This document shows positions 1 through 64,000 of a stretch of 64,000 bases of DNA, piece after piece (within the stretch, counting starts at the first letter, position 1; every line of letters begins with the position of its first letter). Source of the stretch: Chrysomallon squamiferum (lineage: Eukaryota > Mollusca > Gastropoda > Neomphalida > Peltospiridae); assembly GCA_012295275.1 (NCBI GenBank), contig CM022671.1, forward strand, positions 27,553,822 to 27,617,821. The letters run 5' to 3'. The translations under genes were made by a program, and so were the position numbers. Under the pieces are notes generated by a model. It made no database searches. It was not told the DNA's origin and saw only the letters and a program-made list of their open reading frames with translations.

Positions 1-448
1 TTTATTATTTGCTAAGGTCTAGAAGAGCGTATTAATGGCGTCATCAGTCTTAATAACTACTATTTACGAGTTCAGTACACCAATTAACGCCCAATTATTT
101 CCCCTACTTTATGAATTTATTTTTCTCCATAACAACCATAATAAGAAGGGCATTGTTTTTAATCATTCTCTATATAATTATAACTGATGTGAATATGTAT
201 AATTTACGGCGAATAAAAGAGCGCCAATTAGTAATGCATTTGTTCTCCGAGTTTAAAACACTTACACGAACTCTTGGTAACCCCAGTTTAGCAGCTGAGA
301 ACTAGAGGAAAATATGATGATTAACAACTGTTTATAATAAATTGTTTACGAAGTCATAAGTTTCTGTACGAAGATACAACGGCTCGTGTATGTTTTAAAA
401 GTTTCGTTAAATATTATTTTTTTATTTACATTTTTTAAATTATTTTTA

Positions 449-485
<37 letters not shown>

Positions 486-1330
486 ATTATACATAATAGT
501 AATGGTGCTTTGTAGCGGTAGCTATAGTAACAGTACAATAGCAATAAATAAACTTTGTGGATAAAATTCATTTAGATGATGGTTTATTAATACTAATAGT
601 AATACTAATAGAATTAGCAAAAGCGGTAGTGTCAGTGGTAGTAGTAGTGGGGAAATAATTGGTGAACAGTAGGAAATGATTAATGTTCTCCGTATAAACG
701 TAAAACGAAGTAGAACAGAAGCTAAACCAGATCGCGAGTTTCTAAAATAAATAGTTCGAATCAAAGTTATCTCTTTCATTTTGAACGCTGGTTTGTCACA
801 GTAATAGAGTTTTCAAAAAGTGAAAACAGATGTCTACAAAACTGGTTGGTCGTGGTATTCATGGCGACATAGCGTGCGAAAGTTGTTCTATCCGAAGTCT
901 CGAGCGAGCTTGAAGCATGATGAAAATAACCACCATGATGACTTCGACTTAATTATTTCACGAATGGAATAATGCAGTGTTTCACAGGTTTTTTGAATTT
1001 GCAGAGTCGGCGAAATAGTCTTCAAAATCAGTTTTCTGTTGGATTTTAAAGGAGAAAAATATCCTACACTTATAGGGGATTAAAACTAAACAAGTAACCT
1101 ACAAAAATTAGTTACAAATAGATGAAAATAACATATATTTTGCATAACTTTTTAAAGTGATAAATCCAGTTCTTTAAGTTCGAAAGAAAACGATAATGCA
1201 ACATGCTTGCTTTACAACAAACTTTTGTTACAGAGCATTTATATAATTGGTATAAACTGTATGTTTATTAAACAAAATATAAATAAATTAATGAAAATTT
1301 AAATCATGCAGGAGGACATTTGGTTTGAAA

Positions 1331-1454
1331 ATCATGTTCAAATTAAATTCGATGACAATAAAAATTGCATTAAACAATATTAAAAAAATAATAACATTTA
1401 ACTTGTTTTCGAAGACAAACGAGGCATCATGTTCAAATTAAATTCGATGACATT
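1331..1454. repeat. Spaced direct repeat of about 27 bp
   Basis: The block beginning ATCATGTTCAAATTAAATTC is present at 1331 and again at 1427, 96 bp apart, nearly identical over about 27 bp. The intervening sequence is not repeated. No target-site or terminal structure is visible. Confidence 0.7.
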
Positions 1455-2557
1455 AGTAGGAGTCTTCTTGTTTCGTTCTTCACTTATAGATATCAAACCT
1501 CTTGATTATAAATGATTAAAGAGTGTTCTTCTTCGTTTCTTTAAAAATAAAGAGTGTTAATTATTATTTCAAAAAACAAAGACACACTGCGGGGTTATAA
1601 TTTACTTCTTACTTCTATTTTTAGTGAACCAGAAAAACAACCAAAACAGGTTGTTGACACAAGAATAATACAGAAATAGCCAAAGAAGAAAACGAATCTG
1701 TTTTTAAATGGAGCATTTGTGTGTTTGTGTTATGGTAATGCCTACGGGTAAACGTTTTCCGTAAAGTTTTGTTTTAACAAGCTATCAGAATTTTCTAGAA
1801 TGAAATAGAAATTCTTTCCTGGATATAAAATAATAACTAAATCAGTAAATAAAATGACTTTAAAAATTTTTTTTTTTTTTTTTTTTAAGAGCAAAGAAAT
1901 TGAATCATTCACCACATATTCTACTCTCTGCCACAAAGTTCCTTCGAAGGTTACGCCATAGAAATAACGACTACATTAATGTCACGGAAACATGTTGTCA
2001 TTGACCACCATGTTACATCAATCTCGCCCTCTCACAGTTATCTGTTTATCGAAATTTCTTGTTCCTGTCCTCGAGCCAAGACATGTCACCCCAAGAATCT
2101 CCCGGAGAAAGGCTTCTTATTAATTACCTGTCACCTCAGCTGATCTTGCAACTTACGCCATTGATCCACGCATGCAAGACATTGATTACTGCGCACAAAG
2201 TCTTGTTCTCTGCTCGCAAAGTTACAATAAGAATCATTGGATAATGCCAATAACGGCTCGTTCTTCCAAATGGAGAACAACCTCAGGCAGTGTACGATGC
2301 ATAATAATATAATCATTTTCGATTTTATACTCCAGTAAGACTCAGATTCCGCTGTCTTTTACGCGACCGGAGAATCTACATTCAGTTCAGCAGTCGGTTT
2401 GGTTATTTTCCGAAAATATTATAACAGAAATCAGAGTATTATATAAAGAAGATTTAACTGAATATTTTTTGTCGTTATTATCTTGTTTGGACTTCCTCGT
2501 ACTAATTCATATGACAAACAAGACACTGCATACTAATCATATGATACTATTTGACAG

Positions 2558-2559
<2 letters not shown>

Positions 2560-2614
<55 letters not shown>

Positions 2615-2830
2615 TACATACATTATAAGTTTAAATTCATAAGAATGATAGATTTAAAAATAAATAAATAAATAAATAAAAAGAACATCTCACAGATACC
2701 TAAAACACACACACACACACACACACATACACAGACACACATACATTATAAGTTTAAATTCATAAGAATGATAGATTTAAAAATAAATAAATAAATAAAT
2801 AAAAAAGAACAAACAAATACCTAAAAAAAA
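2560..2830. repeat. Duplicated (CA)n + (AAAT)n block, period about 123 bp
   Basis: A CA dinucleotide tract, a unique spacer starting CATTATAAGTTTAAATTCAT, and an AAATA-type tetranucleotide tract occur twice in tandem (spacer at 2621 and 2744). This is a compound microsatellite that has itself been duplicated. Confidence 0.85.
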
Positions 2831-3482
2831 AAAAAAAACACACACAAAAAACCCCCACCCAAACCCCGTCCCCGATAAATAACAACAAAAAGCAATGATA
2901 AATAAAATAAAATAAAATGAAAGTGATAATGTAACCATACCTGCTGTGACGTGGATATTTGTTTCGGGGCTATGTATAATTATTTAAGTCTGTTAAAACT
3001 GAAGCAAACATATTTTTGTAGGATTTATTGATCATAACGGGAGGGTACGAAAGGACAGAAAACAATTTCAAGCAGCCGAAGTTAATTTTGTCTAATTTCA
3101 TCAGTTTTTGACCTATGAAAATGAGAAAAGTCCTATTTTTCCTTAACGAAAACAGTTTTCTCTGTAAATATTAATTTAAAAACAGCACTCTTTCTTATTT
3201 CTAAACATTTAGCAAAAAAATTTCGGCACGAATAAAATCATATATCTCAAATCTATGTTGAAGCCAATTATTGAATTGAAGCAATAAAATAAAATAATAA
3301 CGACAGCTTTTATATTCATGTATGTTTGATTATAACATTTGATTATATCCTTTCATTTTTCATATCATAAGCTTCTACATGCAACCACATACCAAAAGAG
3401 CGGGGGCCACTATATTCCTGTAGTTATTTTACATATATTAAAGGAATATTAAATTTAAAAAAATATATATATATATTTTTTA

Positions 3483-3484
<2 letters not shown>

Positions 3485-3552
<68 letters not shown>
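3485..3552. repeat. (CT)n microsatellite
   Basis: An almost perfect CT dinucleotide tract of about 68 bp, about 300 bp upstream of the RasGAP start codon. It may lie in the promoter or a 5' intron. Confidence 0.95.
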
Positions 3553-3864
3553 ACAAACATAATAATTCATTTTTCATATTTTTGTTTACACCGAAATAAT
3601 TAATGTTAATAATAAACAATAATAAAATTCACAAATGTAGATTAATCTAGCAAAATTATAAAAAAAATAGATATTGTAATAAACGTTTGCAGTATTTGCA
3701 GCAAAGAATGCTCCACGGTCTGGAGGAAAGTTTGACCGAAGAAAACAAAAACGAAAATAAGAAAGATAACTCTGGATAACTGTCAATAATAATAATAATA
3801 TGTATAAATATTTAGCTTCCTGTCGAAAGTGTAATTGAAGTTTACGCAATGCCAACGCATAGCT

Positions 3865-4184
3865 ATGTGCTCTAAGCACACAACTTTATACCTTCGAATA
3901 TCGGAAGCAAAAAACCTATTAGCAAAAGATCTGTAAGTCCATCAAAGTTAATATTCATTCTGTCACATGTACCCATCTAGTTTATATTTAGAATTTAATC
4001 TTTTGTTTTCTACAAAAAATATTAAAATAAAATTATAAAATAACATTAAATGATTAATTTACGTAAATCATTAATGATAATATATATATATATATTTATT
4101 GATCATTTAATTTAACTATAAATGGTTTTGTTGTACAATATATTTATTTGCTGTGAAATAATATAACACCAAACAACAACAGCA

Positions 4185-4226
<42 letters not shown>

Positions 4227-6700
4227 TTATTATTTTAATTATTATTATTAATATCATTTTTTTCTTCTTCCAGAAATGGGAAAAGTGATCCTTACTGTGT
4301 TATTAAAGTTGATAATGAAGTCATAGCCAGGTAATTTATTATCAGTTAAAAATAAAGTTGTTTAAACCAACAGTTTCAGGCCACATTAATAATGATGTGT
4401 GAATAACACTTAATTGATAAAAAAAAAAAATCTTATGTAAAAGATTAGGAAAAATTGGATAAAACTATTTTTATCGAGCAAAATCCCCCAAAAACGACAA
4501 TTCCCCCCTCCCCTGCAACAACAGTAACAATAATAAAAACATTAACAGTAATAATAATAATAATAAATAATTAATATGCACATATATAACTGATTAAAAT
4601 GCAGTTTGGGTGAGATCATGAGAAATTTGATATTATTTATTAAATAGAATGAATAATGGAATCAATTATTATTATGTAAATCAATAATTATTTTATTATT
4701 TTTACTGTTTTATGGATATTTTTTTTCCAACAAAACAATATTTTCTGTGCATTTTTTTATAACACATTAGACCCTCCATTCAACAGACCCCTATTTGAAA
4801 GGATTTTGGAAATTCCAGATAAAATTTGGGAAATATACAAATATTCTCAAATTTGCCAAAATAAGGACCATCCATGAGTTGGGGAAGCATCTGAAAATGT
4901 CTACTTGTGTATGCCAGTCAATTTACATAGGCCACCTGTGTTTTCATGCTGTGTTTTATCTTGGAATTCTTTAGATATATAATTTTATTTTTATATTGTA
5001 TGATATGACAATGGCACCATTATATGATACAAATTCAGTCTGTTGATTATCAGTGTAAACAAAAGCTGTGAAATTAAAGTAAATTTAGTTCTATGTATTA
5101 TTCTACATATTAGTATTTGTGGTATTTACAACATCTTGGATGACCTTTCCCCTTTTAGTCAATTAAATGAAGAGTCTATTGTATATAAAAGAGTGGCTAT
5201 ATTTGTTTAAATATAAAGGTTGATGAGAATGAAAATAATTATTTTTACCCAAACATTTGTTAACATGAAGAATAATTTACTTGAATGAGTAAATATAATT
5301 TACTTTGTAAATAAGTTTTTTTTTACTATTGGTTATGTAGTAACCATACACATACATTGAAGCAGTTTAGATTTGTTATGATAGGAGCTGATACTTTGAG
5401 GATACTTTTCTCTATGTTAAATACTCTGCTTTAAAAAGTATTTTTCAGTTTGCTGGGGTTTTTTTCTCCATGAATTTCAATACTGAATGTTTAAATGTTT
5501 TAGAATCATTCATATTGTTATCTATTGAACAAATGTACAAATGAAAAACAAAGGGTTTTTTTTGTTTCAGGACAGTTACAGTTTATAAAAGTCTGCAGCC
5601 ATTATGGGCTGAGGAATTCAAACTACACATGCCTTTCGGTTTTCAAGATCTTGCAATATATGTGTACGATGAAGACAAAGTCAGGTTTGTTTTGTCTTGA
5701 GGTTTTGAATGATAGAGAAAAGCAATTTAAAAAAAAAATCACTGAATTTTCTGATTTCGTATTTTACTTATTTTTCATTTCTGGGATGTTTTGTTAATTT
5801 CAGTGGTGATGATGTCATTGGAACAGTCTCAATCAGCCGAAGTCTGTTACAGCAGAATTCTAGTGGTAAAGGTGAACAGTAATTCTAATATATAAATATT
5901 TAATGATAGATACATACGTACATACAGTATACACATACACATATACAAGCATACATACAGACGTACATAGACACATACGTGCATATTAATGTGTGTGTGT
6001 GCATCATGCACACTCATATATTCACACATATATGTAAAAATATTTATTATTATTAGAATCAGAAATAACATCTTTCATTCCAACACCAAATTCCTGTCAA
6101 ATAATAAACCATCATCTAAATGAATTTTATCCACAAAGTTTATTTAGACAGACCAGAGTTTGTGTTTTTGAAAATATGGGTTAGAAAAATAGAAATAAAA
6201 GTTAAAAGAAATTTCATTCTGTGTCTGGATATCCAAATTTGTTTTTATTTTATTATTTTTAGGGTTTATATATATATTTTTTTCTCTCCCTTTATCTTTG
6301 TCTCTTTTTACCCATTAACTATTGAACAATTAATGTTCGCATTATTTCTAAAAGGGGTGGAAGACTGGTTTCCCTTATGGAAAGTTGACAAAGACTTTGA
6401 AATACAAGGTGAAATTCTGCTGGAATATGGCATTCGGGAATCAGAAAATCTGGATACCTGTTTCATCATCACAGTTATTGAGGGCAGGTGTGTTTTTGTG
6501 AGGCATTCTTTTCATTTGATAAAGACACTATATTTATATTAAATGAAATATAAAATTATATCTTGTTTTTATTATTATTTCTTTTGTTTTATTATTATTA
6601 ATTTTAAGACTGTTGTCCCCAATAATTTTAAATATTTTTTGTAAGGATGCTGCTCTATACCAATAGTATTTATTTTATAGCTAATGCAGTGAGACTATGT

Positions 6701-6747
<47 letters not shown>

Positions 6748-9700
6748 TGTGTGTGAAATTACACAGTGAGTATATTAATATTTTGTTTTATTCCTCTGGA
6801 CAGAGATCTTGCTCCAAAAGACAAAACTGGCTATTCTGACCCTTACATCACAATAGAATGCTTCAACCAAACCAGGACTACCTCGGTATAAGTTTCAGTT
6901 TAAGCTGTGTAATAATGTTACAGTGATAAAAATATACACTGAATTAATCTCTTTTTTTTAATTTCCTTCTTTTTCTTTTCTTTTTTCTATATTGAGATTT
7001 ATGTGAATTAGATTTTTTCTCTCTTTCTTTTTTAAAGTAATTAATAATCTGAAATTAAAAATAAATCTCTTCATTTTGTATACTATCTGAATACATACAT
7101 ATATATATATATATATGCACACAGACAAAACAACGCACACACACATACAAACAAGACACAAACACAAACACAAACATACACACACACACACATAAGTATC
7201 TGTTATTTGTTATTCAGAGCCAGAAGAAAACTCGTTTTCCTGAATGGCACGAAACATTTGAGTTTCCTATTCCTCCTAGCTGTGCAGAACTAAACGTCAC
7301 TTTGACTGTGATGGACAAAGATCGAATTAGAAGTGATGACTTCATGGGAAGGGTAGGCATATTTCATTAGTTATATCCAATGCAACAGAATGTTGAATGT
7401 TAACTTTTACCATTCTTACAAATACAGTAAATATTTTTTTCTTCTTCTTCCTCTTACTGTGGTTAATAAATGGACAAATATATTTTTTTAAATAATGTAT
7501 TGTTTGTGGACAACATCTTACACTATTTGTCATTTATCAGTAACTGGTTTTTTTTTTTTTTTAACTTTGTAGATACATCATAAATGTTCTGTGATACATT
7601 GTTATATAGATTGTTATATGAATTTCTATCCATTGTTTTGTAATTATTTCTAGATCTACCTCACATCTGCTGACATTCCGTGTGGCTCTCTAGTTAAAAA
7701 CTGGCATCCTGTGTGTCACAAACCTCTCACAGACAGTGTCATACGCAGAAACAGGTTTATTAACTTTGAAATACTACTTGGTGACAGATGTAATAATAAT
7801 AATAAGAATGAGAATGAGAATGAGAATGATAGTGATAGTGATAGTGATAGTGATAGTGATAGTGATAGTGATAATGATAATAATATTATTATTATTATTT
7901 TTAAGTCACTGAAATATGTATATATTTTTAAATTCAATGTCTCTATTTATCTTATTTAAAATTCTAATATATAAAAATATATACTTTCATTTTTTTTCTT
8001 TTTTTTAAATTTAATATTAAATTAGAAGTAAAATTTTTATTTTTTTAAAATGTTTTAGGAATGTAGTTTCTAGTTTTGAATTACTGATTTCTTCATTTTT
8101 TTTTTTTTTTTTTTTTTTTCTGATGCAGTAAAATTGAACGAGGAAAAATTCGTATAAAATTTCACTTGTTGGAGGAAAATGTACTCCCAGCATCTTGCTA
8201 CCAGCCTTTGACTCATTTGCTCATACAGGCAGTTACTGAACAGGTATCTCTTCTGTGACTTGTTTTATATTCTTTATTGTTTGTATTAAAGACTAAATTA
8301 CATATCTACATCTATACAAATTGTGTTTGTTTAAATATCAAATTTAATTTAAATTAGTAAAGGTTCAACCAGCTAACCCACAATGTTAACAAGAAAATGT
8401 AATGTGAACTCAAGAAAATAATTTTTAAAATTTTATTTTTTATTTTTTGACTTCCATATATTGAAGTGTTTATAAAAATTTCCCTTGATACTAATCTGTC
8501 AGGTGGCTTCATTACAACACCTGACAGTACATGATTAAAATGTATCGAGATTTTACAATTTCTTACTAATTTTCTGAAAAAATAATACGATAATCAAATA
8601 TGTTTCACATTTTCCCCTCTGATAACATCACTTTAAAACAAAACCTGTAAATTAATATTTAAATTTACTGAGGTGTCAAGAGACACATAGTTGTTTATTT
8701 AATCATTCATTTGTATTCATCACAGTCCAGTGACCTGGGTGCGCTGATGTGGAACACCCTGGAAGAGTATCGCACTCTGGAACTCAGTGAAGTGGCCGCT
8801 TCATTGATTCGATTTTTTCTTGGTCACGCTGTTGTTGAGTTCTTAAACCAAGTTACTGTTAAAGACATTCAAACAACAGGTAACTAACTACTTTAGATGA
8901 ATGATCTGTCAAATACCGTTATGCAAATCAAATCTGGATTAAAAAGTAACAAAAATGTGCATTTTGTTTTTGCCACATTTTCTTCTTTTTGTTTTTTTCT
9001 TTACTAATGGTTTCATTGTTAAGTACCATTTTAAAGATTTGTCACTTAGTATTATCAGGAATACTTTTTTTTCTCATTTGCTTTGATTGTTATTGTAAAA
9101 TGAAGAAAAATAAACATAGTTAATATCCTCTAAAGTGATGGTTAATATGTGTAAAACATTTGTCCAATATAATTGTAAACCATACATTTTACTGATTTTT
9201 AAATATTTAATTATATATGCCATATATATATATATAAAACAATGAAATATGTAGCATTTTGCATGTGATTTTGTTTTTCATCAGAACTTTAAATTACAAG
9301 CAAACTTGAATAATGCCTAAAGAGTGACTTCTTGTTAATGATAAATAAGTTTTTTTGGACTTGCTCTTGTTTACAAGCTTAATGCATGTTCTTTGTTAGC
9401 CCGTTTAGAGTGTAAACCTTTCGTGTCAGTGTCGCATGCTTTGTGCATTATTTCAGCGGATCCTAACACTCTGTTTAGAGGTAACAGTCTGGGTACGAAA
9501 TCGATGGATCAGTTCATGAAGGTAGGTGTAACACAGAGTTGAATATTTCAGATTCTTAACATCTTACGCGCTGCTGAATTAAACACAGCGACTTATACAT
9601 AGCTTCGGTACAACTGTTCTGCCAAAGTACTAATTATTTATTCATACACAAATTAGTTTTGTATAAAATCTTTTTATATTAATTTTTTTTTTGAAATCTT

Positions 9701-9770
9701 AGTTTGATTTTTTTTTTTAATTTTTTTTTATATATATTGGAAAGAATTATTATTGGTATTGTTGTTGTTA

Positions 9771-9832
<62 letters not shown>

Positions 9833-10134
9833 TTTATTTTTATTTTTATTTTTATTTTTATTTTTATTTTTATTTTTTTATTTTTTTTTTTAAATAATAT
9901 ATAATAGTATTTAAAATTGAAGACTTTATTTTTTTAACAGTTAGGGTTAGATAACGGATTGTATAATATGTATGGATTTTAGAAATTTTAATGCATGTGT
10001 TTAGCCTTTGTCTTGCAGTGATCAAAATAGTTTTATTTTATTATTGTAGTTTCACTGTGTAGATTTTGAGATTATATTTAATGTGCATGAAATATATTAA
10101 ACTGTCTTGTATATCTATATCTATAACTATCTAT

Positions 10135-10212
<78 letters not shown>

Positions 10213-13200
10213 GATCACAGTATATATTGCTGCCATATGAATTCTCAACCATTGTCATTCACAATGATTTCAGAAAATGTAATGTTATTTCTGTTAGTGA
10301 ATGTGTGTGTGTTGTTATCATTGTTATCTTTATTATTATTACCATCATTATCATTATTACTTTTATTATTATTATCATCATCATCATTATTATTATTACT
10401 TTTATTATTATTTTTATTACCATTATTATTATTATCATTATTATTATTATTAAATTAATTTTCAGATTGTAGGTATGCCATACCTACATGAAACACTGAC
10501 ACCTGTGATAGACAGAATATTTTCAGAAAAGAAAACTGTAGAACTTGATCCTCATCGGGTGAACTGTACTCGCAGGTCTCTTTTTATTTATCATCATTAT
10601 CCTCACTTTCTTATAAAAATAGAATAAAGTTATTCACTAATTTTAGGTGTAATATCAAAGGTGGTAGGTATACACTGATGGAAAGGTTTAGAACAAATAT
10701 AATTTTGAATAATTAAATTTTATCTTTTTAATTCATTATTTTTCAAAGTGTTTTTAATTTGTGTAAATACCAATTTTGTTGGACTCTCTGATGTTGTTAC
10801 ATTTATATTTCTTTTTTCTTATCATATGTTTTCTTTTAGCATCTCTACACATTTGCTGAAAAGATTTAGAAATATACTGTCTTCATTTTTACTGTTTTTA
10901 TCTATTTCATCCTATTATTATTATCTTTCTTTTCATCTTTTTGATCTTGTTCTTATTACTATTGCTACTACTATTACTACTACTACTACTACTTCTACTA
11001 CTACTGCTATTACTGTTTCTACTCCTACTATGATTATTACCATTATTATTATTATTATTATTACTATTTTTATTATAATAATTATTAATATTATTTTTTT
11101 TTTTTTTTTTTTTTTTCAACGTCATAGTATTTGCATTGTTATCATAATTTTTCTTATTATTATTTTCTTCATATTGGTATTATTATATTTTGCTGAGTAA
11201 TTATTATTAACATCATCATCATTATCATCATCACAATTACTTTGTGACTGTTGTTACTACAGAAGACACAGTATTTATCGAGAATCTGAAGGTGAAGTAC
11301 TGACGTCTAGTCAGAGCTTACTGGAAGGATACCTCAGTGAAATTATGGATCGCATCTTCAGTTCTGTCACAAAATGTCCAAGAACCATGAGAATTGTGTT
11401 TAGAAATCTACAAGAAGCTGTCAGACAGAAATGGCCTGAAGAGAGTTATGAGGTATTACATAATATATTCTGTGTAAATTTGTAAATTTTATATACTATA
11501 TGATAACCATATAAACCTCCCCCCAAAAAGTAAAAAACGAAAATCAGCTGATTGAAAGTAAATATAAGCCAAATGAAATGAATACATTTATTCATGATTC
11601 TTTTCTTTTTATCTTTATTGTTCTTGTATTTTATATTTTCAGTGTATTTATATATTTTTTTATTTGTTTTTATAAATGTGCTAAGCAGAATAGTATTAAA
11701 ATTAAACAGTTATTTTGTGAAGCTCAAATAAAATATTCAGTTTATTTTTTCTTTTAAATTAAAAAGATTAAAGTGAAATGATTTTTATTTTGCATGTTAT
11801 TTACAGGACACTCCATACCTGGCAGTTAGTGGATTCTTGTTTCTGAGATTCTTTGCTCCAGCCATTTTAGCACCCAAGCTGTATTCCTTCCAGACTTTCC
11901 ACCCCAACAGTAAAATAAGCAGAACACTTACTTTACTGGCCAAGGTATAAACTGTAGTTTTGATTAATTAAAAACAAAATTTGTATTCATTTTGTACATT
12001 TGATAACATTAGCTCTTACACAGATGCTGAACACAGTAGCTAAAAGTAAAGCACTTTGTAAAAAGTGAATTTTTGGATCCAAAATTTAAATATACTAGAA
12101 ATTTTAAATCATTTATTATTTCAAACAGGTACTTTTTAAGTGTTTGACTTTGAGAATATAATATTCTTGGATTTATAAAGGCCTTAAAAATGTCCTTATT
12201 ATACCTACCTCTTTGTTCTGTTATCTTTGAAAATTCACACACAGCTTATACAATTTAGATGAATAATGATTGCATCTACTCAGGAAAATATATGGAGTTT
12301 TCAAATTACCTTTTTTTCTTTATTCCTGACTGAAAGGTTATTTTAATTATTTTTTTACTCCCTGAAACAGATTTATAACAAAGTATTATAGATTAGAAAC
12401 ACAAAGCATTTGCTGTTGTTCAGTATCTTTATACATTATAAATAAACAAGCATAAAACAGGGTGTGTATTTTATATGAAAGATACATTACAAAGGTACAT
12501 AACTGTAGTGAACGGTTATTGGATTACAATATTTATTTTTTTTTAACAGTTAAGTTTTTATGAAAATGAAAATTATTTTCACTATAATATGAAGTATAGG
12601 TTTGTGATAAAATATTTCAGGTGACTCAAAGTGTGGGCAATCTGACAGTTCAGCATGGGAAGGAATCTTGGTTGCATCCACTGGAACCAGTCATCAAAAT
12701 GTACGTGTTGAAAGCGAGAGATTTCATAGATGAACTTGTCAACTTGGGTGATCCTTCAGGTTAGATCTACATCCTTCTTCTCATTCATTGTTGTTGAAAT
12801 TACTTTTTACTCAGTAAAAAGATACAGTGTTGTTGACCCCCAAATATTTATTGTTTTATTTCTATCTAAGATTCTAAGATGTTTGGTCAATTGTTACATT
12901 TTAAAATAAGTATTGATTCAATAGATAATTCATATGTATACATAAACCATATGTTTTAGTAAATAACTTTGTACTAACATTTAGCATTTTATTTATCCAT
13001 GGTTAATTTTACTATGAAAATTAATTTAGCTGTTTAAATATGATCCACTAATGTCTTACACAATGTTAAAGGCACCTGATGTTTGGCATTCAGAACAAAA
13101 CTCTAAATATTTCCTCCATCTTTATATTTATTAGATTTTTGTGATGTGATATGCGATTGTTTTATTTGTAATGTTTGATTTTCAGATTCTCACTATGATT

Positions 13201-13713
13201 CTGGGCTGTCTCGTGAACTTTGTTCTCGTTCAGTTATCTTGAAACAAGGAGTCTTACAGAAATGTCGATATCGCAGCAAATATCTTTTCCGACTCCTTGT
13301 TCTGAAAAAGTGCAACTTCTGGCTCACCTATGATAATCTCAGCTATGCAAAAATAAATTCTGAACAGGTATCTTTTATTTTATTATTATTATTATTATTA
13401 TTCATTATTATTATTATTATTATTATTATTTTTTTTTTTTTTGTTATCAAATTTTTTCATTAATACATATATGACTACCATTTAATGTAACTTGTATTAA
13501 TAATAGTTTCACATTTCTTAAATCCTTCACTTATCCTGAAAAAAGAAAAATGTCTTTCTGTTACTATTCATAAATTATCAACCACTTTGAAAACATATGT
13601 ACAAATGTTATTTCATTTGTAATACTAAAGAAATGAATTTACACTGTTTTTGATTTTTTTGTTTCTAATTGGACTGTCAGAATTCAGAACCATTATGCTC
13701 ATCCACCCAACAT

Positions 13714-13781
<68 letters not shown>

Positions 13782-13845
13782 GTGTGTGTGTGTAAATTTT
13801 GGATGGATGAATAAATGTTTGATGACAACACAGGACATATTTTTA

Positions 13846-13880
<35 letters not shown>

Positions 13881-16020
13881 TTTATTATTTATCATTTATT
13901 ATTTATTTTTTATTTTATTTTTTATTTTTTTGGTTATCAATACATAATTCAACAGTAAATTATGTATATATAAAAATTTTCATTATTTCAAGCATCGACT
14001 TTTTAACATTTTAAGAATATAATTTTCTGGATTTATCGAGGCCGTTGACATGTTTTTATTAAAATTGCCTCATTATAAACAACAACATTTTGGTTCTCTG
14101 TTTCTTACTGTAATGTGTGTTAAGATGAGATGTTTTGTGTCTGTGACAGAGTCAGAAGTCAGTGCCTGTATCACAGATCTGTGCAGTGGAAAAGGTAGAC
14201 TACAGCGCCTTCAACAAGTTAAACATGGGTCAGATCCTCATTCGAAACCCCGATGATGGAATTGACGTCTTGTACTTTCAAGCAAAGGTATAATGTCAGT
14301 TACATCTCAGTGAAAAGTTAATTTATCATCTAGTATAGAAATTTAGATACAGTTAATATAGAAATTAGTTTTGTGTTACTGCTGCTGTTGTTAGAAATAA
14401 TGTGATTATTATATTTTTATGTTTCCTTATATGTAAATTGAAATTAAATCATGAATTTAATGTGTTTATGTATATATGGGTGTGTGGTGAATGTACATGT
14501 ATCTATACATATGTATGTATGTGTGTATGTATGTGTCCATGTCTGTATATTTATGACTTAAGTTTGTTAATAAATTATGCTATCCAAAAATAAAACATAT
14601 TAGTTGTTTGCATGTGTGTATGTGTTTCTGTTTTTACGTGCAGTGTATTCAGTAACTAACATGTTGCATTGCTAGTGTGTTGTTTTGTTTCAGGATGTCA
14701 ATGAGCTGACATTCTGGATGTCTGCTATCAGAAAGACGTGTCAGTACAATCCCTGCAGAGTGGACACATATCACCCAGGAGTCTACAAAGGAGACAAGTG
14801 GACCTGCTGTCAGAAACCTCCAGCAACAAGTACAATTTGTTGTTTTTTTCACTCAAGTTTTATTTTGTCACATTCTAATATCTACATTAAAATAAATTTC
14901 ATTGTCATACTTGTAATTTAGATGACAGGAAACAATAATATAACGTGCTGGTATTTTTTTAAACAAATATCCAATCAGGTTTTTTTTTGGTTTTTTTTAT
15001 AAATTTATTTCAGCACCTGGCTGCAGTCAGACATTTCATGGCGTCATGCTTGGTGACTGGCAGGATCCTCTCGACCCACAAGTTGAAACTCAGATTATTT
15101 ACTCTCAGCTGCTGCATGGAAAACACAGCCTCAAGTGAGTCCAGTTTCAGAGTCATGTTGTTTAACACAGAGCAAGAAATACCCCGTTTTGATAAAAACT
15201 TTGAAAACAAAATATAAGTCATTAAATAATAATTCTTGTACATTATCAGAAAATTCTATGTGGGTGATCAAAATATCTTCATAATCAATATATATATATA
15301 GAATTTTATATTTTATATATATATATATATATAGAATTTTTTTATTATTAGAGAGTTTTATGTGAGTGATGAAAATTTCTTTACAAACAAACATACACAT
15401 GCACATACAGACATGCACTCACACACTCACACACACAGAAACATAAACATACACACACCCCATTATTTAAATTGTAGCAAAAACTTTGGCAACTTATATT
15501 TATTTACTGTTTTATTGATCTGGTTAGTATTAAGATTGTTGTTATGGATTTCAAACAGTATTTGAAGCTGATGCACAGTAGCCATCTATACCTAGTTTAC
15601 ATGACTGTAGAGTCAGTCTATATTTATTTATTTATTCTGATTAACTATCAGCCTTAAATGAAAATTTATATTATGAAATTAGCCTGGAGAGGGATTCATT
15701 TTTATTTTATTTTATTTTATTGTTTATATATATATATATATATTAGTGTTTTTTGGTTTCTATTTTTCATTGTATATTTTTTCACTTTCTTTCTGTCCCT
15801 TTATTTAAAAATTGTTTAATGTGAATCTGTAATAATAATAAATAAATGAAATGACAAACTATTTTATCAATGTTACAGAAAACAGCAGATGGATTTAGAA
15901 CTGCAGCTCAGTGAACATGGCTCTGATGATTTCAAAAATAAGAAGTTAGCCGATGTCTCTAAAATTCTGGATGTCATTGAACAGCTAGAAATGTCCCATG
16001 AATCCTACAAGGAAGCCTGA
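3865..16020 (+). CDS. RASAL1: RASAL1/RASA4-type Ras GTPase-activating protein (C2-C2-RasGAP-PH-Btk)
   Basis: Twenty exons join in phase to 795 codons: 3865-3932, 4274-4330, 5571-5684, 5804-5871, 6355-6487, 6804-6885, 7218-7352, 7654-7754, 8129-8243, 8726-8879, 9457-9521, 10466-10575, 11263-11452, 11807-11944, 12621-12759, 13186-13367, 14150-14287, 14694-14829, 15014-15134, 15879-16020. Vertebrate RASAL1 and RASA4 are about 800 aa. Tandem C2 domains occupy about residues 5-240, with the loop aspartates of the AKDLNGKSDPYC type at 22 and 28. The RasGAP domain (about 300-530) has the arginine finger in LFRGNS (R350) and the FLFLRFFAPA helix (474-483). The PH domain starts near 574, followed by a Btk zinc motif with H690, C701, C702 and C712. 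The family binds membranes in a Ca2+-dependent way and inactivates Ras/Rap. The start was chosen because an in-frame stop lies 36 bp upstream and the first exon gives the expected first C2 strand. RASAL1 and RASA4 are vertebrate paralogues, so this is probably their single invertebrate co-orthologue. Confidence 0.93.
4186..4226. repeat. (TAA)n tract in RasGAP intron 1
   Basis: Trinucleotide AAT/TAA repeat about 45 bp upstream of the exon 2 acceptor. It is typical of the intronic simple repeats throughout this window. Confidence 0.85.
6707..6745. repeat. (GT)n microsatellite in a RasGAP intron
   Basis: GT dinucleotide tract about 60 bp upstream of the acceptor of the exon at 6804. Confidence 0.9.
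7805..7874. repeat. Hexanucleotide (GAGAAT)n-(AGTGAT)n repeat
   Basis: About four GAGAAT units grade into about eight AGTGAT units, within the intron after the exon ending at 7754. The open frame through it (Ser-Asp repeats) is not continuous with the protein, because the donor at 7755 ends the exon. Confidence 0.9.
9770..9885. repeat. (ATT)n-(TTTTTA)n compound repeat
   Basis: A TTA/ATT trinucleotide tract grades into a TTTTTA hexanucleotide tract in the intron between the exons at 9457-9521 and 10466-10575. Confidence 0.9.
10139..10201. repeat. (CT)n microsatellite, intronic
   Basis: CT tract of about 63 bp in the same intron as the preceding compound repeat. ATT-rich sequence follows at 10320-10450. 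Confidence 0.95.
13722..13780. repeat. (AT)n microsatellite, intronic
   Basis: A long AT dinucleotide tract in the intron between the PH-domain exons ending at 13367 and starting at 14150, followed by a short GT tract. Confidence 0.9.
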
Positions 16021-16277
16021 AAGGATTAAAAGACTCACAGGATGAGAATAATCCTGTGAGCACAAACTGGAGTAAATCTTTTTAGAACAGTGTGTATAAA
16101 CAGTGTATATCATTTTTATAGTTCTTGTGGTGGTATTTTTAAAAATATATATTATTGTTAATGTTCTTATTATTCTAATTATTTGTATTATTAATTTTAT
16201 CATCATCGCCATTATTTTTCTTCATCATCATTATCTTTGTTATTATTGTGTTATTTTTATTATTGTTTATTGTTGTT

Positions 16278-16278
16278 G

Positions 16279-16335
<57 letters not shown>
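16278..16335. repeat. (ATT)n microsatellite in the RasGAP 3' UTR/flank
   Basis: ATT trinucleotide tract of about 55 bp, about 260 bp downstream of the RasGAP stop codon. Confidence 0.9.
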
Positions 16336-16336
<1 letters not shown>

Positions 16337-16765
16337 AATAGACCATAAACTCATCAAAAAGGAAGAAAAAAATGGAAGTCACAACAAACAGCCTGACTAT
16401 GCAACATTTTTACATTTACTACTTTGTTAAGACTTTTGGAGTGCCATAACTTTTTTTAACTTTTTTTTATGTACGTTGTTTTATATTTAATTTTGCTTAA
16501 GTTTTAAAAACATTGCTGATTTGCCTGTTGTTTTGTTACTAACAATTACTTGTATCATGTTTAACAATTACTTTGTGTATTTTTGATGATATTATTTGTT
16601 ACTTTTGTTGATTATTACAGTTATTTAGTATAATTTTTTTTATATATAAAGGTTTTTTGTTACTGTTTATTTCATTTTTATGGAATTTTGTTTGGGCGCT
16701 TCCAAAATTATGCCACAGTTTCATTGGCAGAATGATTCATTTGCATTACCTCAGAAACTATAGCA

Positions 16766-16771
16766 AATAAA
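16766..16771 (+). terminator. Candidate polyadenylation signal of the RasGAP gene
   Basis: AATAAA hexamer about 745 bp after the RasGAP stop codon. AT-rich DNA gives many chance hexamers, so the true cleavage site needs transcript data. Confidence 0.35.
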
Positions 16772-17765
16772 AATCCGGGGAATGTGTTCTTAATTCTTGC
16801 ATATGTCGAATTTTGTTAAATGTATGCATTTGATTATCCAATTTAAAACTACTTTAATTGTGTTCATGTTTTCTGTTTATAGAATCATGTGTTCTGATTT
16901 CATAAATTACATTAATATAAATAAAATATTTATTTTGTTGAGTAAAAGATCTTTTGAAAGAAAGAAAGAGAAAAAGAAAAAGCTATTTTGTTAACATTTG
17001 TTTTTAATAATTTTAGCTTAAAGGTAAATATTTAATTTAATTCTTAAAAAGAAGGTATCCATTTCGATTAAAATGTAAATAATTTGTTTTTTATCTTATT
17101 TACAAGTTTTTGATAATAAGTTAATGTCAAATGTTTAATTATTAAAAATCAAAAAAACTAAATTACCAAAGTAAATTTTTCCTGTTGCTGTTGTAGTTCC
17201 TTTTTCTCTTCTTCGTTGTCTTCTTTTTTCTTCCTTTTCTTCCTTTTCAGCTTCACCCTCCTTTTCAGTTTTATTCTATTCCTTTTCCACATTATTTTTT
17301 AAATTTATTAATATTTTTAGTTTTACCTTCATCATCTTTAATTTGAAAGATATTGTACTATTTTTAAAAATTAATTTACTTCGACTTTGTTGTTCCTACT
17401 GAAAAAAGTTCACTTTCAGATTGTTTAATGATAATACTTTTAATACAATGTTGTTGTTGTTGTTGTTGTTGTTGTAGATGTGTATTCTTTTTATGAACAC
17501 AAAACTCTTTGTGCCATATGCTTGTCATTTGATTCAAATGGTGTGAATTTTTATTTAGATTGTTGGTTATGTTTTCAGTTTTACCTTTGTTAACGTTTCA
17601 AAATGTCTCAATATTTAAAAAAAGAAAAATGATTAAACTTTATAGTTTAATTATCTGATTTCTGATTGATGTGTTTATAAAGCTTTTTATTTTATTTTTA
17701 TTTTTTATTTTTCTTCACAACTAAATTTATAATGAATTAAGTTATTTATTTATTTCTTCTTCAGT

Positions 17766-17800
17766 TATGTATGTATGTATGTATGTATGTATGTATGTAC
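17766..17800. repeat. (GTAT)n microsatellite
   Basis: About eight GTAT units followed by a short CA tract, in the gene-free convergent flank. Confidence 0.9.
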
Positions 17801-19619
17801 ACACACACAATTATGAGATTATAAATATAAAATGTGTTTATATTTCAAAACTAATTTCATTATTGTATTTACAGTATTTTGTAATTAGAGTTTCTAATTA
17901 CTATAGATCTGAAACAAAACATTTTTATTTCCAAATACAATTATTTATTTTCACTGATATCACCAGTTTATATAAATTATTCCAGTATGTAGCACATTGT
18001 GGCCATTTTACTTCTCTACCTGATAAATGACACAGGTGTATATTCTAAGACATAAAATTCTTTCTCTCATATATATATATTAATACTTAAGTAGTTAATA
18101 AAAGTATGTGAATATAACGAAGTTAATTGTCTCAGTGACGAATGTAAATTGTATCAGTGTTTTGTGTATGCATGACAGGGGTTTCTCTAAGGAAGCAAAA
18201 TGGCTGATTGTTCATTTTCTTTCTTGGAAAAACAAACAATTGGCTACATCTTGAATGTTTTATCCTTTTTCTTTAACAAAATTTCAATCTTTTATTGCAT
18301 TATTTCAGTGCATATTTTGATATAGAATGTACCTAATAGTTATATTTAGGAATGCAATATTATATCTGTTCACTTTAACAAGAACTTTTCATAATTTGAT
18401 ATAAATTATAATATATAATTTGATACAAATATAATTTGTCTGATAATTTAATGTGTTATTCGTCATATGTTTTTATTTCAAATTTTTATATTCCTGTCTT
18501 GAAATCAGTGGAAAAGTACCAAAATGTTAAATTTTAAACATTTTAGTTAATAATAGTTTCTTAATAATTATAACAATAATAATAATAATACTCCATATTA
18601 ATAGTTATTTTCATTATTTTTTTCATAGTAAAAGCTACACCAGTTGTCCTTAATGCATGACAAAACTTTTCATTGTTTTATAAAAAAATTATTGAATGTG
18701 TATAAATTAAATTCACAATTTAGCCAACTTTATTTTTTTTAGGCTATTACATATCTTTTCATTGAATATTAATTTTACCTGGATATATGCTTCTATATTA
18801 GTGAAAAATAATTATGACAAAGAAATATTTTTCTTGTGTTCAATTCACATTTTTATTAAGCAATAAAACAAAGATTTACTGGAAACAATTACTCATTAAG
18901 AGTAACAGTTTAAAATCTTCAGGGTAATCTTTTGTTAATTAATGCTTTATTTAATCTGTATTTGTAATGTAGATCTACTTTAGTTTGGTTTTATTATTTT
19001 GCTTAAGAGATGGGTTAAAATGTAATAACCTTAATAAGAAACATGGTCTCTCTCTCTATGTATTCATTATTTGAAGTGTTACAGGTATTTTTAATTCTGT
19101 TTTTTATTTTATTTTGATTTAATTAATTAATTTTATTTTATTTTTTTGATATTATTATTTTTGTTTCTATTTATTTTATATATTTTTTTTACAGTCTGTT
19201 GTGTATAAATTCGACTTATTAAATGTAACAAAGCAATATATTATCCATTAAGTAATTAATATTAATCAGTGGCTAATACTTTAAGCCAGGGTTAATCAGT
19301 TTTAATTTCACTTGACAATGTTTTGGCAGCTATTTCAACATTCTGGTGTGTTTCTTTTCTTGGAGCACATTTTCTCAATTTATATTTTATTATTTCATTC
19401 AGTATTGTGATAGAAAATTTTAAGCATATATCACATTCATACAATAAGAAATATCTGATTTAGTGGTTAGATTTCCCTGCTGATTCTGTTATAATTTGCT
19501 GGTTACCACTGCTTTGTGCAATATATTGTTGTGAAGGTTGTTCTGTTTCTGTGTGTAATATTCTTTGTCATCCCATTTCTTGTAATGACATGTTGCCATA
19601 TATTTTTAATTTCTTCTTC

Positions 19620-20200
19620 TTCTTTTTTATACCCATCATCTTTTATCAACATGTCCCCATTCCTCTTTTAACCAGTGTCAGCTTGTCTCCCTTTTATCAC
19701 CTCTTTACCTAGTGTGTTTTACCAGCATGTCACTCTATTTCTCTTTTACAACCATATTTCTTTGTCTGTTTTACCAGTATGACACTGTATTTCTCTTTTA
19801 CCAGCATATCTTTTTGTCTGTTTTACCAATATGTTGCAATATTTCTCTTTTACCAGCATATCTCTTTGTCTATTTTACCAAATTGCACTATTTCTGTTTT
19901 ACCAGTATATCTCCTTGTCTGTTTTACCAACATGTCATCATATCTCTCTTTTACAGTGTCATTTTGTTTCTATTTTACCAACATATCACCATGTTTCTCC
20001 TTTACCAGTGTGACCTTATCTTTTTACCAACATATCAACTGATTTCTCTTTTACCAACATGTCCCTATATCTCTTTTTTCTTTACGAGCTTGACACTATG
20101 TTTTTCTTTTACCATCATCAGTTTTGGGCTCAGTTTTAGCAACATTTTATCATGTCTCTTTTTTACCATTGTCACCTTGTCTTTCTTCTACTACCTTGAT
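19620..20200. repeat. Degenerate pyrimidine-rich minisatellite with TTTTACCA core
   Basis: Some fifteen to eighteen units of roughly 30-36 bp repeat across this stretch. Each contains a TCTTTTACCA or TGTTTTACCA core followed by a CATGTC/CATATC-type segment. The pyrimidine strand is the plus strand. A 173-codon plus-strand frame runs through it and reads as aromatic-rich repeats (FTSIS, LFYQ). I attribute that frame to the repeat and not to a protein, because all three frames are partly open and no start context or splice structure supports it. Confidence 0.75.
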
Positions 20201-23200
20201 CTCTTGACTTTTCTTTCCTTTTGGATCTCATGATTATTCCTTATTGTTTTATTTTCTATTTTTAATCTTGCTTTTATTTGGTGGATGTACCTTTTTGCAG
20301 CTTTAGATTATATTATAGTAAACAACTTTTATCTTTTCTGGTGTTTTTGTGGTTTGCATTTTAACTTTGTGGCTGTTATTTTTGTAGAATATTTTCAGTT
20401 ATTTTTTTAAACTGCTTTTGATTACCTGACAAGATTATTTTGTACAATATTTTGTATACCATTATAAATAATTCTGTATGTTGGTCAGAGTGTCCCTTTT
20501 TATTTTCCAGAAATGTTTCTTGATTACTGTTGATATACAACAACGAAAGCTTTAAGTTTTTTGCAAAACAGAATCTTTACCCTTGTGAAATTATGTTACA
20601 TGATGTTGACTATGCATTGATCTGAACTCATATGTAAGAAACATTGTTGAAAATGTACAAGTTAGTTTTAAAATATTTATCTGACAACATTTCTATGCAT
20701 TATATTGATTCAGAACTCATCCTTTTTGTAATTGCTTTTGTATTTAGGAAAAAATGAAAAGAAAGAGATTTTTACCTACACATATATTTTTAAATAATCT
20801 TGTACTGAAAAAATTGGGAATGGCAAATGTTTTCTAGTTGAGTTTCCAGCAAGAATTGCAAAAAGCTGTTAAATATTTGAGTGTTTTGTTATTTAAAGAA
20901 ACAAAAGATATATATTCTGTATATTTTTTAAAAACTTTTAATTTTTTTGATCATGTAAAAGTGTTTTCAGTTGCCATTTTAATTTTCTAATTGTTGTATT
21001 AGAAATTTTTGTTTTGTAATCTTTTTTTTTGTTTTTTTTTCTTTTAAAATGTTGTAGTAGCTTTATAACTAAATGTTTTTTGCATTAAAGTGATTATCTT
21101 AAAAAACTAAATTTGTTTATCTTTTTTTTCAAATACTCTTTGAGTTTAGAGTTATTATCTAAACAGCAATATGAGTGAGCTATAGCTCAGTTTAGTTTTC
21201 CTACACGTGAGGTGTGTATAAAATATTTTTTATGCCAATTGATAAGAGTAGTGTGTTGCTTTATTTTAATTATTTATTCATTTGTTCATTATGAATTAAT
21301 TTATGTATATTTGAAATAAGTTTTAGGTCATAATGCAATAAGCACCAAATGTTTATGGTTTCAGATCAAAAATCAGTATACAGTATTTACTCTTTATATA
21401 ATAAGACACTCCACCATAAAAATAAATAAATATATAAATAAAATACATATAATGATATATAAATAAAATTTTAAAAAGGTATAAACACCAATGCAGGTCT
21501 AGGTGATCACCATAAAAAAATTAAAATACTGTGTCAAAATATACATATATCACAGGTGAATACAATATTTAAATACCAAGTTTCAGTACTGATATTATTT
21601 TGATTATTTTTTTTTTTGTACCTTAACTCAATATAAATTGTTGCACTGTGCCTTATTCATGGCTCCAAACACCCTAATTCTACCAACATTGTAGAGGTTG
21701 TAAAAGAAACTACATTACTGCTTATAAGTCAGCTGCACTGTTTTATTTTAGAAATAGAAATAACACATAAATAGGAAGATTACACTTTTATCTCATATAA
21801 ACATTTCTGTAAAAATTAATGTAGATACTTTATTTTTATGTTATCTACTATTATAACCAATTTTTAAAAAAAAAAAATTTTTAAAGGTACTAAATAATTT
21901 TAAAGGTATGAAAGAAGATAGAAAAAATATAACAAAAGAAAAGGTATTATTAGTTTTAATTTTTTATTAACAATACAAAAATCACACAACAGTATTCCAT
22001 TTAGAAAAAAGTAAGAAAACTTTTTAAAATTTAATATTAAACATTGTTCGTGTAAGGAACATCTTCATCATGAAATAACACTGTGGCCTGATTTGAAAAA
22101 CTTTGTAAAGAAAGAATATTACAAAAATAAAAACATTGAAATACTTTAAAATACAACATCTGTCATTTTCAACCCTTTTTGTTGTAATGGTGAATAAAAA
22201 TAATCATGTAAAAATGCAGATATATATATCACTTGATCATTTTGACTAAAACAAAACTTTAAAAATATATTAAAAAATAACTTTTTGTAATAACAAGAGA
22301 TACACAACATTAGATAATGCTGTAAGAGTATTTCAGACTTTTATATTCATTGGCCTTGGAATCCTAAATATATTTTTTTTTAATCCAAAAAAGCCATTTT
22401 ATATAAAACCATATATATAGATTTTTTTTTAATTATTATTATTAAAAACAAAATAAATAAACATATTTGTTAATTTGGTTTTTAAAAGCCAGTTCACAGT
22501 GATTTGCACACTTTCCTAGAATTAATGAATATCAAATGACAATGTTTTTAAGTTAGTTATTTGTTACATTTAAGCAGATGTGAACAAAGGTACCATTTTC
22601 TGAAGGTGTAGGGCAATTATCATAGCAAAGTAAATAATAAATAAATTACAAATGAAAAAGAAACAGAAATATAAAATAACAAATCTTTACAGAACATTAA
22701 AATATACAAGTGGCCAAAATAGATTTTTTGGTATTTATATCCTTTCAAGTTAATATTTTATTTGGACAACCAATGCATCATAGAATCATCAGCAACTTCA
22801 AAAATATGGACAAAACAGATGAAAATAAAATAAAAAGTATTATATCCATATATATATATTCCCTAAGATTATTTCATGCTTGTACTTTATTATTAGTAAA
22901 GATTCCCCAAAGATAAAATATTTTGAAATATACTAAATGCATTTAGACCATATGCAATACATATAGTATGTGACTGTGTAAAATGCTGATAAGAAAATTA
23001 TCATTAAAACATACAGACAACAACTAAATCAGAAATCTGTATTCATCTTTTGTTATATATTACGTCACCTTTTTAATCTGATTAATTAACACTATCAGGT
23101 AACAAAGATTAAATTCTTTAAAGCACTAACACTTAAATGTTTTAATAACATCTAAACAAATGAGTTAACTGACATTGTTGTCAAAATCATTATCACTATA

Positions 23201-26200
23201 TATAATTCCTTTTAATTCAATTTGATAGTCTGTTTTTGATACAGATAATAACTTTGTTAAAAAAAATATGAAAACAACAGAGATAAATAATTTTCTTCAT
23301 ATATATATTTTATAACAGCAATGTTTCAGCAGTGTGCATTATGTATCAAGAATAAACTGAATCTTTTTGAAGACATCAGTACAATTTTAAACTTGAACAA
23401 ACCAAAAGAAATAAATTAATAATAATTGAAACAACATTTTGCCATATTTTGTTCACTGGAAGAAATATTATATGTATTTTAAATTTGTTCCATATTTCTT
23501 TGGGTAAAGTTAAAACAAGACATACATTCATGTAAACATGACAATGTATACAAACTGCCTAACACCTCTTATATACTGCCATCAATTTTGTAAGTTGTAG
23601 CTGACCAACTTTTTCTAACAGTTAAGTATGGCAAACTGAGTAAATCAATGTGATACCAATTAAAACTTTTGTTTACAATAAGATGGAAAATATCATCTTC
23701 ACATCCTCATGAATCTAATATTTTATTATTTTATTTAATAAAGAGAGTTTTGCTAAACAAACAAAATATTCTACTGGAAATACGTAATAGTTAGACCATT
23801 TGTTCATGCCATAAAAGGTATGCTTTAACAAAACAAATCAAGAAACTGTTGAACAGTTAAATTTTAACAAACTGATTAACAAACAAAATATATCTAATTC
23901 AGAAGTAAATAAGGTTTTTATTATACCACCAATATATATATATATATATATTTATATGCACATATTTTCAATAAGTGCACATTTAATGCTAACTTTCCAT
24001 TACACATCAAAATAAAACTGTAACATCAGTTGATTATAAAATAAGAATAATTCTAAAATGTTTGTAAAGTCAATTAATTTGGTGGAATGCAGAGAGTTTA
24101 AATATTTATTAATATTTAGTAACTATTTTTAGATTACTTCGATTTCATAATTGCTTTTATGGATTAGTAAAGCTTGACAATTACTATCATAAGCCGGTTT
24201 AGTACCAAAGCTGAAATTACTGTAACAAATCAGTTTGGTAAAACCTTTCTAACAGATAAATTTTGTAATGTTACTGTCAATACATTTAAACAAAATTTAA
24301 ATGCTAAAGAAAAAAAAGTGACACAGACAGGAAAAATGATAAAAATGGGAAAACACATCTCAGCATAATAAAACAAAAATCAACATATTTTTGACAAATT
24401 GTTTTGATAAATTTAAAAAAAGAAAAGAAAGAAAAGCCTGAAATCTATCTGAACTTGTACAATATTAATTAGGGAGAAATATTATACTTTTCTTATTTCA
24501 AGTGAGTGTGGGAAAAAATCAAATTAAAAAATATTTAAAAATAGAGTATTAAAAATATCATCCTTGTAAATTATACAAGAGTTGTGAGATTTTTTGGTGG
24601 TTTTTTTTTTTTTTTAAATTGTATTACTTTTTTGTATGTAAAAAAATACTTTAAAATGTTTAGTATCAATGATGATAAAATATACAAATGAAAAATATGT
24701 CAGGTAATCCAAGAGAAAGGTCAACAATAAAAATACTGTTGTAATACTTAAATGTAACAAAACAAACTCAATTTACTGGGTTGGAACAAAAGCTCACAGT
24801 GTTCTTAATGAAGTTCAAAAACAAATATTTAGATATTTGTACATGGATTTATTCAATCACATGATGCCATTATGTTCAATTTTCAGTATATACATATAAT
24901 TCAGTTACAAGTGAAAAGAAATCATATTCTCAATACCATCTGTTGAAAAATGCTACCAACTTTTCTTCCAATCCAGTAAATTGTTAAAGCCCTAAATTCT
25001 AGTTTATTTTGTTCTTTCGTCTTAGAAAATAAATTTAAGAAAACACTACTAACATGTGTACAGACATTAGCTTTCTGAATGTGCCTACTCATGAAGAAAA
25101 CATACACTATCAAGATTTTATCCAGTTCATTGATTATAAAACCTTCACAATTAAATAACATTATTATATCTTCATAACAGGTGTACCTCCATCAACAAGT
25201 ACACACATATTAATCAAGAAGACAAACACAAATGCCTCTCCACAATAGGTACTTAATTTATACAGAGATCATTCTAAAATGCTTAAAAACGAACAACTAC
25301 AATTAAGAACTGTAAAATAAACTATTAATAAATGATTAATGTTGAAAAATAAATAAAAACTCTGCTGAACACTTAAAAATAGTCCTGTCATGTGAGATGT
25401 CTGACTGGCATACCTGTATCATTAGTTACCAGTAACTACTCCATGTACAATGATAAATACAATTAATTAAAAAGTGTACTCACCTTAATGACACATGAAC
25501 TAATAAATATACATGAAATGAAAATGAATAATTAGCACTAAACAGAAAATGTACATCTAAGTTATTGTCTTAAAAACTATCTTTAGTAATTTTAACATCA
25601 GTTTCTACATGTTTTTTTTTTTTTTTTTTTTTTTTTAAACAGATTAATTGTTTTTAAACTGTTAGTTAGGAGTTCAATAAAATTATATAAAAACCTAGTT
25701 CCAAGTCAACATCATTTTCATCATTTCAATAAATTGTTCAATACCAAATGTGAAATGATCTGGATGCACCCAACATACTGACAAATTAAATTTAATGACA
25801 CCATGCATGAAAAATGTCATGAACTCTGTGTTAAAATAACTTCATCCGACAATGACTTGGATTATTAGTTGCCACTTGAGGATGCACCATTAACTGGAAA
25901 CAAAATGGTTCCTTCAAAGGCGTTTACAGTTTTTCACCAAAAACTGACTGTAGAGAATATATTGTATTAAAAGATAGGAATTTGTTAATTTCATAAATAA
26001 ATATTTATTTCTAAAACTGAAAGATAACTTAAATAAATGCAATACCTACAGACACAAATGAAAAACAGTGCTGATGTGCCAATGAATTCGATGTCTGGAT
26101 TTCAAACTATAAATTGATGATTATTAATTTTATCTAAAGAGGAAATGCTGCAGGAAAATCATTCAGTCTGAAAACAAATAACACTCCAAGGTACACATCA

Positions 26201-26331
26201 GTGTAGATCTGATTTTGGTAAACGTCCATGTCATTTCACATCAACCGTCACATTAAGCAGGTTTCACACAAATTCTGAACACTAGCAATGTGCGTGAAAT
26301 AATGTCAGAATGCTGCGAGAACAAAACAGTT

Positions 26332-29300
26332 TCAGGTTGTATCAATTCGTATCATTCTCAGTTTGAAGTTATCAGCAAGGACACAGGCTGCTTCGTTGGA
26401 TCCTCCACAGTATTTGGAAGAAGAGAAAACTGTAAGTAACTTGCCTTCCTGCTGAAGCTGGGAAAAAATAATTTAAAAAACAATGAGTGTAACAAGTTTA
26501 AATGATTCTGCTTTAATAATTAAAATAATCCTTTCTTAATTTTCACAATATATATATATATATACATACACAAATACAGCCAAAAAAAGAAAAAAAAAAA
26601 AGAAAAGAAAAACACCTACACTGTCACACAACAATACTTTAATATAAATGATGGTGTTACCTGGAAGCCAGCTTCCTGCACTTCATGTGCCCTAATAACA
26701 TGAGACAGACCATTCCTTTCAAGGAAGGAGAACAAAGCATCACAGCTGAAGAAGTTGGCAGTACCCCGTCTTGTGTTGAAAATAAAACCATTCCTCTTTT
26801 TCAGATCATTAATCACTTCTGGTGTCAACATGTCCAGACTAAAAACAAAACAAATCTCAACATCAAAAAAACAACTAAATAAATAATAATCTTTTGAACA
26901 CTGTCCTCCAAGTCATCCCTAAAACCCCTATAAGTTTAACCTGAGCTTCCAAACAAAAATTACTGTCAAAATTCAAAGAATTTTCTCACTGGAGAAAGAT
27001 AATCTGGAATATTCTTGGAGCCTTAAATCAGTCTGCTGTAGATATAGTCATGTATATATTTGAGAAACCTAACTGGTACCAAATTTATGAGTTGGGTCAT
27101 ACCTCCTTCACAAACACATATATTTTTTCTAACTTTTTGCTTTTCTTATAAACAAAATATACTGCCATTCATTAACAACAAAAATAAGAAAAATGTTAAT
27201 AAAAAAATATATTACCTGACAGGATCACTCCAAAGTATTTCCCATGCTAGGTGACTCTGTGTTTCTGGATCAGGTAAAGGGACTGGTATATTGTTGATCT
27301 CCTCAATTGTTCCATTTCCATGGTATGGACTTGGAATTCCACCATGAACACAGAACACCTTTAATTAGATTATAAATTCTCTAATAATTATTTTTAAATA
27401 CCTAATGGTTTTGTAAAATGAAAAAAAAGAAGAAAAAGAAGAAGAAAATTAAATGATATATAAAATATATAAATAAAATAAAAAGAATAGAATTTTTTTA
27501 TGAATTTCATCATTTTGTTAAATATTTAAAAGAGGAATTTAAAAAAATATCATAAACACATTTTCACAAAATTAAAACAATGCAAATTGAGAATAATCAA
27601 TTAAATCTTTTAGATTCAAACTAATGTATGTGTGTGTATATATATATTGATGATATAAAATAGAAAGGGAAAAAAACATCAAGCAGAATTTCAATTTAAT
27701 TAAACAAAAATCGTAATTAAGAGATAATTAACAAATTGTAATTTAATATTTAGAAATTATTAAATATTTACCCTATCATCTACTGTAGCTGCAATAGGCA
27801 TGACATCAAAACAATCATTGACTGCATCCCATACCTGCTTACCAGTTGTGTCTCCGAACTTCTTCAAACACTGACTGTATATAAAACAAATAGCAGGCAG
27901 GCTTAAGAATATTTAAAAGTTAAAATCAGCCTTAACTTTACAATTTAATTTTGTAGTCACAAATGGTTAGCTTTGCTTTCTAATGCTGACTATTTTTTAA
28001 ATTATTAATCTGTGTTAACTGTATTTTTAAGTGAGTAAACATTTCAGATTTATAACTTGTTGTAGAACAATAATTTTTCTGAAAATTCTAATTTAAAAAG
28101 TAATAGGAATGAAGTTTCAAAGACCTTATTTTATTTACAGAATAATAATAATACCTATCTTATTATCTTTTACAGTGAAATTAACTTACGTTTTAAAATG
28201 GAACATTTCTTGCACAGATCTTAGCTCATGGTTTCCCCGTAAAAGAAAAAATTTGGTTGGTGATAACAGTTTTTGTGCTAACAAATAAGAAACAACCTAA
28301 AAAAAAAAAATAATAAAAAAAAATAAATGCATATACCTGGTTTCTTCTTAAAAACCAAAATTACAAAACCTTAAATAGTTGATATCAAAACTTTATCTTG
28401 TGTCTATGTTTTAAATAAAACAAATAGAACTCATTTTTTCAGTTTTACCAAAACATATTCTTTAAAAAAAATTAAAATAAATAAAATTAAAAAAAACCCT
28501 ACAATGAACACAAAAAAAAAAATTTAAACTGATATATGTTCACCTAAAATGTTTTTTCTGAAAAAAAAAAAAAATGTTCAAAGTTGGGAACGTGAATAGC
28601 AATTGAAAATCTAATAACAACATGCAAAATTTTATAATTTTCCATAATGCCATACATTATTCAGTTGACTCACACAAACACACAAACAAAATTAAATTTG
28701 CAAAGTAAAATGACAAGAAAACCTATTTACTTCAACACCAAATTCTCCTCTGTCCACATAATCTCCTAGGAAAAGGAAAGAGGCAGGAGTAAGCAATGGC
28801 CCCATTCGCCACAGAGCTTTCTCAAAGCAAACAAGATCCTCAAAGTTTCCGTGGATATCACCTAAAATTGTACTGCACATTTAATACAGTTACAAGCAGT
28901 GTTTTAGTAAGAAGATATTCATTTGTTTATTTCTGATTCTCAGTAGCATATCAAAGGAAATTTGTGTCATGCTGAATTTATAAAAATTATGAATTGTTTT
29001 CTATTTTATAGTAATAATTCAGAAAACATCTAATTAGGCACTACTTTGCTGTGATATATTTTAAGTCATAGAGGGTTTTTTTTGTTTTTTTTATCTAATT
29101 TGTAATTTCTAGGTTGAAATATTAAGATTGTTTTTCTTAGTAAAATAAACAATTAAAATCTTTTAACATATCCAATATAAACCTCTAATATATTTATTTT
29201 ATAAATTCTGTAAAACATTTTATAAGATTAAAGCTTTTTAAACAATTTATGTCAGATTACCAAATAATGTATAAAAGTTTAGCTGAGATATATATATATA

Positions 29301-30994
29301 TATATATGTGTACACACACACGCACAATATCCAAAAAAAATTAAAAAATCGTCATACACCCAGTATCACAACTATGCAATCTCTTTATTAGTTTTGTTTT
29401 TTTATGCCTCCTTTTTGGGGCAGGTGGGGGTTAAAAATAATTTAAATGTATAAAATGACATTAAACTAAAAGGTCAAATATGAGAACTTTTTTTTTTTTC
29501 TTTTTTTTATTACAGGTTTACTGCATTATTAGCAAATACACCAAAATTGAAACCACCTCAAAAAAAAAAAAATAATACGTAAGCATATATTGGTCTGCAC
29601 TGTAGTGTATATTAAGATTCTTGGATTACCTAAAATATAGAGTGGAGATTTCAGTTTGAGAAGTCGTGGTTCTTTTTTCAGACAATCTTTTGCAAACTGA
29701 CAAATGGTCAAAAGACATTTTGCCAATGCATTAAGATCTACCTGCCCCCAGCTGAAAGCTTCCTGTAAGAAAAAACATCAAAATGTTTTAATGTTTACTT
29801 GAAAACCAATTACTAAAAATTTGATAACCATTAATTTTTACTTTCCACAAAGCAGTAGTTCTACAGTTATGCAGAGCTATATTTATTAATTTAGTGTGAT
29901 ATATGTTACACTTTTATATATATTTATAATCTGTTACTGTTTAGGGATGACACAAATAATGATTCATCTGTATATAATTCATACTAAAAAGAAATTATTA
30001 TGCAAGCTAATCTGTAACGAAATGATAATGTTCTAAAAAGAAGCCTTATAATTTATACATTTTAGGAAATCTGTCATCATCCACAGATTGATATGTTTGT
30101 TTATGGAAACTATATATATATATATACCTTTGATACACTGCCATTCTCACCCTTGAGGGATCTCTCAAAGTATCTCAGACCAGTTAACATTTCATTTGGA
30201 TGAGATCTCTAAAATAAATGTTAAATTTTTTTTTTTTTTAAAACCATGCAATTAAAATTAACATAGCATATATGCATGTATGTTCACATACATATACATG
30301 CTCATTAAAACATACACACACACATATTTGTGTATGTAAATTCTTTAAAGATTGGGAACTGAAGAGATGACAAATTAAAACAATGACTTTAATCAAAAGT
30401 ACAAGAAATATATATATTTACCTGATTAAAAGAATCTATTGATGGCATGCGATGAAACCTGGAAATTTCTCCTTCCAAATGATGAACAGCACTGCCACTA
30501 ACTGCATTTGTTCCTGAAAAAAAAGAATTCTCTTCTTTTTTTTTTAAATGATCAGAAAAACTTCAAAAAAGGTCAACAAGAGAAACCTTACAAGAAATTT
30601 ACACACAACTCTAAATGATGATTTACAAAAAAATATGAATTCATTGCAGATATGCATCTTTAGAAAATCAATTGCAGATGTGAACATTTCAAGAAACAGT
30701 TGTAAAGAAAATGTTAGGCAGTTTAAAATATTTTTATCAGTAAAATAATACATTCTAGTTCTAACAGCTGAACAACAACCTTGTAACTCCCACAGTGCCA
30801 TTACGTCTGCAAGAGTTCCTGTTCTTCTCACTTTCACTGTGTGTGTGGCTAATTCATATTTAGGTCTAGCAGCTGCATCCTGTTTCGCTGATACCAAGGG
30901 CAATCCTTCAGGTTGTTTGAAAACTGAATCATCTAAAGGGAAGAAACAAACAAAAAAATAAAAAAATAATAATATAATAATAATAATAACAATC

Positions 30995-31044
<50 letters not shown>

Positions 31045-34000
31045 GTAATATATAAACAACAGATTCACTGTGTCTTCTCAGTTTTGGTGACTAGTCAAAG
31101 TTGTTTCCAAATACTGATCTACTTGTTTTCTTACCAATGCATACAGCCTGACAACAGACAGTATTATAACATAGCATATTAGCTCAAAATTTAAAAATTG
31201 GCCAGCTAAATAAATGACCAATTGCTGACAATCATAAACTTCATATCTTAACTGCCTAAACTGAAAGCAATTCTAAATTTGAAAGTATTAAGCCATAACT
31301 GAAAATCAAAGAACTGCCATATTCATTAATATATAATTATACTTAAGTTAATACATATTTGAGTTCATGTAGCATTACATAATTGTAATAATAATAACAA
31401 TAACAATAAGAATATTAATAATAATAATAATGTCAACAATTGTAATCAAAACAAAAGCATGACTTTATCTATATTAACCAGTTTAACAGATAAATCTAAA
31501 TACCTATATTTGTTTTTTTGGATTCTATTAACTTGGGTCTACTCTTCTTATTTGGTGGTTCCTCTGCCTCACTCTCAAGTTTTGTAATCAGTGCACTTTA
31601 AAACAATATTTTATCACACTGACAGAAATTCATTATAATTCTTTTAATACATAAAAAAACATTTAAATAAAAGATCTCAGTGTATATATATTTTAGTTAT
31701 AATAATTAGTTTAAAAAAAAGCATTATATTTATATCTCAGCAGTATATAAGAACTACTTAGGTATAAATATAATGCTTTTTCTAATAAATATATAAATTT
31801 ACTGCACTAAACAGTGATATTAGCTCTGTAGTTTGTGAATATCCAGTGTATACATGTTGACAGTGCAATTCAGAAACTGGAAGTGATGTGCATATAATTA
31901 TCTATAATTTAGTGAACACAGAAATCAATGATACAAATATTTATGCATCTAAAACATACTGTAAGTCATTTAACTGCTGTTATTTTCTACTTATATACAA
32001 GACAAATATGTAAATTACTTTTTCACATTTGACAGACATGATCTTGGCAACCGCAACAACACTGACGTGCCTCTAAACTTGAGCTGACCAACAGCAATGA
32101 GGAATTCAGCTAGGGGTAATTTGTTTCTGTCTGGAATGTCAAACAGTCTGAGGAAAAAATATTGACATTAATCTTCAGTCAATATACACTGCATTACCTG
32201 TTTAAAAACTCTTGCTAAAAACACTGACTTTTAAAAAGAAAAAGATGTTTATTTTTAGTAGGTGATATTAGATCTTATTTATGATGAATCAAGATTTCCC
32301 ACAGGAATGATTTTTCTGAAGGAAATTTTAGCAACTCTGAAAAAGTTATTATTAGAAGAATTTTTATTGTTAGTTTTGTAGAACAAATGCAGCAAAAATT
32401 TTAAAACAACTTACTTGATACTAGCTGTGGCATCAGCATTGACAGAAGACTCATCTGTTGGCAAACCTTTTAACTTACGAACATCTGCAACCAATTTCCT
32501 GAATACAAAGCACACACAACAACCATTTAGTAAATGATTCTTCGTTTGATAATTTACTGTTATGAATAGTGTATATGTGTATGTGTATAGAGAGAGAGAA
32601 AGATAGAGATATGCAAATATATATACACATTAGAAAAATGTTAACAAGATGTATACATAAATGTATAAATAATATAAAAATCAGTAACATGACTGTCTTC
32701 TGGGATTTACCTAAATTCTTCAAAGTTCAGATGTCCATTACTGTGTGCATCATAATATCGAAATATGTATCGACATCTTGATTCTGCAGGCATACCCCCA
32801 TGCTGTGTACATGGCTCCATGGCAGCCAGACCAATTAGAACATCATGGAAATTCAGAAATCTTCTTTTATGTACATCAAATGATCTGAAACGATTATCAG
32901 ATTATGATCAATGGAAATTTATGTTTTAACCTGTAATATTAAGGAAAGAACTATTTTTTTTTAACTGTTAATGTGTCCAACCACTATATATTACATAAAC
33001 ACATCCATGTTTTAGATTGTTTCTGCAGTAGACATGTTCAGACCAAACATGAATGGAAAAGCAGAAATAAAAATATTAATAAATACAGGATTATTAATAA
33101 AATAACAAGCACAAAGAGATGCATAGCGGTTATTTTCCTTTCTTTTGTGAAATTGTTTGAACTAATTTTCTTTATTTCTTTATTTCTTTTTTAATAACAG
33201 CAAGAATAACTGATAAAACAGTGTGAAACTTTCTCATTTTTCCGTAATATTTTTATCATCAGTGAAAAAACTGCTGTCTGGAAAAGACAGGCATAAAACA
33301 AATTGAAATGTAATACCTGAACAAAGCTTCATCAGATCCTTGGAAACCTTTCGATGCCATAAATGCAGAAAATACAGATTTATTCATCATTGAAGTGGGG
33401 AAACAGAATGTGTAAAATTCCTGAAATAGCAGCTCCTGTTCTGTCAACAACAAAATTATTATTTTATATTATTATTTCTTTAAATTAGAAAAAAAAAAAA
33501 AAAAATGTATATATATATATACATATATAAAAACACACATAACTCACATAATTTATTCATACTCTGTATCTTTCATTCAGCCCAGATCAAGGTATTATGT
33601 CTAAACATTACAATATCATTTACATTTGTAAAACCACATCAACAACGTGGTGGAATAATGTTAACTGATCAATGGACTAATGAAACAAGTGTTCATTTAC
33701 TCACATTCACAAATAGTTAATAATGGAAACTGTTGAAACAAATATTTTATGTATTGATTAAAAACTACCAACCTTTTGGGCCTAACCTGGATGACTTAAT
33801 TAAAGCATCTTGTGCAGATGATTCAGAGACTGGTTCGAGGTAATCAATAACAGTTTCTTTAAAGTCAGGCAGATTAGGATTTCCTAAAAATAATATAGCT
33901 TTTTAAAAGATTTCAAAAAATGATCCTGTCTTTTTTTTTTTCCCAATTATAAATTCAAAAGATACATACATTGTACTGCTCATAAAGGAATATCTAAAAT

Positions 34001-35675
34001 ACAAATATGATTGTTTTCCTGTTTGTATTAGATACATGCTTGCAAAAATGTATTTAACTGCAATAAACAAACGATAGTACCTTCTTCAATATGTTGAGTT
34101 ATCATTACGGGTTCATTTCCCAGCAGCCCTTTTGAGGATCCAGGCTGCAGCATCTCTTTAATCTCTGATGCAGAAAGATACACCACACTTTTTCCTTGCT
34201 GTAACAAAGAAACAACAGAATGTTCACTATAAAAATAAAAATTAACAAACTGCCTGAAAAAAAATACATATATATATATTTAAAAAATAATATAAAGTAA
34301 TAAACACTAATGAATTACAAATAATGAATTAAATGTTATAAAATCAATCTTTTTTCTTCTTTTACTTTTATAAAGTAACTTGACATGATTTTTTCATGGC
34401 ATAAATGAAACAAATTTTCCTTTTATTATACATTTATAATTTATAGGAACAAGGACAATAGAATGATAAGTTTGGCAGCTATGAGTTTTGCAACATAAAG
34501 TTGGCAGGATCTTGCAGCTTTTCCCTTTTCTTCAAACTTCTTTCATTTTCACCACCATAATGACATGGTGCAACATTTTCTTCATCATCTACAAGGCCAT
34601 TTTTTTCAAAAAATACAAGTGCCTTCATCTTGTCACTGATCATTTTGTAAAAATCTTTAGCAGACATCTTAAGGTTTGCCTATTTAATCCATTTCCAATC
34701 CACGCTTGGTCAAATCTGTTGTATTACTTTACCTGCCTGCTATAAACTGACATTTAATTATCCTTTCTTGTCACACTTTTATCTTGTCGAAATTTCCTAG
34801 ATATTTTTTTTGGCTCTAGATCGCCCTTTAAGTTGTAGATCACATGCCAAAGTAGCACAAACAAATAAATATTTGTTTTTATATTCTCTTTTTTAAGTTA
34901 TGTTGATAGTATAATCTGATTATTTAAGCAGTGGAAAATTTTAATTTTCATAAGCTAAAATGTATAGTGTGTAGACTCACGTGATCATCATATGCAACTG
35001 GATTAGACAGAAATAATAGATGCATGATGTGTTCATTTTTGGGAAATCGTATAAGATGTGTACTCAACAGCCTTTTGATGCCTGGTTTCTGGTTAGTTAT
35101 CTGCAAAATAAATAAATAAATAAATAAAATATGATAAAAATAAAATAAAATAAAATAAAATAAAATAATAAAGAACAGTGATATTCAAAACACCTATATG
35201 GCTATTCACACAAAAATCAAAATTCTTGGTTGAAAATAAACATGCATACAGTTTACATTTGTATTTTCAAACTAAGAAATAAATTTGTCTTATATCACAT
35301 CCACCAATTTATCAGTCATAAATATTAAATTTATAATGCTACCATAATGGCCCAAAATAGCAATGTGAAAGCTACTGGATTTTTATTATTTTAGCTAAAG
35401 CATGATGGTAAAAACTTTAATGCAGCCTTTCAGACAAACACTTTTTAATGCATATCAGCTCATGAATCCAGAGTTAATATAAGATAGCGGATACTCACAC
35501 ATAAGTGATATTTAGTGAATTGCTATAATCTACAAAAAGCACATTTACAATATCTTTCCCATCAAATGATTCAAATGGATTAACATAATTATTATAACAC
35601 AATATAAGTTATTTCTGAATCTCCCATATTTTATATGTATTTGTATGTAAAGTTTATTCATTCATTTATTTAAGT

Positions 35676-35719
<44 letters not shown>

Positions 35720-36252
35720 ATAACATCTGAAATAAACATTTTTAAATTACAACAAATTTGGAAAAGATTTCTAACATTAGCTAAAATAAGATTATAACAT
35801 CTTGCCGTTATCATAAATCATGCTTAAATTCTTAGTTTGTCCTCTCATCTCTCGCACACAAGACTTTCAATCCAAAACTTCAGCACAGCATTACGTAATC
35901 ATGGTAATACTTGAATGGGACGTAATTTAGGTTAGAAAATATTTATTTATAAATCGATTATTGATACATTATATGTGTTTATAGTATGTTGACCGTTTAC
36001 CGATTTACTTAAAAAATGCATAATATTAATTAAAGCATTTGAAACTATCATAAACATTTATTTCAACTTTTTAACATGTTTAATTTAAAGCACCTGCTCC
36101 ACTAATTTTTCCGCAATTTGCTTTAGCGTTCCACCATTTGATTTCTGCACTGTCGGAAACCATAATCCACGGTTATCTATATTAACCAGATGAAATCTTG
36201 AATCAATACGTCTGGGAATTACAACACTAACAAATTCCGAACTTTCTGACAT
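26332..36252 (-). CDS. PPP-family serine/threonine phosphatase with N-terminal Nudix-like and EF-hand regions
   Basis: Nineteen in-phase exons give 785 codons. In transcription order: 36252-36094, 35100-34981, 34198-34081, 33883-33773, 33440-33317, 32884-32711, 32498-32415, 32147-32019, 31595-31504, 30932-30780, 30513-30422, 30208-30128, 29762-29630, 28861-28731, 28296-28190, 27874-27772, 27358-27216, 26838-26661, 26457-26332. The C-terminal third is a complete PPP metallophosphatase core: GDIHGN (524-529), GDYVDRG (556-562), RGNHE (587-591), VHGGI (H642), RAHE (H736), and YCG near the end. All metal ligands are present. Residues 256-267 form a canonical EF-hand loop with D256, H258, N260, G261 and E267; a degenerate loop begins at D214. 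This segment resembles the EF-hands of PP2A B'' subunits. Residues 1-130 resemble a Nudix fold that has lost its catalytic box ([20 protein letters not shown] in place of the REUXEE motif); this is inference. The order differs from PPEF/rdgC, whose EF-hands follow the phosphatase. Probably a calcium-regulated phosphatase. Confidence 0.88.
34479..34667 (-). other. Unassigned 62-codon open frame inside phosphatase intron 2
   Basis: An ATG-to-stop frame with balanced codon usage lies on the host strand between exons 2 and 3. It begins [15 protein letters not shown] and is charged, unlike the simple-repeat frames elsewhere. It ends in its own stop, so it is not a cassette exon read through. I do not recognise it. 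It could be a chance frame or a small fragment of a retroposed copy. Confidence 0.2.
35634..35718. repeat. (ATTT)n tract in phosphatase intron 1
   Basis: ATTT tetranucleotide repeat between the first (36252-36094) and second (35100-34981) phosphatase exons. Confidence 0.85.
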
Positions 36253-36863
36253 TTTCAAACAAACATTACAAAAGTAACTTAAAAATCCTTCGCATTCTAA
36301 ATGTACACCAACTGCGGGACTATTTTACGCGATGCACTTTTGTTATCGGTATTATGAAAGTTTTATAAAAATAAATCATTTGTTTACAGAAATATTTCCT
36401 ATTATTTAAATAATTTCTAGTCAAAATAATATTTACAGGGTTACAATGATGTTAATTAGAAATATTTTATTAAAGATATTGCCTTTCGTTAATTATGCCA
36501 TTGAGGTCACTGGGGTTATATTCCAAGTATAGTAATCCACGTGAGGACAGTTTGTAAGGAAGTTTTGACTACCTTTCAATGGTATTTGAAGTAGATAATT
36601 ACAGTAAACTGGATGTTAATGTAAATGAAATACTTTGAAATAGTTTTGTTTGTTTTTAATTTCTTGTTCTAATAAAACCTAAAACAAAACATATAAATAA
36701 AACTCAGTATTTCTGAGTATAGGTGATCCATTGATCGTAGTACTCAGTACTGAGTACTGATTCAGACTTGCTAGACTCAAGCAGCTATTAAGTCTGTTGC
36801 CATTGCTCAGTTGGAACTCATTCATTCGAACTCAGACGCAGGGTATTTACATTTCATGATATA

Positions 36864-36897
<34 letters not shown>

Positions 36898-37360
36898 TGT
36901 AGCATAATTTGATTTTAATTTCATTGGTTTATTTGAAACAATCGATAAAGCTGAATTTTTAAAAATATCGTTTAAACATTTCGTAACACATATTAACATC
37001 ATGTTGCGCAAGGAATACATATTTTGCTATTTCCTTATTTATTTTCAGAATAATTTATATATTTGTAAGACACATTAAATGTAATTTTTATTAACAATAG
37101 GAAATGACTATGGATAGCCTGTGAACTAGTTCAAGATAAATGTTGATGGCTTAGTGCTAGTAACTGTTACTGTTAAATATATTGTAGTACAGATAAACAC
37201 CTTGAATATTAAAAGAAACAATTTAGATAAAGTGCGTTCGCGAAATTAATTTTTGTGCTACTTTAGACTGAATAGGTTAGCATAAAAAATAATAGAATAG
37301 GTTAACATTACTTCAGTTTAGTTATTGCATTGAAAGGTCATTTATTTTATTTATTTTCAG
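36253..37360. promoter_or_regulatory. Divergent promoter region of the phosphatase and ZNHIT3 genes
   Basis: The two start codons face away from each other across about 1.1 kb. The ZNHIT3 start codon lies five bases after a good acceptor (TTATTTTCAG at 37351-37360), so a 5' non-coding exon of ZNHIT3 must be upstream, shortening the true intergenic gap. The E-box CACGTG is at 36538-36543. A perfect 20-bp palindrome is at 36739-36758. A donor-like GTAAGG at 36556 could end the leader exon. An AT and T run lies at 36861-36898. Confidence 0.5.
36739..36758. promoter_or_regulatory. Perfect 20-bp palindrome
   Basis: AGTACTCAGTACTGAGTACT equals its own reverse complement. It is built from ACTCAGT/ACTGAGT half-sites. 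An imperfect CTCAGT...CTGAGT copy lies just upstream near 36701. It could be a dimeric factor site or a small cruciform; function is unknown. Confidence 0.6.
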
Positions 37361-37365
37361 CAAAC

Positions 37366-38876
37366 ATGAATACCAATCAGCAAATGAAAAAGTGTGAGAT
37401 CTGCCAAAGTGAAATTTCAAAATATAAATGTCCAACATGTTTGATACGGTAGTAAGTAAAATTTTAATGTTAACTGAAAGCTATACATGTTTAATTTTAA
37501 GCAATAACTGAAACCTGGGATATAATTGGAAAAGTAAGTTATAATTATCAATTATAATTATAAGATATCGGTACAGGTGCTACATATATATATAGCGTTG
37601 GTTAAGTGTCATTGAAACATTTAAATTTTTTATGCCAACACTTATACTGAAATGTTTTTATATGTAAATTTCAATTTTTTCAAACCACTGAGTTTCTTTT
37701 CACAAGCCTGAAATCACAATTCAGTCCCTAGGCAGATTATTGTTGATTTATTTCATTCATGTATTTGATCCACTTAAATTGTCGATGTATTGTATATATA
37801 GTAATAACTATTTCTAATTTTAACTATGAATGATTTCCTTTTTTTTTCTTGTAGTTGCTCATTTGGATGTTACAAATCGCACAAAGGTAATGTTTTATTT
37901 CTATACAGAAGTGCTAAGGCTTTTTCAGAAACAGAAATAACATTAAATTTCAGTTCCAGGCCACTATCAGTATTACAAACTAATACAGAATTGCAGTTTT
38001 TTTCTTAAAATTTATCGTTATTTGGTACAAATTAATTTCCTTTTATGAGGATGCATTTGTTTACATTTATTGATTATTAAAGTAGAATTATAAATTGATG
38101 GTTGTTTGTTTTTTTTTTCCAGAAAAAGATTGCAAGCCATTAAACATTTCAAAAATCTCAGAGAAAGCAGCAGACACACTACATGACAATAAAAACAGTG
38201 GTAATATATACTTCCTGTAGATTTATTTAGATTTTATATTAAAAATAATAATAAATTAAATATTCATTAGCATTTTTATTTGTGGAAGGTAGCTGATGGA
38301 GGTGTAGAACAGTGTCTTTCATAGGCTTTAGATGTGGTTCATTTGTAATGGATATACATCATTACATATATATTAAAATATAATTTATTCATTTAGTTTT
38401 AGAAGATGGTGAAATTGCTGACAATCATGAAGAAGAATTTGAACAATCAGAAGATAAAGTTTCTCAAGAAAAACTCCAGACTTTAGGTATATCAATTATT
38501 ATTCTCTTCTTTTTAAAATAATTTTTGGTCGTGTTTAAGTAAATTAAGTAATTTTGACATGATGATCTGATCTTTTTGTAGCATGTTAAAGTATTTCATT
38601 GTTGTTGTTATTTTAACATTAATATTTCCATGTTGAGAGTAAAGAAAATAAATATTTATTTTTTAATTCAATAAAGTACAATTTCCTATATTTTCATCAA
38701 CAGGCCAGTCAAAAGAAATGCTTGCGTTGCTGGAAAATCCTCACTTGAGAACCATAATGAAATCACTATATAATTCAGACAGTCCCAGAGAAGAAATGGA
38801 GGTTGCTATGAAAGAACCAATTTTTGAAGAATTTGCAGATGAATGTTTAAAACTTGTGGATCAAGACAAAACTTGA
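37366..38876 (+). CDS. ZNHIT3: Zinc finger HIT domain-containing protein 3
   Basis: Five in-phase exons (37366-37451, 37855-37886, 38123-38200, 38397-38486, 38704-38876) encode 152 aa; human ZNHIT3 has 155. The N-terminal zf-HIT finger has all eight ligands in order: C10, C13, C22, C25, C30, C34, H38 and C43. An acidic linker follows. The C-terminal helical domain carries ENPHLR, MKEPIFEEFAD and ECL motifs shared with the family. ZNHIT3 works with NUFIP1 in assembling C/D-box snoRNPs, which is notable because this window also contains a C/D snoRNA cluster; being about 20 kb apart on the same chromosome may be coincidence. A leader exon upstream is implied by the acceptor at 37360. Confidence 0.95.
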
Positions 38877-39853
38877 CCAGTGACATTTTCTTAATACCAT
38901 AGTCCTTATTTTCATTAATGCATAAATTAAATTATATGTGATTGTACAGTCAAAATAATCAGCTGTAGACCCCACTAAAAATGTCTTACACTAAAGTCTC
39001 CAGGATCTGTGTCATGTATGCTACCAAGAAAATAAGATAAAGCAAGGGAAATAACATCCAGACCTTTCAACTATACAAAACATTTCACAACATTTGGCAG
39101 TCAAGTGCAAGTATGATGTGTAGATTTTACAAATAAGCTCTACCTGTATAATATTTCACAAGCAGTTTTGTTATGTTGGTATATCAACACTTGAAAGTGG
39201 TGAATATTATGAGTTTTCCCTAACAAGAATTACACAGATGTAAACTTTGTTTCAAGAGGTATGGTAATAAAATAACATCTGTATCGTTTGTTTGTTGTTT
39301 TATATTTTGTTGTAAAATACACTTTGCCCTGACTGAATACTGAAAGAAAAAATAAATGCTGGTATAACCATATAAGTAAGTGTAAATAGTTATGATACAG
39401 AATGTACAAACAAAAACACAATCACAGAATATTTTATTCTGTTATATAATTCATAATTCACAGTCCACATGTTCAACTAATAAACATCTTCTACATGTAC
39501 ACTTTTCTCTTTTTTTAAAATGATGTCCATTTATATTTTCCTTAAGTTCTTGCTATTTTTATTTAAAATATAGCAAATTTAATAATAGATACTTTATGAT
39601 TTCAGCAGGTTTAATGAAAATGATGTTTTTGGCTAAGTACAATTTATACTGAAACTGTAACAAAAATAGAAACAACATTCAGGTTTTTTCAGATCCTTTT
39701 AAAGATGGGCATTATTTTTAACACTTGTCCAAATCTAAAAGAACAGGTTTTAATTCCTGACTTGTATAAATATGCTTACAGTCTCTGAACTCTTCTCAAC
39801 ACAGTTCAACAATATTTTAAATGAAGCACTACATAATTATATAAATATTCCTG
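38877..39853. other. Convergent 3' flanks of ZNHIT3 and MRPL57
   Basis: About 1 kb between the two stop codons. It should hold both 3' UTRs. No other coding signal seen; the minus-strand frame at 39230-39421 has no features and looks like chance. Confidence 0.6.
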
Positions 39854-40192
39854 TTACACCCATTTTTTAGAAACGTTTAAATGTTCAAGCTGGTCTATAA
39901 ATGAAACATGAGGACGCATGTTGCCTGCTCTCTTCTCTCTAAACTGAGGCAGAACAGAATCACCAAGGGCTTTTTTGTGACCTAATGATTCCTCCTGTAA
40001 ATATAAATTACAAGATAAAATTATTTCTTGTTTTAATCTTTTAAGCTCTTTTAAAAAGAAAATATGTTGGATACTGAAATCTTGACATTAGCAATATCTG
40101 CCTTAATACAAAACATTTACATCAAAAAAGAAACAGTCAACTGAAGTTTATACACACTACACAGCATTTACTATTATACATAACCGTAATCA

Positions 40193-40229
<37 letters not shown>

Positions 40230-40780
40230 TGTTCAGTGTATAAATACTAGTGAAATACCGGGGTAAGAAATGGCCTGCTCAGTATCTCTAGATTTTCTTG
40301 TTCCACCAAAAGACATCTCATTACTGCTCTCTTCCTGTTTGTTGTTATATGTGGATGTACTTTATTTTTTCTGTTAAATTAAATAAATAAATAATAATAA
40401 AGGAAATAAGAAAATATTAGCCATTAGGGGTGATTAAAGTCCATTAAATTTCATGATGCGTTTGACATGTCCAATATAAACATTAATATATACATGTATC
40501 ATATACAAAATCAGTTGAAGGTAACTTGGAAATCCTTATTTCTCAAACAATGAGAATAACAACAATTGTAAAAGTAAACGTTCTTGTATTTCAGTATTTG
40601 GTCTTTCATATTTTTGTCACGTTACAAGTATCATCTTAAGTGACAAGTCTAATTTTGCTGATCTCTTTAAAAATAACTTCATTTTTCACTTTTGAAAAAG
40701 CAGTCAAATTACCCTGCATATAACTGTCCAGGAACCTTGTGCCTCTTTTTATAAAACTGCAAAACTCTTGTGAAAAACAT
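39854..40780 (-). CDS. MRPL57: Mitochondrial large ribosomal subunit protein mL63 (ribosomal protein 63)
   Basis: Three exons in transcription order, 40780-40713, 40370-40259 and 39994-39854, encode 106 aa; the human protein has 102. The N-terminus (MFFTRVLQFYKKRHKVPG) matches the family start MFLTALLWRGRIPG in layout and is rich in basic and hydrophobic residues, as expected for mitochondrial import. The middle has the EQENLEILSRPFLTPEES segment typical of the family, and the C-terminus FIDQLEHLNVSKKW aligns with the highly conserved human end. It is a metazoan-specific component of the mitoribosomal large subunit. The gene is head to head with MRPL44. Confidence 0.93.
40200..40226. repeat. 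T homopolymer beside an MRPL57 exon
   Basis: About 27 consecutive T on the plus strand (A on the gene's strand), about 33 bp past the donor of the second MRPL57 exon. Confidence 0.9.
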
Positions 40781-41022
40781 TTTGCTCTCCAAAACGATAG
40801 CACGCAACTTAGAGGTTAGCCGCAAATATTCGTAATTATTTGTCACATGCCATATGGTTTACTGAATCATGAAGAATATGTTTATCTCTGTTTATATCTA
40901 GGAATTATTACTGGAATAATATAATCATTACTCTATAACAAATAAATCTTTAAAGGTTCGTTTACTGATGATATATTAGTACGAAATTGGAATTGAGGCT
41001 ATCTTTACATGACAAAAACAAA
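40781..41022. promoter_or_regulatory. Compact bidirectional promoter MRPL57 <-> MRPL44
   Basis: Only 242 bp separate the start codons of two mitoribosomal large-subunit genes on opposite strands, and both start exons are coding, so both 5' UTRs and the promoter must fit here. No clear TATA box at a useful position. The arrangement suggests coordinated expression. Specific factor sites could not be assigned by eye. Confidence 0.75.
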
Positions 41023-44000
41023 ATGGCAGCGCCTATGAGTAAAACATGTTTTTCTTGCTTGAAATTTGTTATTAGACCTTCATCACGCCCTTTAAAAGGT
41101 TCATTTCCTGATTTACATTATGAATTAAATTTTTTTCGGAAACTGATAATTCCGAATGTATGACTTCTAAAGACCATGCCATTTACTGAGTTTGTCTTTC
41201 ACTGGCTCGCTAAGCAGTTTGGTATTGTTAAGGTTATAATAATAATGCATTTTTAATTTATTATTGAACTCTGGTTCAAAATCTAACTAATTTAGTTGAT
41301 AAAAAGTTTTAGAATTTACAAATATCATTTCAAGACAACTCTGATGATGTGATGAATAAATACATACTTATCGTAAGCTACAATTTATGTGTAAATTGGA
41401 ATAAATGTCATAATGATAATTTCTCTGACAGTGTGACGCCGTCATTATGACACTCGGAGTGTCACTGAATGTGTTCTGTATGTTACCGTGTGTGTGTGTG
41501 CGTGCAGTCATATCAAGCAATGAAAGACGATAATCAGTTTAATTTGATATGGAGTGATTTTTTAATTTTTTTTTTTGTATTTGCGTTTAAAAAGAGTTTC
41601 GTCGATACCATAAAGTATGGAAGGAGCCAGTACTCCGAGCAATGTACAGAAAAAGAGAGGAAGTTGGTCCAGAACCAGAGAGACACAGATCTGAATGGAT
41701 AAACTGGTATGTACTGTCATGAAACTATTATTAATAATAACTCTTCTCTATTGATTTTATTTTTGGTTTGCTGAACTCCTAAACTGTTCATAATGTTTTT
41801 ATTATTATTATTATTTTTATTTTATTTTTTAATGCATCTTCTAGTGTGTACTTTATTACAAACAACTGCCATTTATTCATGTATATTTGAAAATTTTGAA
41901 GTTATAAAACAAATTACTTGGATATTGGTCTAGTTTCTACTTTTAAAAATTAAAATTCTTTTTTGCAATATAGTCATCAGATATAAATATTATAGTTTGC
42001 CATACAGCTGAATATTTTTTTTCTCTCTCTCTAAAAAAAAAGGAATTATGAAGCAGAGATATTTGCTTTTGGAAAACGACTTGGAGAAGAGTTCAAAGAC
42101 GACACTTTGAGAACAGCCTTTACACACAGGTCCAAACCAAAAATTTAAATTTCTAATCTCAGTTTAAGTTTTAATTCAGTATTTAACTTGTATATTTCTT
42201 TTTAATGTTTCCAAATATTTATAAATTCACATTCAGTCCTTTAACTGTTATAAATTAAAATTTATTTATTAGTAATTGATATTTTTAGTATGTAATTATA
42301 CAGTTACTTTTTTCTCAGTCAGAACATAGGAATTATAAACTTTTGTTTTTACTCACAGATTTTATTGGTATTTCTGACAAATTAAATTTTATTTATGATT
42401 TTTATAAATAAATTGTTTAATATCTTTGTTTTTAATCAAATTTTATTGGAAATTAAAAAAAAAAAAAATACAGATCTTATATTGAAAAAGAAGAGAAAAG
42501 AAGAACTGAGTTAGGAATTGATCTTAATGCCGCACCTCTAGGTCTTACTGATAATGAAGATCTGGCACAAACAGGTTTCTGCAGAATACAATATAAATAC
42601 AGCTTTTCACTTGAATAATATATTTTTATTTGAGTTTTTTATTTTTGTGATGATTGATTATCATTGATGCCTCCTGTAATAAGTTAAACAACCAAAAAAT
42701 AAAACAGTTGATTTTTATCTGTTTTAATTAAACTAATACAAAAAAATTTAATATTTGTTTTGTTCTCTCTATAAATATTTGAAACTAAATGAATAAGGAA
42801 GGACTTGTGAATTATTAGGTCATAGTCTTCAACCTATAGATAAAAATAAAGTTTTTGAATATTTGGACACATATTTTTTTTTAAACAATATTATTAATAA
42901 ACTCATGTCATTAAATCAGTTAGTATGTCATTGATAATTATAAAGTTCTACTGTAATGTAAGGTACACTTCACCAAAGATAAACTTCAAAATGTTTGCAG
43001 TTTATGACAGGTTGACATAGTAATGTGTTTTTGTTTAGGTGGAGAAATAACAGAACAATATACAAAAGCCTTTCTAAGACATGTGTATCCCAGAATGTTT
43101 GAAGAGGGTATCTGGTGAGTCAAACTGATTTTTGTTTTAACCCCCACCAAAAAACCCACAATGTGTGTGAGTGTGTCTGTGCATGTAACAAAAATTCTGT
43201 TTTAAAAACAAGTGAACAATAAAATTAATATTATATTAATAGGGACAAATATATGCGATAAATAACAAAATATGTTGGAGGAAATTATAGCAAGTTGCTT
43301 GTAAACATATTTTTTATATATATATTTTTTTTAAATTTCATTTCAGTGGCATTAGCGATTACCTCACTACAGATGAAATGTTAGCTGATATTGCAAGAGA
43401 TATTGGAGCAGCAGATCTTATGTTATGTGCTGTAAGTAGAAAGTAAAATGTTTTTGTTTGAATAATATTCTTTCCAGTTCTATTATCATTTTTATATATT
43501 TTTAAAAAAAATTTAAAAAAAAGAAAATGTATACAGTATCCTGAAATTTATTATTCATTTTTTTAAATGGTTGAATATTATTTATTGTTAATTGATTTTT
43601 TTTCTCTTTTTTTTTCTTTCAGGATTTTCCACCTGAGACTAAAACTTTGAGTAAAACATTTAAAGCCATTGTGGGTGCAATTTATGAGGATCAGGTAGTG
43701 ATTTGATTTGATTACATAATTAAAAATTTTTCCACTTCACTGCACATTTTCTTTCTGCATTGCACTGTATACATTTTTATTTGTAATTATTCAAAACAGT
43801 TCAAGGCTATTATTTAACATCCTTTAATTTACAGATTCTTTCTTTTTTTCATTTTTTTTAAAAATTTATGTTCACAGCTAATTCATTTCAGAAACCACTT
43901 TTAAAAGTTTAAAACATTTATTTTTATTATTGAAAGGGAAAAACAAAAGCAGAAACATTTGTGAGGGATTTTGTTCTGCCACAGCTGATAGGCAAAGATA

Positions 44001-45075
44001 TCAATGAAATGTGGAATGTAATTAATCCCATGGGATTATTGACAGCAGTGCTGAAAAAACAGGGACAAGAACCACCAGAACCAAGGTACACTACTCTTCC
44101 AGTGATAACTATTAAATTTCCCAGTCCATTTATTAATTTATTTTATTATTATTAATTCTAATAAGGTAACCACCAGAAGCAAAGTATATTACTCTTCCAG
44201 TAATAACTGTTCGAAATCCCAGTCCAATTATCATTATTCAGCTTGTAGTTTTGACACTGATTTTACATTTTACCTCCCATCCCAATGATTCATAACAAAA
44301 GTCATTATATGTGCTTTTCTCTATGCATGTAGGTATATAGAAGATTCATTGATACTAATCTCTCTACTATAATTATACACAACAATAAAATGTATGTGTT
44401 AGATTTTTTTTTTTTTATATGTAATGTTTTAATTATTTTGGCCATTGTTACTTGTAGATTACTTTGGTCCTCAGCTTCTGGGACTATGTTGTCTCTTTAC
44501 TATGTCGGTATCTATAGTAACAAACAACTGATTGCCAAATGTAAGTGAAAAAGAAAATACAATTTTTACCTTGAATATTAAAACATCCAGTGCTGTAAAC
44601 ATCACATTAATGATACTTATCTAGAATAATTGAGAAATTCTATTATAATATTGTTATTTGATTATTGGAAAATGACTTTATTTTTTTTATTATTTTTTTT
44701 TAATCCTATCCTAAAATTTCAAAAATGAAAAGAAATAAACCATTTCAGAATTATTCATTATATATTCCTGTTTCAAAAGAAGAAGAAAATGTCTTGGTAA
44801 ATGTTCAAAATCTTATGTTTAATTTATACAAATAAGAGATAAAATGGCCCACTGAAGTAATTACAATTTGCATTTCAGCACCGGGTGAGACCCTTCTTAT
44901 TGCAGAAGAAATGGCTGCTCGCAATGCTTTAAAGAAAATTATGGGAACTGCAGATTATAGAGCTCCGTTACCACTGGGAAAGATGGCAGAAAACATAAAA
45001 GTGGACTATAACAAAAAGAATATCAGTATAGATGAAATAACTGGTGGTCAAGAGAAGCTTTTACACTCAAACTAA
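41023..45075 (+). CDS. MRPL44: Mitochondrial large ribosomal subunit protein mL44 (RNase III-like)
   Basis: Ten in-phase exons: 41023-41098, 41595-41706, 42043-42129, 42474-42574, 43039-43114, 43347-43431, 43623-43694, 43937-44085, 44458-44540, 44879-45075, giving 345 aa (human 332). After a mitochondrial leader, HRSEWINWNYEAEIFAFGKR matches the human family start of the RNase III-like fold (about 64-230). The FVRDFVLPQLIGKDINEMW and NPMGLL segments are diagnostic, and a double-stranded-RNA-binding fold (about 233-305) ends in PGETLLIAEEMAARNALKK. Like other mL44 proteins it lacks the acidic catalytic signature of active RNase III, so the role is structural in the mitoribosome. The exon 1/2 junction is the least certain (acceptor at 41594 has a weak pyrimidine tract). 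Confidence 0.93.
44070..44235 (+). repeat. Tandem duplication of an MRPL44 exon end and splice donor
   Basis: The segment ACCACCAGAACCAAGGTACA at 44071 (end of exon 8 plus donor) and about 40 bp of following intron recur at 44169, 98 bp downstream, with several differences. In the second copy the donor is degraded (AAAGTATAT), so the first copy is taken as the real exon end. Confidence 0.8.
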
Positions 45076-46723
45076 AAATGTGAAAGATGAAAAGACAGAA
45101 ATGAAAATACAGCAGAGACTTTTTCTAACAAATATTTAAAAAGACTTTATACTCAAAATTTCATCTTTCATTCTAACAATAATTGGATACCTACACAATG
45201 TTGTATGATTGTAGTGCTATTTGTGTGATCAGTGTAAATATTAAAGATAGTCAAAAATATTATATCGTCTTTATATTTTTCACTGTCATAAACAGTAACA
45301 AATTTAATTTTTGATGTCACTATGATTCAAATAACATTTGATTGGTGTAAATATTAAAGAACATCATATATATTTGTACATTAGTATATTCTTAATAAAG
45401 ATACTCATTTGCATATTGGAAAAAACAAAATATTTTGTTAATGTTTCTGAAATTCACACGAGATGAGCATAATTTTAACATTACAAAACAATATATTTTA
45501 TCCCTTGATTATCAGTAAAAATAAATAATAAATAATAATACAAAAATAAAAACATTGATGATATTACAAAGGACAAAAAGAAATTGAAAACCAAAAAATA
45601 TAAACAATAAATTTTTATTTCCTTTTGTATTATTTTATATAATAAGAAATTTAACAAAGTAATAACAGTGAAAAAAGTGCTGTAAAAAACATTTTTCATT
45701 GTAAAAAGGAAAAAAGGTTACCTTATCTGCTTACAGTGTCAACAAGACAAAATATTCAGGTTTTTGTATAAAAAACTAAAAATAAGCATAACTATTAACA
45801 AAATTCTCATATCTTAAGGCACTTCCATGTAAATTCATCTAATACAGTTAGTAGAAACAAAGTGCTGGTGTAACTAATTTATAAATATAAAAATGTTGTT
45901 AATGGGGGTGAATTTTAACATACAAAATAATGAAATTTTGATATCTTTTTATTCCAAAATTTTGATCTATAAAAATATAAAATGTATAAAAAACAAACAA
46001 ACAACAATAAAGGTATGAAATGATATTTTGTGATAGTCTTCATGGATTAAATATTTCTATCAAAACTATATTTTTGTTAACTGTAATTATTTTTTATTAC
46101 ATAAATATATCATTTTACAAAGACATTTGTATTTTTACAAGATCTTTTAGATAATGTCTCTGTTTAAAAAATCTATTAAACTTGTTGGTCAAACTAATTG
46201 TGATTATTTATTATAAAGAAAGCAGAATATGTTTTAAATAAATAGATATTTGGTTTTTAATCTTCCAACAATGTATGGTGTAATTATAATAGCATTCTTC
46301 TAAACAGAAACTGCAATTAATTTTCTTTAGCAGGAAGCAATTTTATTATGTTTTGTTTTTTAGATTCAGTCTTTTTATATCTTATCTGTGCCTAATATAA
46401 TAGAAATAATAATAATAACAATATATTTTATTTTAGTCATGGATATTTTATGGCAAGATAAATAGAAAATTGATGTAATATGTATATTTCTATTTCAAAA
46501 CATTTGGTCTACTCTAAATAATTTGGTTGAAAAAACAAAATTCTTAGGTGAAATTTAAATATTTTTCAGCATATTAATTTTACACCCATAAAAAGTACCA
46601 AAAGTTCATATTAATACTGGCATGTCAATGAAGATCTTTTGTTATAATTATCAGTCAAAATTCATGAAAACAAAGCAAGTTAAGACAAGAGGACCGAATT
46701 GATAGTGACCTACATAATTGGCT
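45076..46723. other. Convergent 3' flanks of MRPL44 and GUSB
   Basis: About 1.65 kb of AT-rich sequence between the two stop codons, holding both 3' UTRs. A canonical AATAAA at 45394-45399 is a good polyadenylation candidate for MRPL44. No coding signal was seen; the minus-strand frame at 45481-45699 is a low-complexity Phe/Leu/Ile frame. Confidence 0.6.
45394..45399 (+). terminator. Candidate polyadenylation signal of MRPL44
   Basis: AATAAA about 320 bp after the MRPL44 stop codon, in a plausible 3' UTR position. Confidence 0.45.
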
Positions 46724-49700
46724 TTATAATTCATTTATACTGTGAAAATAAAGTCTAGTGTCTTGAATGGGACGACTGGTGTTAAACATTCTGTGGTATC
46801 TGTCTTGAAGCAGGAAAGCAGCATGTTTAGGCTGTCGCTGCCGTGTAAGAATTCCTTTCTTATTTCCAACAACTCTTGTGATTCCTGGTTTATAGAAAAC
46901 AAAACTTGTGTATTAAAATATTTTTCCTATGTCCACATTTTGTTATCATATAGGCCTGACATCTTCACACTCTTTCTAAAATTTGTATGTTTCACCTCAC
47001 ATGAGTTAAACAGAATTTAAGAAATATTTAATTTTTTTCCAGCTAAAACTGAAATGAATTGCTCTAAACCCCATGACCTGTTTTATAAATAAATGTCTGC
47101 ATATTTACCTTGAGCAGTCATAAAGTCAGCAAAATTCCAAACCATTTCACCAACAAAGTATTTTTTTTTTCACATCAAATACTTTGTGATATTCTCTCAT
47201 GAACTCTACCTGGAATTCCTCAGTAAACACAAAAGAAGGATCCTGAGAGAAAAAGAGAATAAAAATCATTACCAGTTTTCATTAGTTAGTAAAGAAAAAA
47301 ACACACAGGTAGAGAATCCATTATCTGAAATACTTCAGACTGGAAGTGTCGGATTTCTCAATATTTCAGATTTTGGAATATAAGGAGATAGCATGAAAAT
47401 AGAATCTAAATATAAATATGAATTTTATTTACTTTTCATATACAGCTTAAACAGATAGTCTCCAAGATTTTTTATATAATATTTTTTATAATTTTGTGCA
47501 GAAAATAAAGTTTGTATAATGCAAAAAAGTTAAAAAACTTTAACATACCACTACTTCTGCTGCTCAAAAAATGACGTAATATGAGTCATGCAGTGCATTA
47601 TTAAACTATACGGTGGAGGAAGGAGGGTGTTTATTAATTTACTCCATCAAGTTTTCTAAATAATATTATTTAGAATACTTACTCTGTGTAATCCTGGAAT
47701 TGTGTCTGCACCATATTCAGTCAACATGATTGGTTTGTGGAATTTCTGATACCAAGCATCAAGATCATTTCCAAGCTGTAGTTGTATAAGTTCAGTATGG
47801 CTGACGTCTCTGTACCAGGCATAGTAACGATTCAAACAAATAATGTCCACAAACTGAACCTTATAAAATAATATAGACATAATTAATCATGAAAGATATT
47901 GTTCAGAAAACTTTTAACAATAACATCAAATTCAATACCTTTTAAAAATAATAAAGTTATTCAGAAAGAAGAAATTTATTTAATCTATAAAACACATCAT
48001 GTTATTTTTTTTTAACAGTTAGCAACAAGGGATCTTTCACATGCAAGAAAATACACAGTCTTTGGTAAAACAGTGGCAGTTTCTTGTTCAAATAAATAAA
48101 AACTGATTAATAACATGTTATGCTATACATGTTTCTTAGAAAGAAGTTTAAGTTTCTGATAGAGATACTATTATTATATAAAAATTATAACATAATAGCT
48201 TTACATTTCCTACAATCAGATCATTTTACAACTCACTGCATGATCATTATTATATTCCTGATTACACACAAATGTCACTGGTCGAGTTGGGTCAAGTTTT
48301 CTAGTATGTTCTATAACAGATCTGCAAAAACAAAAATAATATATAGATAAATTTATATTTTTAATCATATGTCTCTCTAATCAATGCATCCAGACTCAAC
48401 TTTTGTACAGAGATGTATATGCAGCATACAGCTTTTTAAATTTAACATAAAACTTCTATCCCCTCATCTTGTTTTCTTTACTGTCTCTTTCCTCTGTTAT
48501 TTGTGTATGTCTGTTAAATACATATTCAAATCTGAGTTGTGTTTTCTGTTTTGTGTACCTGAAATAATGTTCAGATATTTTTTTGCTTGTTGCTGGTTCA
48601 TTTGCTGTTGACCACATAATAACAGAAGGTCTGTTTTTATCTCTTCTCACCAGTTCACCCATTACTTCAAGATGGTGAGCCAAAGACACAGGACTAAAAT
48701 TGTCATCCCTGAAATAAAAATAAAAATAAAAATAAAAATAAAAATAAAAATAAAAATAAAAATAAAAATAAAAATAAAAATAAAAATAAAAATAAAAATA
48801 AAAATAAATGAAATAAAATAATAACAATACTGATAATTAAATTTAAAATATTTATCATTTAGCTTAAATCACTTTTTTATTATAATAATTTCTGAAATAA
48901 CATATTTACATAAGGCCATAATAGTAACTGTAAATACACATGAAATAAAAAAATGTATGTTATGTATCAGATTTTTTTGGATAAAACAAACCAAAGATTA
49001 AATAAACATGATTTTCTGTATTTTTATATAATGTTTTTTTTTTTTCAAATTAATAATTCATTAAAGATCTGAACTTAACACTCTTGATGTTAAAATACTT
49101 TAATCTTTTAATAAAATTTCAGTATCTGTAAATGTGTTATTATAAATCAATGGATCCATTATATAATTTGTTCTATTGTAAACTCTTAATGAACCATAAA
49201 AAATTTAGACTTTAACTCTCTTATGACCAGCTATCATGCTGAAAATAACCATTAAGATGTAATTTTATAACATCAACTGACTTTACAATTCCAACACCAG
49301 GACTCTCGTCTATTATTGCAATCCCCTGTTGATCAGCTTGATCAAGAATCTCTTCAGCATACGGGTAGTGAGATGTGCGAAAACAGTTGGCACCCAGCCA
49401 TTTTAACATGTTGAAGTCCTTGGCAATCAGTGCATAGTCCAATCCTTTTCCACGAATCTGAATAAATAAATAAATAAATAAATGAAAATTGGGAGAAACC
49501 TTTTTATAAATATATTTATATTTCAGATTATAATAGATTAATATTCAATATATATAATATTAATATTAAAACTCTGAACAAAATATTGAATATACAGCTT
49601 TTTGAACTCATTAAATGTATCAAATTCTTTTATTAATTTGGCATCATTATAGATTGCAGAAGGTAACAAACTGAACGACTATTCCAAAGGAAGATTATTA

Positions 49701-52548
49701 AATGCAGATCTAGTTTTATTACATTTCCTATTTGCCATACTGAAAAAGGAAAACAAAAAAAAATAGTTTCATTTATCCAAAGACCCAAAGAAAAACAGAA
49801 AACAATAAATCAGAAATAGATTTACATCAGAATCTTCATGCTTAGCAACTCCATGACAGTAGAATGGTTGATTATTGATCAGTAGTTTAGTGCTTGTCAC
49901 TTTGATTGTCCTGATTCCAAATGGCAAACGATATATATCCTGACCTTCTGTCGATGTCATAGTTACCTTCATTACAAAATAATACATTTCAAACTGACAA
50001 TGATAACAACAAACTAATAATCTCAGGATAATTATTCAATACATTTTATTTAGCATATTATTAAAATAACATGAAATGATATGAAATATACTTTTTTATT
50101 GAAATTATATTCACCTGATCTGAAATTCTTACCACTTTTATGAATGTACAATTATAAAAACAAAAAAAAATAAAAATAAATGTAACAATAAAAATGACAG
50201 CTAAATGAAGTACTAAAAATGTGAATAACTATTAAATAAATTGCTAAAACAAATACAATAAATATGCAGGAACAATAAAAATATTAATAATTACATCATT
50301 AACAAAAATAAAAAATATAAGAAAGTAACTGCAACAATAAAAGAATAACTTATATAACTTTAAGGTGTAAAAATACGCAGGTGTAGAATTTTTTTTTTTT
50401 TTTTTTTTTTTTTTTAGATAATATATATGTTTTTAAATTGTTATCTATGATGAAATCAGGTACCTTAAGTGTGTAGAGATATGCAGGTGAAGTAATATTC
50501 ATGTTTTTTTAAAATAAAAATGTTTTTAAATTATTATCTATGGTGAAATCAAGTACCTTCAGTGTATAGAGATATGCAGGTGAAGTAATGTTCATGGTGT
50601 AAGGATACCAAAACACAGCACTGTTCACTTCAATTGTTCCTGTCATCTGATTACTACTTCCAACAGTATGACCTTGTTTGTCAGTGACTTCCACTTTAAC
50701 AGCTAGTGGACTAGTTACATTTCCTTGTGCTATCACAACATAATGTACTATACCTTGTTTAATAAATAAATAAATAAACAAATTAAAAAGAAAAGAAAAA
50801 AGAAAGATGACTGATATCAGACATGGTTACTAAATAAAAATTAAAAACATGAAATTAAAAAAAGATAACTAATATTAGATATAATAACAAGTTTATTTTA
50901 TGTTTTGGAACATGAAATAAATCAAAACTGCTTAATTTCTTAATTTAAATTCTGCATTTTAATAAAATAAATAGTTTCCTTCAGTTTTTCAACAAGTAAA
51001 ATCAATTGATTATGTAATCTATTATTATGAATCTATTACTGGTTTTATAATAGGTGAAATATTTTTTTACCAAATCAGTTCAATGTAAGATGCTAACTGG
51101 TGACTGAAAGTAGTATTAACTTCACTTTATTCTTTAAGATTGTCTGGGAGTATTTTATTATTAAATAAAATATAAATTAAATGTAATGTAGATGGAGTGC
51201 ATATCAAGAAGTACCACTACAGGCTGTCTGTTAAACTGTTAAATATTACCTCCTAAATTTTTACGGTGTTAAAAGTATAAAACTATGAAGTAAAATGAAC
51301 CTGTGGAGAAATGTGCAGATTCCTAATTACAATTTTTTTATATAAATTGTTGCTTTATTTGTTTCACATTCTTGGAAATACACAAAATACATTCAGGTAT
51401 TTTGTCTTAACAGGCAAATGTCAGTATAATTTCTAGATATCACACCAGCAATATTAATGATCTGGTAGTTATAGTAGTATTTAGTCTGCTGATACCTTTA
51501 GAACCTTGGATGTCTGTGGTAACTGTTATGTCATCAATATAAGTCCAAGGAGTGGTATACAGTCGAACATGTCGATGCAATCCAGCATAATTGAAAAAAT
51601 CCATCTGAAGATTTTGAGTAAAGTAACCTGGAGGATATCTGTAATAATACAATAAATAAAAAAACAAATGGTTTAAAAATACACTGGAAATATTCCATAC
51701 AGTTTACAAATAAATAAGTAACATGAATTATTTGATAAACTGATATAGTGTTATACACATATACATCAATGAACATATTATATTTTTTTGGACAATGGTA
51801 TCCAAAGAAACTTTTTGTCATGTGATCATTGGTTAGCAGCAAGATAACTTTTACACAGATGCTCTTGTAGGAAAAATATAAACCACAGTGTTTAGAGAAA
51901 TTATGAGTTTTGGCAACACAGAGAAAATGTTGGAATGAGAAACAGTGTAAATGTAAATATTGCTTTATGTGAGATAGGTCATTCAATATTTCATTCCTCT
52001 GACAACTATCTAAACTACTGTCTCCTCTCATCTTTAATTTAAAAACGTTTAGGTGTAGATATATATATATATATATATACATGTATGTACGTTTGTCTGT
52101 ATGTATGTATGCAAAGAAATTACGTAAGTTGTATTGTGTTTAACTTTTAAAATACATTTATACTTTTTTCTGTCACTCTGGTATGTGATGGTTCCTGGGG
52201 GCAAAGTGTGAGGAGTCAGTGTATTGTTAACAGCTACTGTGACACGATTCACACCTGTAAAGTCCAGAAACTCGTTAACAACACCTTCAAATGGCAAGTG
52301 TCCACCATCATGAGTCATTACCAATTTGGAGTTAATCCACTAAATTAAAGAAGAAATAATAAATAAATAAATAAATAAATAAATAAATTAATTAATTAAT
52401 TAGTTAATTAAAAAATCAAGATTATAGTCAGCTATTAACTGAAAACTATTGCTTTTACAAAATTTTTAAAATGCGTAATTATATATGTACATTGAAAAGA
52501 TTTACTTCTTTACTTGGGGGAAGAGCTGTATTCCTACCTTGAATTCAG

Positions 52549-52603
<55 letters not shown>

Positions 52604-53101
52604 CCTACCAAATGTCATAGCAAAATAATCTGAATGGAAAATTATTCATCATGTTTCCATTTAGAAGTAAATATAAAAATCTGCTGTCTAAATTGAAAGT
52701 TAATAGTAAAAGCATATAATAAAATTAAATAAATTAATTAATTAATATTAAATTGTTTTAAATTACAATCTTACCACAACTGCATAATAATGTGCACTTT
52801 CAAATCTGAGAACAACCCGTCGATTCCTCCACTGACTGTCAACATAAAACTGCCGATCATACCAAGCCCAGCCTACAAAATCTCTGATAGCTTTTTCCTG
52901 AGTTATGTCATTGTAGCTGGATGGTACTGCCATTGGAATCACGGGTCCTGTCTGAAAAATGTTAGATCATACTGCTTAAATATAGACTCTGAGATTTTAT
53001 AATATTCAACTATTGAAACTACCTTTACCATTTATATTGTTATTATTTTGTATATTAACAACTTTTTATTTCTTGCTCAATGAGTATAACCAAAGTAATT
53101 A

Positions 53102-53146
<45 letters not shown>

Positions 53147-53577
53147 TTATTTTTTATTAATTTACCCCACCCCGTTAATTATTATTTTAAAACTGTTTGT
53201 TTAAATATAAATTCTTAATACATACGGTTTTTATTATTTGTATCTGTGATTATGTAGTATGTGTTTAAGTGTGTTTTACGGCAAAATGAACATGCTAATA
53301 ATTTATAATTAAACATTATTTTGATTTGTATTTTATGACACACTTGTCAAAGCCGGTTCCGCACCTTAGACAAGGGGGCGTCGTACCATTTTTGTTCAAA
53401 ACTAGCATTTCGATTTGATGACTGATCTATTTTAAAATTCCACATCCCATCGAGACTTTGTATATTTCTTGTTTCTGATTCACGTGGATATAACATTCCT
53501 TTTAAACATGAACAGGAATAAAACGAAAGCTGAATTAACAATAAAACCGACAACATTTTTATGACTCTAGCCGACAT
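46724..53577 (-). CDS. GUSB: Beta-glucuronidase (GH2), with a +1 frameshift in the penultimate exon
   Basis: Twelve exons in transcription order: 53577-53365, 52951-52775, 52339-52164, 51638-51496, 50753-50557, 49966-49826, 49457-49282, 48708-48559, 48321-48237, 47859-47683, 47242-47109, 46884-46724. They encode about 642 aa (human 651). A signal peptide (about 1-24) is followed by the sugar-binding domain, the Ig-like domain and the TIM barrel. Catalytic acid/base is the Glu of ANEP (about E445) and the nucleophile the Glu of LTEYGAD (about E534), close to human E451 and E540. [17 protein letters not shown] and the end [18 protein letters not shown] are family hallmarks. The lysosomal enzyme removes terminal glucuronate from glycosaminoglycans. 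In exon 11 an A10 run (plus strand T, 47161-47170) holds one base too many: nine would keep the frame through [13 protein letters not shown]. This may be an assembly error or a real lesion. Confidence 0.92.
47161..47170 (-). other. GUSB: Frame-breaking A10 homopolymer in GUSB exon 11
   Basis: Ten T on the plus strand read as ten A on the gene's strand, directly between the codons for FDV and YFVGE. In the given sequence the frame meets a stop six codons after FDV (three Lys, then ILCW, TGA context). Nine or twelve A restore the conserved reading frame. No splice site nearby avoids the run. Confidence 0.85.
48709..48808. repeat. (AAAATA)n repeat abutting a GUSB splice acceptor
   Basis: About sixteen AAAATA units on the plus strand read as TTTTTA on the gene's strand and run directly into the TTTATTTCAG acceptor of exon 8 (high end 48708). 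The repeat therefore forms the whole polypyrimidine tract region. Confidence 0.9.
50430..50605 (-). repeat. Tandem duplication of the GUSB exon 5 end and donor
   Basis: The 3' end of exon 5 with its donor and about 35 bp of intron (plus 50523-50600) recurs downstream on the gene's strand at about 50430-50505, 92 bp away, with a few substitutions. The second copy also keeps a GTACC-type donor (GGTACCTTAAGTGTGTAGAG on the plus strand), but is separated from the exon body, so the first donor at 50556 is preferred. Confidence 0.75.
52549..52602. repeat. (AAT)n microsatellite, GUSB intron
   Basis: AAT trinucleotide tract between the exons at 52339-52164 and 52951-52775. A similar tract lies at about 53102-53146 in the next intron. 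Confidence 0.9.
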
Positions 53578-53708
53578 ATTTCTGTCATGTGATTACAATA
53601 AAAAGGTTATTTTTAAAATTTCCGGAATAATTTGTATTTTTTCGTAACATTCCGTTGGATCAAGATAGTGAATAGGTTTGAGGGCAATACATTCTTGTTA
53701 TTTAGAAG

Positions 53709-54080
53709 TAATAATGCAACGTCGTCGGGAGGTACAGCGTGTTCATAAATAAATAATTAAAAAAATATTTTTAACAATATCAACAACAACAACAAATAAT
53801 AATAATAAATAAAATAAAAGCACGAAGTTATACGAACAGCAAACAAGTCCATCCCCCCTAAAAAAGATATAAAAAGATTTTCTACCACAAAACATAATAA
53901 TGCAACGTCGTCAGGAGGTACAGCGTGTTCATAAATAAATAATAATTTTTTTAATTTTTAACAACATCAACAAATAATAATAATAAATAAAATAAAAGCA
54001 CGAAGTTATACGAACAGCAAACAAGTCCATCCCCCCCAAAAAAAAAGAAATAAAAAAGGATTTTCTACCACAAAACACGA
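53709..54080. repeat. Direct tandem duplication, period 186 bp
   Basis: Sequence from TGCAACGTCGTC at 53715 through CCATCCCCCC and TTTTCTACCACAAAACA recurs from 53901, two nearly identical copies end to end. Differences are mostly in A-runs and AAT units. The second copy ends near 54078. The duplication lies about 130 bp upstream of the GUSB start codon, so it may include promoter sequence. Confidence 0.9.
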
Positions 54081-54379
54081 ATGCAAAAAGAGAAAGAACA
54101 GTACAACATCGACTTCATAAAATGACACTTTTAATTTTGATGCAGTTGTCAAAAAAATCCCCCAAACAAAATAGCACTTTGAAAATATGGCGAAAATTGT
54201 AGCCATATTTTGTCATTGTTTTAACACTCGGAACATATTTTCTAGGAGTGAAATCTTTCTGGATGCCACATGTTTTCTTATTCAACGCCATGTAGGCTAA
54301 TGAATCACAAAGAGAAAATTGTGAGAAAATCAAACAGCAAATAAAAGTGGTAAAGTTATAATTATCATTTCCACAAAAT

Positions 54380-55200
54380 ACAGCAGTTTATGCAAGTGGA
54401 ACGGTTTATTCCCGATTCTGGCATTCCCAAATCTGGCAGTGAGATTATAACACATCTTAATTGGACAGGCCAGTTGTTCCATTTCTGGCATTCTATTTCT
54501 CACCCTTACTAATTGGTGTTCCGTCACCTTAATTGATGATCCATCACGTTAATTGATGTACTTTTGTTAAACTGTATTTTGTCCACAATTTATAGGACAG
54601 TCAGTCACACTCTACAACAACTTCTTTCTCTCCTCTTCATATATCTTTGGGATGGTGTTGGTCAGTAGGTGGACAGCAACTTCGCTCGTGTCCAAGGAAT
54701 GGATGTGGTCTTTACCTCTCCTGACCACAGTCCCATCCGGTGTAGTAGTCACGGTGGCAAGGCACCTCGAATACAAACATCTCCATGGTACCGTACCATT
54801 TTTGTTGCATACCTATATCCATCAAGTATGGGATCCGCACCTGGTTTTCTGCCGTCCAAAATTTCTCCTTTTGCAGCCATGATCAAATATAACAAACACC
54901 ATGACTGTACAGTATTTATATAGGTAGTATTTCATGTCTCCAAATTTTACTGAGATAAAACATTAATTTCATGTCTCCAAACATTAATTTTCTTGCAGTC
55001 TCTATTCTGGCTCACCTCTGCTCTTCAATGCTCACTAAAGTTAATCTCGTTAATCGCCCCATCTGTTCTTCACACCTCTAAATTGGCCTTAATTACTCAC
55101 GCCAGTTTTCCCATTTCTGGAAGCGGATTATAACCTCACCGATTACCTAATCTGGAGACTGCCAGATTTGGGGAACATACCTGTGGAATACTTGGTTCCC
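54380..55200. mobile_element. Degenerate foldback or retroelement-like insert
   Basis: Base composition is clearly richer in G and C than the surroundings. CCCAAATCTGGCAG at the left (about 54427) has its reverse complement CTGCCAGATTTGGG near 55167. CCAGTT..CCCATTTCTGG-type blocks recur directly within. Between them the minus strand has short broken frames; one reads TTTPDGTVVRRGKDHIH, which recalls the end of Ty3/Gypsy-type integrase regions, and another begins MAAKGEILDGRKPG. No intact element, target-site duplication or LTR pair could be delimited. Family assignment is tentative. Confidence 0.35.
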
Positions 55201-56224
55201 ATTTTGGGACAGACGGTAATCCCAATGCTGTTAAGCAACATGATTGACTGGGCTATTTCCCAGGATGTTCCTGAGGTTCAGTTATCGTCTCTGAACTTTG
55301 GTTGCAAATGTATTTAAAAAATGTTTTTTAAAAGAACGTTTTTAAACAATAATTATATTTTTTTATTTGTTTTATTATTTATTTATTTTTAAATTTACTT
55401 ATTTATTTGAAAATTCTCATCCAGATTTTGAATTTTAAAAAGTATTTAATGTTTTTTTTTTAATCAATCAAGTTTTGGCTTTAATTTCACATCTGTAGAA
55501 TCAATCATTTTCAAACTCATCAAAAAAATGTAAACAACTCCTGCATATATTTTAGGGGTCAGGTGTTAAAAGTAAAATTACATTCACACCACACTGGTCA
55601 TCAATACTCATAATTAGTCTCATTGCATTTTGTTAAATATTTCTTATTGTAGTAATTAAAATGGAACAAACACTATAATAAAATATATCACTAGTTTTAT
55701 TCAGTATTTGTGCTTCATGTCAGTAACTACTACAACTTTTGTAACCAATTTTTTGTAATCAAAAAATGAAACAAATTCAATAAACACAGTTGGAATAATT
55801 TTTAAGTGAAAAACTATGTTATGAATTTAAAAAAAAAAAAACACCATTTTCAGGCAAGATGACTAGTCTACAAAAAACAAGGATCTTTATTTATTGTTTT
55901 CAATGTAAAAAACAAAAATGATTTTTCAGTTATTTAAAATGATTGATGTATCATAGGACTTTATAACTTTATAAAATTAAACAGGCAGGAAAAAAAATGA
56001 ATATTATATATTCGAGAAAAAAATTTCTGTTCAACATTTATGTACCAAGAAGGCATCATAAAATCACTTGTTTTTATCATTTATTTTAAATTAGCAGTAA
56101 TATTAATATAAATAAAAAAATAAAAAAATGAATATTAAATGAATCTATAAATCAAACAGTCTTAAAACATTTTCAAAAACATAAAGCAGAACATTTTATA
56201 TTTCAAGATAACTGCTTGGACTCT

Positions 56225-56415
56225 TCAGTTGCTCAAAGAATCTCTTCTACTCCTCAAAGAATATCCTGAAATACAGAAACAGTGATATTATTACAAATAT
56301 GCAAAAACGGTAAACTATTTAATATAACAAAACAAACAAAAATCCAATGAATGACAAAGCTGTTTATCCCTAGGTGATTGGGCTAATCTCATCTTCCTCA
56401 TTTTGTTTTATTCAC

Positions 56416-56448
<33 letters not shown>

Positions 56449-59400
56449 TTTTTTTTTTTTGTGGGTCTATAATGTTTTTAAATTTGAAACATTGAAATAA
56501 TATTTAATTATGAAATCCCTTAATTTCCATAAAAACATAAAAAATGAAGCTGTTCTACTTTTTTAATCATTTCTAATTTTCAAATTTGACATTTTTATTA
56601 ATTATCAATATAAAAATCAGTGAAAGATTAAATAATTAAATCATACACTATACAGCTGATATTTCAACTTACTTCTCTGCTGCACCTTTTTATCATCAGA
56701 TTTTCTGAAAAGAAAATGTATATTAATACAAAACAGTAAGCTACAGGTTATTAATGATTTGTGCATGCATTTATAAGACACTGTCCTTGTACATCTAGAT
56801 GGAAAGGATTATTCATTGTTTTTGTTCTATCAAATTTTAATTTTTCAATTTTCTCCAGTTTGTTCCTTTAAAAAATTAAACTTAAATATTATTATAATTT
56901 TAAAAAAATCCAAGAAATGTTACAAATTAATTTTCATTTGAGGAATTTTAATAAGCTAACATTGAAAAAAATACATATAGTGACACCAAATAAATTCTTC
57001 AGAATTAGTAAACACAAGTAATACACATGTCACTACTTTTTGAATACACCAACCTTGCAGAACTTGGCACTTTCTGTACTTTAGTCTGAAAAAGATAATT
57101 AGGAAAATTTCAGTGCTGCATTATGATACATAAATTTTCTAGTATTATTCTTTTGAATATAAACAATATTTGTTATGTCTGCTTTGAATTTATTGTATTA
57201 ACAATATCAATACATTTTATACTGCATGATTTTTAATTACTTCTTTTCAGTGCTCAGAAATTATTAATTCACATACAACCATTTTTGTTCATTTACTACA
57301 ATTACTAACTTCAAGTATAACATATCGACATTTTACTGATATGTGCAATAATTAATCTAAACCATTCACTTACAGATTCTGTTTGCACGTCTGCTGCTTT
57401 GGCTTTTTTCCTAGGCACCTTTTCTACTTCAACATGTTTCAATTCTTTCTGTGAAGAAACACTTTTTCTAGGCGTTTTGACATTTCCTCTTTTTTGTGGT
57501 GAAGTTCTTTTTCTTGAAACATCTTTTTCATCACATTCCTTTGATTCTGGCTTCTTTTCATCTATGACGAGAGTTTTTGGTAAAGCACCCTCACCATGAG
57601 CTTGTGCAATTGATTTTTTTCTTGTTGATCGTTTTAGTTTGCTTGGTGACTCTTGTCTCCGAGGTGAAACATCCGTTTTTTCTAAATGTTTATTTTCTAT
57701 CTGAGAAGACTTTACAGCACTGCAAACTGGACTGCAGGGTTTAATTCTGGAAGAATCCAGGCTTTTGGATGGAGATAATAATTGACCTTCCAAGTCCAAA
57801 GAATCAGGATTATCAAATGAACTCAACTCCATTTCTGCTGCACCTTTGACAGAAGTTTTTATTTTCTGTACAGCTGAATCAGGGTTGACAGATGATGAAA
57901 CTAAGTTGTCAGATGAAGTATTATGTTTGTGCTTACATGGACTAAGTTTGTTATTTTCTAATGAAATAGTTTGCTGTTTGCAAGTAGAATTTTGTAACAA
58001 TTCAGGAGTTTCATTTGATGTGGTTGACGTTTCCAAATTATTACCTTCTGAAGAAGTAACCTCCATATTCTGTTTTTTAGATGTTAGAGAAATCTCATTA
58101 TCCCTTTCATTTAATTCTCTTTCTGAATTCAAAGACTTCTTCCTTGCAGTTTCACTTTCTGAAACATTTTCATTTTGTTTCCTTTTTCTTGGAGAAACTT
58201 TTGGCAATCTTTCTGATAAAAGAGCATTTCCAGAGGCAGATTCTGCACTGAAACCCTCAACTTCTTCCTGTGACAAATCTAAATGTTTAACACATTTAAT
58301 CTTGGTGACTTCAGGTTTCTCAGACACATTCTGAACTGGAGACGAAAGCTTTGAGATTAAAGGTGAGAATGAAATTTTACCTTCCTCATCTGAACTGATG
58401 TCAAAGGTAACTGAAAATGTTTCCAATGGTCTTTTTTCAAACGGAGAACTTCACTGGTGTTTGTGTTTTCTTTGTTGGAGAAGTTTTAACCAGTTTAGTT
58501 TTAGATGGAGAAGATTTAACCAAATTAAGTTTAGATGGAGAAGATTTAACCAAATTAAGTTTAGATGGAGAAACAGGTTGAGAACTGTTGGACTGAGATT
58601 GTACTGGTGCATCTACATCTATAACTTGAACACTTTCATCATCAGAAATATATCCGACATCTTTTTCAGCCACGTCAACGATGACATCTCTGCCGTTTGT
58701 TCTTTGGTTAGAAACATCCAGCATTACCTGCTAATAAAGAAAATAAATACCCGGTTTTTTAATTTATACATTACATTATTTTTAACCTTCCTGACAGTCT
58801 TACACCAACAAAGGTATTTTCACCCAATATATTATTTACCAAAATTTTACTGACATCTATTTGCTACTGTATGACCAAATAATTTTAATGAACACTAGAA
58901 TGATTTCAGTCCATCAGCATTATACCAGTCAGTCATGCTTTGAATCAGACTGGGGCGGTAATTAATCATCACTTTGGATATGACTGAAGAGTACATAAAG
59001 AACCAAATAATATATGGATGCACATTACTAGGAATTGTCAGAACAAAATTTTCCACAAATGCTGATGTTACATAGAATTACCAGAGGCTTTTTCACTTGA
59101 TTTAAAAAAAACATACAAAAACAAATCTGAATCAATGTTGTATATTAATGTTACTGCATGAACAATTTCTAAAGTCTGGACAAATACCATTTCAATTTTT
59201 TTATTTTATTTAAGATTATTCTTTTGTCTCACCTTTTCCTCTTCCAAATGCTTTTTTCTTTGTGAATGTTCTGTAGGATTTTCAATTTTTTCTATAGTGT
59301 CTGTATTGAAATGTTTCCTAACTGGAGAAATATTTTTGAAACCTTCACCAGATTTAGTTGATTTTCTTCTTGATTCATTTTTTATTTCTTTCACACATGC

Positions 59401-62400
59401 TTTCTCTTTTGTTATGGATTCTAAATCTATTTCATATACTTCTACATCAGAATTTTCTGCACCTTTTTCAAACACTGCTTCAATTTTCCCTGCCTGATCT
59501 TCTGTCAGCTGCAAAACAGTAAGTGTGCATTTTAAAATGTAGAGTAAATGCATTATCACAGCATACTTAACAAAACAGTTCTTAGATCAAGTTCTGGAAA
59601 TTCTGTTTCACAACATTTTAAAGAAAATAATGCATTTAGTAATGATAGTAAATGTCCATCAGAAAAGACCAGTCATTCATGAAATAAATCAGACTGGGGC
59701 GGTATATAATCATCAAAGGACAAATTATTAAATTCTGACATTCTCATTATTAGAAAAGAGTTCTGTGTACATCACATTTATTAAAGATTAAAGCAGGAAA
59801 AAAATTAATGTTTAAATTAAGAATAAGTATCATGTCATTCAAAAAATTAGTTGTATATGAAACCTATACTCAGGCAAAATATACAAGACATGAACACATT
59901 ATGAAGTAAAGGGATTTTAGAAGCAAAAGAATTTTAAATTTTGAAACTTGTTTTTTTTTCAAATGTGAATTTTTTAAGAAACCAACCATATTATCTTTCT
60001 TATTGATGCATTTTATTTTCTGATCTGTATCTTCAGTCTTTATCTATTGCAAAAGAAAAAACATTATTTCCTGTTACTGATAAATAAAAATTGTTATACA
60101 CACACACACTCTTTATTAGATAGAAGTTATTGATTACCTGAACAGTCCTAATTTTGAAACATTTATTTTTCTTTATACAGAGGGCTAAAAATTATCATTA
60201 TCATATTACTATTACAAAATGTTAAAAAAACAAATCTGGATATGCTATCAAATTAAAAATTACAAAAAACTGAATAAAAAATCAGACAAAACAGAAAAAA
60301 TACCCCCCAAAACATCCAAGAAATCTTATCAAAAGCATTTATTTTATACCTTTAATAACAATTGGTAATAATGTAGGATTTGAAGATTTAATTTCAGAAT
60401 AATAAATGTATTAATCAGTCCTTCAGACTAGAACCAATCAATCATGAATAAAATCAGACTGGGGCGGTATTGAATCATCATTCAGGACAAACAAAATTAC
60501 AAATAAAATTCAATATCTGCCACTGAAATAAAAATGACCGATAACAAAAGATAATGGAAGAGGTAACAAAACAAAAGAGAATATAAATAAAATGCCAAAA
60601 ATTATTTTACTTACCTCAGACTGTTTATTTTGGACAATTCCTTGTTTATTTTTCTGTGGTGACTGTTTAGATTTGGTAACATTGTCTTCTTCATCTGTTA
60701 AAATGACAATATCCGATTCGTCAGAACTTCTGTCATTATCACAGAGTTCATCAGTCAGGTCTAAAACTCTCACATCTTCAACAATCTCATCAACCACCGT
60801 TTCCTGCAATGAATTAAATATATACACTCATAACAATTACTTTAATTAGGATGTGAACCGAGTTGAACAACTCCACAACTATAAATAAAAAAACACACAC
60901 ACACACAAAAAATGGATATATACACTGTTATTTGTAGGATTGGACCTGAAGCTATATAAAATTGACATTCTTTTCACCATTTCCTCAGTAACTGAATGTT
61001 ACATATTTGGTCATTTATTTATTCTTGTTAAAAATTATCATCAAGGAAAATTTTCTAATATATGCAGACCCAAAATTATAATTACTAGATCCATTACCTT
61101 GTGTGAAAGTTGTATCATTTATTTTTTAATCTAAGATTAGACTGGTTTTATGATTCAGAAATGTACCAGTCAGTCATGATTTAAATCAGACTGGGGCGGT
61201 AATAATCATCATGAAAATACAATCTAACTTATTTTAATGGTGTTCTAAATATCTTCTGTAATAGTTTTATTTATACCAATATTTTACAGCAGAATTCAAT
61301 CTGGAAACATAATCTACTACATTAGTTTATCCTGATCATTATTTGTCAAACACCAATTCAGCTTGAATTTTAGTTCGTTTTTTACTATGTGTAACCAGTG
61401 CAACGGTACACATCAGACATTATTTTAATATATGGCTGGTTTGGACAGGTCATAATTGGATTATCTGATTTTCTAATCATTATACAAGAATAAACCTAAC
61501 AATAAAAATAAAAAAAATAAATAAAAGAGAAATCACAATAAAACAATTTTCTAAGTTATCTCTCAGTGTATAGATTTATCAATAGTGCTAAATTTGTTAA
61601 TGTCAGAGATATAGTGATTTATTTAAATATGATTAATGTTCTTCAGATCAATACCAGTCAGTCATAAATAAAATCAGACTGGGGCGGTTAAATCTAACAT
61701 CACTAGAACATCACTTCACATTATTACAAACAAGTAGATAAAGTGAATCAGACAATTAAAGAACTATTTCATTAAACACTCCTTTTTACATTGAAAAGCA
61801 ACAGATTTTGTACTTAGGTATCACTAAACATTCATTAGTAACTCATCTTTCTATAATATCTATTATAACAAAAAAAAAAAAAATGTTTTAATAATAAATT
61901 AAAAAATACATACAATTAATAAATAACACAAATAAAAAATATTAAAATCTGAAGACTGTTTTAAAATTTTTTAAAAATTTTTAAAAAATAATACGATAAA
62001 TATATATACATACTAAGAATACACTTGCTAAACCCATTTGCCCAAAATTCAAGGGCAATTGCAGACCCAGTTTATAATTACTAGATCCATTACCTTTTGT
62101 GTGTAAGGTGTATCATTTACATTTTTATCAACTGGCTTTATAATTCAGAAATGTACCAGTCAGTCATGATTAAACTCAGACTGGGGCGGTAATAATCATC
62201 ATGAGAATCAAATCTAACTCAATTTAATGATATTCTAAATGATTTCTGTAATTACTTTTATTTACACTGATATTTTATAGGAGAATTCAGTCAGGAAAAA
62301 TAATCTACTACATAAGTTTATTCTGATCATTTTATTATTTGTCAAGCATCAACTGTCAAAATACAATATTAACTACTTCAATAAATAAATTCATAACCAA

Positions 62401-63696
62401 TTTCAGTTTGGATTTTAGTTCCAATTTTACTATTTGTAAGAACTGCAATTTGTAAGAAGCATAAACCTAACAAAACATTTAAAAATCTAGATCCATTTTT
62501 ATCAAAAAATAAAATAAAATAAATACAACAATTTTCTATGTTATCTCTCAATATTTAGATTTATCAATAATACCAAATTTGTTAATGTCAAAGATAGAGG
62601 GATTTATTTAAATATTATTAATGTGTCCTTCAGATCAATACCAGTCAGTCATAGATAAAATCAGACTGGGGCGGTTAAATCTAACATCACAAGAACATGA
62701 ATTCACATTGTTATGATAAAGTGAATCGCACAATTAAAGAATCACTTCATTAATAATTCATCTTCCTATAATGTTTATAATGGCAAATAAATAATGTTTT
62801 TCTTTTGCAGACTGCTATATTTATTTATATATTAAAAAAAAAAAATGTTTTATGACTGCTAATATGACAAATATATACAGATATTAAGAATACACTTACT
62901 AAACCCATTTGTCCAAAATTCAAAGGTAATTACATGAATTTCTAATTATGTATCAGTTACTAGTACCATCAGCCAAATAAAATTTTAACAAACAGGTTAT
63001 TTCTTTTTAAAAATCAAAATATATAATCTGCATTGGTCACCAGTATCTTTATAAAGTCCCATCTTCTCTGATCCTTAGATGCAGCTAAAATATTTTAAAA
63101 TATCAATATTTTTAAACTTAAGTCAATTTTATTAAAAAGAGTCCTTCAGTACATTACCAGTAAGTCATGAATAAATCAGACTGGGGCGGCATACATGTAT
63201 CATCATGTAGGACTCCAAATTATACTCTGTTATACTATAGCTTTAAAAAGAAAAAATTCTGTATATTCTTATAATGAAATTATGTTATGGTGTAATAAAA
63301 TCACTTTTTTTTAACCTTTTTATTGTTTTGAGTCATCTAAACATAAACACAGATATGTAAACCTTGTATAAATACCTGTTTGTTCTTTTCTTCACCTTTT
63401 CTGTCAACACAAAAAATGACATCTTCAATGTTTTCTCCAACACTGGGCTGGAATTATAAAAAAATGAAAAAAAAATTCAAAATAAAACAATTAAGATTCA
63501 CAGAGGAGTTGATAAAACATGGAAAATTTGATGATAAATTTTTTTAGTTCAAATAACCAAAAGAAAGTGTGGAAGAATTTAAAATTATAAATACCTCTAC
63601 ATTAACATATGACGTAACATCTGGAGTCTGTAATGATGTACCATCTTCATCTTTATTTGTATGTGAAATGGCAGAAGAAAGATCAACAGTTAAAAC
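56225..63696 (-). CDS. Disordered Ser-Pro/Lys-rich protein (partial, 5' end off window); SNORD31 host gene
   Basis: Nine exons recognised, transcription order: 63696-63595, 63447-63376, 60803-60615, 60043-59987, 59508-59233, 58727-57374, 57085-57054, 56704-56673, 56265-56225 (stop). The first five and the long one are all phase 0; about 717 codons are visible and the start lies beyond 64000. The protein is highly charged, with acidic tracts, many Ser-Pro sites and basic clusters (SPRKRK, RKKSIAQ, SLRSRR), as expected of a nuclear, intrinsically disordered chromatin-type protein. A ten-residue unit SPSKLNLVKS is repeated about three times (58480-58570). I do not recognise the family. Near 58430-58450 the long exon changes frame: one extra base, possibly in a TTT run, separates KKTQTPVKFS from EKRPLETFSV. 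Its introns contain eight U31-type snoRNAs on the same strand, so the gene is a protein-coding snoRNA host. Confidence 0.7.
58430..58452 (-). other. +1 frameshift in the long exon of the snoRNA host
   Basis: The upstream frame ends FSV-stop at 58437, while the downstream frame is open from at least 58426 and beyond. Codon composition and Ser-Pro style are identical on both sides, and exon length is 1354 (one more than a multiple of three), whereas both boundaries are phase 0. No usable GT-AG intron restores the frame. Removing one base between 58437 and 58452 does. Confidence 0.75.
58475..58570 (-). repeat. 30-bp coding tandem repeat in the host exon
   Basis: The unit encoding SPSKLNLVKS is repeated twice exactly and once with changes (SPSKTKLVKT), with a further partial SPTKK copy. 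Each unit holds a Ser-Pro next to lysines, a proline-directed kinase type of site. Confidence 0.9.
58910..58978 (-). ncRNA. SNORD31: C/D-box snoRNA, U31/SNORD31 family, copy 1 (A)
   Basis: On the minus strand: box C GTGATGA (58972-58966), guide ACCGCCCCAGT, box D' CTGA (58948-58945), box C' TGACTGA (58935-58929), box D CTGA (58917-58914). A terminal stem UCCA/UGGA closes it. It lies in the intron between 59233 and 58727. The guide pairs with ACTGGGGCGGT of the large-subunit rRNA P-loop; the fifth base upstream of D' selects the second G of GGGG. Confidence 0.9.
59653..59722 (-). ncRNA. SNORD31: C/D-box snoRNA, U31/SNORD31 family, copy 2 (B)
   Basis: Box C is the variant TTGATGA (59716-59710). 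The guide ATACCGCCCCAGT and D' CTGA are intact, C' is TGAATGA (one change), and D is CTGA at 59662-59659. Terminal stem UGUCC/GGACA. Located in the intron between exons 59987 and 59508. Confidence 0.88.
60418..60488 (-). ncRNA. SNORD31: C/D-box snoRNA, U31/SNORD31 family, copy 3 (C)
   Basis: Box C ATGATGA (60481-60475), guide ATACCGCCCCAGT, D' CTGA, C' variant TGATTGA, D CTGA (60426-60423). Terminal stem GUCCU/AGGAC, with CTGA also next to the stem on the 5' side. In the intron between exons 60615 and 60043. Confidence 0.9.
61150..61216 (-). ncRNA. SNORD31: C/D-box snoRNA, U31/SNORD31 family, copy 4 (D)
   Basis: Box C ATGATGA (61212-61206), guide TTACCGCCCCAGT, D' CTGA, C' TGACTGA, D CTGA (61158-61155). 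The terminal stem is weak (U/A rich), so ends are approximate. Part of the duplicated unit, paired with copy 6. Confidence 0.88.
61637..61710 (-). ncRNA. SNORD31: C/D-box snoRNA, U31/SNORD31 family, copy 5 (E)
   Basis: Box C is the variant GTGATGT (61703-61697), with guide TAACCGCCCCAGT, D' CTGA, C' TGACTGA and D CTGA (61646-61643). Terminal stem UGUUCU/AGAACA. Paired with copy 7 in the duplication. Confidence 0.87.
62139..62209 (-). ncRNA. SNORD31: C/D-box snoRNA, U31/SNORD31 family, copy 6 (F)
   Basis: Box C ATGATGA (62202-62196), guide TTACCGCCCCAGT, D' CTGA, C' TGACTGA, D CTGA (62148-62145). Closely similar to copy 4 over the snoRNA and flanks. Ends approximate because the stem is weak. 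Confidence 0.88.
62624..62697 (-). ncRNA. SNORD31: C/D-box snoRNA, U31/SNORD31 family, copy 7 (G)
   Basis: Box C variant GTGATGT (62690-62684), guide TAACCGCCCCAGT, D' CTGA, C' TGACTGA, D CTGA (62633-62630). Terminal stem UGUUCU/AGGACA keeps pairing through a U-G. Closely similar to copy 5. Confidence 0.87.
63139..63215 (-). ncRNA. SNORD31: C/D-box snoRNA, U31/SNORD31 family, copy 8 (H)
   Basis: Box C ATGATGA (63206-63200), D' CTGA, C' variant TGACTTA, D CTGA (63149-63146). The best terminal stem of the set: GAGUCCU/AGGACUC, seven pairs. The guide reads TGCCGCCCCAGT, so it differs from the others at the outer end (G in place of A), where it would form a G-U pair with the rRNA U. Confidence 0.9.
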
Positions 63697-64000
63697 CTGA
63701 AATGAAAAATTTCAAACATTTCACTCTAAAGGAAACTTACTCTTCTTTTGACCAAGTTCTGTTGCTAAACTTATAAATTGTTTTATAAATATACATTCCT
63801 AAATGTTCGTAATCCTAACTTGTAACTGGAGAAATTTTTGATCTGGATAAATAAATTAAAACAGAAGAATGCAGCAAAATGTGAATCAGTAATGCAAATT
63901 AATCTTCTTTCCTGATGAAAACATTTTTTAAAAACTAGTTTGTGAAACAACTGTGAAAATCACTGAAAATCAACTACATATATAATAATCGTACATCTAA

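Follow-up and report, generated by a model that had tools for sequence, protein, structure and literature searches.

The window analysed here, a stretch of 64,000 nucleotides from Chrysomallon squamiferum, contains a gene in which the motif TCAGACTGGGGCGG recurs, and this raises the question of what the repeated elements are and why one gene should hold so many of them. An initial annotation, made from the window alone, had described eight copies with an invariant core and identified them as U31/SNORD31-type box C/D snoRNAs. It also proposed a comparison with Rfam and a genome search for further copies.

Identity and number of the elements

When up to three mismatches were allowed, eight exact matches to TCAGACTGGGGCGG were found on the plus strand (58945-63189), and none further at three or fewer mismatches in the window. 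Chance repeats can be rejected as their source, as only 0.18 matches are expected and eight or more were reached in 0 of 100 shuffles. The covariance model of SNORD31 (Rfam RF00089, cut-off 40 bits) places seven of the eight window copies above its cut-off, with 40.2-51.2 bits, while copy s8 falls below with 33.4 bits and also misses the cut-off of snoU31b (36.2 against 37 bits at 63124-63210). A ninth copy, s9, was found 2 kb beyond the window and scores 49.1 bits. The invariant core and the family assignment are thus borne out, the latter with eight of nine copies at or above the cut-off; the copy number of eight is right for the window, but the total is nine.

No copy above the cut-off was found outside this locus in the 404.6 Mb genome, where all family counts are lower bounds. 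With the cut-off disregarded, the SNORD31 model gives 13 matches genome-wide, all nine copies among them. Matches near E 1 are meaningless, since matches at E up to 1 also appear in seven of 14 prokaryote controls, none of them over the cut-off. A 15-mer pattern covering the guide and box D', searched with at most one mismatch, has eight exact matches in the genome, all in the U31 host gene, and finds s8 with one mismatch. It also finds 14 other one-mismatch places, against three for the reversed control; none of these is among the 13 model matches.

Box C, guide, box D' (CTGA), C' region and box D follow each other in this order on the minus strand, which is that of the host, in all nine copies, as had been stated for the first eight. 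Box C is UGAUGA in seven of them, while its last base is changed in s5 and s7 (UGAUGU). The C' region differs from the usual box consensus in all copies, and so does the Rfam SNORD31 consensus. The copies were also said usually to have a closing stem. This is fair for s2 (p 0.008), s3 (p 0.041) and s8 (0 of 2000), whose proximal stems are better than those of shuffled flanks, but it is not general: the stems of s1 (4 bp, p 0.13) and s7 (6 bp, p 0.09) are present but not significant, and those of s4 (p 0.76), s6 (p 0.89) and s9 (p 0.59) are absent or weak. Copy s5 is closed by TGTTCT/AGAACA, as judged by eye. Terminal stems are reported to matter for snoRNA expression in vertebrates (excerpt of PMC10234308), and by this analogy some of the copies, with s4, s6 and s9 lacking a clear proximal stem, may be silent.

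Table 1. Positions of the U31 copies and of the modelled parts of their host gene in the window.
Feature	Position	Strand	Evidence or remark
Large downstream host coding region, two frames	57314..58730	-	frame change near 58440
U31 copy s1, intron 16	58909..58979	-	SNORD31 51.2 bits; 12-nt guide pairing
Host exon 16	59233..59508	-	gene model
U31 copy s2, intron 15	59652..59723	-	SNORD31 47.7 bits; stem TGTCC/GGACA
Host exon 15	59987..60043	-	gene model
U31 copy s3, intron 14	60418..60488	-	SNORD31 44.0 bits; stem GTCCT/AGGAC
Host exon 14, contains DIVILTDEED	60615..60803	-	gene model
Host intron 13, 2,572 nt, five U31 copies (s4-s8)	60804..63375	-	
Tandem duplication unit 1 (s4 and s5)	61063..61775	-	two blocks, 82.8% and 84.4% identical to 62060-62753
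U31 copy s4, intron 13	61149..61218	-	SNORD31 50.4 bits
U31 copy s5, intron 13, box C UGAUGU	61637..61710	-	SNORD31 44.8 bits; 11-nt guide pairing
Tandem duplication unit 2 (s6 and s7)	62060..62753	-	identity to unit 1
U31 copy s6, intron 13	62139..62208	-	SNORD31 48.1 bits
U31 copy s7, intron 13, box C UGAUGU	62626..62697	-	SNORD31 40.2 bits, barely above 40
U31 copy s8, intron 13	63142..63212	-	SNORD31 33.4 bits; 12-nt pairing incl. one G-U; 8-bp closing stem
Host exon 13	63376..63447	-	gene model
Host exon 12	63595..63696	-	frame open across modelled splice sites

Host gene and intron layout

The host model comprises 16 coding exons with an open frame of 604 codons, and its introns have GT and AG ends. 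All nine copies are intronic and lie on the sense strand of the host, which agrees with the earlier placement in introns of one protein-coding gene. Four introns carry one copy each and one intron carries five, and only one guide was found in the gene. The encoded protein has no Pfam match above the cut-off (one below it at E 0.18), and two ORFs of the gene have none; it has no PDB match, and none of 8000 scored homologue candidates reaches E ≤0.001. The DIVILTDEED stretch of exon 14 is a putative SUMO-interacting-like motif.

Very probably, all nine copies represent U31/SNORD31 box C/D snoRNA genes in introns of one protein-coding gene that guide methylation of the 28S P-loop and have been multiplied within the gene, with dosage as the simplest cause. 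The elements would be transcribed as introns of one pre-mRNA and, once spliced out and trimmed, would each be assembled into a C/D snoRNP. With many copies, even a modestly expressed host could supply enough snoRNA.

Some features of the locus count against this explanation. The spacing between a snoRNA and the 3' splice site is short in mammals, while it is 143-489 nt in the single-copy introns here. The one-snoRNA-per-intron organisation of animals is not found in modelled intron 13, whose five copies strain the usual one-per-intron route (excerpt of PMC11028025), and unannotated exons may lie between the copies of multi-copy introns. The score of s8 below the family cut-off weighs in the same direction, as do s5 and s7, whose box C ends in a changed base.

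Target, constraint and origin of the copies

The P-loop target is present in five of five 28S stretches from the animal's own genome (77-nt query), and the guides pair with it over 11-12 contiguous nucleotides in nine of nine copies. The D'+5 rule picks the second G of the P-loop ACUGGGGCGGUA; both the pairing and the selected base had been proposed earlier and hold on the animal's own 28S. The second G of ACUGGGGCGGU in 28S is thus the predicted site of 2'-O-methylation, to which the D' guide would direct the snoRNP. It corresponds to the position that U31 serves in human and snR67 in yeast. The rDNA examined offers no convincing target for an additional guide preceding box D, the best pairing being 12 long with G-U pairs included.

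Between the lineages of copies, the guide and box D' are identical at 448 of 448 compared positions, boxes C and D at 268 of 320 and the C' region at 402 of 448, while the other inner positions agree at 328 of 598 (55%) and the flanks at 401 of 1015 (40%). The 14 guide and D' columns coincide with the core that had served to find the copies, and the independent SNORD31 search finds the same nine. A functionless repeat can be rejected, as the guide is retained while the flanks drift, and the pattern of conservation suggests that selection has preserved the guide and box D' together with the greater part of the C' region.

It is conceivable, although rather unlikely, that the locus is a mixture of working and dying copies, where neutral duplication has left a few functional snoRNAs among recent or decaying duplicates. 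The low score of s8, the altered boxes C, the missing proximal stems of s4, s6 and s9, and the report that vertebrates express only about one third of annotated snoRNAs (excerpt of PMC10234308) would all fit such a mixture. However, the guide and D' are identical in nine of nine copies in spite of the divergence around them, and neutral copies of such age would not retain 14 of 14 bases.

U31 duplication inside the host gene has probably occurred repeatedly, the clearest event being a tandem duplication of ~990 bp with two snoRNAs per unit. Copy s9 lies seven exons from s4 and s6, yet is 98% identical to them over 61-62 nt, and the match stops at the snoRNA ends. The flanks of s9 are weakly similar to those of s4 and s6 (p 0.03-0.11), and a diverged segmental copy is therefore as likely an origin as retroposition of a mature snoRNA. 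The near-identity of s9 to such distant copies, with only weakly similar flanks, is also what gene conversion could produce, and conversion rather than selection on each copy might then explain the identical guides. This is improbable, as conversion would carry neighbouring bases as well, whereas between the other lineages identity is limited to the guide, D' and C' region and drops to 55% directly beside them. Least probable is a role mainly in cis, as intron structures for host splicing or as sno-lncRNA ends from the five-copy intron: two snoRNAs in one intron can give sno-lncRNAs (excerpt of PMC11028025) and snoRNAs are able to pair with host introns (excerpt of PMC10324135), but the conserved bases are those matching rRNA, which are not needed in cis.

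Arrays of other guides and comparison with known systems

The expansion had been described as unusual; it is not special to U31 in this genome. Single-locus arrays were found for four of the six C/D families searched genome-wide, namely U31 (nine copies), U14 (ten hits within 6.3 kb), snoR38 (eight within 8.5 kb) and U27 (six within 23 kb); as two of the four arrayed families had been noticed in advance, the proportion should fairly be put at two of four. U14, snoR38 and U27 have multiplied like U31, at other loci of the same genome. Nine U14 copies lie between two exons placed by eye, and a limited scan for cryptic coding exons between them (GTRAGT donors, at least 60 nt) gave seven candidates, all rejected because they overlap one U14 copy. 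No multiplication of U34 and U24 was found in the genome-wide search, so a need for dosage is not general.

Human SNORD31/U31, yeast snR67 and Arabidopsis U31 share the guide, its D' position and the P-loop target (Gm4166, Gm2616 and Gm2610, respectively) with the copies described here (excerpt of PMC3511168). Unlike these three, the present U31 has nine copies in one protein-coding gene. Human U31 is reportedly located in the non-coding SNHG1.

The initial annotation knew of no description of an eight-fold expansion of one guide in a single gene, but multiplication of C/D snoRNAs within a host has been published (excerpts of PMC8178906, PMC11028025, PMC4430873 and PMC3412847), and PMC11028025 also covers clusters located in introns. 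In Drosophila, Uhg1 likewise holds many snoRNAs (16) in a single host, and five rRNA positions are targeted solely by them, which suggests recurring guides (excerpt of PMC4430873). Uhg1 is a non-coding host with one snoRNA per intron, whereas here the host is coding, one guide was found and an intron can hold five copies. The Uhg1 snoRNAs presumably include several U31 copies. Among human C/D families with at least two expressed members, 59.5% have all of these in one host, and SNORD58 in RPL17 and SNORD12 have been duplicated in cis within a host as here, with three members in the examples of that excerpt (PMC8178906) against six to ten here, several per intron. SNORD113/114 and SNORD115/116 also form large tandem arrays of single C/D families, but they are confined to eutherians and linked to imprinted domains (excerpt of PMC11028025), while the present arrays are made up of ancient guides for rRNA and have coding hosts. 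In sponges, snoRNAs of ribosomal protein genes have similarly been duplicated in cis, to neighbouring introns, and nematodes and platypus are cited too; the excerpt of PMC3412847 describes no large arrays, such as are found here. Among openly licensed PMC papers, none was found that describes a U31 array resembling the present one. The hosts of SNORD113-116 are non-coding, and most of these snoRNAs have no known rRNA target. The gene arrangement as such is known, and the U31 array is a clear but not entirely novel form of it; what is new is the scale, the multi-copy introns and the recurrence.

The significance lies in the fact that one non-mammalian genome, of 404.6 Mb, has four arrays of ancient rRNA guides, each confined to a single locus and with the guides retained. 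They can serve as a natural experiment on whether copy number determines the supply of snoRNA, and on the way in which several C/D snoRNAs exit one intron. Tentatively, this animal lineage may keep a subset of the oldest rRNA guides (U31, U14, snoR38 and U27) as homogeneous intronic arrays of 6-10 copies, at one locus each and frequently with many copies inside one intron. If so, such arrays would have to be processed differently from the scheme of one snoRNA per lariat, either by endonucleolytic cuts between the copies that release them or by way of snoRNA-capped intron remnants. Copy number, in place of a strong host promoter, would then provide the dosage.

Nine U31 copies in the introns of one gene

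The core 14-mer TCAGACTGGGGCGG has eight exact occurrences on the plus strand of the window (58945-63189), where 0.18 are expected by chance and eight were reached in none of 100 shuffles, which confirms the invariant core reported in the initial annotation. Rfam assigns seven of these copies to SNORD31 (40.2-51.2 bits) and finds no other family at cut-off anywhere in the window. The proposed U31/SNORD31 identity thus holds by model for seven of the eight; s8, the eighth copy (63142-63212), scores 33.4 bits, under the cut-off of 40, and 36.2 bits with the related snoU31b (cut-off 37).

A search of the genome (404.6 Mb, 22 contigs), with 61 candidates scored and match counts therefore lower bounds, gave at least 13 SNORD31 matches at E ≤1, nine in the host gene and four elsewhere. 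The cut-off was passed by eight of the nine and by none of the four; among 14 prokaryote controls, seven had matches and none exceeded it. Among the 61 candidates the search added one copy, s9, and no other over cut-off. All eight copies first described do lie in one gene, the total being nine, with s9 outside the window, which occupies C7:27553822-27617821. Weak matches were seen on contigs C4 and C15 (26.1 and 24.6 bits; L012:2218-2282 and L013:2016-2082). The guide plus D' pattern ACCGCCCCAGTCTGA is found at 23 places genome-wide when up to one mismatch is allowed. It is exact at eight, all in the host gene, and s8 has one mismatch; the 14 further one-mismatch places are scattered, against three for the reversed control pattern, and none coincides with any of the 13 model matches. 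By these searches, every U31 gene detected in the assembly lies in one gene.

That the copies are intronic in a protein-coding gene is supported by a minus-strand model of 16 coding exons, the introns having GT and AG ends, with an open frame of 604 codons running downwards from C7:27623094. Introns 1-5 and 7-12 hold no U31 copy, and in the four single-copy introns the snoRNA lies 143-489 nt from the 3' splice site. Searches of Pfam, PDB and protein databases gave no match by which to name the host; the divergently oriented gene adjoining its start is, by eye, presumably SETD1-like. The frame of the large 3' coding exon shifts at 58440-58480, which may reflect a genuine frameshift, a short intron or an error of assembly. 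Neighbouring genes in the window resemble GUSB (46700-53600; Glyco_hydro_2_C, 44.4 bits) and, by eye, MRPL44 (43291-45072) and USP32 (30400-36300).

U31 copies and their positions in the host gene
Copy	Location	Strand	Host intron	Occupancy	Basis
s9	C7:27619868-27619938 (= L009:3047-3117)	-	6	sole copy	SNORD31 49.1 bits, genome-wide search; exon model
s4-s8		-	13 (2,572 nt)	five copies together	exon model
s3		-	14	sole copy	exon model
s2		-	15	sole copy	exon model
s1		-	16	sole copy	exon model

Guide, rRNA target and divergence

Box C, guide, D' CTGA, C' region and box D follow in this order in all nine copies, as initially described. Stretches of the species' 28S rDNA were located at five places on contig C13 with a 77-nt 28S query; three of the five lie within Rfam LSU matches, and all five carry the P-loop target GACTGGGGCGGTA. 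The guide forms 12 contiguous pairs with this 28S in seven copies (one G-U included in s8) and 11 in s5 and s7. In all nine the D'+5 position falls on the second of the four Gs in GGGG, in agreement with the initial prediction. We take this G to be equivalent to E. coli Gm2251. PMC3511168 assigns the corresponding site to human U31, yeast snR67 and Arabidopsis U31. As assembled, the rDNA at C13:3175000-3214999 is fragmented, its P-loop-bearing 28S part repeating every ~670 nt, and is perhaps a collapsed or degenerate array.

Identity was counted between lineages, s4/s6/s9 forming one and s5/s7 another. It is complete in the 14-base guide plus D' core (448/448), and amounts to 402/448 in the C' region, 268/320 in boxes C and D, 328/598 at other inner positions and 401/1015 in the aligned flanks. 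The U31 copies have diverged, yet the guide is retained. The core also served to find the copies initially; the SNORD31 model independently yields the same nine. A ~990-bp tandem duplication links the pairs s4+s5 and s6+s7 (83-84% identity, blastn). Copy s9 is 98% identical to s4 and s6 across 61-62 nt; when more of the body is compared the figures are 61/65 and 60/65, and flank similarity is weak.

In s9 and in s1-s8, which span 58909-63212, the guide is also self-complementary to the C' region (GACUG...GGUA, resembling the rRNA target). RNAalifold gives this fold 12 pairs with no compensatory changes, three being broken in one or two copies; against mononucleotide loop shuffles p ranges from 0/1000 to 0.061 among the nine, and is 0.017 for the Rfam consensus. 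The self-pairing may be a built-in target mimic shielding the guide.

Arrays of other C/D families

Multiplication is not peculiar to U31, since U14, snoR38 and U27 also form single-locus arrays. Genome-wide searches score the best candidates alone, so the counts per family are lower bounds. SNORD14 has at least 10 matches, all in C8:25069038-25075350 (eight over cut-off), snoR38 at least eight, all in C1:44085147-44093677 (four over), and SNORD27 at least six, all in C7:32426277-32449717 (none over; best 51.6, cut-off 52). SNORD34 (at least one over cut-off, one weak match) and SNORD24 (at least one over, two weak) are not arrays genome-wide. Matches occurred in 5/14, 4/14, 4/14, 0/14 and 7/14 controls, respectively, none over cut-off. 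Arrays are thus found in four of the six families searched, a fair recurrence count being 2/4 because U31 and U27 were picked after being seen.

The U27 locus (C7, 32.42-32.45 Mb), to which two below-cut-off SNORD31 matches led, has HUWE1-like exons by eye. Its introns carry SNORD27-like copies, six in a 23-kb stretch with the last lacking a link to an exon model; the U27 core GACAAGCATAT is unchanged in 6/6, D' being CTTA in four. A second C/D RNA occurs five times in these introns. It has the guide GTCAAGCAC[A/G]TGT, with a 13-nt pairing, G-U included and the base beside D' unpaired, to the species' own 28S at TCACGTGCTTGGCT, ~450 nt downstream of the P-loop. Of the ten U14 copies (mean column identity 89%), nine lie between two exons ~5.2 kb apart in a PRRC2-like gene. 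All eight snoR38 copies are intronic in an ankyrin-repeat gene, and two adjacent exons enclose three of them (exons by eye in both genes); the snoR38 guide core TCCCTGTC is unchanged in 8/8.

Known arrangements and proposed expression

Earlier publications describe intronic snoRNA clusters and the one-per-intron tendency (PMC11028025), cis-duplication in sponges (PMC3412847) and the Drosophila Uhg1 cluster (PMC4430873); the maximum count in the tunicate Didemnum vexillum was three SNORD14 loci (PMC5006418). The initial remark that no description of such an expansion was known needs narrowing: the kind of arrangement, intronic C/D clusters and cis-duplication, is already known, and the new variation is the homogeneous array of 6-10 rRNA-guide copies in a coding gene, of which no account for a non-mammalian animal was found in the openly licensed PMC literature.

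If exonucleases acted alone, the outermost copies of an intron would stay joined by spacer, as a sno-lncRNA, so that cleavage between copies or hidden exons would be needed; this would apply to the five U31 and the nine U14 in one intron. Most likely every intronic copy gives rise to a U31 snoRNP for methylation of the P-loop G, and the high copy number would offset what may be an ordinary level of host-gene expression.
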